DNA of 64,000 bases from contig NC_071334.1 of the NCBI RefSeq assembly GCF_027744825.2, forward strand, positions 37,603,937-37,667,936, read 5' to 3'. Positions 1 to 64,000 of the stretch are shown in pieces. A model generated the notes under the pieces. The model did no database searches, was not told the origin of the DNA, and saw nothing but the letters and a program-made list of their open reading frames with translations. The translations under genes and the position numbers were made by a program. This stretch comes from Synchiropus splendidus (lineage: Eukaryota > Chordata > Actinopteri > Syngnathiformes > Callionymidae). Positions within the stretch are counted from its first letter, which is position 1. Every line of letters starts with the position of its first letter.

Positions 1-2550
1 AACGCCAAACATAAAAGTGTTAATAACTTTCGAAAAACACTTCAGACAGCTTGGATTTGATGTGCAACTACTAGAAAGACCCTTTCTGCTATAGTGGGAG
101 GTTAAAATTTCATGTTCTGAAGCTTCCCGGAAAAGTTATGGCACAATGCACAAAAACGCTATTCAGCCTGAGATAAGGTGGGTTTCGGAACGCCAAACAT
201 AAAAGTGTTGATAACTTTCGAAAAACACTTCAGACAGCTTAGATTTGATGTGCAACTACTAGAAAGACCCTTTCTGCTATAGTGGGAGGTGAAAATTTCA
301 TGTTCTGAAGCTTCCCTGCAAAGTTATGGAACAATAGAGAAAACGGGTTTTCAGCATGAGATAAGGTGGGTTCCGGAACGCCAAACATAAAAATGTTGAT
401 AACTTTGGAAAAACACTTTAGAAAGCTTAGATTTGATGTGCAACGACTAGAAAGACCCTTTCTGCTATAGTGGGAGGTGGAAATTTCATGTTCTGAAGCT
501 TCACTGCAAAGTCATTACACAATGCAGAAAATGCGTTTTCAGCTTGAGAAAAAGTCGAATCCGGAACACCAAACATAAAAATGTTGATAACTATGGAAAA
601 ACACTTCAGACAGCTTAGATTTGATGTGCAAGTACGAGAAAGACCATTTTTGCTATAGTGGGAGGTGAAAATTTTATGTTCTGAAGCTTCCCTGCAAAGT
701 TATGACACAAAGGAGAAAAAGTGTTTTCAGCCAGACATAAGGTGGGTTCCGTAACGCCGAACATAAAAATGTTGATAACTTTGGAAAAATGCTTCAAACA
801 GCTTAGATTTGATGTGCAACTACTAAAAAGACCCTTTCTGCTATAGTGGGAGGTGAAAATTTCATGTTCTGAAGCTTCCCTGCAAAGTTATGGCACAATG
901 CAGAAAATGCGTTTTCAGCCTGAGATAAAGTCGATTCCGGAACGCCAAACATAAAAATGTTGATAACTTTGGAAAAACACTTCAGACAGCTTAGATTAGA
1001 TGTGCAACTACTCGAAAAACCCTTTCTGATATAGTGGGAGGTGAAAATTTCATGTTCTGAAGCTTCACTGTAAAGTTATGGCACAATGAAGAAAACGCAT
1101 TTTCAGCCTGAGATAAGGTGGATTCCGGAACGCCAAACATAAAAATGTTGATAACTTTGGAAAAACATTTCAGAGAGCTTAGATTTGATGTGCAACTACG
1201 AGGAAGACCCTTTCTGCTATAATGGGAGGTGAAAATTTGATGTTCTGAAGCTTCCCTGCAAAGTTATGGCACAATGCAGAAATCGCGTTTTCAGCCTGAG
1301 ATGAGGTCGATTACGGAACGGCAAACATAAAAATGTTGATAACTTTGTAAAAGCACTTCAGACAGCTTAGATGTGATGTGCAACTACGAGAAAGAGCCTT
1401 TCTGCTATAGTGGGAGGTGAAAATGTCATGTTCTGTAGCTTCCCTGCAAAGTTTTAGCACACAGGAGAACAAGCGTTTTCAGCCTGAGATAAGGTGTGTT
1501 CCGGAACGCCAAACATAAAAATGTTGATAACTTTGGAAAAACACTTCAGACAGCTTAGATTTGATGTGCAACTACTAGAAAGACCATTTCTGCTATAGTG
1601 GGATGTGAAAATGTCATGTTCTGAAGCTTCCCTGCAAAGTTATGGCACAATGCGTAAAACGCGTTTACAGCCTGAGATGAGGTCGATTCCCGAACGCCAA
1701 ACATAAAAATGTTGATAACTTTGGAAACACATATCAGACAGCTTAGATTTGATGTGCAACTACTCGAAAGAACCTTTCTGATATAGTGGGAGGTGAAAAT
1801 TTCATGTTCTGAAGCTTCCCTGCAAAGTTATGGCACAATGCGTAAAACGCGTTTACAGCATGAGATGAGGTGGGTTCCGAAACGCCAAACATAAAAATGT
1901 TGATAATTTTGGAAAAACACTTCAGACAGCTTAGATTTGATGTGCAACTACTCGAAAGAACCTTTCTGATATAGTGGGAGGTGAACATTTCATGTTCTGA
2001 AGCTTCCCTGCAAGGTAATGCCAAATAGCAGAAAACACGTTTTCAGCCTGAGATAAGGTGGGTTCCGGAACGCCAAACATAAAAATGTTGATAACTATGG
2101 AAAAACATTTCAGACGGCTTAGATTTGGTGTACAACTACTAGAAAGACCCTTTCTGCAATAGTGGGATGTGAAAATTTCATGTTCTGAAACTTCCCTGCA
2201 AAGTTATGGCACAATGCAGAAAACTCGTTTTCAGTCTGTGATAAGGTCAATTCCGGAACGCCAAACATAAAAAAGTTGATAACTTTGGAAAATCAATTCA
2301 GACAGCTTTGATTTGATGTGCAACTACTAGATAGACCCTTTCTGCTATAGTGGGAGGTCAAAATTTCATGTTCTGAAGCTTCATTGTAAAGTTATGGCAC
2401 AATGCGTAAAACGCGTTTTCAGCCTGAGATAAGGTCGATTCCGGATAGCCAAACATAAAAATGTTGACAACTTTGGAAAAACATTTAAGTCAGCTTAGAT
2501 TTGATGTGCAACAACTAGAAAGACCATTTCTGCTATAGTGCGAGGTGGAA
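1..2550. repeat. 188-bp satellite array, block 1
   Basis: Tandem copies of a ~188-bp monomer, each with landmarks CCAAACATAAAAATGTTGAT, CTTCAGACAGCTTAGATTTG, GAAGCTTC and TTCCGGAA. Monomers here differ from each other at many positions and show no obvious long higher-order repeat, so this is an older part of the array. No gene is supported: short open frames on both strands are by-products of the monomer. The block is cut at about 2550 by provirus A. Confidence 0.95.
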
Positions 2551-2682
2551 CGTTGTATTAATAGAACATTGTGGTCTTCACTTAGAACATAAGTTACATT
2601 TATCAAAACAATGAAACTAACACTCAGCATGTTCAATGAATCTAAAACATCTGCATAAGACATAAGGGGTGTCTCTAATGAA

Positions 2683-2764
2683 GTTAAAACTTTCCACTAA
2701 GGACGACAGCTAGAACACGTGATGAAAATTAAAACTTTCCACTGAAGATGACAAGAACACGTCA
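2683..2764 (+). promoter_or_regulatory. U3 direct repeat, enhancer-like
   Basis: An imperfect ~40-bp direct repeat (starts near 2684 and 2729). Each copy has TTAAAACTTTCCACT followed by GAACACGTGA or GAACACGTCA. These contain an NF-kB-like GGAAAGT on the other strand, an E-box (CACGTG) in copy 1 and a CRE-like ACGTCA in copy 2. Duplicated enhancers are common in retroviral U3; factor identity is inference. Confidence 0.5.
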
Positions 2765-2813
2765 CCCATTAATGACGCATTGGGGGATTGTTTATTGAAA
2801 TCGGCAATGTTGC

Positions 2814-2820
2814 TATAAAG
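2814..2820 (+). promoter_or_regulatory. TATA-like box, candidate 1, in 5' LTR
   Basis: TATAAAG, followed about 25-30 bases later by a CT-rich stretch (2840-2860) that could hold a start site. It competes with the TATA-like box at 3343. Confidence 0.35.
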
Positions 2821-3342
2821 GTCTAGGATAAACTGACCTCTCGCTCTCGCTCTTGATCCACGCTTTTGGCTTCATCCCTTTGCTGTAAGGTCTTGTATCT
2901 TAACTTGGGACGGTGCTCTTGCTCTTGCTCTTAGGCCATTTGATTTAACTCTTTTTGTTGTTCTCTTATGGTTTTTTATTATTGATTGGTTGATTTTTAT
3001 GATTAATTCTTTTGACTTAATCTCTTTTATTGCATATACTTTGAATATATTTTTAGGATCTTTGACTTAATCCTTTTTATTGTGTATGCATTTTGATTAT
3101 ATGATTTTTTGACATTTATGTATGTGCACTAGCGTCTGGCAGTTCCTTTGACTTTGTTGGGTATTAGCGTCTGGCAATACCCTTGAGTTTATTGATGTTT
3201 ATTGATTTTATTGTTTTTATTATCCTTTTTTGAATTTTATTGTTTTATTATCCTTTTATCATTTTTGTATTGAATTTTATTCTTTATTGATTTTACTGTT
3301 TTGTTATCCTTTTTATCAATTTTTTGGAGAAATACTTTTGAT

Positions 3343-3349
3343 ATAAAGA
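3343..3349 (+). promoter_or_regulatory. TATA-like box, candidate 2, in 5' LTR
   Basis: TATAAAG about 30 bp upstream of 3372-3376, which is exactly where homology with the truncated 3' LTR begins. If this is the promoter, R would start near 3375 and the 3' copy would consist of R-U5 only. Confidence 0.45.
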
Positions 3350-3352
3350 CAA

Positions 3353-3358
3353 AATAAA
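3353..3358 (+). promoter_or_regulatory. Polyadenylation signal AATAAA in LTR
   Basis: A single AATAAA in the T-rich part of the LTR. It lies just upstream of the inferred R start, an arrangement known in some retroviruses. The 3' LTR of this copy has lost it. Confidence 0.45.
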
Positions 3359-3453
3359 ACGAAGTACGAATTAAGTACTGAAAAGGCACAACGGCATTGA
3401 TCCCTGACTACTAAAGAATCGACTGGCTCCTGTACTACCATCAACTGGGTTAT

Positions 3454-3461
3454 AGGTGAGT
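3454..3461 (+). promoter_or_regulatory. Candidate major splice donor inside R
   Basis: AG|GTGAGT, a strong match to the vertebrate donor consensus, ~80 bases after the inferred cap site and conserved in the 3' copy at 19146-19153. Foamy viruses place their major donor inside R, unlike most retroviruses, which place it after the primer site. Confidence 0.45.
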
Positions 3462-3689
3462 TAATGCTCGATTGAATTAATGTTTGATTCCCTTTCCTGT
3501 GCACATGTAGTGAATGTCTCGACTGGTAGCATTATTCCATCCTGAATTATTATGTCAATGATAAAGTGGTAGTTCAGAAGGCTGAGGTAATATTTTATTT
3601 AAGGAATGGATTGAGGATCTAATCATGTGTCCCTAAACGAAGCTAAGTAAAGAGACTACGGTAGAAGGTGTAGCATTGTAAGGTCAAGA

Positions 3690-3707
3690 ACCTGTTTCTC
3701 AACAGGT
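3690..3707 (+). other. Hairpin in R-U5
   Basis: ACCTGTT-TCTC-AACAGGT, a perfect 7-bp stem with a 4-base loop, retained in the 3' LTR copy near 19384-19401. It would be present in genomic RNA; role unknown. Confidence 0.4.
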
Positions 3708-3947
3708 CGGGCGAATTAAATAACCCGCTCAGTGAAGCGCCGACACTACTCACTAATATAATAGGTGAAGTTGATAAATCTATTATAGTTTTAGAACCGT
3801 GTCTGCAACAATAGGCTGACTGAGTTGACCACACGAGGGGGCCCTTTACCAGAGAGGCAAAGGGAGGTAGTGTACTCAGAACTAGGGACGGCTTGTTATA
3901 GCCAATTGCCCTGTACACAAAACCTTGAAATCCAAACCCGAGCGACA

Positions 3948-3965
3948 TGGCGCCCGAACAGGGAC
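3948..3965 (+). other. Primer-binding site, tRNA-Lys3
   Basis: TGGCGCCCGAACAGGGAC directly follows the LTR end. All 18 bases complement the 3' end of vertebrate tRNA-Lys3, the primer also used by HIV-1 and MMTV. Foamy viruses are known to use tRNA-Lys1,2, whose site differs after TGGCGCCC, so this is a distinguishing trait. Confidence 0.95.
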
Positions 3966-4397
3966 ATGATTGAAAAACGTACAATCTATTTGTGAGTAAC
4001 TGGACCCCAGATTGAAACTCTGACGGGAAAAGTTCGGTAGTAAATAGATAGATTCTACTATCTCTGAGTTTTGAATCAATGATATAGATTCAGACTCTAT
4101 CACTCGACAAAGTACGATTTAGTTGACTCTGTAATTTACCAAGGGGCTGCCCCTTGGGACTGATCACTCCGAGTAGGGCAGTTAAAGTATTAAGGTAATT
4201 ACAGTGCAACTGCTATAATAGCTGGAATACAGAAGTACAGCAAAAAGTCCCGTGAGGCCTTATAACGGGCACCCCATAAGAAGTCCGCCAGGGACAACTG
4301 GGGAACTGCAGCAGGAAGCAGCGGCATAGTTCGGGAAACTGTTCATAGCCGGTAAAGTGAATTCCTTGAATAATTTCACTGAGACTGCAGAATAAAA
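3966..4397 (+). other. 5' untranslated leader of provirus A
   Basis: About 430 bp between the primer site and the first plausible gag ATG, without a long open frame. It holds a perfect stem-loop at 4139-4157 (CCAAGGGG-CTG-CCCCTTGG, 8-bp stem, 3-base loop). By position this could serve RNA dimerisation or packaging; that is inference. Confidence 0.6.
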
Positions 4398-7300
4398 ATG
4401 AGCAAAGAGGTTGTGCCTGAAAGCAGTGGAGTCTCTAGGAGAAGAGCCTCCATAGCCGAATCTGAGGTTTTGACTGCCCCCCCGATATGTGGGTTGTAGC
4501 ATCTTTTCTGATAATCGATGCACGATTAGAAAATCAGGAATTATGGGATATTTTGCCTTTCGGTTCGTATACGCTCCTTAATCCACAGAGGTGCCCAAGA
4601 CCTACCGATAGTGCGGGTATAGCTTGTTGGGTGAAAGAGAGTTTTCCTGAAGCGGTGAAAGACTTTGACCAGGATCACCCGGGGGACTGGGCCCCAGGTG
4701 AGGCACGTCCCTTGGACACCGGGGACTCGAGATTGCATACAATATTAATGGCCCATTACTTGCCTTTTGACGACAAGGACCCTGAGGGTTCCTTTATGAT
4801 ACTTTCGACAACTTATCACAACTCCTTGACTCATGCCGGAACGTGGGCCGTCATTGTTCCCATTTTTGGGACAGGAGTGTTCAATTTCCCTCTCGGAAGG
4901 GCGATTTAAAGCGGATCCAGTGAAAGTTCAGGACTATGCAGCGTCCAGTAATTATCGAGTTGATGCGACATTAATTGCTGAACTAATGAGGATGCCCGTA
5001 GTGGGCAAGTCATATAAGGAGTTTGTCTTTGACCGTGCCGTAGGGAATATTACTGACAGCTTTGTTCGTCAATACCAGCGCTACCCCGCTAAATCGGGAA
5101 TGTATCCACACGCTGATCTCAAAGAACACCAAACGTTATACGGACCAACTGGTCCATCACCACTGACAAATATGGGGTCATTGGACACTGCATTACAAGA
5201 AATAGCCCATACTCCGACTGCAACTGCGCCACCCGCCTATGAAACTAGCGAGGCTCTCAGGGACCATGGCTATGCCACTCCAGTGAGGGTCCACTTCTCC
5301 CCGCCGTCAGAGGATGACTCTGATGAGGGAGAACCCCTGCACGTGAGTGAAAACAGCAGAGAAATTATTACTAGTCTGGAAAAAATGGCGGGACAACTTA
5401 GTGCGATCTCACAACAAATAGAAAGTCATCGGGATCAGATCAATAGAAGTTTAAGCCAGGGAAGATTAGAATATATTTCAGGTTCCCCGGAAAATCGCCC
5501 ACAGCCCATGCAACCACTTAATCCCTCTAATGACTTGATAGAGGCCTCGGGCCTTAATGCCCCAGGAAACTCTGATGCCAGAGACCCAGGGTTGAGTGAG
5601 TCAACTCCGGATGACATCCCGGTTATTAGAATGGACAATGGATCCATGTTTATTATTTTGCCCACTTCTACGGCTAAATATAAACCCACTGGGGACAATG
5701 TAGTGATCCCCTTAAGAAAGTGGAACGGACTAGATGAGGTGAGGGCATTTTTTTCCGTACAAAAAGAAGATTGGCAGAAAGGACCTCGATTATCAACTTT
5801 CACTTTTGAGTGAAGAAGTTCGTGACCGGAGTTACCGAGCCTTTGAGCGGGTCCATCACCTTGACTTCACTGATTGCGAAGATTCCTCCGTGGCTACTGT
5901 CTGTTTGACACCGTTAGTGCATCCATGCTCAGTAGAAGGTCAAATACACACCGGAGCCAGCAAAATTGCCCGGCCTGAATTGTCTAAGGTGACCCTTGAC
6001 CTCAATCCTCCTGAATCATTGGGGGTTGTCACAAATAACGCAATTAGCACGATGGATGACGGCTACTTATGCGACGCTGGCCTCACTGGGTTATTTTGAA
6101 ACAGTTAAGTGTCTGGTAGGAAACCGACAACTGGCAAAAACACTCTATGACACAGTATTACTTTTAAAACAGGATAACTTTGCAAAGTATCAAGATAATT
6201 CTCCTCAGCTGCAGCGTGGCCTAGAGGAGGAGGAGTGCAGAGAGCCAGAGGAGCCTCGGGTTTCCTTCCGACCCTCCTCTGCGTCTACACCACGCCCCCC
6301 AACTTCTCTACCCAGGTCCCCACGTGACAAACGGCCCTCCTCTGCGTCTGCACCACGCCCCTCAACCCCTCTACCCAGGTCCCCACAGGGCGAACGGCCA
6401 TCAACGCCCCCTGTTAACCGCCAGCCCACCCGAATGGTTCGAGCAAAAGACTCTAGAGGGCGTAAGATAACCTGGGGAGAGTACGACGCCACCAAGTGAC
6501 CGTGCGACCCCGGCAAGGAAGAATTAAGAGAACACCCTATGGCTCATGACTATGATCCGCTGGTACACCAGCAGCCTCCGGAGCCAGGGTGGAATAAAGA
6601 AATAATTACACCCCAGTGGTTTCCTCATGATAGGAAGGAAAGGGCCCGGAGAATGCGATCTCCCTCTGCTGAGGAAATAGGTGAGTGGCAAGGAGTGTCA
6701 AAATCTTTTAAGCGGGCGTATCTTGCACGAGGGTATGATGCACACCGTGATTCATTAACTGATATTTACTCTCATATGCCCAGGGCCACTCGCCAGCCGA
6801 CGGAGCCCTGGGAGGGACAGTCTCAATGTCCCTCTGAACCTGACGATCAGAGTAGCGATGAATCCGGCAGCGATAGTGACTCGCCTCTGGGTCCGCAGCC
6901 AGATCCCCCAACTCCCCCAAGACAGGGTGGCAGGATGGCCCCCGCCGGTAGGATAGGACGGCAGCGCACCTAGCTGGCAGTGTCGATTCTTGCAGGAGGC
7001 CCCCTATTGGAGCCCAGGCAAGACAGTGACGTCAGGGTGTCGAATAAAATTACCCTGGCAGACCTATGCAAAGCACTCCCAAAAAGAAGAGATAAAGAAT
7101 CCAACTGTGAGTATGTCAGGAGATTGAATAAGGAGTTATCTCCTGCTCAAATGACTGACCCGTTTATTAGTAAATATGTCTCCAGAGAGAATGGATTAGA
7201 TTTAGTTAAAGGGCAGACATTAATGGATTTGTTAACCTCCGATGTGGCTACTTTACTCACTAGTCAGGTAGAAGCAACCATACGAGATCTGGTTGATAAA

Positions 7301-7956
7301 GTAAATAGAGGAGAAATGTCTCTTTTAGAGGCTTATTCTATTCTGGCAGAAGAGGGGGACGATGAGTCACAGGTTAAGAGTTTTCTGATTCAGATTAACT
7401 GCCCCGAGCAAGCAAAATTAGTTCTGGAGTTCCTCCAAGCGAAGGGACTCGATGCAAAAACTGAGGTTATCACACGTCAAGAGCTCTTAGAAAGCAAAAA
7501 GAGAAACAGGATGTATCTGAACCTCGACAGCCAAAAAACGAGCAGAGGGGGAAGCCCCTTCCCCCTACCGAATCGAAACCAGCAAACCCACAGCGCGCCC
7601 CGCCTCGCACTCGATCTTCCTTTCCACCCAGAAAGGATCGAAACCAGCAAGACATCAGACCCGAGAGACAGGGTGGGGGCAAGCGCCCTCCATTCAACAA
7701 GAATATGAATGGCTCAGGCATGGATACCCACAGGCAGCCTCGCTGGAGGCAGAATCATGCCGACAATCGACCCCAAACAAAGGGGCAAGATCGCCCCCCT
7801 CCGAAACCAGTGTCCGACGAGGACTGGAAAACGATGACCCAAGAGCAAAAAGAAGCGGTAATACTTGCAGCGGCGCGGCAAAATCAGGATCAGGGAAGGG
7901 AACTGACCGCAGCCCAGAGGAAAGTGTTAGAGAAACACGAACCCAAAACCCAATAA
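4398..7956 (+). pseudogene. gag: gag of provirus A, very large, frameshifted
   Basis: Structural polyprotein, read as one ~1,180-codon gene broken by indels and stops. The likely ATG is 4398; a run of seven C at 4476-4483 shifts frame, and reading continues from 4487, then changes near 4900, near 5750-5790 (beside a T7 run), near 6070-6100 and near 7490. In-frame stops are TGA 6497 and TAG 6971. Visible parts: a PPAY late-domain motif at 5229-5240; an acidic patch and a coiled-coil-like segment (about 5350-5480); an RPSSAS/PRSP repeat; a Ser/Asp-rich stretch (6830-6890); an alpha-helical, capsid-like part (7040-7470); and a basic Pro/Arg/Gly/Gln-rich C-terminus (7500-7956). There is no CCHC zinc knuckle, which recalls foamy Gag. 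At about 1,180 codons it is nearly twice the usual foamy Gag length. The N-terminal assignment rests on position alone. Confidence 0.75.
6269..6394 (+). repeat. 63-bp in-frame tandem repeat in gag
   Basis: Two adjacent 63-bp copies (6269-6331, 6332-6394) plus the start of a third, encoding a 21-residue Pro/Ser/Arg unit beginning RPSSAS and ending SPR or SPQ. The length is a multiple of three, as expected for repeat growth in a translated gene. Confidence 0.85.
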
Positions 7957-7969
7957 TGAGGCCTTATAA

Positions 7970-10281
7970 ATGCAGATATGGGTTAAAGATCAAAAAAGAG
8001 ATTGCTATTATGATACTGGAACAGATATATCCATATTACCGAGAGAATGGTTAGATGAAGAACTCGATCAGAAGATACTCGTAAAATTGGCTAATGGAGA
8101 TGTCGTTATGATGGCCCTAGGTATATTTAATGGAAAAACTGTGGCAATAGGGCCTAACCCTTTATTGTCTCCGAGCATTTAGAGGAAGTGATCCGGAGAC
8201 TGAAGGATCATGGAATGAAGATTGGAATTGCTAAATGTGAGACAGGAGTACCGCAAGTTAAATACCTGGGTGTTTTGGTTACAAAGCACGCGATAACTTC
8301 CACTAACGAATATCTCCAAAATCTGCACCCTACTACGCTTAAAGAGCTAGAAAAATGCTTAGGAAAACTGGGGTGGCTGCGAAATATGATTCCTTATTAC
8401 TCTACTTTAGCGAGACCTGTTGAGATAATTAAAAATAAGGTCAGGTCATTCGACAAGCGGTCCCTAAAATTAATAGAGCACAATAGAATGCTAACGCCAG
8501 AAGAAACAGAAACCTGGAACTGTCTTATTCAACACATTCTTACAGATGGGGTGAAGCTCGCTCTGTATCGAGATGGACAGAATATCTCCGTGGTAGTGTT
8601 GGAGGAAAAGGAAAATGGGGGATGCGCGGCAGTCTACGAGGAAAGTAATGACACACCGATTTGCTACGTATCTGTCAGATATTGACCCACTGAAAGTCGA
8701 TTTGCCCCAGCAGAAAGAGAACTGAGGTTATTATGGAAAGTCTATACTGAACTGGCTTCTAACTTAGGCCAGGTTTATGTAAAATGTACAGTACAGAATG
8801 ACCTCACTAAAGAAATGGTCAAGGACACGGTGGAGTTTGCTAAAGCTTATGCCTCTAGATGGGGAAAGTGGAAGCAAATGCTTCTAGATCCGAATTGGTC
8901 ATTTGTAATGGCTAAGTCTAGGCAGCAGCCTAAAATCACTACGATGTCTCAACCAGACTATACTGGGATATACACCCTTTTTACTGACGGTAGTAAAACA
9001 TCTCAGGATCCCGAGGGATATTGGGGTTTTGTGTTATACAAACGAGACAAACCGATATATAAAGAAAAAGGAAGAATGCGCAAAACAGCACAGGAAGCCG
9101 AGCTACAGGCAGTTGTCAGCGGGCTACAATATGTGAAAAAGAAGGGAATAAAATCCATACGGATTGTGACCGATAGTTGGTATGTGTCGGAACGGCTGAA
9201 AGATAACCTTAAATACTGGCAGCAACGAGACTTCCAGAATTATAAAGGTAAAGAGCTGGAGCACCGTGACTTATGGATAGTGGTGAACCAGCTGCTGCAA
9301 CATATAAAATTGTGGGTGACACATGTCAATAGTCACACGGGACTCCAAGATTTTGATCACATGGGAAATGATGTGGTCGACAGACTAGTGCAGACTAGAG
9401 CAGTTGTAGTGGGCACCTTGATTTTTCCTGATAAATGGAAGAATGATCAAGGGAAAGTTGTCATCCCTCAGGAAGAGAGGCTGGATTATGTCCAGCATAT
9501 ACATCGCGCTTTGCTACATGTTGGTAATGAGAGAACGCGCCGATGGATGGTTGATAACGGGATTGAGGCCGGCCTTCTCAAAGACACAATATCGCTGGTT
9601 AGACATAATTGTGAGATATGCATGGAGAAGGGATTGTTACCTCCTATTGCTTATCAAGAAGGTAAAATTGCTGAAGAATTCCCAGGCATTTCCGCATCTA
9701 TGGACGTAGGTGTCCTGGGGAGTCACTTCAGTCTATATAAAAAATTCCTGGTAATAGCTGACAATGGGGGAGGACACACACGAGTCTACCCCATCAAAAA
9801 AGAAACCACAAAGACAGCAAAAGAGTGTGTGATGTCATTTATTCAGGGGAACCCATTCAAAAGCCTCAGATCTGATAATGCCACCATGTTTACTTCTAAA
9901 CACTTTCGTTCGTGGTTGGAACAGGTGGGGATACGACATGTCTTATCTATCCCGCCCCAATCCAACACTAATGGAGTCGCGGAACGCGCAGTGCGCGCGG
10001 CAAAATCGCAAATACTGTTGTATAAACATAGATGGCACTTACCTGAAAACCTCTTTGCCATTAACCAACAGCTCAGTCTCCCTAAGTTGCGGGGTCATGA
10101 CCCTGCCCGCTCTCACGGGCCCTCTGTATCGTTACAGGTGGGCAGTGAGGTGTGGATACTCGCCACTGGAAGGTCTACTACAATAGTGAAAGTCGAAGGG
10201 AACGTACTTACGGGAAAAGATGGTCACAGGTACCACCCCAAGCAACTTCGACTTAAGTGTAAAAATCAGGATGGAAGCTAA
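7970..10281 (+). pseudogene. pol: pol of provirus A: PR, deleted RT, RNase H, IN
   Basis: Enzymatic polyprotein. The frame opens at TAA-ATG (stop 7967, ATG 7970), so Pol starts at its own codon directly on the protease, with the DTG active site at residues 15-17, as in foamy Pol. Near 8150 the protease sequence runs into the region just after where the RT YXDD box should be; the rest of PR and the RT fingers and palm are deleted. RT thumb and connection follow (8160-8685), then an in-frame TGA at 8683. RNase H keeps its acidic residues (Asp 8986, Glu about 9100, Asp about 9172, Asp about 9379) and a His. Integrase has an H-x4-H and CEIC zinc site (about 9502-9621) and a D, D(35)E core (Asp about 9703, Asp about 9874, Glu about 9982), ending in a short basic C-terminal domain. 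Such a product could not copy RNA. Confidence 0.93.
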
Positions 10282-11816
10282 CCGAGACCATGTGCCAGGA
10301 TGGGTTCAGGGGGTAGGGGAAGACTATGTTAAAATGCACCCCGATCGAGTCTTCCCGAATAATGGCCTCCTTGTTATGGCCTGGGATGGTTCTAATCGTT
10401 CCTGGAAAAAGGGAATTGTTATGCCTTATACTCACCCCACCACCAGTGTTAGGTGGTCTAATTATGAACCTGGTGATTGTGCCCTTTGTGCCAAGCCCAT
10501 TTTTGTCCTCATCTGGTCGGGTGATGCAAGGTACAAGCATGAGCACCGTCCTGAGCAAGCGGAGGTAGGAGCTGAACACCTGGTGGGTGGGATCGAATTA
10601 ATGGGATCTGCCCCTTTCACGTTCTGCATGTGGTGCTGGGAGTCGTGGGGGGGTCGATACCAAATATTACGTAAAGACACCCACTGCAAGCCATGCATCT
10701 GTGGCCGAAGTGAGGGGGACTGGGCCGTGTGTGATACAGGCACCCCCTGGCAGATAAACCCAGCACAATTTTTGGCGCTACGGCATCGTTTTCATTCAAA
10801 CGATCGTCTCATGCAGCCCCCGCTTGCCTTAAGGGCCAGTACTGTTGACTCCTGGAACTGCCCCATCCTGATATATCAGACTATGTGGACTACTAGTGAT
10901 GATAAATTGTCATCGAAGTTCAAAAGGAAACTTTCATTGATCCCCAAGGATACCACCATTAAATGGGAAGACTTCCTCCCGTGGAAGTGGGAGAATGGCT
11001 TACATCTGTCTAGAGACGGAAGCCTATCTTTGCCAGGCTTTAGTTGGAGAAATTGGGAATCCACCTCTTTGGGAAGGTGGTGGACCGAACAATTATGGCC
11101 CCACGATAAGGAGGTTAAGGGGAAAGTGTACCACCCTGATGTGTACAACTACCCCCATTTATCCAACAATAAAAGGATTTTTACAACTTCTGGGACCTTG
11201 CCCAGACATCCTAATGAAGCAAAAGAAGTTAGGGTCTGCACTATAAAGCGTACTCTTATTCTTGTTACTGAATGTGGCCCTCAAACAGTGCCCGGGGCGG
11301 CCCATGTCCTTATTGCATCCACCCGCATCGCATGGTACCCGTTGGGGGTCTGCATAGAGGTGAAGACTGGAGATTTGATGATATTGACCAATGTCTCGAT
11401 CCCGGTTGTGCCCGTAGCAAAAGAAAAATTGACTTGGTGGAGGTCAGCTTGGCTGAGGAAAAGATCTAAGCTGAGTCGTACTGGATTCTCTGAGGCTGTT
11501 CTGGATCTGGAGATGCCAGGCAACACATTTTTCCAGCAGCACCTGAGGCCCCGCCTAGCTGTATATGAGATTGGTCCAGAGGGGGAGAGGAATAATCCCA
11601 AAAACAGCCCGGCTATTATGAACCAATCAGGAGAAAAAGGGAGTCCGAGTTGCAAGAATTAATGCCACCGCCCTCTTCTCACCCACAGGATCTCAATAAT
11701 CCTGGGTCAGAAGAGGAAGAGGCCCCTAAAAAACACGATAAGGGCAAACGGCCAGCTAACGGTAAGCAATCGAGAATAGCCCGCCTTCTTAAAAGAAGGA
11801 AGGGAAAGAAGGAATA
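10271..11816 (+). pseudogene. Accessory gene A (between pol and env)
   Basis: A ~515-codon gene of unknown function. Its ATG overlaps the pol stop (ATGGAAGCTAA, 10271-10281). The main frame runs to 11662, but near 11590-11600 coherent coding moves to another frame that runs to TAA 11816, overlapping the env ATG as TAATG. The protein is Trp-rich with three CxxC pairs (residues 70-73, 119-122, 139-142), suggesting bound metal. The C-terminal frame has a Pro-rich and Glu-rich patch and two basic clusters (RRKR and KRRKGKK) that look like nuclear-localisation signals. Its first ~170 residues share a spaced pattern with gene D (G-[LM]-L, Y-x2-PGD or Y-x-PGD, W-x2-D, then W-x-V and WQ), suggesting paralogy. 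An accessory gene here recalls lentiviruses; a regulatory nuclear role is inference. Confidence 0.7.
11671..11688 (+). promoter_or_regulatory. Candidate splice acceptor for env
   Basis: A pyrimidine-rich run, CCCTCTTCTCACCCACAG, ends in CAG at 11688, about 130 bases before the env ATG at 11817. It is a good acceptor by eye and correctly placed for a subgenomic env mRNA. Confidence 0.45.
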
Positions 11817-14800
11817 ATGAATTTATGGGACAAATTCTGGTATTGGAAAGCTAGGCGCTGGTGGCAATTTAAGGCAAGACAACAATTGGCATATAAAGAT
11901 CAAGCCAAAGACATGCAACACCAGACGCCAGCTACAATTTCCAGGAAACAAATGAAACGAGACAAAATTATCAAGGAATGGGAGAAAACCACAAGGATGT
12001 CTCCCTTGAGTCTTTTTATAATTGGAATGTTATTATTCGTACTAATATTAGTTATAGCCTCATGGTCAAATATAGTCTATGAACACATGACCCATACTAG
12101 CAGTGTCACCCGACGTTGGAAATTAAAAACAGTACACTCTAAAAACTGCACCATTCTGACTCCAGAAACTAGAGAAATACCCCTACCAATTGCAACAGAG
12201 AAAAATGGCACTCAATTTGATCAAGCTTTATGGATGAGACAAGCAGCTGTCTATCTAAATATACACGGAGCTGTAAGTGGCACGTGTCAATATGCTGAGC
12301 AAAAATCTGCTGAACAGGAAATGACAGGTCGGGCTGTCACCGCAAAACCCAGACAGAGACAGTGCCGGAGTGTGAAAAGCTCTGTGAACAAAATCACAGA
12401 AGCAGCTACTATTTTGACAGCTACCATCATGACAATTACCCCCACTATAAATAGTCAGAAACAAAATGCCAATACTACTCAAGACCAAATGACCACTAGC
12501 ACAGCTACTTTTGAATCTGAAAGCACCACCACAGCGATAACAGACGGACCAAATCAGGAAGTCATGACCACGGCCCCTACAAATCCTGTAGCTACACCTA
12601 TTTCCACCCTGATCTCCGACCAAATAGAAACCTATGTTTCCCCGCCTGCTATTATTAAGACAATCCCATTATCAAACCACATTGAAATTAATAATGACAC
12701 TTCAGAATCTGCGAGTCCAGATAAGAAGGACACCGGAGATTGTGATATCCAACATGTCAGAAGATTAATGCTACCCATATATGGGATGCTCCCATTATCA
12801 AAAGAATTGAACCAGACAGCTATGATAATAAAACATGGGAACAAGAACTGTGGGCAACCACGGAAACTTATGGAAATGATGAATGGGATAAAAGTAATCA
12901 AATAGGACAGCTTCTGTTAGATATAGCCCCCCTGCCTTTTTCGGCCAACCCTGACCCCGATGTGTTAAACACTGATCCGACTGACCCTGCTCCTAGAAGA
13001 GTGAGAAGAGGGCAGGAGTACACACTTGAGAGCCTATGCACTAAAGGAATGTTCCATAAGGTAGAGGCAAAAACCACGTCGTTATCATCTAGTGTTATTT
13101 TTGCCGCTATCGTAGCGGCGAATCAAAATAAACACAAAGGAAAGAAGGAACAACAAACTGCGTTCATTCTCTCCGAATACGAAGACAGACAATTTGAGAA
13201 TTGTTTTTATTTGATGGCAAATGGTTCCAGACCATGGTCAGACGGCAAGCCTCCCCCTGACACTCATTTCAGGAGAGAGGAGGTTTACCCCAGATGCAAG
13301 CCAGGAAAAAATTGCAGAAACAGAGGACCTGAAAATGATGGAGATGATGCCGACGCACAAGACACTGGATTACGTAATGTTTATTGGAGATGGCATTTGC
13401 TATCCACCACGACTGAACAAAATAAGAACAAAATTAACGGGACAGGAAAGGCATACATTGCAGATCAGCACTCAGATAGTAAATTTTGGAAAATATGGCT
13501 AAAATACCCTGTCGTGCAGCGAAGGGTCATGTGGTACAAATTAGGGGCGCTGCAAGAAAATGGTATATTATGCCATAACATGCAGTTTAATAATAAAGGA
13601 ATGGAAGAAGGAAATGATTGTCACAAAGAGCCCTGTGAGTGTAGAAGGGATCAGATAGGACTAGCAATTCCCATGATGACTCAACATCCCTCGAGGAATT
13701 GGGTCAATAATAATCAGTCGACCTGGTGGGCTGAGGCTAAGCAATGTTTGTCCAAAGTACTAAGGATAAACATTACTCATGTAAGATATGCATATCAGCT
13801 CATCAATGAAAAACCTAACAATACAGAAAACAGAATATTTTATCCTATGAGGGGAGAAGATTGGGCAAGAGCAATGGAGGACTGTACCAAAGACCTACCG
13901 GTCAATCTATCGTGCCCACTCCCATCTAAAAACTCCATTGGTCGACGACCTAGTGGTCAAGGGCAAGGAGACCATAAGTATACTATTTCTCCGACATGTC
14001 TAAATAATGAGGCTGAAGAAGACCCCACGGTTTTCTTTAAAGCATGGGAGTGGTCTCAGTTAGCCGGCCTTTTGTTAGGAAAAGGATTAGGATGGAACTC
14101 GTTTGACACAGAAAGCTTAGGAATGCTGATATGGCCCCATATTGTGTCATATAAAGAACAAAAAGAAAATACTCTTACTGCTCACCAGAAAGGAAAGAAG
14201 AATACTACGATAATACATCAATTCCTGGTGGGCTCTGGACTCCCACATCTAACAAACCCATTGAACAATCTGAAGGAAAGAGTTAAAAAATATGAGATAG
14301 AAGTACAGACTGATCAAGGGATGTGGGGTTACGACTCAGTGTTCCAAGAAAATATTACTGAATGGAAGAGACCATCTACGGAAGGACTCCGAGATAATGA
14401 CCAAAGGACGTGGTATGCTACACTTAAAGAAGCAACATTATTGTTTAACCCAAGCCAACTGTGGGGAGATATTACACAAATTACAGGAGGTGAAAGAACC
14501 TCGGGAATGGCCCTTCAGGATCAATTAGCTAATTACCAGAACTTTCTCAGAAGGAAAGAAGTCTCCTGGAATGATTCCAATGGAGAAGTGTCTATTCGGG
14601 CCTGGCCCCATTTTAATAACATGATAATTGTCCCGGGAAAAATAGTGTACAAAAGGAGGGAATGGGAGTAGAACCTCCCATAAAGTACACAACGCAGTTT
14701 CTGTTGCCCAATCATCTGAAAACAGTCAGACAATATTTTAAACGATACTCGGAATGGCACCACGTAAGAACAATTCAGTCATCATTCCCGTTTGTTCACA

Positions 14801-15948
14801 CTACTCTAATGACTACGGAGAGGTTTTTAATAGCAGGTCTAGACCTCTTTGAGATCAATAATACGAAGAAGACAAAAAACAAAAGATTTGACAAAACTGA
14901 ATTTAGGAAAACCTGGTTCCCCGTCCTAAGCAACATTCAGTACCCACAGCTCAGATGGCAACCCAATGACCCTGAGTATTTTAATTTAAGTATTACAGGA
15001 TACCAAAAATGCTTTTGTGCACCTAATTTGAAACCTGAGGCGGTATACAGTCATGATTCTAATCTATGCGATCCACACCTCTGGGGTTATATTCCGTGTA
15101 ATACCTCCGGATGTTTTAATGGATCTCGAATAGCTAAACAATTAAAAAGAAAACATGAGTCCTATTTTACCACAAGGTGGGGGACACATGGTATACTGTC
15201 GAAAAATAGGGAAGAAATGTGTGGACGACTAGGAGTCCATGTAGCCGTACCACACTGGCCAAAAGTAGCGGCTCCATTCGGGTTTCTGGAAAGCATAAAC
15301 CCGGGATTCTTAATGTACAATCGCTATGAAACATACCGGGATCAGCTATGTGATAAAGACAATGTGCATGCAAAATCACGGACACAGGTATACTCTATAG
15401 ATGATAGGATTCTTTCAAAAATATCCTATAACGAAACATCCCCGTGGTATATCCCACTAGGAAATAGGAGTTGTGTCTATGAAGATTATAGTGCCCCTAA
15501 GATTGATACAACTCAAGATATATTTGCTTGTGAAAAATTCGACGACTATTGGCATATTGTACGTGATTTCCGCACTAAAACCCCGACAGCAGGATGGTTA
15601 GGATTCATAGGTATGGTAGCAGAAGCGACGGTGTATGGGGTAGGACAAGGAGTTGTAGACACGGTAGACGCCGTGTGGGAAATAATTAAATTAATGTGGT
15701 GGTACATATAATGGATACTTATTGTGTTAGCAGTCCTCATAGGTCTTGCTGCAAACTCTAAAGTAGTCACCTCATGTCGGTGCTTTAACAGTATATGCTG
15801 CTATCCGTGCGGTGCAGCCAGCAGACGAAAAGAAAGACAAGAAAGAGAGTTCTTGAAGAAAGCTCTTCGAGACGTTAAGGAAGACATAAGGAAAAAGAAA
15901 CAAGGAAAATGGAAAAAATCATCGGACGAAGGCTATAGTGAGGTTTAA
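11817..15948 (+). pseudogene. env: env of provirus A, ~1,370 codons, frameshifted
   Basis: Envelope glycoprotein, read in three frames: 11817 to about 12745, about 12746 to 14671, and about 14660 to 15948, with an in-frame TAA at 15709 inside the membrane anchor. The N-terminus is a ~60-residue cytoplasmic segment rich in Trp and Lys/Arg, then a membrane helix (residues about 65-82), as in the foamy Env leader, whose Trp motif contacts Gag. A Thr/Ser-rich mucin-like region follows (about 12410-12640). RRVRR (12995-13009) is a furin-type site, with a short hydrophobic Ala/Val/Ile stretch ~30 residues later that could be a fusion peptide. Many N-glycosylation sequons and cysteines lie between 13200 and 15530. 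The anchor (15690-15760) leads to a Cys-rich, probably palmitoylated, then highly basic tail ending in a YxxV-type motif. It is longer than any Env family I know. Entry function is inferred from the architecture. Confidence 0.85.
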
Positions 15949-15960
15949 CTCAGGGACCTT

Positions 15961-15975
15961 GCTTATGTCTTACAG
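15961..15975 (+). promoter_or_regulatory. Candidate splice acceptor for gene B
   Basis: GCTTATGTCTTACAG ends in CAG at 15975, two bases before the ATG at 15978. This placement suggests gene B is the first ORF of its own spliced mRNA. Confidence 0.45.
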
Positions 15976-15977
15976 AT

Positions 15978-16562
15978 ATGAAGACCAAGGTATCGGCTAC
16001 AAAAGTACCTGAGGGGGAAGCAAATAAGGAAAACCTCAGGATCAAATTTATGACCTTAATATGGGTGTTCGGCACCATCATAATAATATTTGAATCACTT
16101 AATTTTAAAATTACCTACTTCTCCAACAGAGAAGATTGGTGTCAGAGAACAAACATTACTCTTTGTAGATCCATTACCACTCAGAGTTCTTATAGACCTC
16201 TTCTGGAATAGAGAAAGGTTGAAACAACCACTATAATAACAGAAAAATACATCCTAATCAGTGCCAAGGCATTGGTTTATGACATCACTGTAGGATTGAC
16301 TAAATGGCAAAATGACACAATGTTACAAAACGATACACTGAGCTCCATGGCTTATTACCCACGTTACATTAAACACCCAAAAGTGTTTGAACACTGCACG
16401 GATCCAGGAGATAATGTTTGGACTATCTTCTGGATGATGCTGACTTGGGCATACATTGGAGCAGACATACTGACGTTCCATCTACGTCAACAGGAAACTG
16501 AAGGTAACACCTCCATCTACAAGCACACAGGCAAAGCTGCGCAGGAAGTATCTTACATTTAG
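15978..16562 (+). pseudogene. Accessory gene B, two-pass membrane protein
   Basis: A 195-codon frame with one in-frame TAG at 16209; the frame stays open and protein-like on both sides, so I read a single gene with a nonsense mutation. The product would have a charged ~23-residue N-terminus, a membrane helix (about residues 25-43), an ectodomain with NIT, NDT and NDT sequons and a few cysteines, a second very hydrophobic helix containing VWTIFWMMLTWAYIG (near 16417-16470), and a short hydrophilic tail. Both termini would face the cytoplasm. It lies 29 bp after env and 11 bp before gene C. I recognise no family. An alternative is that the first 77 codons are the real protein. Confidence 0.6.
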
Positions 16563-16573
16563 TCGCACTGAGC

Positions 16574-17236
16574 ATGGCAAGCAACCAGACGAACAACACC
16601 GGGTATGACCCAGCAAATCCTCCTCAGGTAGGGACAGATTTTATTGATCTTATGATACTGTCCATGTTACAAGTAGTATTTGTTCCTCCATTACACAAGC
16701 AAAAAACTTGCCTAGGATGCATCTTCGGATTAGTAGTAGGATGCATTCATTTTTTAGTTAGAAAAGTAACCCCTTTACTCACATCATTCGGCCTCATTGG
16801 AGTCGCTGCATTGAATCTTAGTCCTCAGAGACCGTGGCTTTGGCCGACCGCGGTCACCGTAGTATACGTTCTGGACAGTTTGTACACCGAATTGACTTTA
16901 CTATTTTGCATAGGTTCTCAGTGCACCTATTGCAATATAGCAGGGACAGTGATATATCTTATACTCATAGGTTTATTGCTGACATTAATTTGGTCAACCC
17001 TGGGGAGGTATAAAAAGGCAGCACTAAATCTTACAGGGCAATGGATGATTCTGATGATATGGGTCCTGATTAAAAAATTAGCTGGAGGAACTTCCTTGTA
17101 TGTCTCTATGTTTTATATAGGTTATCTGATGGGGACTTGTTATCCCATGAAACTATGGAAAACTCACCAAACGACAACAAACGACATTAGGTTGTTTGGA
17201 ATGGCGTCTGCTGTTAGTAGACCTTCTCAAAATTGA
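16574..17236 (+). CDS. Accessory gene C, polytopic membrane protein
   Basis: An intact 220-codon frame with an ATG start 11 bp after gene B. The N-terminus carries two sequons (NQT, NNT) before the first hydrophobic segment, implying an outside or luminal N-terminus. Hydrophobic segments lie at about residues 23-39, 46-62, 66-82, 90-113, 121-142, 157-167 and 174-188, so five to seven membrane passes. Cysteines cluster at 46-57 and 112-120. A hydrophilic tail of ~30 residues follows. Multi-pass proteins are essentially unknown among standard retroviral genes, so this may be a captured host gene or a viroporin- or receptor-like protein. I recognise no family; at 220 residues it is short for a seven-helix receptor. 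It is one of the few genes in this provirus with no break. Confidence 0.7.
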   Translation: MASNQTNNTGYDPANPPQVGTDFIDLMILSMLQVVFVPPLHKQKTCLGCIFGLVVGCIHFLVRKVTPLLTSFGLIGVAALNLSPQRPWLWPTAVTVVYVLDSLYTELTLLFCIGSQCTYCNIAGTVIYLILIGLLLTLIWSTLGRYKKAALNLTGQWMILMIWVLIKKLAGGTSLYVSMFYIGYLMGTCYPMKLWKTHQTTTNDIRLFGMASAVSRPSQN

Positions 17237-17240
17237 CATT

Positions 17241-17257
17241 TTGTAATGTTTCTACAG
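17241..17257 (+). promoter_or_regulatory. Candidate splice acceptor for gene D
   Basis: TTGTAATGTTTCTACAG ends in CAG at 17257, inside the first codons of the gene D frame. If used, gene D would be joined to an upstream exon rather than starting at the ATG at 17246. Confidence 0.35.
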
Positions 17258-17710
17258 GGCCCAATTGTGATTACGGACGGGAACGACAAGGCGGATCAAT
17301 GGGATCCATGGGGCACAAAGGAGACGAATGTGCTGTTAGCTCTGGATGTGATCATGGAGCCCCTTGAACCTAAAACCAAAGTCCGCCCTGCAGACATAGG
17401 ACGCCGTAGGGTTTTTAGTTGGGGACCCTCCACCAAAATGATTGAATATTGGAGGAATAAGCCCCTCATGAGATTTACAGCAAAAGTATCACGCGGCGTC
17501 GTCACCCAAGAACACCGAAAGAAGGTCCAAAAGATATGGGTGCCCCTTGAAATCAAACCGACGAGAAAGATCGTGTGGTCATTTGAAAAAGAGACCCCGT
17601 TCATCCTCCAGGCATGGCCACGTTTCGTGGTAATGTGCCAGGAGGATGAGCCATTAGTACACTGGCTTCCAGTGGTATGTGCCGAAAACTGGGAGTTCAC
17701 GTTCCCATGA
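17246..17710 (+). CDS. Accessory gene D, first part (or gene D1)
   Basis: An open frame of 154 codons starting ATG at 17246, 10 bp after gene C. It is rich in Trp, Lys and Arg, with no signal peptide or membrane segment, so a soluble intracellular protein. Its middle (FSW near residue 53 to WLPVVC near residue 143) resembles by pattern the second half of gene A (FSW to WYPLGVC). Coherent coding continues in another frame from about 17700, and that frame lacks an ATG near its beginning, so D1 and D2 are probably one ~600-codon gene with a frameshift around 17660-17708. I recognise no known family; position just before the 3' LTR is where foamy viruses keep their transactivator and Bet genes. 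Confidence 0.6.
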   Translation: MFLQGPIVITDGNDKADQWDPWGTKETNVLLALDVIMEPLEPKTKVRPADIGRRRVFSWGPSTKMIEYWRNKPLMRFTAKVSRGVVTQEHRKKVQKIWVPLEIKPTRKIVWSFEKETPFILQAWPRFVVMCQEDEPLVHWLPVVCAENWEFTFP

Positions 17711-19073
17711 TAAGCTGCCCCCATTGACCACGTACGCCCTTAGGGTGTACCACTGTACTATAGGACCTGGGCAGACATCCTGGATTGAACAGGGAGGATT
17801 TCATCCTCCATATGTGGTGCAGGGAATGTTGTTGAAAACGGAACAGATGGGAGAAGTGTATGATAAAGATTTGGGGTTCATTAGTCCCGCTAGACCTTGG
17901 GGGCCGGGAAACATACAGCCAGGTTACCGACGTCCAGGGGACCAGATTCACCTCCGTGACCCAAACTTACTGATGGTGACTCAGTGGCAAAGAGACGCTG
18001 TGAGCGTGTATGAGGACTGGGAGGACTTGATACTCAGTGAACATGGTAGATTATGGCATGGGGGGTATAGTCTACACCATTATCAAGGAGGATTTTGCCC
18101 CCGTGGTTACTTCGAGTGGATGAGCAAATTATTGAAAAATAGAACAACAGTGCCCACCGCATCGGGGTGGCATGTTCAAGGACCAGTCTCATGGCAGAAT
18201 TTTGCCCAACTGGTAATAAGCGGAAATGAGAAAGAAGCTCTGGCTGTGTTGAAGGGAGAACGTGACTGGAAGCGCCCTGCTATGCTCGAGCAGCACAAGC
18301 AGAGATTTAGGCGCGGTGGGAGGCCCTTTCCTCGGAGAACAAATCCGGCGAGACGCTGGGTAGAGAGAGCTGCGACGTCCAGAAGCGGTTGGGTATTTCA
18401 GTTTGCTTCGGCTCCTGGGCAGGGGAACAACTGTCTGCCTGATAAAGGACCATCTGCTAACTCGGATTCGGGAGCTACTCCCGCCCCAAGGGCACCCAGA
18501 CGTCCAAGGGCCTCCGTGTCCGTACCAACGTACGTACACCTGCATTCCTCTCCCCGATCACAGCAGAGTGAGATCTCGCTAACTGAAGGTGAGACGGATG
18601 AAGAAAATCCGAAAGATCAATCAAAATCTCCCGAAGACACCGGTGCAACAAATTGCGACTATTGTAAAGGTAAAGTAATGACTCACAAAAATCTACTCCT
18701 ATGTAAACATGAGGGCCATGTCCTGAAAAATTGTCATCAATGGGGGTTATATATGATAAAAAACAAATTTGTCTTCCCAGACTCAAAACAGCTCACAGAT
18801 GTCCCAGCTAATGTTACCTCCACAGGGTCGGCTGACCCTGTCAACACATCTTCAAGGTCGGCTGATCCTGTGAACACATCATCTCCGGTGCGTCCGAATA
18901 CCCCCAGAGTTTCGACCCCTGTTACGCCTGAGCGGAACGAATACTCTCCTACCACCCCCCGAGATGAGAGTCCAGATCCCACCATGCCTAATCGTCCGAG
19001 CAGAGGAAGCGACCTCACTCCTCCATCAACGCACGACGCCGCGACATCTACCGGTAGAGGCAAGGAGTACTGA
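17679..19073 (+). CDS. Accessory gene D, second part (or gene D2)
   Basis: An open frame of 464 codons, entered at GTG 17679 with no early ATG, ending TGA 19071-19073 at the very edge of the truncated 3' LTR. The first ~200 residues match gene A by pattern (GMLL, YRRPGD, W-x2-D, W-x-V, WQ and AQ in the same order). An Arg-rich stretch (18290-18370), a Ser/Pro/acidic region (18540-18640), and a compact CDYC...CKHEGH...NCH cluster (about 18650-18740) that could be a zinc finger follow. The C-terminus is Pro/Ser/Thr-rich with a short direct repeat of SADPVNTSS (18830-18890). Basic, acidic and metal-binding parts together suggest a nuclear regulator like foamy Tas, which is inference. The last codons may come from the deletion joint. 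Confidence 0.65.
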   Translation: MPKTGSSRSHDKLPPLTTYALRVYHCTIGPGQTSWIEQGGFHPPYVVQGMLLKTEQMGEVYDKDLGFISPARPWGPGNIQPGYRRPGDQIHLRDPNLLMVTQWQRDAVSVYEDWEDLILSEHGRLWHGGYSLHHYQGGFCPRGYFEWMSKLLKNRTTVPTASGWHVQGPVSWQNFAQLVISGNEKEALAVLKGERDWKRPAMLEQHKQRFRRGGRPFPRRTNPARRWVERAATSRSGWVFQFASAPGQGNNCLPDKGPSANSDSGATPAPRAPRRPRASVSVPTYVHLHSSPRSQQSEISLTEGETDEENPKDQSKSPEDTGATNCDYCKGKVMTHKNLLLCKHEGHVLKNCHQWGLYMIKNKFVFPDSKQLTDVPANVTSTGSADPVNTSSRSADPVNTSSPVRPNTPRVSTPVTPERNEYSPTTPRDESPDPTMPNRPSRGSDLTPPSTHDAATSTGRGKEY

Positions 19074-19639
19074 AAAGGCACAACGGCATTGATCCCTGAC
19101 TACTAAAGAATCGACTGGCTCCTGTACTACCATCAACTGGGTTATAGGTGAGTTAATGCTCGATTGAATTAATGTTTGATTCCCTTTCCTGTGCACATGT
19201 AGTGAATGTCTCGACTGGTAGCATTATTCCATCCTGAATTATTATGTCAATGATAAAGTGGTAGTTCAGAAGGCTGAGGTAATATTTTATTTAAGGAATG
19301 GATTGAGGATCTAATCATGTGACCCTAAACGAAGTTAAGTAAAGAGACTACGGTAGAAGGTGTAGCATTGTAAGGTCAAGAACCTGTTTCTCAACAGGTC
19401 GGGCGAATTAAATAACCCGCTCAGTGAAGCGCCGACACTACTCACTAATATAATAGGTGAAGTTGATACATCTATTATAGTTTTAGAACCGTGTCTGCAA
19501 CAATAGGCTGACTGAGTTGACCACACGAGGGGGCCCTTTACCAGAGAGGCAAAGGGAGGTGGTGTACTCGGAATTAGGGACGGCTTGTTACAGCCAATTG
19601 CCCAGCACACAAAACCTTGAAATCCAAACCCGAGCGATA
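19066..19639 (+). repeat. 3' LTR of provirus A, U3 missing
   Basis: It matches 3372-3947 (R-U5) with about ten substitutions. The ~820 bp of U3, the polypurine tract, TATA and AATAAA are absent; gene D runs straight into it through the shared bases AGTACTGAAAAGG, so a deletion at short homology is likely. The terminal CA of the 5' copy reads TA here. Satellite resumes at 19640 with GAGATAAGG. Confidence 0.88.
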
Positions 19640-21715
19640 GAGATAAGGTCGATTCCGGAACGCCAAACATAAAAAAGTTGATAACTTTGGAAAAACAATT
19701 CAGACAGCTTTGATTTGATGTGCAACTACTAGAAAGACCCTTTCTGCTATAGTGGGAGGTGAAAATTTCATGTTCTGAAGCTTCTCTGCAAAGTTATGGC
19801 ACAATGCAGAAAACGCATTTTCAGCTTGAGATAAGGTCGATTCTGGAATGCCTAACATAAAAATGTTGATAACTTTGGAAACACACTTCAGCCATCTTAG
19901 ATTTGAGGTACAACTACGAGAAAGACCCTTTCTGCGACAGTGGGAGGTGAAAATTTCATGTTCTGAAGCATCCCTGCAAAGTTATGGCACAATGCAGAAA
20001 ACGAGTTTTCAGCCTGAGATGAGGTGGGTTCCGGAACGGCAAACATAAAAATGTTGATAACTTTGGAAAAACACTTCAGACAGCTTAGATTTGATGTGCA
20101 ACTGCTAGAAAGACCCTTTTTTGCTATAGTGGGATGTGAAAATATCATGTTCTGAAGCTTCTCTGAAAAGTTATGCCACAAAGCAGAAAACCCGTTTTCA
20201 GCCTGAGATAAGGTGGGTTCCGGAACGCCAAACATAAAAATGTTGATAACTATGCAAAAACATTTCAGACAGCTTAGATTTGATGTGCAACTACTAGATA
20301 GAACCTTTCTGCTATAGTGGGATGTGAAAATTTCATGTTCTGAAGCTTCCCTGCAAAGTTATGCCAAAAAGCAGAAAACGCGTTTTCAGCCTGACATAAG
20401 GTGGGTTCCGGAATGCCAAACATAAAAAAGTTGATAACTTTGGAAAAACATTTCTCACAGCTTAGATTTGATGTGCAACTATGAGAAAGACTCTTTCTGC
20501 TATAGTGGGATGTGAAAATATCATGTTCTGAAGATTCTCTGAAAAGTTATGCCACAAAGCAGAAAACGCGTTTTCAGCCTGAGATTAGGTGGGTTCCGGA
20601 ACGCCAAACATAACAATGTTGATAACTTTGGAAAAACACTTCAGACAGCTTAGATTTGATGTGCAACTACTCCAAAAACCATTTCTACTATCGTGAGAGG
20701 TGAAAATAAAATTGTATGTTCTGAAGCTTCCCTGCAAAGTTATGGCGCAATGCGTAAAACGCGTTTTTAGCCTGAGATAATGTCGATTCCGGAACTCCAA
20801 ACATAAAAAAGTTGATAACTTTGGAAAAACAATTCAGACAGCTTCGATTTGATGTGCAACTACTAGAAAGACCCTTTCTGCGATAGTGGGAGGTGAAAAT
20901 TTCATGTTCTGAAGCTTGTCTGCAAAGTTATGGCACAATGCAGAAAACGCATTTTCAGCCTGACACAAGGTGGGTTCCGGAACGCCAAACATAAAGATGT
21001 TGATAACTTTGGAAAAACACTTCAGACAGCTTAGATTTGATCTGCAACAACTAGAAAGACCCTTTATGCTATAGTGGCAGGTGAAAATTTCATGTTCTAA
21101 AGCTTCCATGCAAAGTTATGGCACAATGCATAAAACGCGTTTTCAGGCTGTGATAAGGTCGATTCCGGAACGCCAAACATAAAAATGTTGATAACTTTGG
21201 AAAAACACTTCAGACAGCTTAGAATTGATGTGCAACTATTAGAAAGACCCTTTCTGCTATAGTGGGATGTGAAAATGTTATGTTCTGAAGCTTCCCTGCA
21301 AAGTTATGGCACAATGCGTAAAACGCGTTTACAGCATGAGATGAGGTGGGTTCCGGAACGGCAAACATCAAAATGTTGATAACTTTGGAAAAACACTTCA
21401 GACAGCTAAGATTTGATGCGCAACTACGAGAAAGACCCTTTCTGCTATAGTGGGAGGTGAAAATTTCATGTTCTGAAGCTTAACTGCAAAGTTATGGCAC
21501 AATGCAGAAAAGGCGTTTTCAGCCTGAGATAAGGTCGTTTCCGAAACGCCAAACATAAAAATGTTGATAACTTTGGAGAAACACTTCAGACAGCTAAGAT
21601 TTGATGCGCAACTACGAGAAAGACCCTTTCTGCTATAGTGGGAGGTGAAAATTTCATGTTCTGAAGCTTCTCTGCAAAATTATGGCACAATGCAGAAAAC
21701 GCATTTTCAGCCTGC

Positions 21716-23593
21716 AATAAGGTGGGTTCCGGAACGCCAAACATAAAAATGTTGATATCTTTGGAAAAACAATTCAGACGGCTTTGATTTGATGTGCAAC
21801 TACTAGAAAGACCCTTTCTGCTATAGTGGGAGGTGAAAATGTCATGTTCTGAAGCTTCTCTGCAAAGTTATGGCACAATGCAGAAAACGAGTTTTCAGCC
21901 TGAGATAAGGTCGATTCCGGAACGCCAAACATAAAATGTTGATAACTTTGGAAAAACACTTCAGAGAGCTTAGATATGATGTGAAACTACTAGAAAGACC
22001 CTTTCGGCTTATAGTGGGAGGTGAAATTTTCATGTTCTGAAGCTTCCCTGCAAAGTTATGGCACAATGCAGAAAACTCCTTTTCAGCTTGAGATAAGGTC
22101 GATTCTGGAATGCCTAACATAAAAATGTTGATAACTTTGGAAACACACTTCAGCCATCTTAGATTTGAGGAGCAACTACGAGAAAGACCCTTTCTGCGAC
22201 AGTGGGAGGTGAAAATTTCATGTTCTGAAGCTTCCCTGCAAAGTTATGGCACAATGCAGAAAACGAGTTTTCAGCCTGAGATGAGGTGGGTTCCGGAATG
22301 GCAAACATAAAAATGTTGATAACTTTGGAAAAACACTTCAGACAGCTTAGATTTGATGTGCAACTGCTAGAAAGACCCTTTTTTGCTATAGTGGGATGTG
22401 AAAATGTCATGCTGAAGCTTCCCTGAAAAGTTATGCCACAGAGCAGAAAACCCGTTTTCAGCATGAGATAAGGTGGGTTCCGGAACGCCAAACATAAAAA
22501 TGTTCATAACTTTGGAAAAACATTTCAGACAGCTTATATTTGATGTGCAACTACTAGATAGACCCTTTCTGCTATAGTGGGATGTGAAAATTTCATGTTC
22601 TGAAGCTTCTCTGCAAAGTTATGGCACAATGCGTAAAACGCATTTTCAGCCTGAGATAAGGTGGGTTCCGGAACGGCAAACATAAAAATGTTGATATCTT
22701 TGGAAAAACAATTCAGACGGCTTTGATTTGATGTGCAACTACTAGAAAGACCCTTTCTGCTATACTGGGAGGTGAACATTTCATGTTCTGAAGCTTCTCT
22801 GCAAAGTTATGGCACAATGCAGAAAACGAGTTTTCAGCCTGAGATAAGGTCGATTCCGGAACGCCAAACATAAAATGTTGATAACTTTGGAAAAACACTT
22901 CAGAGAGCTTAGATATGATGTGAAACTACTGGAAAGACCCTTTCGGCTTATAGTGGGAGGTGAAATTTTCATGTTCTGAAGCTTCCCTGCAAAGTTATGG
23001 CACAATGCAGAAAACTCCTTTTCAGCTTGAGATAAGGTCGATTCTGGAATGCCTAACATAAAAATGTTGATAACTTTGGAAACACACTTCAGCCATCTTA
23101 GATTTGAGGAGCAACTACGAGAAAGACCCTTTCTGCGACAGTGGGAGGTGAAAATTTCATGTTCTGAAGCTTCCCTGCAAAGTTATGGCACAATGCAGAA
23201 AACGAGTTTTCAGCCTGAGATGAGGTGGGTTCCGGAACGGCAAACATAAAAATGTTGATAACTTTGGAAAAACACTTCAGACAGCTTAGATTTGATGTGC
23301 AACTGCTAGAAAGACCCTTTTTTGCTATAGTGGGATGTGAAAATGTCATGTTCTGAAGCTTCCCTGAAAAGTTATGCCACAGAGCAGAAAACCCGTTTTC
23401 AGCCTGAGATAAGGTGGGTTCCGGAACGCCAAACATAAAAATGTTCATAACTTTGGAAAAACATTTCAGACAGCTTAGATTTGATGTGCAACTACTAGAA
23501 AGAACTGTTCTGCTATAGTGGGATGTGAACATTTCATGTTCTGAAGCTTCCCTGCAAAGTTATGGCACAATGCAGAAAACGCGTTTTCAGCCT
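21716..23593. repeat. Five-monomer higher-order repeat, period ~939 bp
   Basis: Blocks of about 939 bp starting near 21716 and 22655 match almost base for base for most of their length (same GTTGATATC, ATAAAATGTTG and TTATAGTGGGAGG variants at the same offsets), diverging towards the end of the second copy. Confidence 0.8.
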
Positions 23594-24661
23594 GAGATAA
23601 GGTCGATTCCCGAACGCCAAACATAAAAATGTTGACAACTTTGGAAAAACACTTCAGACAGCTTAGATTTGATGTGCAACTACTAGAAAGACCATTTCTG
23701 CGATAGTGGCTGGTGAAAATGTCATGTTCTGAAGCTTCCCAGCAAAGCTATGGCACAATGCGTAAAACGCATTCTCATCCTGAGATAAGGTCGATTCCGG
23801 AACGCCAAACATAAAAAAGTTGATAACTTTGGAAAAACACTTCAGACAGCTTGGATTTGATGTGCAACTACTAGAAAGACCCTGTCTGCTATAGTGTAAT
23901 GTGAAATTCTGAAGCTTCCCTGAGAAGTTATGGCACAATGCACAAAAACGCTTTTCAGCCTGAGATAAGGTGGTTTTCGGAACGCCAAACATAAAAGTGT
24001 TGATAACTTTCGAAAAACAGTTCAGACAGCTTAGATTTGATGTGCAACTACTTGAAAGACCCTTTCTGCTATAGTGGGAGGTGAAATTTTCATGTTCTGA
24101 AGCTTCCATCCAAGGTTATGGCACAATGCACAAAACGCCTTTTCAGCCTGAGATGAGGTCGATTCCGGAACGCCAAACATAAAAATGTTGTTAAGTTTGA
24201 AAAAACATTTCAGACAGCTTAGATTTGATCTGCAACTACTAGAAAGACCCTTTATGCTATAGTGGCAGGTGAAAATTTCATGTTCTAAGGCTTCCATGCA
24301 AAGTTATGGCACAATGCAGAAAACACGTTTTCAGGCTGAGATAAGGTCGATTCCGGAACGCCAAACATAAAAATGTTGATAACGTTGGAAAAACACTTCA
24401 GACAGCTTAGAATTATTGTGCAACTACAGGAAAGACCATTTCTGCTATAGTAGGAGGAGAACATTCCATGTTCTCGAGCTTAACTGCAAAGTTATGGCAC
24501 AATGCACAAAACGCCTTTTCAGCCTGAGATAAGGTCGTTTCCGGAACGCCAAACATAAAAATGTTGATAACTTTGGAAAAACACTTCAGACAGCTTAGAT
24601 TTGATGTGCAACTACTAGAAAGAACTGTTCTGCTATAGTGCTATATATGTTCTGAAGTTTC

Positions 24662-24665
24662 CCTG
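24662..24665. repeat. Target-site duplication of provirus B, left
   Basis: CCTG precedes the left LTR and recurs at 31468-31471 after the right LTR. Joining the flanks recreates the satellite's TTCCCTGCAAAGTTATGG, so the insertion is clean. Confidence 0.9.
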
Positions 24666-25504
24666 TCTAGGAATCTACACCTTTAATGTATCTTCCGCGT
24701 GTTCGTTTACTCGTGAGAATGACTACCAAAAACCCACAACTTAAAATCCAAGAGAATTTATTCCCTGACAGAGGAGTCTAATTACCCTAACAGCGCTCTG
24801 GATCCACAACTACGCCTGACTTAGCCTTAGCTCCAGTAGTGTAGAGTGACAAAGACTATCTCTGGCCCTGACCTTTTTATGACACATTTCAGTTCATCTT
24901 GGGGTGTAGTCTCCACTGATTGGTCCTGGTCTCTTGGGGTCCCCGTTGCCATGGCGCCGCATTCCTGATCTGGTTTCGACACCCCTTGATGTTGATGAAT
25001 CTTCTTGTTGTTGCCCATTTCCTGGCCTTTTTTGGGTGGAAAGCTGTAATCCAGTCCCCTCCTCTGATTGGCTTGCTTCTGCTGGTGGACTGGCTGGTCC
25101 CATCTCTGCCTGGCTCTGCCTAGGTCCATAATTCATCCTCCTGACCCATTGCTGTGCCAGAGGTTCCTTATCTTCCACATTCCTTCACTTGGGGGAAGGT
25201 AGATGTTTGTTCCCACAAACTCAGTCTCAGCTCAAGCTGTTTGGACCGGTTCTGGGTTAGATGTCTCCTGGGTTCCTCAATGGTCCTGGTACCCGGTGGT
25301 TCCTGCCTTTCATGACTCACTCTTCCATACACACATCTCTCCCCACTATCCTTATCATACACACCTCTCATACTGGATCAAACTGAGGTTAACTTACCCA
25401 TTATCACTGCATCTGTTCTATTCAATCTTTCATTAGACAAAGCATTTATTCAATAGCAGATACTTGATGAATATGATCATAAGTAAAATATCATGATTCC
25501 CACA
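24666..25504 (-). repeat. 3' LTR of provirus B
   Basis: In element sense it starts TGTGGGAATC and ends GATTCCTAGA (last CA mutated to GA), about 839 bp. AATAAA lies near 24748-24753 and a TATA-like CATAAAAAG near 24873-24881, both on the minus strand. Open frames inside it on either strand are not genes. Confidence 0.93.
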
Positions 25505-25516
25505 ATCCCCCTTTTG
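25505..25516 (-). other. Polypurine tract of provirus B
   Basis: In element sense AAAAGGGGGAT directly abuts the 3' LTR start TGTGGG. It would prime plus-strand DNA synthesis, and it fixes the minus-strand orientation. Confidence 0.88.
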
Positions 25517-25639
25517 ATCTCTCCTAAAAGAGATCAACAAAACATACAAAGTATTATGCAATTTTCTCCCCAGAATCTAACAAAGTAAAAATAAAATAAA
25601 TGCAGATATACATGTATATGTAAGCAAATCAAAATCAGA

Positions 25640-26180
25640 TATAAGAGTAAATGTTTCAAAACATTTCAGACCAAGGATACAGCTTGTCTTCCTCCAGATG
25701 TGTCTCATCGGTTCCTGGAACACATAGCATCACATAGACTCCTTTGCCATCGTCGTCCTTAATTGACATATTAATAATTTTAAAAAACACAGCTTACATA
25801 CAACATCCACACCATCACAAAGTAAAGCAGTTCACGTCTATCATCATTGTTATCAACAATGTTATCATCAATCCCTTCCATTTGCCAAACCAGCCTGTCA
25901 GCAGATAATGTAGCAGGTCATCCACTCCTGACATTGATCTTCGTTTGATGGACATGGCTTTCAAACCTCTCATGGCTCTGGTGATCTTTTGTTCCTATTC
26001 ATGATTAGGGTCTCATTGCCAGATCCTACCAGGTTGGGTTCCTTGTCCCCTATATTTAGCCAGCACAGCCATAACATTACTCCCAAGGAGATCACCAGAT
26101 CCCCAAAAGTCACCAGCCGTCCTTCACCATCATCTTATGGTCCCCCTTTTTATATTTTCCTGCAAAATATGAAATGAGCA
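25640..26180 (-). pseudogene. env: env remnant of provirus B
   Basis: Minus-strand fragments of both ends of an envelope gene. Near 26110-26060 is a hydrophobic, signal-like stretch (LVISLGVMLWLCWL) followed by an NET sequon and a basic RNKR. Near 25945-25820 is a piece typical of the end of a retroviral TM subunit (LLTGWFGKWKG, then a hydrophobic membrane segment), followed by a short charged tail. The middle, normally well over 1 kb, is missing, and stops and frame changes interrupt the rest. Position between integrase and the polypurine tract fits env. Confidence 0.6.
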
Positions 26181-26255
26181 AAGAAAACAAAAACTAATGA
26201 CAATACATTTAGCTTGAACCATGACTTCAAAAGATCCAGTCCAAAGTAGTTCGGA

Positions 26256-27085
26256 TCACTTTCTCTGCAACACATGAAGATAAATGGATGAAGCTGGCGG
26301 GGGTCCGTCTGGTTCGGCTGCAAAAGTCGCATCATCCTGCGCAAAAAAACATGAAGAAAGTTGCTCCCAGTAGGGCTTATAGCCGGCTGGTGGGTCCACT
26401 TCCGGCTGGAGCAACACCGAGGCTGGACCAGGCATCAGACGACCAGTCAGAAGTTCAAAAGGTGTGAACCCTATCCGGCGGTTAATGTACTGTCTGATTG
26501 CCAAAAGAACTATCGGCAGGGCTTGTAGCCAATTCAGCCCTGTTTGTGCACATGTCTTGGCCAAACACTGTTGTGGATGATTTACAGAACCAGGTTTATG
26601 TTTAAGTCACAGCATTTGCTCCAGCATAGCTAGATTAGATGCTGTAAAGTGGGAGCCAATATCAGGTCTAATTAGTCTGGGAAACCCATGGGTTAGAATA
26701 GAATGATTAACCAATGCTTTGATGACAGACAACAAATCCTCCCTTGGACAGATACACCTCAGGCCGTCCTGAAAAAGTATCCACCATCACCAACATATAC
26801 CTCTTTATCTACACCGGTGTGATCATGTCTGTGTAGTCCATGACCACCACTTCACCCGGAGTCCTCCCTGACTCCGTCTGATGCATCACCCTCTTCGTTG
26901 GACCAATGCTGAAACTCTGACAAATCATCAAGAAGGACCACTCTTCTTGGTCCCTTCCCTGGGCTGAACCACAGCCTCTGATCAGCGTTCCATCACGCCC
27001 CAGTGGCGTTCCAATCTTGCTTCTCACTGTCCAGCGCATTCGCTGCTGAATAACTTGTAAAGTGATTTCAGGTAACAAGTCCTCA
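26256..27085 (-). pseudogene. pol: Integrase remnant of provirus B
   Basis: Reading leftwards, about 27080-26820 carries the end of the zinc domain and the first core Asp in a VVVMDYTDMI context. About 26690-26650 has a degraded second core motif (DIGSHFT), and 26580-26256 holds the C-terminal part with the conserved IGFTPFELLTGR block. Several stops and frame changes separate these pieces, and the catalytic Glu context is not intact. It was a strand-transfer enzyme and is now inactive. Confidence 0.82.
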
Positions 27086-27900
27086 ACTTGCTTACCTCAT
27101 TGAGGAGAAACCTGACAGCCTGCAGCCTCCTTGCCGCTGCATCTGCCGGATGGTTACCCCTGGCAACCTATGTGTTCACCTTCATGTGTCCTGGGCATTT
27201 AACCACCACCACTGCGCAGGGTTGACAGCCTCGTGTCCAACCTATGAATGAGATCCCCATATGCGACTGGATCCCCAGTCGCTGTTACAAAACCATTACG
27301 CCTACAAGATGCCAAATCAACAAGTCACAACATACACAGAATCCAAATATATCATCACCTTTCTTTTGGTTGAGTACACCATTTACAACATCATCAGATA
27401 CTAACACATCTAAGCAAAATCATCCTGGTAGACTCCAAACAAATACCAGAACGATTCTGTCACAATGTACAGATCGTCGAGATACTATACCAAGAGAGCA
27501 CCTGTAGGTAATGAAACAGTGGAGAGCATGTCACACAAATATTGGTTGAAAATCCCACGGCTCAATTTCCACCCTTGTGGGACTCATGTGATACATGAAC
27601 ACAAAGAACTTTCTACATTTTGGAGCTAATGAGATACAGAAAAACGCATTTGCCAAATCGCTCACAGTAAACCACTGGAATTTTGGACTTAACACATTCC
27701 AACATCTGTGCGGGTCAGACACTGGAACGCAGGATGTTAATGTTACCTTATTAATTTCTCTGAGGTCATGTGCCATACGATAATTAACGCAGTCTGCTTT
27801 CTTTACTGGTAAAATAAGTGTGTTGCACGCCGATGAGAAAACCTCCAGCACTCCTGACTCCCATCATTCATCCAGAGTGTTGGCGATCCCCTCAGCCGCC
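27086..27900 (-). pseudogene. pol: RT and RNase H remnant of provirus B
   Basis: The fragment at 27851-27531 has hallmark RT sequence: NTLILPVKK, a DLREINK block and TVSDLANAFFCISLA, which includes motif A with its catalytic Asp. The YXDD part is not recognisable, so the palm is truncated or scrambled. At about 27190-27120 a GNHPADAAAKEAA-like piece marks the end of RNase H. Between them (27200-27530) the reading frames are broken and I cannot assign domains reliably. Confidence 0.78.
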
Positions 27901-28458
27901 TCCTGTTCACGTGAATATTGTGGAACATTAACAAACACGCCAGGTGTAATTTCAAATGTTACCGGTTCACAATCGACACAGTGGCCCACGTCCGCCGGTC
28001 TTTATGACCACAGCGAATCAGGCAGGGTGTCCAGCATCTCTGCTGATAATTCATGATCAGAGCGCTCTCGTCCGTGAAACCTAGTTAGTGTGGCCAGAAC
28101 ATCTGAATCTCCTGTTTTATCCTGGATACAAAAAGCGTTTAGCAAATGTGAAAACGGCACTTTTGTACTTGCCCACTCTGTCAGTCTTCCGCTGCCTCAC
28201 ACTGCTTCACCATGGGTCCCAGCTCTCTGAGCACATGCCCGTGAACTGGTTCAAGAAAGATGTGTGGATAAGATGTTTCGGACATCATAAACCACTCACC
28301 TTGTGACAATGTCAGTTTGGTAGCTACAGCTACTCCCTGTTTCCCTACATAAATGCAGGTACTTGAGAGTTGCCATTCTTCCCCCTTTAACTGATTCAAA
28401 TTCTTCTCGGTAGATCAAATCTTGATTTTGGCCATAAAACAGAGTGAGGTGGAGGGGG
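27901..28458 (-). other. Degraded PR-RT linker of provirus B
   Basis: By position this is the protease end and RT fingers. Minus-strand reading shows short protein-like pieces (for example SQGEWFMM near 28310) separated by stops. No complete domain can be named. Confidence 0.5.
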
Positions 28459-29060
28459 TCAATCGGAGGTCTTAATGAGGCCACTGAATCGTTCCAGGGC
28501 TTCCACAGCAGGAAGGTCGAGTACACACCACCTTCCCCTTCTTGCTCTTGAGTCATTGAGGCTGCAGTTCATGTGAGTGCCATCAGCATCATATGATTTC
28601 CAGAGTGTCTCTTTGGTGGGATTCGAAGGCTTGATGGTGGACAGTGTGGTTCCAGTGTCCATTAACATGTTGACAGTCTGTCCCTCCACTTTGACAGAGG
28701 CTGAACTCTGCTGCTGCGGTAGATAAGGTTGTTGATTCCAGGGCGCTGGTCCTCGACCACCTCGACCTCTGGGGGCTCCCCCTCCCATAGGTCCGGGTCT
28801 GGCGCCTCTCATTGCCACTCCTCCAAAACTTTGTTGTAAGACAGGAGGGTGTGGACAGTCTCTCACCCAGTGGGTTGGATCTCCGCAACGATGACACACT
28901 TGAGGTTGTTGCTGGTAGGCGGGTTGAGTGATGCTTCCCTTACCGCCTCCAGGGTCACCCCTCCCACGATCCATGGCTCTGCCTCTCGATTGACCGGTTC
29001 CCTGAGCCATCCACATCTGTTTCTCCCGTTTAGCTTTATCCCTTTTTGTTTATCGGTCAT
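28459..29060 (-). pseudogene. gag-pro: gag nucleocapsid and protease of provirus B
   Basis: A minus-strand frame of ~185 codons (29016-28459). It starts in a basic, Gly/Arg-rich nucleocapsid with one CCHC zinc knuckle (C-x2-C-x4-H-x4-C, CHRCGDPTHWVRDC, about 28897-28856), continues through a Gly/Pro/Arg-rich spacer and, in the same frame, enters a retropepsin with the DTG active site (28660-28652). Gag and protease in one frame fits gamma/epsilon retroviruses, which use readthrough of a stop; no stop is seen between them here. Upstream, a charged segment like the end of a gamma-type capsid is visible in another frame to about 29130. Matrix and most of capsid are missing. Confidence 0.85.
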
Positions 29061-29130
29061 GGCGTCACGGCGGGCTTGTGCAAGTTACAGCTTCAAAAGC
29101 TGATCCTGCATGCCCTTGACCGCTTTTTCA

Positions 29131-29863
29131 GATTCAGCATGACGATCTCTGCTTCATCATTTCTGGACGGACGTGCACCAGTTTCATCGGTCCACAGAGT
29201 CAGGCACTTGTCCTAGTGTGAGCTGGGGTCCGTGGCTGGCGTGTAGTCTGGCAGAGTCGGAACTGTCGGGGCACTCTAGGGAACAAATCTCTAATCACTG
29301 TAAAAAATAAGAAGCAAAACCTCCAAAAGGAGAAGTTAACTCTACAGAATCAAGTCCGGTCATGTGAAGAATTTGGTCAGATTGTTATACTGAACTGCAA
29401 CATGCACGGGTGATTCTCACCACATCGCCAACTGCAAGTAAAATGCTGTCCATATGTCTTTAATGCTCCAATCCACTCTTCACCACCTGCAGTCAAACTT
29501 GGCAATTTATTAGTTACCAGGGTCAGATCTTTCATCTCCCACTCATGATACTACAATACTCCCTGATTGTTGATCATCATTGCATAGTTGGATAGCTCGT
29601 CTGCGCGCTCCTGTCTGTGACCTGTTGTGGACTCCGTCATGGGGGGTGGGGGCTGCTTCCTCCCCTAACACTGAAGCCACTACCATCATATCATCAACAG
29701 CATTCTGGTCTCCTCATTCTCTTCTATCAACTCCTTCACTGGGCAACAAATTCATTTCTCCTTCACCAGTTTACGTTTCTCTCTTTTTTTTTTTTTTTTT
29801 TCAAACTCAAAATAAAAGACAAATAAAAAACTCTATTTACTGGGCATCAGACCCAGATAAAAC
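29131..29863 (-). other. Provirus B 5' gag/leader region, no intact gene
   Basis: About 730 bp where matrix and capsid would be expected. Neither strand has a convincing retroviral frame. It includes an 18-base T run at 29784-29801 (an A run in element sense). Gag has probably been deleted or eroded here. Confidence 0.5.
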
Positions 29864-30051
29864 TCTATTGTCTTGATATCCGATCAAGTATAAAACTCTC
29901 TCCTGGAATCCGACCAGGCATAAAACTCTGTCTTGATATCCGATCAAGTGTAAAACTCTCTCCTGGTATCCGACCAGGCATAACACTCTGTCTTGATATC
30001 CGATCAAGTATAAAACTCTCTCCTGGTATCCGACCAGGCATAAAACTCTAT
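29834..30051 (-). repeat. Hairpin array in the leader of provirus B
   Basis: Seven ~30-bp units, the last six forming three exact 60-bp pairs (TCTTGATATC starts at 29871, 29931 and 29991). Each unit is an inverted repeat. In element sense the stems alternate CCTGGT/ACCAGG and CTTGAT/ATCAAG around the same CGGAT loop; the outermost unit is CTGGGT/GCCCAG with a CTGAT loop. One unit (near 29915) has a single stem mismatch. Stems change while pairing is kept, which points to a selected RNA (or DNA) structure. Confidence 0.85.
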
Positions 30052-30170
30052 GCTGTTTCAGGGGGTCCCAAAAATCCCCTATGTGTACAGCAACATTGCA
30101 AAATGAGATCGCGTCCGATCTCAAGCCAGTCTACGGCGGGACAGAACCGAGTCCAGTTCCAAACTGACTC

Positions 30171-30476
30171 GCGTTCATGCAAAATGAACCAAAGCCCGCT
30201 CTATGGCTGCTTTGCATTCATATGGAAAATTAACCAAACCCCGCTTTTTCGCTGATTTGCATTCACAAATAAAAAGAACCAAACCCCACTCTTTGGCTGA
30301 TTTGCATTCACAAATAAAAAAGAACCAAACCCCGCTTTTTCGCTGATTTGCATTCACAAATAAAAAGAACCAAACCCCACTCTTTGGCTGATTTGCATTC
30401 ACAAATAAAAAAGAACCAAACCCCGCTCTCTGGCTGATTTGCATTCACAAATAAAAAAGAACCAAACCCCACACAC
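30171..30476 (-). repeat. 45/46-bp tandem repeat with octamer motif
   Basis: Six to seven units with alternating 45- and 46-bp spacing (ATTCACAAA at about 30261, 30306, 30352, 30397, 30443). Five units contain the perfect octamer ATTTGCAT (ATGCAAAT in element sense), and ATTTG...CAAAT can form a short stem. Open minus-strand frames across it are by-products of repetition. Confidence 0.88.
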
Positions 30477-30598
30477 TTGTCTTTAACCAAAATGACTATG
30501 GACCAAACATTGTCTTCCAACCGGTCTCCAAAATAGTTCTTATCCAATGTGCAGAAATCAAGTCCGACTCCTCTGTCCTGTTATCCAGCCACCTCACG

Positions 30599-30617
30599 AT
30601 CACGTCGGGGTTCACCA
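30599..30617 (-). other. Primer-binding site of provirus B, tRNA-Trp
   Basis: In element sense TGGTGAACCCCGACGTGAT, three bases after the 5' LTR. It complements the 3' end of vertebrate tRNA-Trp except for one extra A after TGGTGA. Confidence 0.82.
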
Positions 30618-30620
30618 AAT

Positions 30621-31467
30621 TGTAGGAATCTACACCTTTAATGTATCTTCCGCGTGTTCGTTTACTCGTGAGAATGACTGCCAAAAACCCACAACTTAAA
30701 ATCCAAAAGAATTTATTCCCTGACAGAGGAGTCTAATTACCCTAACCGAGCTCTGGGTCCACAACTACGCCTGACTTAGCCTTAGCTCCAGTGGTGTAGA
30801 GTGACAAAGACTATCTCTGGCCCTGACCCTTTTATGACACATTTCAGTTCATCTTGGGGTGTAGTCTCCACTGATTGGTCCTGGTCTCTTGGGGTCCCCG
30901 TTGCCATGGCGCCACATTCCTGATCTGGGTTCGACACCCCTTGATGTTGATGAATCCTCTTGTTGTTGCCCATTTCCTGGCCTTTTTTGGGTGGAAAGCT
31001 GTAAACAGATAATCCAGTCCCGTCCTCTGATTGGCTTGCTTCTGCTGGTGGACTGGCTGGTCCCATCTCTGCCTGGCTCTGCCTGGGTCTATAATTCATC
31101 CTCCTGACCCATTGCTGTGCCAGAGGTTCCTTATCTTCCACATTCCTTCACTTGGGGGAAGGTAGATGTTTGTTACCACAAACTCAGTCTCAGCTCAAGC
31201 TGTTTGGACCGGTTCTGGGTTAGATGTCTCCTGGGTTCCTCAATGGTTCTGGTACCCAGTGGTTCCTGCCTTTCATGACTCACTCTTCCATACACACATC
31301 TCTCCCCACTATCCTTATGATACACACCTCTCATACTGGATCAAACTGAGGTTACCTTACCCATTATCACTGCATCTGTTGTATTCAATATTTCATTAGA
31401 CAAAGCATTTATTCAATAGCAGATACTTGATGAATATGATCATAAGTAAAATATCATGATTCCCACA
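30621..31467 (-). repeat. 5' LTR of provirus B
   Basis: About 847 bp, in element sense TGTGGGAATC...GATTCCTACA with intact TG/CA ends. It matches 24666-25504 except for roughly twenty substitutions and an 8-bp insertion (ACAGATAA) near 31008. It contains the functional-looking promoter copy. Confidence 0.93.
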
Positions 31468-31471
31468 CCTG
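31468..31471. repeat. Target-site duplication of provirus B, right
   Basis: CCTG, the partner of 24662-24665; the satellite monomer continues from here without loss. Confidence 0.9.
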
Positions 31472-32829
31472 CAAAGTTATGGCACAATGCAGAAAACGCA
31501 TTTTCACCCTGAGATAAGGTCCATTCCGGAACGCCAAAGATAAAAAAGTTGATAACTTTGGAAAAACACTTCAGACAGCTTAGATTTGATGTGCAACTAC
31601 TAGAAAGGCCCTTTCTACTATAGTGGGAGGTGAAAATTTCATGTTCTGAGGCTTCACTGCAAAGTTATGGCACAATGCAGAAAACACGTTTTCAGCCTGA
31701 GATAAGGTGGGTTCCGGAACGCCAAACATAAAAATGTTGATAAGTTTGGAAAAACATTTCAGACAGCTTAGATTAGATCTCCAACTACTAGAAAGACCCT
31801 TTCTGCTATAGCGGCAGGTGAAAATTTCATGTTCTAAAGCTGCCATGCAAAGTCATGGCACAATGCGTAAAACGCGTTTTCAGGCTGAGATAAGGTCGAT
31901 TCCGGAACGCCGAACATAAAAATGTTGATAATGTTGGAAAAACGCTTCAGACAGCTTAGAATTAATGTGCAACTACAAGAAAGACCATTTCTGCTATAGT
32001 GGGAGGAGAACATTCCATGTTCTCAAGCTTAACTGCAAAGTTATGGCACAATGCAGAAAACGCGTTTTTAGTCTCAGACAAGGTAGTTTCCGGAACGCCA
32101 AAGATAAAAATGTTGATAACTTTGGAAAAACACTTCAGACAGCTAAGATTTGATGTGCAACTACTAGAAACACCCTTTCTGCAAAAGTGGGATGTGAAAA
32201 TTTCATGTTGTGAAGCTTCTCTGCAAAGTTATGGCACAATGCAGAAAACGCATTTTCAGCCTGAGATAAGGTCGATTCCGGAACGCCAAACATAAAAAAG
32301 TTGATAACTTTGGAAAAACACTTCAGACTGCATAGAATTAATGTGCAACTACTAGAAAGACCATTTCTGCTATAGTGGGAGGTGAACATTCCAGGTTCTC
32401 AAGCTTCCCTGCAAAGTTATGGAACAATGCAGAAAACGCGTTTTCAGCCTGAGATAAGGTCGATTCCGGAACGCCAAGCATAAAAATGTTGATAACTTTG
32501 GAAAAACACTTCAGACTGCATAGAATTAATGTGCAACTACAAGAAAGACCATTTCTGCTATAGTGGGAGGAGAATATTCCATGTTCACAAGCTTAACTGC
32601 AAAGTTATGGCACAATGCAGAAAACGCGTTTTCAGCCTGAGATAAGGTGGGTTCCGGAACGCCAAACATAAAAATGTTGTTAACTTTGGAAAGACACTTC
32701 AGACAGCTTAGATTCGACGTGCAACTACTAGAAACACCCTTTCTGCTTTAGTGGGATGTGAAAATTTCATGTTCTGAAGCTTCCCTGCAAAGTTATGGCA
32801 AAATGCAGAAAGCGCGTTTTCAGCCTAAG

Positions 32830-34500
32830 ATAAGGTCAATTCCGGAACGCCAAACATAAAAATGTTGATAACTTTGGAAAAACACTTCAGACAGCTAAGA
32901 TTTGATGTGCCACTACTAGAAAGACCCTTTCTGCTATAGTGGAATGTGAAAATTTCATGTTCTGACGCTTCTCTGCAAAGTTATGGCACAATGCAGAAAA
33001 CGCATTTTCAGCCTGAGATAAGGTGGGTTCCGGAACGCCAAACATAAAAATGTTGATAACTTTGGAAAAACACTTTAGACAGCTTAGATTTGATGCACAA
33101 CAGCCAAAAAAACCCTTTCTACTATAGTGGGAGGTGAAAATTTCATGTTCTGAAGATTCTCTGCAAAGTTACGGCAAAATGCAGAAAACGCGTTTTCAGC
33201 CTGAGATAAATAAGGTGGGTTCCGGAACGCCAAACATAAAAATGTTGATAACTTTGGAAAAACATTTCAGACAGCTTAGATTTGATGTGCAAGTACTAGA
33301 AAGACCCTTTCTGCTATAGTGGGTTGTGAAAATTTCATGTTCTGAAGATTCCCTGCATAGTTATGGCACAATGCACAAAAACGCTTTTCAGCCTGAGATA
33401 AGGTGGGTTCCGGAACGCCAAACATAAAAATGTTGATATCTTTGGAAAAACACTTCAGACAGCTTAGATTTGATGTGCAACTACTAGAAAAACGCTTTCT
33501 GCTATAGTGGGAGGTTAAAATTCCATGTTCTGAACCTTCCCTGCAAAGTTATGGCACAAAGAAAGAAACACGTTTTCAGCCTGACATAAGATGGGTTCCA
33601 GAACGCCAAAAATAAAAATGTTGATAACTTTGGAAAAAAACTTCAGACAGCTTAGATTTGATGTGCAACTACTAGAAAGACCCTTTCTGCTTCCGTGGTA
33701 GGTTAAAATTTCATGTTCTGAAGCTTTTCTGCAAAGTTATGGCAAAATGCAGAAAACGCGTTTTCAGCCTGAGATAAGGTCGATTCCGGAACGCCAAACA
33801 TAAAAATGTTGATAACTTTGGAAAAACACTTCAGACAGCTAAGATTTGATGTGCAACTACTAGAAAGACCCTTTCTGCTATAGTGGAATGTGAAAATTTC
33901 ATGTTCTGAAGCTTCTCTGCAAAGTTATGGCACAATGCAGAAAACGCATTTTCAGCCTGAGATAAGGTGGGTTCCGGAACGGCAAACATAAAAATGTTGA
34001 TAACTTTGGAAAAACACTTTAGACAGCTTAGATTTGATGCACAACAGCTAGAAAAACCATTTCTACTATAGTGGGAGGTGAAAATTTCATGTTCTGAAGA
34101 TTCTCTGCAAAGTTACGGCAAAATGCAGAAAACGCGTTTTCAGCCTGAGATAAATAAGGTGGGTTCCGGAACGCCAAACATAAAAATGTTGATAACTTTG
34201 GAAAAACATTTCAGACAGCTTAGATTTGATGTGCAAGTACTAGAAAGACCCTTTCTGCTATAGTGGGTTGTGAAAATTTCATGTTCTGAAGATTCCCTGC
34301 ATAGTTATGGCACAATGCACAAAAACGCTTTTCAGCCTGAGATAAGGTGGGTTCCGGAACGCCAAACATAAAAATGTTGATATCTTTGGAAAAACACTTC
34401 AGACAGCTTAGATTTGATGTGCAACTACTAGAAAAACGCTTTCTGCTATAGTGGGAGGTTAAAATTCCATGTTCTGAACCTTCCCTGCAAAGTTATGGCA
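32830..34500. repeat. Five-monomer repeat, period 944 bp
   Basis: Two blocks offset by 944 bp share a diagnostic 4-bp insertion (GAGATAAATAAGG at about 33207 and 34151) and the rare ACAACAGC variant upstream. Homology ends near 33556 in copy 1 and 34500 in copy 2. Confidence 0.82.
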
Positions 34501-36359
34501 CAATGCGTAAAACGCGTTTACAGCATGAGATGAGGTGGGTTCCGGAACGGCAAACATCAAAATGTTGATAACTTTGGAAAAACACTTCAGACAGCTAAGA
34601 TTTGATGCGCAACTACGAGAAAGACCGTTTCTGCTATAGTGGGAGGTGAAAATTTCATGTTCTGAAGCTTCCCTGCAAAGTTATGGCACAATGCGTAAAA
34701 CGCGTTTTCAGCTTGAGATAAGGTCAATTCCGGAATGCCAAACATAAAGAAGTTGATAACTTTGGAAAAACACTTCAGACAGCTTAGATTTGATGTGCAA
34801 CTACTAGAAAGACCCTTTCGGCTTTTAGTGGGAGGTGAAATTTTCATGTTCTGAAGCTTCCCTGCAAAGTTATGGCACAAAGAAGAAAACGCATTTTCAG
34901 CCTGAGATAAGGTGGGTTCCGGAACGCCAAACATAAAAATGTTGATGACTTTGGAAAAACACATCAGACAGCATAGATTAGATGTGCAACTACTAGAAAG
35001 ACCCTTTCTGCTATAGTGGGAGGTTAAAATTTCATGTTCTGAAGCTTCCCTGAAAAGTTATGGCACAATGCACAAAAACGCTTTTCAGACTGAGATAAGG
35101 TGGGTTTCGGAACGACAAACATAAAAATGTTGACAACTTTTTTAAAAACTCTTCAGACAGCTTAGATTTGATGTGCACCTACTAGAAAGACCCTTTCTGC
35201 TATAGTGGGAGGTTAAAATTTCATGTTCTGAAGCTTCCCTGAAAAGTTATGGCACAATGCGTAAAAACGCTTTTCAGCCTGAGATAAGGTGGGTTTCGGA
35301 ACGCCAAACATAAAAGTGTTGATAACTTTGGAAGAACTCTTCAGACAGCTTAGATTTGATATGTAAGTACTAGAAAAACCCATTCTGCTATAGTGGGATG
35401 TGAAAAATTCATGTTCTGAAGCTTCCCTGCAAAGTTATGGCACAATGCAGAAAATGCGTTTTCAGCCTGAGATAGGGTCGATTCCGGAAGCCAAACATAA
35501 AAGTGTTGATAACTTTGGAAAAACTCTTCAGACAGCTTAGATTTTTATGTGCAACTACGAGAAAGACCCTTTCTGCTATAGTCAGAGGTGAAAATTTCAT
35601 GTTCTGAAGCTTCCCTGCAAAGTTATGGCACAAAGAAAGAAACACGTTTTCAGCCAGAGATAAGATGGGTTCTGGAACGCCAAAAATAAAAATGTTGATA
35701 ACTTTGGAAAAACACTTCAGACAGCAAAGATTTGATGTGCAACTACTAGAAAGACCCTTTATGCTATTGTGGGAGGTTAAAATTTCATGTTCTGAAGCTT
35801 CCCAGCAAAGTTATGGCACAAAGCAGGAAACGCGTTTTCAGCCTGAGATAAGGTGGATTCCGGAACTCCAAACATAAAAATGTTGATAACTTTGGAAAAA
35901 CTCTTCAGACAGCTTAGATTTGATGTGCAACTACTAGAAAAACCCTTTCTGCTATAGTGGGATGTGAAAAATTCATGTTCTGAAGCTTTCCTGCAAAGTT
36001 ATGGCAGAATGCAGAAAACGCGTTTTCAGCCTGAGATTATGTCGATTCCGGAACGCCAAACATAAAAGTGTTGATAACTTTGGAAGAACTCTTCAGACAG
36101 CTTAGATTTGATGTGCAACTACGAGAAAGACCCTTTCTGCTATAGTGGGAGGTGAAAATTTCATGTTCTGAAGCTTCCCTGCAAAGTTATGGGACAATGC
36201 GGAAAGCCCGTTTTCAGCCTGAGATAAGGTGGATTCCGCAACGCCAAACATAAAAATGTTGATAACTTTGGAAAAACTCTTTAGACAGCTTAGATTTGAT
36301 GTGCAACTACTAGAAAAACCCTTTCTGCTATACTGGGATGTGAAAATTTCATGTTCTGA

Positions 36360-39300
36360 AGCTTCCCTGCAAAGTTATGGCACAAAGAAAGAAACACGTT
36401 TTCAGCCTGAGATAAGATGGGTTCCGGGACGCCAAAAATAAAAATGTTGATAACTTTGGAAAAAAACTTCAGACAGCTTAGATTTGATGTGCAACTACTA
36501 GAAAGACCCTTTCTGCTTTCGTGGGAGGTTAAAATTCCATGTTCTGAAGCTTCCCTGCAAAGTTATGGCACAAAGCAGGAAACGCGTTTTCAGCCTGAGA
36601 TAAGGTGGATTCCGGAACGCCAAACATAAAAATGTTGATAACTTTGGAAAAACTCTTCAGACAGCTTAGATTTGATGTGCAACTACTAGAAAGACCCTTT
36701 ATGCTATTGTGGGAGGTTAAAATTTCATGTTCTGAAGCTTCCCAGCAAAGTTATCGCACAAAGCAGGAAACGCGTTTTCAGCCTGAGATAAGGTGGGTTC
36801 CGGAACGCCAAACATAAAAATGTTGATAACTTTGGAAAAACACTTCAGACAGCTTAGATTTAATGTGCAACTACTAGGAAAACCCTTTATGCTATTGTGG
36901 GAGGTTAAAATTTAATGTTCTGAAGCTTCCCTGCAAAGTTATGGCACAAAGAAAGAAACACGTTTTCAGCCTGAGATAAGATGGGTTCCGGAACGCCAAA
37001 AATAAAAATGTTGATAACTTTGGAAAAAAACTTCAGACAGCTTGGATTTGATGTGCAACTACTAGAAAGACCCTTTCTGCTTTCGTGGGAGGTTAAAATT
37101 CCATGTTCTGAAGCTTCCCTGCAAAGTAATGGCACAAAGCAGGAAACGCGTTTTCAGCCTGAGATAAGGTGGTTTCCGGAACGCCAAACATAAAAATGTT
37201 GATAACTTTGGAAAAACTCTTCAGACAGCTTAGATTTGATGTGCAACTACTAGAAAGACCCTTTATGCTATTGTGGGAGGTTAAAATTTCATGTTCTGAA
37301 GCCTCCCAGCAGAGTTATGGCACAAAGCAGAAAACACGTTTTCAGTCTGAGATAAGGTGGGTTCCGGAACGCCAAACATAAAAATGTTGATAACTTTGGA
37401 AAAAAACTTCAGAAAGCTTAGATTTGATGTGTAACTACTAGAAAAACCCATTCTGCTATAGTGGGATGTGAAAAATTCATGTTCTGAAGCTTCCCTGCAA
37501 AGTTATGGCACAATGCAGAAAATGCGTTTTCAGCCTGAGATAGGGTCGATTCCGGAAGCCAAACATAAAAGTGTTGATAACTTTGGAAAAACTCTTCAGA
37601 CAGCTTAGATTTGATGTGCAACTACGAGAAAGACCCTTTCTGCTATAGTCAGAGGTGAAAATTTCATGTTCTGAAGCTTCCCTGCAAAGTTATGGCACAA
37701 AGAAAGAAACACGTTTTCAGCCTGAGATAAGATGGGTTCTGGAACGCCAAAAATAAAAATGTTGATAACTTTGGAAAAACACTTCAGACAGCTTAGATTT
37801 GATGTGCAACTACTAGAAAAACCCTTTCTGCTATACTGGGATGTGAAAATTTCATGTTCTGAAGCTTCCCTGCAAAGTTATGGCAGAATGCAGAAAACGC
37901 GTTTTCACCCTGAGATAAGATGGGTTCCGGAACGCCAAACATAAAAATGTTGATAACTTTGGAAAAACACTTCAGACAGCTTAGATTTGATGTGGAACTA
38001 CTAGAAAGACCCTTTATGCTATTGTGGGAGGTTAAAATTTCATGTTCTGAAGCTTCCCAGCAAAGATATGGCACAAAGCAGAAAACGCGTTTTCAGTCTG
38101 AGATAAGGTGGGTTCCGGAACGCCAAACATAAAAATGTTGATAACTTTGGAAAAACACTTCAGACAGCTTAGAATTAATGTGCAACTACTAGGAAGACCC
38201 TTTATGCTATTGTGGGAGGTTAAAATTTAATGTTCTGAAGCTTCCCTGCAAAGTTCTGGCACAAAGAAAGAAACACGTTTTCAGCCTGAGATAAGATGGG
38301 TTCCGGAACGCCAAAAAAAAAAATGTTGATAACTTTGGAAAAAAACTTCAGATAGCTTAGATTTGATGTGCAACTACTAGAAAGACCCTTTCTGCTTTCG
38401 TGGGAGGTTAAAATTCCATGTTCTGAAGCTTCCCTGCAAAGTTATGGCACAAAGCAGGAAACGCGTTTTCAGCCTGAGATAAGGTGGATTCCTGAACGCC
38501 AAACATAAAAATGTTGATAACTTTGGAAAAACTCTTCAGACAGCTTAGATTTGATGTGCAACTACTAGAAAGACCCTTTATGCTATTGTGGGAGGTTAAA
38601 ATTTCATGTTCTGAAGCTTCCCAGCAAAGTTATGGCACAAAGCAGAAAACACGTTTTCAGTCTGAGATAAGGTGGGTTCCGGAACGCCAAACATAAAAAT
38701 GTTGATAACTTTGGAAAAAAACTTCAGAAAGCTTAGATTTGATGTGCAACTACTAGAAAGACCCTTTCTGCTTTCGTGGGAGGTTAAAATTCCATGTTCT
38801 GAAGCTTCCCTGCAAAGTTATGGCAGAATGCAGAAAACGCGTTTTCAGCCTGAGATAAGATGGGTTCCGGAACGCCAAACATAAAAATGTTGATAACTTT
38901 GGAAAAACACTTCAGACAGCTTAGATTTGATGTGGAACTACAAGAAAGACCCTTTATGCTATTGTGGGAGGTTAAAATTTAATGTTCTGAAGCTTCCCTG
39001 CAAAGTTATGGCACAAAGAAAGAAACACGTTTTCAGCCTGAGATAAGATGGGTTCCGGGACGCCAAAAATAAAAATGTTGATAACTTTGGAAAAAAACTT
39101 CAGACAGCTTAGATTTGATGTGCAACTACTAGAAAGACCCTTTCTGCTTTCGTGGGAGGTTAAAATTCCATGTTCTGAAGCTTCCCTGCAAAGTTATGGC
39201 ACAAAGCAGGAAACGCGTTTTCAGCCTGAGATAAGGTGGGTTCCGGAACGCCAAACATAAAAATGTTGATAACTTTGGAAAAACACTTCAGACAGCTTAG

Positions 39301-41630
39301 ATTTAATGTGCAACTACTAGAAAGACCCTTTATGCTATTGTGGGAGGTTAAAATTTCATGTTCTGAAGCTTCCCAGCAAAGTTATCGCACAAAGCAGGAA
39401 ACGCGTTTTCAGCCTGAGATAAGGTGGGTTCCGGAACGCCAAACATAAAAATGTTGATAACTTTGGAAAAACACTTCAGACAGCTTAGATTTAATGTGCA
39501 ACTACTAGGAAAACCCTTTATGCTATTGTGGGAGGTTAAAATTTAATGTTCTGAAGCTTCCCTGCAAAGTTATGGCACAAAGAAAGAAACACGTTTTCAG
39601 CCTGAGATAAGATGGGTTTCGGAACGCCAAAAATAAAAATGTTGATAACTTTGGAAAAAAACTTCAGACAGCTTGGATTTGATGTGCAACTACTAGAAAG
39701 ACCCTTTCTGCTTTCGTGGGAGGTTAAAATTCCATGTTCTGAAGCTTCCCTGCAAAGTAATGGCACAAAGCAGGAAACGCGTTTTCAGCCTGAGATAAGG
39801 TGGTTTCCGGAACGCCAAACATAAAAATGTTGATAACTTTGGAAAAACTCTTCAGACAGCTTAGATTTGATGTGCAACTACTAGAAAGACCCTTTATGCT
39901 ATTGTGGGAGGTTAAAATTTCATGTTCTGAAGCTTCCCAGCAAAGTTATGGCACAAAGCAGAAAACACGTTTTCAGTCTGAGATAAGGTGGGTTCCGGAA
40001 CGCCAAACATAAAAATGTTGATAACTTTGGAAAAAAACTTCAGAAAGCTTAGATTTGATGTGTAACTACTAGAAAAACCCATTCTGCTATAGTGGGATGT
40101 GAAAAATTCATGTTCTGAAGCTTCCCTGCAAAGTTATGGCACAATGCAGAAAATGCGTTTTCAGCCTGAGATAGGGTCGATTCCGGAAGCCAAACATAAA
40201 AGTGTTGATAACTTTGGAAAAACTCTTCAGACAGCTTAGATTTGATGTGCAACTACGAGAAAGACCCTTTCTGCTATAGTCAGAGGTGAAAATTTCATGT
40301 TCTGAAGCTTCCCTGCAAAGTTATGGCACAAAGAAAGAAACACGTTTTCAGCCTGAGATAAGATGGGTTCTGGAACGCCAAAAATAAAAATGTTGATAAC
40401 TTTGGAAAAACACTTCAGACAGCTTAGATTTGATGTGCAACTACTAGAAAAACCCTTTCTGCTATACTGGGATGTGAAAATTTCATGTTCTGAAGCTTCC
40501 CTGCAAAGTTATGGCAGAATGCAGAAAACGCGTTTTCACCCTGAGATAAGATGGGTTCCGGAACGCCAAACATAAAAATGTTGATAACTTTGGAAAAACA
40601 CTTCAGACAGCTTAGATTTGATGTGGAACTACTAGAAAGACCCTTTATGCTATTGTGGGAGGTTAAAATTTCATGTTCTGAAGCTTCCCAGCAAAGATAT
40701 GGCACAAAGCAGAAAACGCGTTTTCAGTCTGAGATAAGGTGGGTTCCGGAACGCCAAACATAAAAATGTTGATAACTTTGGAAAAACACTTCAGACAGCT
40801 TAGAATTAATGTGCAACTACTAGGAAGACCCTTTATGCTATTGTGGGAGGTTAAAATTTAATGTTCTGAAGCTTCCCTGCAAAGTTCTGGCACAAAGAAA
40901 GAAACACGCTTTCAGCCTGAGATAAGATGGGTTCCGGAACGCCAAAAAAAAAAATGTTGATAACTTTGGAAAAAAACTTCAGATAGCTTAGATTTGATGT
41001 GCAACTACTAGAAAGACCCTTTCTGCTTTCGTGGGAGGTTAAAATTCCATGTTTTGAAGCTTCCCTGCAAAGTTATGGCACAAAGCAGGAAACGCGTTTT
41101 CAGCCTGAGATAAGGTGGATTCCGGAACGCCAAACATAAAAATGTTGATAACTTTGGAAAAACTCTTCAGACAGCTTAGATTTGATGTGCAACTACTAGA
41201 AAGACCCTTTATGCTATTGTGGGAGGTTAAAATTTCATGTTCTGAAGCTTCCCAGCAAAGTTATGGCACAAAGCAGAAAACACGTTTTCAGTCTGAGATA
41301 AGGTGGGTTCCGGAACGCCAAACATAAAAATGTTGATAACTTTGGAAAAAAACTTCAGAAAGCTTAGATTTGATGTGCAACTACTAGAAAGACCCTTTCT
41401 GATTTCGTGGGAGGTTAAAATTCCATGTTCTGAAGCTTCCCTGCAAAGTAATGGCACAAAGCAGGAAACGCGTTTTCAGCCTGAGATAAGGTGGATTCCG
41501 GAACTCCAAACATAAAAATGTTCATAACTTTGGAAAAACTCTTCAGACAGCTTAGATTTGATGTGCAACTACTAGAAAAACCCTTTCTGCTATAGTGGGA
41601 TGTGAAAAATTCATGTTCTGAAGCTTCCCT
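36360..41630. repeat. 14-monomer higher-order repeat, period 2,631 bp
   Basis: Two nearly identical copies, about 36360-38990 and 38991-41630, offset 2,631 bp (14 monomers). Shared rare variants include CCGGGACGCC (36426, 39057), the pair CGATTCCGGAAGCC with a lost base, and an A-run variant near 38317 and 40946. Part of the unit recurs a third time at offset 1,691 (about 41740-42250). Such identity implies recent unequal exchange or an assembly duplication. Confidence 0.88.
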
Positions 41631-44549
41631 GCAAAGTTATGGCACAATGCAGAAAATGCGTTTTCAGCCTGAGATAATGTCGATTCCGGAACGCCAAACA
41701 GAAAAGTGTTGATAACTTTGGAAAAACTCTTCAGACAGCTTAGATTTGATGTGTAACTACTAGAAAAACCCATTCTGCTATAGTGGGATGTGAAAAATTC
41801 ATGTTCTGAAGCTTCCCTGCAAAGTTATGGCACAATGCAGAAAATGCGTTTTCAGCCTGAGATAGGGTCGATTCCGGAAGCCAAACATAAAAGTGTTGAT
41901 AACTTTGGAAAAACTCTTCAGACAGCTTAGATTTGATGTGCAACTACGAGAAAGACCCTTTCTGCTATAGTCAGAGGTGAAAATTTCATGTTCTGAAGCT
42001 TCCCTGCAAAGTTATGGCACAAAGAAAGAAACACGTTTTCAGCCTGAGATAAGATGGGTTCTGGAACGCCAAAAATAAAAATGTTGATAACTTTGGAAAA
42101 ACACTTCAGACAGCTTAGATTTGATGTGCAACTACTAGAAAAACCCTTTCTGCTATACTGGGATGTGAAAATTTCATGTTCTGAAGCTTCCCTGCAAAGT
42201 TATGGCAGACTGCAGAAAACGCGTTTTCAGCCTGAGATAAGATGGGTTCCGGAACGCCAAACATAAAAATGTTTATAACTTTGGAAAAACACTTCAGACA
42301 GCTTAGATTTGATGTGCAACTACTAGAAAGACCCTTTCTGCTATAGTGGGATATGAAAATTTCCTGTTCTGAAGATTCCCTGTAAAGTTATGGCAGAATG
42401 CGTAAATCGCATTTTCAGCCTGAGAAAAGGTCGATTCCGGAACGCCAAACATAAAAATGTTGATAACTTTGGAAAAACAGTTCAAACAGCTTAGATTTCA
42501 TGTGCAACTACTAGAAAGACCCTTTCTGCTATAGTGGGATGTGAAAATGTCATGTTCTGAAGCTTCCTTGCAAAGTTATGGCACAATGCAGAAAACGCGT
42601 TTTCAGCCTGAGATAAGGTTGATTCCGGAACGCCAAACATAAGAATGTTGATAACTTTGGAAAAACACTTCAGACAGGTTAGATTTGATGTGCAATTACT
42701 AGAAAGACCCTTTCTGCTTTTGTGGGATGTGAAAATTTCATGTTCAGATGCTTCCCTGCAAAGTTATATCACAATGCAGAAAACCCGTTTTCAGCCAGAG
42801 ATAAGGTCGATTCTGGAATGCCGAATATAAAAATGTTGATAACTTTCGAAAAACACTTCACACAGCTTAGATTTGACGTGCAACTACTAGAAAGACCCTT
42901 TCTGCTGTAGTGGGAGTTGAAAATTTCATGTTCTGAAGCTTCCCTGCAAATTTATGGCACAATGCAGAAAACGCGTTTTCAGCTTGAGATAAGGTCGATT
43001 CAGGAACGCCAAATATAAAAATGTTAAAAACTTTCGAAAAACACTTCAGACAGCTTAGATTTGATATGCAAGTAGGAGAAAGACCCTTTCTGCTTTAGTG
43101 GGAATTGAAAATTTCATGTTCTGAAGCTTTCCTACAAAGTTATGGCACAATGCGTAAAACGCGTTTTCAGCCTGAGAAAAGGTCGATTCCGGAACGCCAA
43201 ACATAAAAATGTTGATAACTTTGGAAAAACACTTCAAACAGCTTTGATTTGATGTGCAACTACTAGAAAGACCCTTTCTGCTATAGTGGGAGGTGAAAAT
43301 TTCATGTTCTGAAGATTCCCTGTGAAGTTATGGCGCAATGCAGAAAACGCGTATTCAGCCTGAGATAAGGTCGATTCCGGAACGCCAAACATAAAAATGT
43401 TAATAACTTTGGAAAAATACTTCAGACAGCTTTGATTCCATGTGCAACTACTAGAAAGTCCCTTTCTGCTATAGTGGGATCTGAAAATGTCATGTTCTGA
43501 AGCTTCCCTGCAAAGTTATGGCACAAGGCAGAAAACACGTTTTCAGCCTGAGATAAGGTGGGTTCCGGAACGCCAAACAAAAAAATGTTGATAACTTTCG
43601 AAAAACACATCAGACAGCTTAGATTTGATGTGCAACTACTAGAAAGACCCTTTCTGCAATAGTGAGAGGTGAAAATTTGATATTCTGCAGCTTTCCTGCA
43701 AAGTGATTGCACAATGCAGAAAACACGTTTTCAGCCTGAGATAAGGTTGATTCCGGAACGCCAAACATAAGAATGTTGATAACTTTGGAAAAACACTTCA
43801 GACAGCTTAGATTTGATGCACAACAGCTAGAAAAACCATTTCTACTATAGTGGGAGGTGAAAATTTCATGTTCTGAAGCTTCCCTCCAAAGTTATGGCAC
43901 AATGCAGAAAACGCGTTTACAGCCTGAGATAAGGTGGGTTCCGGAACGCCAAACATAAAAATGTTGATAACTTTGGAAAAACACTTCAGACAGCTTAGAT
44001 TTGATGTGCAACTACTAGAAAGACCCTTTCTGCTATAGTGGGAGGTGAAAATTTCATGTTCTGAAGCTTCCCTGCAAAGTTATGGCACAATGCAGAAAAG
44101 GCGTTTTCAATAAGGTGCGATCCGGAACGCCAAACATAAAAATGTTGATATCTTTCGAAAAACACTTCAGACAGCTTAGATTTGTTGTGCAACTACTAGA
44201 AAGACCCTTTCTGCTATAGTGAGAGGTGAAAATTTCATATTCTGCAGCTTTCCTGCAAAGTGATGGCACAATGCAGAAAACGTGTTGTCAGCCTGAGATA
44301 ACGTTGATTCCGGAACGCCAAACATAAAAATGTTGATAACTTTGGAAAAACACTTCAGACAGTTTAGATTTGATGTGCAACTACTAGAAAGACCCTTTCT
44401 GCTATAGTGGGTTATGAAAATTTCATGTTCTGAAGATTCCCTGCAAAGTCATGGCAGAATGCGTAAATCGCGTTTTCAGCCTGAGATAAGGTCGATTCCG
44501 GAACGCCAAACATAAAAATGTTGATAACTTTGGAAAAACACTTCAAACA

Positions 44550-46770
44550 GCTTAGATTTCATGTGAAACTACTAGAAAGACCCTTTCTGCTATAGTGGGA
44601 TGTGAAAATGTCATGTTCTGAAGCTTCCCTGCAAAGTTATGGCACAAGGCAGAAATCGCGTCTTCAGCCTGAGATATGGTGGGTTCCGGAACGCCAAACA
44701 AAAAAATGTTGATAATTTTGGAAAAACACTTCAGACAGCTTAGATTTGATGTGCAACTACTAGAAAGACCCTTTCTGCTATAGTGGGAAGTGAAAATTTG
44801 ATGTTCTGCAGCTTTCCTGCAAAGTGGTGGCACAATGCAGAAAACGCGTTTTCAGCCTGAGATAAGGTCGATTCTGGAATGCCGAATATAAAAATGTTGA
44901 TAACGTTCGAAAAACACTTCAGACAGCTTAGATTTGATGTGCAACTACTAGAAAGACCCTTTCTGCTATAGTGGGAGGTGAAAATTTCATGTTCTGATGC
45001 TTCCCTGCAAAATTATATCACAATGCAGAAAACGCGTTTTCAGCCTGAGATAAGGTCGATTCAGGAACGCCAAACATAAAAATGTTGATAACTTTGGAAA
45101 AACACTTCAGACAGCTTAGATTTGATGTGCATTTCCTAGAAAGACCCTTTCTGCTATATTGGGATGTGCAAATTTCATGTTCTGAAGCTTCCCTGCAAAG
45201 TTATATCACAATGCAGAAAACACGTTTTCAGCCAGAGATAAGGTCGATTCAGGAACGCCAAAAATAAAAGTGTTGATAACTTTGGAAAAACACTTCAGAC
45301 AGCTTAGATTTGATGTGCAACTACTAGAAAGTCCCTTTCTGCTATAGTCGGAGGTGAAAATTTCTTGTTCTGAAGATTCCCTGCAAAGTTATGGCACAAT
45401 GCAGAAATCGCGTATTCAGTATGAGATAAGGTCGATTCCGGAACGCCAAACATAAAAATGTTTATAACTTTGGAAAAACACTTCAGACAGCTTAGATTTG
45501 ATGTGCAACTACTAGAAAGACCCTTTCTGCTATAGTGGGTTATGAAAATTTCATGTTCTGAAGATTCCCTGCAAAGTTATGGCAGAATGCGTAAATCGCG
45601 TTTTCAGCCTGAGATAAGGATTCCGGAACACCAAACATAAAAATGTTGATAACTTTGGAAAAACACTTCAGACAGCTTAGATTTGATCTGCAATTACTAG
45701 AAAGACCTTTTCTGCTATAGTGGGATGTGAAAATGTCATGTTCTGAAGCTTCCCTGCAAAGTGATGGCACAATGCAGAAAACGTGTTGTCAGCCTGAGAT
45801 AACGTTGATTCCGGAACGCCAAACATAAGAATGTTGATAACTTTGAAAAAACACTTCAGACAGGTTAGATTTGACGTGCAACTACTAGAAGGACCCTTTC
45901 TGCTATAGTGGCAGGTTAAAATTTCATGTTCTGAAGCTTCCCTCCAAAGTTATGGCACAATGCAGAAAACGCGAATACAGCCTGAGATAAGGTGGGTTCC
46001 GGAACGCCAAACATAAAAATGTTGATAACTTTGGAAAAACACTTCAGACAGCTTAGATTTGATGTGCAACTACTAGAAAGACCCTTTCTGCTATAGTGGG
46101 ATGTGAAAATGTCATGTTCTGAAGCTTCCCTGCAAAGTTATGGCACAAGGCAGAAAACGCGTCTTCAGCCTGAGATATGGTGGGTTCCGGAACGCCAAAC
46201 AAAAAAATGTTGATAATTTTGGAAAAACACTTCAGACAGCTTAGATTTGATGTGCAACTACTAGAAAGACCCTTTCTGCTATAGTGGGAGGTGAAAATTT
46301 GATGTTCTGCAGCTTTCCTGCAAAGTGGTGGCACAATGCAGAAAACGCGTTTTCAGCCTGAGATAAGGTCGATTCTGGAATGCCGAATATAAAAATGTTG
46401 ATAACGTTCGAAAAACACTTCAGACAGCTTAGATTTGATGTGCAACTACTAGAAAGACCCTTTCTGCTATAGTGGGAGGGGAAAATTTCATGTTCTGATG
46501 CTTCCGTGCAAAATTATATCACAATGCAGAAAACGCGTTTTCAGCCTGAGATAAGGTCGATTCAGGAACGCCAAACATAAAAATGTTGATAACTTTGGAA
46601 AAACACTTCAGACAGCTTAGATTTGATGTGCATTTCCTAGAAAGACCCTTTCTGCTATATTGGGATGTGCAAATTTCATGTTCTGAAGCTTCCCTGCAAA
46701 GTTATATCACAATGCAGAAAACACGTTTTCAGCCAGAGATAAGGTCGATTCTGGAACGCCAAAAATAAAA
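44550..46770. repeat. Eight-monomer repeat, period ~1,501 bp
   Basis: Segments at about 44550-45270 and 46050-46770 match closely, including the AAAAAAATGTTGATAATTTT and GTGCATTTCCTAG variants at constant offset 1,501. Confidence 0.8.
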
Positions 46771-49109
46771 ATGTTGATAACTTTGGAAAAACACTTCAGA
46801 CAGCTTAGATTTGATGTGCAACTACTAGAAAGACCATTTCTGCTATAGTGGGTTATGAAAATTTCATGTTCTGAAGATTCCCTGCAAAGTTATGGCAGAA
46901 TGCGTAAATCGCGTTTTCAGCCTGAGATAAGGTCGATTCCGGAACGCCAAACATAAAAATGTTGATAACTTTGGAAAAACACTTCAAACAGCTTAGATTT
47001 CATGTGCAACTACTAGAAAGACCCTTTCTGCTATAGTGGGATGTGAAAATGTCATGTTCTGAAGCTTCCCTGCAAAGTTATGGCACAAGGCAGAAAACAC
47101 GTTTTCAGCCTGAGATAAGGTGGGTTCCGGAACGCCAAACAAAAAAATGTTGATCAGTTTGGAAAAACACATCAGACAGCATAGATTTGATGTGCAACTA
47201 CTAGAAAGACCCTTTCTGCTATAGTGGGAGGTGAAAATTGCATGTTCTGATGCATCCCTGCAAAGTGGTGGCACAATGCAGAAAACGCGTTTTCAGCCTG
47301 AGATAAGGTTGATTCCGGAACGCCGAATGTAAAAATGTTGATAACTTTCGAAAAACACTTCAGACAGCTTAGATTTGACGTCCAACTACTAGAAAGACGG
47401 TTTCTGCTGTAGTGGGAGATGAAAATTTCATGTTCTGAAGCTTCCCTGCAAAGTTATGGCACAATGCAGAAAACGCGTTTTCAGCCTGAGATATGGTCGA
47501 TTCAGGAACGCCAAATATAAAAATGTTGAAAACTTTCGAAAAACACTTCAGACAGCTTAGATTTGATCTGCAAGTCGGAGAAAGACCCTTTCTGCTTTAG
47601 TGGGAATTTAAAATTTCATGTTTTGAAGCTTTCCTGCAAAGTTATGGCACAATGCGTAAAACGCGTTTTCAGCCTGAGATAAGGTTGATTCCGGAACGCC
47701 AAACATAAAAATGTTGATAACTTTGGAAAAACACTTCAAACAGCTTAGATTTGATGTTCAACTACTAGAAAGACCATTTCTGCTATAGTGGGAGGTGTAA
47801 ATTTCAAGTTCTGAAACTTCCCTGCAAAGTTAGGGCACAATGCAGAAAACACGTTTTCAGCATGAGACAAGGTCAATTCCGGAACGCCAAACATAAAAAT
47901 ATGATAACTTTGGAAAAACACCTCAGACAGCTTAGATTTGATGTGCAACTACTAGAAAGACCCTTTCTGCTAGAGTGGGAGGTGAAAATTTAATGTTCTG
48001 AAGATTCCCTGCAAAGTAATGGCCGAATGCGTAAATCGCTTTTTCAGCCTGAGATAAGGTCGATTCCGGAACGCCAAACATAAAAATGTTGATAACTTTG
48101 GAATAACACTTCAAACAGCTTAGATTTGATGTGCAACTACTAGAAAGACCCTTTCTGCTATAGTGGGATGTGAAAATGTCATGTTCTGAAGCTTCCCCGC
48201 AAAGTTATGGCACAAGGCGGAAAACGCGTTTTCAGCCTGAGATAAGGTGGGTTCCGGAACGCCAAACATAAAAATGTTGATAACTTTCGAAAAACACATC
48301 AGACAGCTTAGATTTGTTGTGCAACTACTATAAAGACCCTTTCTGCTATAGTGAGAGGTGAAAATTTCATATTCTGCAGCTTTCCTGCACAGTGATGGCA
48401 CAATGCAGAAAACGCGTTTTCAGCCTGAGATAAGGTTGATTCCGGAACGCCAAACATAAGAATGTTGATGACTTTGGAAAAACACTTCAGACAGGTTAGA
48501 TTTGATGTGCAATTACTAGAAAGACCCTTTCTGCTTTAGTGGGAATTGAAAATTTCATGTTCTGACGCTTTCCTGCAAAGTTATGGCACAATGCGTATAA
48601 TGCGTTTTCAGCCTGAGATAAGGTTGATTCCGGAAAGCCAAACATAAAAATGTTGATAACTTTTGAATAACACTTCAAACAGCTTAGATTTGATGTGCAA
48701 CTACTAGAAAGACCCTTTCTGCTATAGTGGGATATGAAAATGTTATGTTCTGAACATTCCCTGCAAAGTTATGGCACAACACAGAAAACGCGTTTTCAGA
48801 TTGAGATAAGGTGGGTTCCGGAACGCCAAACATAAAAATGTTGATAACTTTGAAAAAACACTTCAGACAGCATAGATTTGATGTGCAACTGCTAGAAAGG
48901 CCCTTTTTGCTATTGTGGGATGTGACAATGTCATGTTCTGAAGCTTCCCTGAAAAGTTATGCCACAAAGCAGAAAACGCGTTTTCAGCCTGAGATAAGGG
49001 TGGTTCCGGAACGCCAAAAATAAAAATGTTTATAACTTTGGAAAAACACCTCAGACAGCTTAAATTTGATGTGCAATTACTAGAAAGACACTTTCTGCTA
49101 GAGTGGGAT

Positions 49110-52100
49110 GTGAAAATTTCATGTTCTGAAGCTTCCCTGCAACGTTATGGCACAATGCAGAAAACGCATTTTCAGCCTGAGATAAGGTCGATTCCGGAAG
49201 GCCAAATATAATAATGTTGAAAACTTTTGAAAAACACTTCAGACAGCTTAGATTTGATGTGCAACTACTAGAAAGACCCTTTATGCTATAGTGGGATGTG
49301 AAAATGCCATGTTCTGAAGCTTCACTGCAAAGTTATGGCACAAGGCAGAAAACGCGTTTTCAGACTGAGATAAAGTGGGTTCCGGAACGCCATACAAAAA
49401 AATGTTGATAACTTTCGAAAAACACTTCAGACAGCTTAGATTTGATGTGCAACTACTAGAAAGACCATTTCTGCTATAGTGGGAGGTGTAAATTTCATGT
49501 TCTGAAACTTCCCTGCAAAGATATGGCACAATGCAGAAAACGCGTTTTCAACCTGAGATAAGGTCGATTCAGGAACGCCGAACATAAAAATCTTGAAAAC
49601 TTTCAAAAAACACTTCAGACAGCTTAGATTTGATGTGCAAGTATGAGAAAGACCCTTTCTGCTATAATGTGAATTGAAAATTTCATGTTCTGAAGCTTCC
49701 CTCCAAAGCTATGGCACAATGCAAAAAAAGCGTTTGCAGCCTAAGATAAGGTGGGTTCCGGAACGCCAAACATAAAAATGTTGAAAACTTTCAAAAAACA
49801 CTTCAGACAGCTTAGATTTGATGTGCATGGATGAGAAAGACCCTTTCTGCTATAATGGGAATTGAAAATTTCATGTTCTGAAGCTACCCTCCAAAGCTAT
49901 GGCACAATGCAAAAAAAGCGTTTGCAGCCTGAGATAAGGTGGGTTCCGGAACGCCAAACATAAAAATGTTGATAACTTTGGAAAAACACTTCAGACAGCT
50001 TAGATTTGATGTGCAACTACTAGAAAGACCCTTTCTGCTATAGTGGGAAGTGAGAATTTCATGTTCTGAAGATTCCCTGCAAAGTTACGGCACAACACAG
50101 AAAACGCGTTTTCAGCCTGAGATAAGGTGGGTTCCGGAACGCCAAACATAAAAATGTTGATAACTTTGAAAAAACACTTCAGACAGCATAGATCTGATGT
50201 GAAACTGCTAGAAAGACCCTTTTTACTATAGTGGGATGTGAAAATGTCATGTTCTGAAGCTTCCCTGAAAAGTTATGCCACAAAGCAGAAAACGCGTTTT
50301 CAGCCTGAGATAAGGTGGGTTCCGGAACGCCAAACATAAAAATGTTGATAACTTTGGAAAAACACCTCAGACAGTTTAAATTTGAGGTGCAACGACGAGA
50401 AACACCCTTTGTGCTATAGTGGACGTGAACATTTCATGTTCTGAAGTTTCCCTGCAAAGTTTTGGCACAATGCAAAAATCGCGTTTTCAGCTTGAGATAA
50501 GGTCGATTCCGAAACGCCAAACATAAAAATATTGTTCACTTTGGAAAAACACTTCAGACAGCTTAGATTTGATATGCAACTGCTAGAAAGACCCTTTTTG
50601 CTATAGTGAGATGTGAAAATCTCATGTTCTGAAGCATGGCTGCAAAGTTATGCAACAAAGCAGAGAACACGTTTTCAGCCTGAGATATGGTCGATTTCGG
50701 AATGCCAAACATAAAAATGTTGATAACTTTGGAAAAACACAACAGACAGCTTCGATTTGATGTGCAACTACTAGAAAGACCCTTTCTGATATAGTGGGAG
50801 GTGAAAATTTCATGTTCTGAAGCTTCCCTGCAAAGTTAAGGCACAATGCAGAAAACGCATTTTCACCCTGAGATAAGGTGGGTTCCGGAACGCCAAACAT
50901 AAAAATGTTGATAACTTTGGAAAAACACCTCAGACAGCTTAAATTTGAGGTGCAACGACGAGAAACACCCTTTGTGCTATGGTGGACGTGAAAATTTCAT
51001 GTCCTGAAGTTTCGATGCAAAATTTTGGCACAATGCAGAAATCGCGTTTTCAGCTTGAGATAAGGTCGATTCCGAAACGCCAAACATAAAAATATTGTTA
51101 AATTTGGAAAAACACTTCAGACAGCTTAGATTTGATGTGCAACTGCTAGAAAGACCCTTTTTGCTATAGTGAGATGTGAAAATCTCATGTTCTGAAGCAT
51201 GCCTGCAAAGTTATGCAACAAAGCAGAGAACGCATTTTCAGCATGAGATATGGTCGATTCCGGAATGCCAAACATAAAAATGTTGATAACTTTGGAAAAA
51301 CAATTCAGACAGCTTTGATTTGATGTGCAACTATTAGAAAGACCCTTTCTGATATAGTGGGAGGTGAAAATTTCATGTTCTGAAGCTTCCCTGCAAAGTT
51401 AAGGCACAATGCAGAAAACGCATTTTCACCCTGAGGTAAGGTCGATTCCTGAACGCCAAACATAAAAATGTTGATAACTTTGGAAAAACACTTCAGACAG
51501 CTCATATTTGATGTGCAACTACTAGAAAGACCCTTTCTGCTATAGTGGGAAGTGAAAATTTCATGTTCTGACGATTCCCTGCAAAGTTATGGCACAATGC
51601 AGAAAACGCGTTTTCAGCCTGAGATGAGGTGGGTTCAGGAACGCCAAACATAAAAATGTTGATAACTTTGGAAAAACACTTCAGACAGCATATATTTGAT
51701 GTGCAACTGCTAGAAAGTCCCCTTTTGATATAGTGGGATGTGAAAATGTCATGTTCTGAAGCTTCCCTGCAAAGTTATGCCACTAAGCAGAAAATGCGTT
51801 TTCAGCCTGAGATGAGGTGGGTTCCGGAACGCCAAACATAAAAATGTTGATAACTTTCGAAAAACACCTTAGACGGATTAGATTTGATGTGCAACTACTA
51901 GAAAGACCTATTCTGCTATAGTGGGAAGTGAAAATTTCATGTTCTGAAGCTTCCCTGCAACGTTATGGCACAATGCAGAAAACGCATTTTCAGCCTGAGA
52001 TAAGGTCGATTCCGGAAGGCCAAATATAATAATGTTGAAAACTTTTGAAAAACACTTCAGACAGCTTAGATTTGATGTGCAACTACTAGAAAGACCCTTT

Positions 52101-54750
52101 ATGCTATAGTGGGATGTGAAAATGCCATGTTCTGAAGCTTCACTGCAAAGTTATGGCACAAGGCAGAAAACGCGTTTTCAGACTGAGATAAAGTGGGTTC
52201 CGGAACGCCATACAAAAAAATGTTGATAACTTTCGAAAAACACTTCAGACAGCTTAGATTTGATGTGCAACTACTAGAAAGACCATTTCTGCTATAGTGG
52301 GAGGTGTAAATTTCATGTTCTGAAACTTCCCTGCAAAGATATGGCACAATGCAGAAAACGCGTTTTCAACCTGAGATAAGGTCGATTCAGGAACGCCGAA
52401 CATAAAAATCTTGAAAACTTTCAAAAAACACTTCAGACAGCTTAGATTTGATGTGCAAGTATGAGAAAGACCCTTTCTGCTATAATGTGAATTGAAAATT
52501 TCATGTTCTGAAGCTTCCCTCCAAAGCTATGGCACAATGCAAAAAAAGCGTTTGCAGCCTAAGATAAGGTGGGTTCCGGAACGCCAAACATAAAAATGTT
52601 GAAAACTTTCAAAAAACACTTCAGACAGCTTAGATTTGATGTGCATGGATGAGAAAGACCCTTTCTGCTATAATGGGAATTGAAAATTTCATGTTCTGAA
52701 GCTACCCTCCAAAGCTATGGCACAATGCAAAAAAAGCGTTTGCAGCCTGAGATAAGGTGGGTTCCGGAACGCCAAACATAAAAATGTTGATAACTTTGGA
52801 AAAACACTTCAGACAGCTTAGATTTGATGTGCAACTACTAGAAAGACCCTTTCTGCTATAGTGGGAAGTGAGAATTTCATGTTCTGAAGATTCCCTGCAA
52901 AGTTACGGCACAACACAGAAAACGCGTTTTCAGCCTGAGATAAGGTGGGTTCCGGAACGCCAAACATAAAAATGTTGATAACTTTGAAAAAACACTTCAG
53001 ACAGCATAGATCTGATGTGAAACTGCTAGAAAGACCCTTTTTACTATAGTGGGATGTGAAAATGTCATGTTCTGAAGCTTCCCTGAAAAGTTATGCCACA
53101 AAGCAGAAAACGCGTTTTCAGCCTGAGATAAGGTGGGTTCCGGAACGCCAAACATAAAAATCTTGATAACTTTGGAAAAACACCTCAGACAGCTTAAATT
53201 TGAGGTGCAACGACGAGAAACACCCTTTGTGCTATAGTGGACGTGAACATTTCATGTTCTGAAGTTTCCCTGCAAAGTTTTGGCACAATGCAAAAATCGC
53301 GTTTTCAGCTTGAGATAAGGTCGATTCCGAAACGCCAAACATAAAAATATTGTTCACTTTGGAAAAACACTTCAGACAGCTTAGATTTGATATGCAACTG
53401 CTAGAAAGACCCTTTTTGCTATAGTGAGATGTGAAAATCTCATGTTCTGAAGCATGGCTGCAAAGTTATGCAACAAAGCAGAGAACACGTTTTCAGCCTG
53501 AGATATGGTCGATTTCGGAATGCCAAACATAAAAATGTTGATAACTTTGGAAAAACACAACAGACAGCTTCGATTTGATGTGCAACTACTAGAAAGACCC
53601 TTTCTGATATAGTGGGAGGTGAAAATTTCATGTTCTGAAGCTTCCCTGCAAAGTTAAGGCACAATGCAGAAAACGCATTTTCACCCTGAGATAAGGTGGG
53701 TTCCGGAACGCCAAACATAAAAATGTTGATAACTTTGGAAAAACACCTCAGACAGCTTAAATTTGAGGTGCAACGACGAGAAACACCCTTTGTGCTATGG
53801 TGGACGTGAAAATTTCATGTCCTGAAGTTTCGATGCAAAATTTTGGCACAATGCAGAAATCGCGTTTTCAGCTTGAGATAAGGTCGATTCCGAAACGCCA
53901 AACATAAAAATATTGTTAAATTTGGAAAAACACTTCAGACAGCTTAGATTTGATGTGCAACTGCTAGAAAGACCCTTTTTGCTATAGTGAGATGTGAAAA
54001 TCTCATGTTCTGAAGCATGCCTGCAAAGTTATGCAACAAAGCAGAGAACGCATTTTCAGCATGAGATATGGTCGATTCCGGAATGCCAAACATAAAAATG
54101 TTGATAACTTTGGAAAAACAATTCAGACAGCTTTGATTTGATGTGCAACTATTAGAAAGACCCTTTCTGATATAGTGGGAGGTGAAAATTTCATGTTCTG
54201 AAGCTTCCCTGCAAAGTTAAGGCACAATGCAGAAAACGCATTTTCACCCTGAGGTAAGGTCGATTCCTGAACGCCAAACATAAAAATGTTGATAACTTTG
54301 GAAAAACACTTCAGACAGCTCATATTTGATGTGCAACTACTAGAAAGACCCTTTCTGCTATAGTGGGAAGTGAAAATTTCATGTTCTGACGATTCCCTGC
54401 AAAGTTATGGCACAATGCAGAAAACGCGTTTTCAGCCTGAGATGAGGTGGGTTCAGGAACGCCAAACATAAAAATGTTGATAACTTTGGAAAAACACTTC
54501 AGACAGCATATATTTGATGTGCAACTGCTAGAAAGTCCCCTTTTGATATAGTGGGATGTGAAAATGTCATGTTCTGAAGCTTCCCTGCAAAGTTATGCCA
54601 CTAAGCAGAAAATGCGTTTTCAGCCTGAGATGAGGTGGGTTCCGGAACGCCAAACATAAAAATGTTGATAACTTTCGAAAAACACCTTAGACGGATTAGA
54701 TTTGATGTGCAACTACTAGAAAGACCTATTCTGCTATAGTGGGAAGTGAA
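49110..54750. repeat. 15-monomer higher-order repeat, period 2,818 bp
   Basis: Two nearly identical copies, about 49110-51930 and 51930-54750. Diagnostic variants such as CCGGAAGGCCAAATATAATA, GTGCATGGATGAG and TGTGCTATGGTGGACG recur exactly 2,818 bp apart. Only scattered single-base differences were seen (for example AATGTT at 50341 against AATCTT at 53160). Confidence 0.9.
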
Positions 54751-55269
54751 AATTTCATGTACTGAAGATTCCCTGCAAAGTTATGACACAATGCGTAAAA
54801 CGCGTTTTCAGCCTCAGATAAGGTCCATTCCGGAACGCCAAACATTAAAATGTTGATAACTTTGGAAAAACACTTCAGACAGCTTAGATTTGATGTGCAA
54901 CTACTAGAGAGACCCTTTCTGCTGTAGTTGGAAATGAAAATTTCATGTTCTGAAGCTTCCCTGCAAAGTTATGGCACAATGCAGAAAACGCATTTTCAGC
55001 CTGAGATAAGGTGGGTTCCGGAACGCCAAACATAAAAATGTTGATAACTTTGGAAAAACACCTCAGACAGCTTAAATTTGAGGTGCAACGACGAGAAACA
55101 CCCTTTCTGCTATAGTGGACGTGAAAATTTCATGTTCTGAAATTTCCCTGCAAAGTTTTGGCACAATGCAGAAATCGCGTTTTCAGCTTGAGATAAGGTC
55201 GATTCCGAAACGCCGAACATAAAAATATTGTTAACTTTGGAAAAACACTTTAGACAGCTTAGATTTGAT

Positions 55270-58110
55270 GTGCAACTGCTAGAAAGACCCTTTTTGCTAT
55301 AGTGAGATGTGAAAATCTCATGTTCTGAAGCATGCCTGCAAAGTTATGCAACAAAGCAGAGAACGCGTTTTCAGCCTGAGATATGGTCGATTCCGGAATG
55401 CCAAACATAAAAATGTTGATAACTTTGGAAAAACACTTCAGACAGCTTCGAATTGATGTGCAACTACTAGAAAGACCCTTTCTGGTATAGTGGGAGGTGA
55501 AAATTTCATGTTCTGAAGCTTCCCTGCAAAGTTAAGGCACAATGCAGAAAACGCATTTTCACCCTGAGGTAAGGTCGATTCCTGAACGCCAAACATAAAA
55601 ATGTTGATAACTTTTGAGAAACTCTTCAGACAGCTTATATTTGATGTGCAACTACTAGAAAAACCCTTTCTGCTATAGTGGGAAGTGAAAATTTCATGTT
55701 CTGACGATTCCCTGCAAAGTTATGGCACAATGCAGAAAACGCGTTTTCAGCCTGAGATGAGGTGGGTTCCGGAACGCCAAACATAAAAATGTTGATAAGT
55801 TTGGAAAAACACCTCAGACAGCATATATTTGATGTGCAACTGCTAGAAAGGCCCTTTTTGATATAGCGGGATGTGAAAATGTGATGTTCTGAAGCTTCCC
55901 TGCAAAGTTACGCCACTAAGCAGAAAATGCGTTTTCAGCCTGAGATGAGGTGGGTTCCGGAACGCCAAACATAAAAATGTTGATAACTTTGGAAAAATAC
56001 TTCAGACGGATTAGATTTGATGTGCAACTACTAGAAACACCCTTTCTGCTATAGTGGGATGTGAAAATTTCATATACTGAAGCTTCTCTGCAAAGTTATG
56101 GCACAATGCAGAAAATGCGTTTTCAGCTTGAGATAAGGTCGATTCCGGAACGTCAAAGATAAAAATGTTGATAACTTTGGAAAAACACTTCAGACATCTT
56201 AGATTTGATGTGCAACTACTAGAAAGACCTCTTCTGCTATAGTGGGAAGTGAAAATTTCATGTACTGAAGATTCCCTGCAAAGTTATGGCACAATGCGTA
56301 AAACGCGTTTTCAGCCTCAGATAAGGTTGATTCCGGAACGCCAAACATTAAAATGTTGATAACTTTGGAAAAACACTTCAGACAGCTTAGATTTGATGTG
56401 CAACTACTAGAGAGACCCTTTCTGCTGTAGTTGGAAATGAAAATTTCATGTTCTGAAGCTTCCGTGCAAAGTTATGGCACAATGCAGAAAACGCATTTTC
56501 AGCCTGAGATAAGGTGGGTTCCGGAACGCCAAACATAAAAATGTTGATAACTTAGGAAAAACACTTCAGACAGCTTAGATGTGATGTGCAACTACTAGAA
56601 AGACCCTTTCTGCTATAATGGGATTTGAAAATTTCATATTCAGAAGCTTCCCTGCAAAGTTATGCTACAAAGCAGAAAACGTGTTTTCAGCCTGAGATAA
56701 GGTTGATTCCGGAACGCCAAACATAAAAATGTTGATAATTTTGAAAAAACACTTCAGACAGCATAGATTTGATGTGAAACTGCTAGAAAGGCCCTTTTTA
56801 CTATAGTGGGATCTGAAAATGTCATGTTCTGAAGCTTCCCTGAAAAGTTATGCCACAAAGCAGAAAACGCGTTTTCAGCCTGAGATAAGGCGGGTTCCGG
56901 AACGCCAAACATAAAAATGTTGATAACGTTGGATAAACACCTCAGACAGCTTAAATTTGATGTGCAACGACGAGAAACACCCTTTCTTTATAGTCGACGT
57001 GATAATTTCATGTTCTGAAGTTTCCCTGCAAAGTTTTGGCACAATGCAGAAATCGCGTTTTCAGCTTGAGATAAGGTCGATTCCGAAACGCCAAACATAA
57101 AAATGTTGATAACTATGGAAAAACACTTCAGACAGCTTAGATTTTATATGCAAATACTACAAAGACCATTTCTGCTTTTGTGGGAGGTGAAAATTTCTTG
57201 TTCTGAAGCTTCCCTGCAAAGTTATGGTACAATGCAGAAAATGCGTTTTCAGCCTGAGATAAGGTGGGTTCCGGAACGCCAAACATAAAAATGTTGATAA
57301 CTTTGAAAAAACACTTCAGACAGCATAGATTTGATGTGAAACTGCTAAAAAGACCCTTTTTACTATAGTGGGATGCGAAAATGTCATGTTCTGAAGCTTC
57401 CCTGAAAAGTTATGACACAAAGCAGACAGCTTAGATTTGATGTGCAACTGCTAAAAAGACCCTTTTTGCTATAGTGAGATGTGAAAATCTCATGTTCTGA
57501 AGCATGCCTGCAAAGTTATGCAACAAAGCAGAGAACGCGTTTTCAGCCTGAGATATGGTCGATTCCGGAATGCCAAACATAAAAATGTTGATAACTTTGG
57601 AAAAACACTTCAGACAGCTTCGAATTGATGTGCAACTACTAGAAAGACCCTTTCTGATATAGTGGGAGGTGAAAATTTCATGTTCTGAAGCTTCCCTGCA
57701 AAGTTAAGGCACAATGCAGAAAACGCATTTTCACCCTGAGGTAAGGTCGATTCCTGAACGCCAAACATAAAAATGTTGATAACTTTTGAGAAACTCTTCA
57801 GACAGCTTATATTTGATGTGCAACTACTAGAAAAACCCTTTCTGCTATAGTGGGAAGTGAAAATTTCATGTTCTGACGATTCCCTGCAAAGTTATGGCAC
57901 AATGCAGAAAACGCGTTTTCAGCCTGAGATGAGGTGGGTTCCGGAACGCCAAACATAAAAATGTTGATAAGTTTGGAAAAACACCTCAGACAGCATATAT
58001 TTGATGTGCAACTGCTAGAAAGGCCCTTTTTGATATAGTGGAATGTGAAAATGTCATGTTCTGAAGCTTCCCTGCAAAGTTATGCCACTATGCAGAAAAT
58101 GCGTTTTCAG
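55270..58110. repeat. Duplicated satellite segment, offset ~2,172 bp
   Basis: About 55270-55950 recurs at 57440-58110 (for example CTTTTGAGAAACTCTTCAG and CACCTCAGACAGCATATATT in both). The second copy begins at the truncated monomer near 57425, marking a recombination joint. Confidence 0.75.
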
Positions 58111-58399
58111 CCTGAGATAAGGTGGGTTTCGGAACGCCAAACATAAAAGTGTTGATAAATTTCGAAAAACACTTCAGACAGCTTAGATTTGATGTGCAAC
58201 TACTAGAAAGTCCCTTTCTGCTATAGTGGGAGGTTAAAATTTCATGTTCTGAAGCTTCCGTGAAAAGATATGGTGCAATGCACAAAAACGCTTTTCAGCC
58301 TGAGATAAGGTGGGTTTCGGACCACCAAACATAAAAATGTTGATAACTTTGGAAAAACACTTCAGACGGATTAGATTTGATGTGCAACTACTTGAAACA

Positions 58400-59560
58400 C
58401 CCTTTCTGCTATAATGGGATTTGAAAATATCATATTCTGAAGCTTCCCTGAAAAGTTAATGCACAATGCAGAAAACGCGTATTCAGCCTGAGATAAGGTG
58501 GGTTCCGGAACGACAAAGATAAAAATGTTGATAACTTTGGAATAACACTTCAGTCAGCTTAGATTTCATGTGCAACTACTAGAAAGACCCTTTCTGCTAT
58601 AGTGGGAAGTCAGAATTTCATGTTCTGAAGATTCCCTGCAAAGTTATGGCACAACACAGAAAACGCGTTTTCAGATTGAGATAAGGTGGGTTCCGGAACG
58701 CCAAACATAAAAATGTTGATAACTTTGAAAAAACACTTCAGACAGGATATATTTGATGTGCAACTGCTAGAAAGGCCCTTTTTGCTATTGTGGGATGTGA
58801 CAATGTCATGTTCTGAAGCTTCCCTGAAAAGTTATGCCACAAAGCAGAAAACGCGTTTTCAGCCTGAGATAAGGTGGGTTCCGGAACGCCAAACATAAAA
58901 CTGTTGATAACTTTGAAAAAACACTTCAGACAGCATAGATTTGATGTGAAACTGCTAGAAAGCCCCTTTCTGCTATAATGGGATTTGAAAATATCATATT
59001 CTGAAGCTTCCCTGAAAAGTTAATGCACAATGCAGAAAACGCGTATTCAGCCTGAGATAAGGTGGGTTCCGGAACGGCAAAGATAAAAATGTTGATAACT
59101 TTGGAATAACACTTTAGTCAGCTTAGATTTGATGTGCAACTAGTAGAAAGACCCTTTCTGCTATAGTGGGAAGTGAGAATTTAATGTTCTGAAGATTCCC
59201 TGCAAAGTTATGGCACAACACAGAAAACGCGTTTCCAGATTGAGATAAGGTGGGTTCCGGAACGCCAAACATAAAAATGTTGATAACTTTGAAAAAACAC
59301 TTCAGACAGCATAGATTTGATGTGCAACTGCTAGAAAGGCCCATTTTGCTATTGTGGGATGTGACAATGTCATGTTCTGAAGCTTCCCTGAAAAGTTATG
59401 CCACAAAGCAGAAAACGCGTTTTCAGCCTGAGATAAGGTGGGTTCCGGAACGCCAAACATAAAACTGTTGATAACTTTGAAAAAACACTTCAGACAGCAT
59501 AGATTTGATGTGAAACTGCTAGAAAGCCCCTTTTTACTATAGTGGGATGTGAAAATGTCA
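58400..59560. repeat. Three-monomer repeat, period 564 bp
   Basis: Two trimer copies offset 564 bp (3 x 188) share TGTGACAATGTCATG and AAACTGTTGATAACTTTG variants. Confidence 0.8.
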
Positions 59561-59619
59561 TGTTCTGAAGCTTCCCTGCAAAGTTTTGGCAGAATGCAGA
59601 AAACACGTTTTCAGCCTGA

Positions 59620-60960
59620 GATAAGTTGTGTTCCGGAACGCCAAACATAAAAATGTTGAAAACTTTGGAAAAAGACTTCAGACAGCTTAGATTTGATGTG
59701 CAACTGCCAGAAAGACCCTTTCTGCTATAGTGGGAGGTTAAAATTTCATGTTCTGAAGCTTCCCTGCAAAGTTATGGCACAATGCAGAAAACGCGTTTTC
59801 AGCCTGAGATAAGGTGGGTTCCGGAACGCCAAACATAAAAATGTTGATTACTTTGGAAACACACTTCAGACAGCTTAGATTTGATGTGCAACTGCTAGAA
59901 AGACCCTTTCTGCTATAGTGGGATGTGAAAATTTCATGTTCTGAAGCTTCCCTGCAAAGTTACACCACAAAGCAGAAAACGCATTTTCAGCCTGAGATAA
60001 GGTCGGTTCCGGAATGGCAAACATAAAAATGTTGATAACTTTGGAAAAACACTTTGAAGTGCAACTACTAGAAAGACCCTTTCTGCTATAGTGGGTGATG
60101 AAAATTCCATATTCTGAAGCTTCCCTGCAAAGTTATGGCACAATGAGTGAAACGCGTTTTCAGCTTGAGATAAGGTCGATTCTGGAACGCCAAACATAAA
60201 AATGTTGATAACTTTGAAAAAACACTTCAGACAGCTTAGATTTGATGTGCAACTACTAGAAAGACCCTTTTAGCTATAGTGGGAGGAGAAAATTTGATGT
60301 TCTGAAGCTTCCCTGCAAAGTGTTGGCACAATGCAGAAAACACGTTTTCAGCCTGAGATAAGGTGTGTTCCGGAACGCCAAACATAAAAATGTTGAAAAC
60401 TTTGGAAAAACACTTCAGACAGCTTAGATTTGATGTGCAACTGCCAGAAAGACCCTTTCTGCTATAGTGGGAGGTTAAAATTTCATGTTCTGAAGCTTCC
60501 CTGCAAAGTTATGGCACAATGCAGAAAACGCGTTTTCAGCCTGAGATAAGGTGGGTTCCGGAACGCCAAACATATAAATTTTGATTACTTTGGAAACACA
60601 CTTCAGACAGCTTAGTTTTGATGTGCAACTGCTAGAAAGACCCTTTCTGCTATAGTGGGATAAGAAAATGTCATGTTCTGAAGCTTCCCTGCAAAGTTAT
60701 ACCACAAAGCAGAAAACGCATTTTCAGCCTGAGATAAGGTGGGTTTCGGAATGGCAAACATAAAAATGTTGATAACTTTGGAAAAACACTTTGATGTGCA
60801 ACTACTAGAAAGACCCTTTCTGCTATAGTGGGAGGTGAAAATTTCATGTTCTGAAGCTTCCCTGCAAAGTTATGGCACAATGGAGAAAAGACGTTTTCAG
60901 CCTGAGGTAAGGTCGATTCCGGAACGGCAAACATAAAAATGTTGATAACTTTGGAAAAAC
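59620..60960. repeat. Four-monomer repeat, period ~737 bp
   Basis: Blocks starting near 59620 and 60357 share GTTGAAAACTTTGG, AACTGCCAGAAAG and a shortened monomer in which about 16 bp is missing after AAAAACACTTTG (60050, 60790). Confidence 0.75.
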
Positions 60961-61804
60961 CCTTCAGACAGCTTAGATTTGATGTGCAACCACGAGAAAC
61001 ACCCTTGCTGCTATAGTGGGATATGGAAATTTCATGTTCTGAAGCTTCCCTGGCAAGTTATGGCACAATGCAGAAAAGACGTTTTCAGCCTGAGGTAAGG
61101 ACGATTCCGGAACGCCAAACATAAAAATGTTGATAACTTTGGATACACACTTCAGACAGCTTAGATTTCATGTGCAACTACTAGAATGACCCTTTCAGCG
61201 ATAGTGGGGGGTGAAAATTTGATGTTCTGAAGCTTCCCTGCAAAGTTTTGGCACAATGAAGAAAACACGTTTTCAGCCTGAGATAAGGTGTGTTCCGGAA
61301 CGCCAAACATAACAATGTTGATAACTTTGGAAAAACACTTCAGACAGCTTAGATTTGATGTGCAACTTCTAGAAAGACCTTTTCTGATATAGTGGGAGGT
61401 GGAAATTTGATCTTCTGAAGCTTCCTGCAAAGTTATGGCACAAAGCAGAAAAGGCGTTTTCAATAAGGTGCGATCCGGAACACCAAACATAAAAATGTTG
61501 ATAACTTTCGAAAAACACTTCAGACAGCTTAGATTTGATGAACAACTACTAGAAAGACCCTTTCTGCAAGAATGGGTAAGTGAAAATTTCATGTTCTGAA
61601 GATTCCATGAGAAGTTATCACACAATGCACAAAACGGGTTTTCAGCCTGAGATAAGGTGGGTTTCGGAACGCCACACATAAAAATGTTGATAACTTTCGA
61701 AAACACTTCAGACAGCTTCGATTTAATGTGCAACTACTAGAAAGACCTTTTCTTCTATAGTGGGAGGTGAAAATGTCATGTTCTGAAGCTTCCCTGACAA
61801 GTTA

Positions 61805-64000
61805 AGTGGGCGGTGCGTCACGCCACCAAATATTCTCATGAACAAAGTGGGCGGCACGTCACGTGCCCAAATATGGTAATGAGCAAAGTGGGCGGCGCGT
61901 TACACGACCAAATATGGTAATGAGCAAAGATGGCGGCCCGTCACGCTACGAAATATGGCAATGTATAAAGTGGGCGACGGGTCACATGTCCAAATATGGT
62001 AATGCGCAAAGTAGGCGACAAGGTGGGTCGCAAGTCATGCGACCAAATATGGTAACGAGTAAAGTGGGCGGCAAAATGGGCGGCGCGTGAAGCCACCAAA
62101 TATTATAATGAGCAAAATGGTCGGCCCGTCACGCGACGAAATATGGTAATGAACAAAGTGGGCCACGCGTCATGGGACCATATATGGTTATGAGAAAAGT
62201 GGCTGGCACGCTACACGCAAAAAAACGGTAAAAACGAACGGGTGGGAGGAGCGTCACCTGACCAAATATGGCAATGAAGAAAGTGGGCGGCGCGTCATGT
62301 CACCAAATATGGTGATGACCAAAGTGGGCGGCCGTCACGTGACCAAATATGGTAATGAACAAAGTGGGCGTCGCCTCACGCAACCAGATATGGTTATGAC
62401 CAAGTGAACGGTGCGTTGAATGACCAAATATGGTAATGGGCAAAGTGGGCGGCAAAGTGGGCGGCAAAGTGGGCGGCAAAGTGGCCGGCGCGTCACACTA
62501 CCAAATATGGCAATGAACAAAGAGGGTGGTGCGTCATGCGACCAAATATGGTAATGAGCAAAGTGGGCGGCACGTCACCGAATATGGTAATGAGCAAAGT
62601 GGGCGGCGTGTCACGCGACCAAATTTCTCAATGAACAAAGTGGGCGGCACGTCATTTGACTAAATATGGTTATGAGCAAAGTGGGCGGCAAAGTGGGCGG
62701 CAAAGTGGGCGGCAAAGTGGGCGGCAAAGTGGGCGGCGCGTCACGCAACCAAAAACGGAAATGAGCAAAGTGGGCGGCACGTTGCGTGACCAAATATGGT
62801 AAAGAACAAAGTAGGCAGCGTATCACGCAACCAGATATGGTAATGAGCAAAGTGGGCGGCGCGTCACGCTATCAAATATTATAATGAGCAAAGTGGGCAG
62901 CGCGTCACGCCACCAAATATGGCAATGAACAAAGTGGGCGTCGCCTCAAGCAACTAGATATGATTATGAACAAAGTGAACGGCGCGTTGAACGACCAAAT
63001 ATGGTAATGCACAAAGTGGGCGGCAAAGTGGGCGGCAAAGTGGGCGGCAAAGTGGGCGGCGCGTCACGCGACCAAATATGGTAATGAGCAAAGTGGGCGG
63101 CGCATCACGTGACCAAATACGGTAATGAGGAAAGTGGGCGGCCCGTCACTTGACCAAATATTGTAAGTAGCGAATTAGGCGGAGCGTCACACAACCAAAT
63201 ATGGTAACGAACAAAGGGGGCGGCGCGTCACACCAACAAATATGATGAAGATCAAAATCGGGCGGCGCCTCACGCAACCAGATATGGTTATGAACAAAGG
63301 GAACGGCGCGTTGAACGACCAAATATGGTCATGAACAACATGGGCGGCGCATCACGCCACCAAATATGGTAATGAGCAAAGTGGACGGCGCGCCACCCGA
63401 CCAAATATTGTAATGAGCAAAGTAGGCGGAGCATCACACAACCAAATATGGTAATGAACAACGAGGATGGCGCGTCACGCGACCAAATATGGTAATGAAC
63501 AACATGGGCGGCAGGTCACACGACCAAATAGGGTAATGAACAAAGTGGTCGGTGCGTCATGAGTCCAAATATGGTAATGAGCAAAGTGGGCGGCACGTCA
63601 CGCCACCAAATATGGTAATGAGCAAAGTGGACGGCGCGCCACCCGACCAAATATTGTAATGAGCAAAGTAGGCGGAGCATCACACAACCAAATATGGTAA
63701 TGAACAACGAGGATGGCGCGTCACGCGACCAAATATGGTAATGAACAACATGGGCGGCAGGTCACACGACCAAATAGGGTAATGAACAAAGTGGTCGGTG
63801 CGTCATGAGTCCAAATATGGTAATGAGCAAAGTGGGCGGCACGTCACGCGACCGAATATGGTAATAAGCAAAGTGGGCGGCGCGTCACACGACCAAATAT
63901 CTTAATTAACAAAGTGGGCGGCGCATCATTTGACTAAATATGGTAATGAGCAAAGTGGGCGGCAAAGTGGGCGGCAAAATGGACGGCGTGTCACTCGACC
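61805..64000. repeat. ~41-bp CpG-rich minisatellite
   Basis: Begins abruptly after the satellite at GTTAAGTGGGCGG and runs to the window end, about 50 units. A typical unit is GTGGGCGGCGCGTCACGCGA followed by CCAAATATGGTAATGAGCAAA. Some units expand a 12-bp sub-unit, GTGGGCGGCAAA (62450-62500, 62685-62740, 63015-63060). Each unit combines a GC box, CGTCA and usually a CArG box. It has no gene; small open frames reflect repetition. Confidence 0.95.
63352..63848. repeat. 246-bp higher-order repeat in the minisatellite
   Basis: Six-unit blocks (6 x 41 bp) at about 63352-63598 and 63598-63848 are virtually identical, including the rare GTGGACGGCGCGCC, ACAACGAGGATGG and CAAATAGGG variants. Confidence 0.88.

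What the first reader, a model, noticed from the sequence alone, without database searches (positions are those of the whole stretch)
2554..19639. A ~17-kb complex retrovirus with an unusual gene set
Directly seen: LTR, primer site, gag, pol, an accessory gene before env, a ~1,370-codon env, and three or four accessory genes after env. Known retroviruses are mostly 7-13 kb. Pol with its own ATG, a Gag without a zinc knuckle, an Env leader with a membrane helix, a long LTR and a donor in R all recall foamy viruses, but Lys3 priming, the extra genes and the size do not. It may represent a poorly described lineage.
Basis: partly seen in the sequence, partly recalled or inferred. Interest (0 to 1): 0.88.

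Follow-up and report, generated by a model that had tools for sequence, protein, structure and literature searches.

The report
Giant fish retrovirus with Gag macrodomain
The window holds a broken copy of a very large, recently active fish relative of foamy viruses, whose less damaged sister copies are about 20 kb long, carry an ADP-ribose-type 'macro' domain at the start of their Gag protein, and lie nearly always next to one satellite-DNA family in the copies sampled.

Summary
The provirus is real, but as a damaged copy. It lacks the RT core (about 0.7 kb), about 0.12 kb of gag, the first ~185 bp of the 5' LTR and U3+R of the 3' LTR; gag, pol, env and two accessory genes are broken. Size class, extra genes and tRNA-Lys priming are not new: ray-finned-fish foamy-like ERVs ('Gigantospumavirus' proposal, 17.4-17.5 kb) were published in 2017 (PMC5512871). 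PR-RT of a sister copy matches foamy-virus PR-RT-RNase H at 160 bits in the PDB, against 111 for Ty3, 69 for the murine leukaemia type and 63 for HIV-1.

The host genome is held and gave RNase H-integrase matches at 81 scored places in at least two subfamilies. New here: (1) sister-copy Gag has an N-terminal macro domain (Pfam E 5e-9, above cut-off, in subfamily B; 0.00096, below it, in subfamily A), also present in a distant relative; the catalytic Asn of loop 1 is replaced. (2) Proviruses are 19.6-20.1 kb in the 13 copies measured. (3) 24 of 25 sampled sister copies, and the window copy, touch one 188-bp satellite, against 0 of 20 spot controls, mostly with 5-bp duplications. (4) A six-helix membrane protein gene and a ~660-codon gene follow env, with dN/dS below 0.4. 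Verdict: new variant of a known kind.

The parts
1..2550 (.). 188-bp satellite array, left flank
   Evidence: repeat copies at 188-bp spacing; alignment to the satellite consensus stops near 2550
2554..3948 (+). 5' LTR, its first ~185 bp missing; TATAAA at 2814, only AATAAA at 3353, so R is roughly 2840-3373 and U5 3374-3948 (limits of R and U5 inferred)
   Evidence: truncation shown by 5 of 5 subfamily-A sister copies
3949..3966 (+). primer binding site, tRNA-Lys3 type
   Evidence: read directly; same site seen in two sister 5' LTR pieces, the other three pieces not showing it
4399..7956 (+). gag, broken in several frames, about 120-130 bp missing near 4900
4487..4906 (+). Gag N-terminal open frame with the remaining part of a macro domain
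   Evidence: Pfam Macro E 0.017-0.019 here, below cut-off; 5e-9, 5.6e-9 and 6.9e-8 in three subfamily-B copies, 0.00096 in one subfamily-A copy
6269..6402 (+). tandem repeat in gag, two 71-bp matches at a 63-bp offset
7970..8182 (+). start of pol: candidate ATG and protease motif DTGTD, cut by the RT deletion
8158..8685 (+). C-terminal part of RT and connection
   Evidence: Pfam RVT_1 E 4.4e-4, profile end only, below cut-off
8686..10281 (+). RNase H and integrase
   Evidence: Pfam RNase_H 1.2e-22, rve 5.1e-9
10220..11817 (+). accessory gene between pol and env (position of published acc3), broken near its end
   Evidence: 480-codon ORF; 546 and 544 codons open in L085 and L086, interrupted in L087, L008 and L005; dN/dS 0.21-0.22
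11817..15948 (+). env in pieces: leader with membrane helix, RVRR site, C-terminal membrane helix
   Evidence: one 1,481-codon frame in a sister copy
15963..16562 (+). possible small membrane-protein gene, one stop inside; weak support
   Evidence: only short open stretches at the same place in one sister copy
16574..17236 (+). six-helix membrane protein gene, 220 codons, open here
   Evidence: six hydrophobic segments at a lenient threshold of 1.2, three regions at 1.6; open in 3 of 4 sister pieces; dN/dS 0.23-0.25
17246..19073 (+). last accessory gene, two frames here, its 3' end lost
   Evidence: 666-codon frame in 2 of 2 sister copies; dN/dS 0.28 and 0.39 for the two pieces
19066..19639 (+). 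remainder of the 3' LTR: U5 only
   Evidence: 98.4% to 3374-3945; no AATAAA; more LTR in 4 of 5 sister pieces
19640..24665 (.). 188-bp satellite array, right flank

Best explanation
It is a defective endogenous copy of a young, multi-copy, about 20-kb foamy-like retrovirus of what is most likely a ray-finned fish. Shown: gag, pol in another frame, an accessory gene, a very long env, a six-helix membrane protein gene and a last accessory gene, between LTRs of about 1.6 kb with a tRNA-Lys3-type primer site; a macro domain at the N-terminus of Gag in sister copies; sampled proviruses nearly all next to one 188-bp satellite, mostly with 5-bp target duplications at different satellite positions. 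Inferred: pol starts at its own ATG and, like the downstream genes, is made from spliced mRNA as in foamy viruses; the Gag macro domain, having lost the catalytic Asn of loop 1, binds ADP-ribose or an ADP-ribosylated partner rather than hydrolysing it, bringing Gag, and perhaps the incoming complex, to an ADP-ribosylated or heterochromatic site or shielding it from host PARPs; preferred integration into satellite chromatin, perhaps through Gag tethering, spares host genes and let the family build up. The window copy was later damaged by at least four deletions and several frame breaks.
For: Foamy affinity: PR-RT, 160 bits, E 6e-46; next 111, 69, 63 bits; the two best hits of the RNase H-integrase frame are foamy chains, over its RNase H part; foamy integrase is the best integrase with a 3-sequence profile and with P0001; Spuma_A9PTase E 0.007-0.008, below cut-off. 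Published counterpart. Macro domain: searches (5e-9, 5.6e-9, 0.00096; 6.9e-8), distant relative P0002 (9.3e-7); 0 of 5 shuffled controls hit. Selection on the genes tested: dN/dS 0.06 (RNase H-integrase), 0.21-0.22, 0.23-0.25, 0.28, 0.32 (Gag N), 0.39 (env not tested). Length 19.6-20.1 kb in the 13 of 20 subfamily-B copies with both ends found. Satellite: 18 of 20 5' pieces and 19 of 20 3' pieces of subfamily B, 5 of 5 5' pieces and 4 of 5 3' pieces of subfamily A, 0 of 20 control regions. Target duplications: exact 5 bp in 9 of 13 subfamily-B copies by script, 4 bp in 1; 5 bp in 4 of 4 subfamily-A pairs read by eye. Candidate pol ATG at the gag stop in 6 of 6 sister copies checked. Youth: five LTR pairs with 0 to 5 mismatches of 1,651-1,738.
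Against: No phylogenetic tree was built, as no retroviral reference set is held. With the window's integrase alone the best PDB hits were avian sarcoma virus over ~60 residues and another integrase, ahead of the foamy integrase; with the 3-sequence profile bacterial RNase HI outscores the foamy RNase H, 52.4 against 48.2 bits. No Pfam family reached its curated cut-off in the Env or accessory ORFs, so gene homology with AciFLERV/AliFLERV is by position only. Target duplications are 5 bp, where foamy viruses make 4 (recalled). Pol sits in the -1 frame of gag in sister copies and that frame is open well into gag in two of them, so ribosomal frameshifting is not excluded. Macro function is untested; both structure models were poor (pLDDT 42 and 43). 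Satellite abundance could reflect retention rather than targeting, and the 20 control sites, picked by hand at round coordinates, miss the stretches where copies cluster.
Confidence: 0.87

Rival explanations
1. An ordinary member of the published ray-finned-fish FLERVs with nothing new: the Gag macro domain and the satellite placement are general FLERV features that nobody annotated.
For: Architecture and size class match AciFLERV/AliFLERV; P0002, only 33% identical in RNase H-integrase, also has the macro domain, so the domain is old in the lineage.
Against: The main text of PMC5512871 mentions neither macro domain nor satellite; even if general, the domain would be unreported as far as the listings show.
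Confidence: 0.4
2. The macro domain was captured from a host gene by a recent ancestor and is a passenger without a role.
For: Fish ERVs of another (epsilon-like) group are said to carry macro-domain ORFs (PMC4977317, passage); the catalytic Asn is lost.
Against: Present in both subfamilies and in P0002; dN/dS 0.32 across Gag N; loop 2 kept (GTGVFNYP or GTGVFNFP) in the three Gag copies printed.
Confidence: 0.12
3. Satellite placement is not targeting: insertions elsewhere were purged, or satellite-array expansion multiplied a few insertions.
For: 4 of 18 subfamily-B junctions share satellite position 24; satellite is gene-poor (inference).
Against: 14 different positions among 18, in both satellite orientations and on many contigs, mostly with 5-bp duplications; LTR pairs differ by 0-0.3% in five copies, leaving little time for purging.
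Confidence: 0.35
4. The element belongs to another basal lineage (for example lokiretroviruses) and only resembles foamy viruses.
For: Integrase alone is equivocal; Gag and Env have no foamy Pfam match.
Against: PR-RT score gap of 91 bits over the next true retrovirus; no zinc knuckle, Env leader helix, candidate pol ATG at the gag stop.
Confidence: 0.06

Closest known systems
Ray-finned-fish foamy-like ERVs AciFLERV and AliFLERV (proposed 'Gigantospumavirus', PMC5512871)
   Same: Giant size class, tRNA-Lys primer site, accessory gene of similar length between pol and env (465 against about 545 codons), accessory genes after env, foamy-like Pol, multi-copy and young
   Different: About 20 kb against 17.4-17.5 kb; macro domain in Gag (not mentioned in its main text); no separate acc4, env being one 1,481-codon frame in the copy seen (AliFLERV too is listed without acc4); last gene 666 codons against 234 for acc2; satellite placement. 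Sequence homology of the accessory genes could not be tested
Mammalian foamy viruses (Spumaretrovirinae)
   Same: Pol sequence, Gag without CCHC knuckle, Env leader with membrane helix, long LTR, probably pol from its own ATG
   Different: Twice the size, extra genes, Gag macro domain, 5-bp against 4-bp target duplication (the latter recalled), no foamy Gag, Env or Bel Pfam match
Epsilon-like fish ERVs with macro-domain ORFs (Basta et al. 2009, known only through one passage of PMC4977317)
   Same: A macro domain in a fish endogenous retrovirus
   Different: Another retroviral class and an additional ORF as described there; here the domain is the N-terminus of Gag of a foamy-like virus
Viral macrodomains (corona-, alpha- and hepatitis E-type viruses; passages of PMC7729036 and PMC10221186)
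   Same: Macro family by profile, loop 2 motif kept
   Different: Loop 1 Asn replaced, so hydrolase activity is not expected; placed in a structural protein of a retrovirus

Membership tests
Retroviridae (endogenous provirus) | LTR pair, primer site, gag-pol-env order, RT-RNase H-integrase | tested here: met
   complete RVT_1 only in sister copies, as the window copy lost it
Foamy-like viruses (Spumaretrovirinae sensu lato) | Pol closest to foamy viruses | tested here: met
   by score of one sister PR-RT piece against the PDB chains; not a tree
Foamy-like viruses (Spumaretrovirinae sensu lato) | Monophyly with foamy viruses in an RT or Pol tree | not testable with these tools
   no retroviral reference sequences are held
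Foamy-like viruses (Spumaretrovirinae sensu lato) | Gag without CCHC zinc knuckle | tested here: met
   0 matches in all plus-strand frames of the window gag stretch and five sister pieces
Foamy-like viruses (Spumaretrovirinae sensu lato) | Pol expressed from its own ATG and a spliced mRNA, not as Gag-Pol | tested here: inconclusive
   an ATG sits at the gag stop, 57 nt before the protease DTG, in 6 of 6 sister copies checked; pol is in the -1 frame, frameshifting is not excluded, splicing untested
Foamy-like viruses (Spumaretrovirinae sensu lato) | Gag, Env and accessory proteins match foamy Pfam families | tested here: not met
   no such hit; PMC5512871 reports no strong similarity outside Pol for ray-finned-fish FLERVs
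Foamy-like viruses (Spumaretrovirinae sensu lato) | 4-bp target-site duplication (recalled) | tested here: not met
   5 bp exact in 9 of 13 subfamily-B copies by script and in 4 of 4 subfamily-A pairs; 4 bp in 1
Ray-finned-fish FLERV ('Gigantospumavirus' proposal) | Genome far above 10 kb with accessory genes before and after env | tested here: met
Ray-finned-fish FLERV ('Gigantospumavirus' proposal) | Sequence homology with AciFLERV/AliFLERV genes | not testable with these tools
   their sequences and supplements are not held
Ray-finned-fish FLERV ('Gigantospumavirus' proposal) | Ray-finned-fish host | tested here: inconclusive
Macro domain (PF01661) | Profile match above the curated cut-off | tested here: met
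   36.6, 36.4 and 32.9 bits against 22 in three subfamily-B Gag pieces; 19.5 bits in the subfamily-A copy and 15.3-15.5 in the window copy are below it
Macro domain (PF01661) | Catalytic Asn of loop 1 (NAAN) | tested here: not met
   NPRR in the three sister Gags printed, NPQR in the window; NPAN in P0002
Lokiretroviruses | Placement by Pol tree | not tested
   no reference sequences

The most novel reading that the evidence does not exclude
A lineage of ~20-kb foamy-like fish retroviruses, active until very recently, carries an ADP-ribose-reading macro domain inside its Gag and uses Gag-chromatin contact to integrate into satellite heterochromatin: the first retroviral capsid precursor with a macro domain, the largest proviruses known, and a satellite-targeting vertebrate retrovirus.
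Probability: 0.4. Interest if true: 0.88.

Novelty: new variant of a known kind. Interest (0 to 1): 0.74.

Why it matters
Viral macro domains are known as antagonists of PARP-based immunity in plus-strand RNA viruses; one in the Gag of a retrovirus, with its hydrolase Asn lost but the domain under purifying selection, makes it directly testable whether a retroviral structural protein reads host ADP-ribosylation. The proviruses exceed the 17.4-17.5 kb that PMC5512871 called the largest known retroviral genomes. With 24 of 25 sampled sister copies next to one 188-bp satellite, the family also offers a natural test of integration-site targeting to satellite chromatin in a vertebrate.

Tried and rejected
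Tried without result. Viral contigs and genome contigs: no relatives. Protein database: 2 relatives for RNase H-integrase, 1 partial for the pre-env gene, none for the six-helix gene. Structure models of the Gag piece and of RNase H-integrase (pLDDT 42 and 43) were too poor for a fold search, so none was run. A residue-level comparison of the window Gag piece with P0002 was not significant (272 of 2,000 shuffles scored as high), and NCBIfam gave no hit for the window piece; the macro claim therefore rests on the sister copies. Self-comparison of the ORFs for duplicated accessory genes: nothing below E 0.2.

Rejected. 'The 820 bp 2554-3373 are a foreign insert': sister copies have matching sequence at both ends. 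'Separate acc4 before env': in the sister copy fetched the stretch is the env leader. 'The open 1,356-codon frame over Gag of one copy is intact': it holds a LINE inserted in the macro domain. 'Extra genes were added at this locus': they are in sister copies.

Limits. One search scored 81 of 596 candidates; its 98 match rows include 17 that are second halves of a place, so places are 81 and a lower bound. For flanks I took 20 subfamily-B rows, ten per strand and mostly from the top of the list, and 5 of 6 subfamily-A loci (one was identical to another over RNase H-integrase and left out). In 6 of the 20 B copies the 3' piece held satellite but no LTR end, and in one the 5' piece gave no LTR start, leaving 13 measured. 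The three B copies without a scripted duplication include one where the script took a wrong LTR start (one search shows 5 matching bases on both sides) and one with 4 of 5 matching. LTR pairs were aligned with 0 to 164 gap columns, not counted as differences.
Full report
What is in the window. The window is a 188-bp satellite array with a provirus of about 17.1 kb in it. The LTR part shared by both ends is 3374-3945 and 19066-19637, 98.4% identical. The 5' side has 820 bp more, with a TATAAA at 2814 and the only AATAAA of the LTR at 3353, so the shared part is taken as U5 and the 3' copy has lost U3 and R. A tRNA-Lys3-type primer site follows at 3949. The plus strand of 3949-19065 has 16 open stretches of at least 140 codons against a shuffle mean of 0.28 and maximum of 2.

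The copy is broken. The genome in which the window lies is held (583 Mb, 96 contigs) and gave 98 match rows at 81 scored places for the window's RNase H-integrase piece (a lower bound). Six fetched loci are 95-98% identical in protein to the window piece (subfamily A); most other full-length rows are 91-94% (subfamily B, about 90% in DNA for L008), a few less. Against seven sister loci of the pol region the window lacks about 0.7 kb of RT in 7 of 7; against three of the gag region it lacks about 0.12-0.13 kb in 3 of 3. In 5 of 5 subfamily-A copies the LTR starts 181-222 bp upstream of the point matching 2554. gag, the pre-env gene, env and the last gene are each in more than one frame here. 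There is no target duplication, and the satellite phase breaks by about 60 bp. No base is mended here.

Gene set in sister copies. pol: 26 of the 98 rows report a 1,157-codon open frame, one of them with a stop inside the match. In 6 of 6 copies checked a pol ATG sits at the gag stop, 57 nt before the protease DTG, in the -1 frame of gag. Pre-env gene: 546 and 544 codons open in two copies, interrupted in three others. env: one 1,481-codon frame with a leader helix, an RVRR site and a C-terminal helix in the one copy fetched. Six-helix gene: 238-codon frame, 216 from its ATG, in 3 of 4 copies. Last gene: 666 codons in 2 of 2. gag spans about 1,200 codons in one copy, interrupted by stops. dN/dS between subfamilies is 0.06 for RNase H-integrase, 0.21-0.22 for the pre-env gene, 0.23-0.25 for the six-helix gene, 0.28 and 0.39 for the two parts of the last gene and 0.32 for the N-terminal part of Gag; env was not tested. 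The extra genes are therefore viral, predate the split of the subfamilies and were selected.

What it is. PR-RT of a sister copy matches the PR-RT-RNase H chains 7kse, 7ksf, 7o0h, 7o24 and 7o0g at 157-160 bits (foamy viruses: recalled, the entry names being Peptidase A9, Protease/RT/RNase H and Pr125Pol), then chains at 111 and 108 (the second named Ty3; the first Ty3 by recall), an 'Enzymatic polyprotein' at 90, murine-leukaemia-type RT at 69 (name recalled) and HIV-1 at 63. The foamy aspartic protease profile is hit at E 0.007-0.008, below cut-off. With the integrase alone the window sequence favours avian sarcoma virus over about 60 residues (31.6 bits) before the foamy integrase over 183 residues (28.8 bits), while relative P0001 and a three-sequence profile favour the foamy integrase; in that profile bacterial RNase HI outscores the foamy RNase H (52.4 against 48.2 bits). 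PMC5512871 (abstract; sections 5, 6, 7, 10 and 23 read) describes ray-finned-fish foamy-like ERVs of 17.4-17.5 kb with a tRNA-Lys primer site, acc3 and acc4 before env and acc1 and acc2 after it, calls them the largest retroviruses documented and proposes 'Gigantospumavirus'. The window family fits this kind by Pol, size class and gene order. Homology of its accessory genes with theirs could not be tested.

Macro domain in Gag. The distant relative P0002 (33% in RNase H-integrase) has a Pfam Macro domain (9.3e-7; NCBIfam ADP-ribosyl-hydrolase model 1.8e-4; PDB AF1521 0.0023) upstream of RNase H. The window's Gag N-terminal frame hits the same Pfam family at 0.017-0.019, below cut-off; five shuffles gave none, but unrelated families scored equally low E-values with other ORFs (0.007), so this alone would prove little. 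In sister copies the domain is complete: 5e-9 and 5.6e-9 at residues 74-176 of 570- and 519-codon open pieces, 6.9e-8 in a third subfamily-B copy, and 0.00096 in a subfamily-A copy. Loop 1 reads NPRR where active macrodomains have NAAN, and loop 2 reads GTGVFNYP or GTGVFNFP. PMC7729036 (passages) states that replacing the last Asn of NAAN by Ala abolishes activity; PMC10221186 (passages) names Asn/Ser and Gly at loop 1 and a hydrophobic-aromatic pair at loop 2. A binder without hydrolase activity is the inference. The listings showed no report of a macro domain in a retroviral Gag; apart from the passages read in PMC4977317, PMC7729036 and PMC10221186 the listed papers were not opened. The one precedent is a sentence in PMC4977317 on epsilon-like fish ERVs with macro-domain ORFs, citing Basta et al. 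2009 (that paper was not seen). The main texts of PMC5512871, PMC6001957 and PMC8672886 do not use the term. The open library misses most subscription papers; Ruboyianes and Worobey 2016 is not held.

Size and place. In the 13 of 20 subfamily-B copies in which both LTR ends were found, the provirus is 19,587-20,089 bp, including 4 bp of flank counted by the script. The 188-bp satellite touches the 5' piece in 18 of 20 and the 3' piece in 19 of 20, and lies upstream in 5 of 5 and downstream in 4 of 5 subfamily-A copies; 20 control regions of 2 kb, hand-spread over six contigs, held none. One copy has no satellite on either side. Exact 5-bp duplications are found in 9 of 13 B copies by script and in 4 of 4 A pairs by eye. 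The 18 readable B junctions fall on 14 different satellite positions in both orientations, 12 of 18 in positions 16-45 and 5 in 113-140 of the 188-bp unit; the clustering was noticed after the fact and 4 share position 24. Five LTR pairs differ by 0-5 of 1,651-1,738 sites, which at the 1.46e-8 rate quoted in PMC5512871 is of the order of 0.1 million years or less; the window's U5 pair (1.6%) would be about 0.5 million years.

Host. A Synchiropus picturatus protein (P0003) begins with 84 residues that match the end of the pre-env gene at 83% in four subfamily-A loci, and carries an RVT_1 and a PF09004 domain, as a LINE does; a dragonet or another fish with the same virus family is likely, and the identity is too low to claim that species.

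Mechanism. Shown: anatomy, selection, satellite placement of the sampled copies, recent activity. Inferred: spliced expression of pol and the 3' genes, ADP-ribose reading by Gag, tethering to satellite chromatin. The six-helix protein could be a membrane channel or a trafficking antagonist; nothing tested distinguishes these.

Noticed in passing
window 24640-31549: A second insert in the satellite, about 6.9 kb with similar ORFs near both ends and a CCHC motif on the minus strand; looks like a Ty3/gypsy-type element by eye, no domain search run.
   Followed up: no
window 61804-64000: Strongly skewed, minisatellite-like sequence with repeated short motifs at the end of the window.
   Followed up: no
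L095: In one sister copy a LINE (RVT_1 plus PF09004) is inserted inside the Gag macro domain, giving a misleadingly long open frame; the Synchiropus protein P0003 shows the same Pfam pair fused to the pre-env gene.
   Followed up: partly
P0002: A 718-residue protein from another source joins a Gag-like start with a macro domain directly to RNase H and integrase, as if gag-pol had an internal deletion.
   Followed up: partly
G000 rows: Four pol copies lie in much longer open frames (1,759 twice, 2,176 and 2,225 codons), as if gag and pol were in one frame; not examined.
   Followed up: no
5' junctions of 18 subfamily-B copies: Insertion points cluster at positions 16-45 and 113-140 of the 188-bp satellite unit, which may reflect nucleosome phasing; post hoc.
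   Followed up: partly
window 3353-3374 and 19066: The part of the LTR kept at the 3' end begins about 15 bp after the AATAAA, near the expected poly(A) site; could be chance.
   Followed up: no
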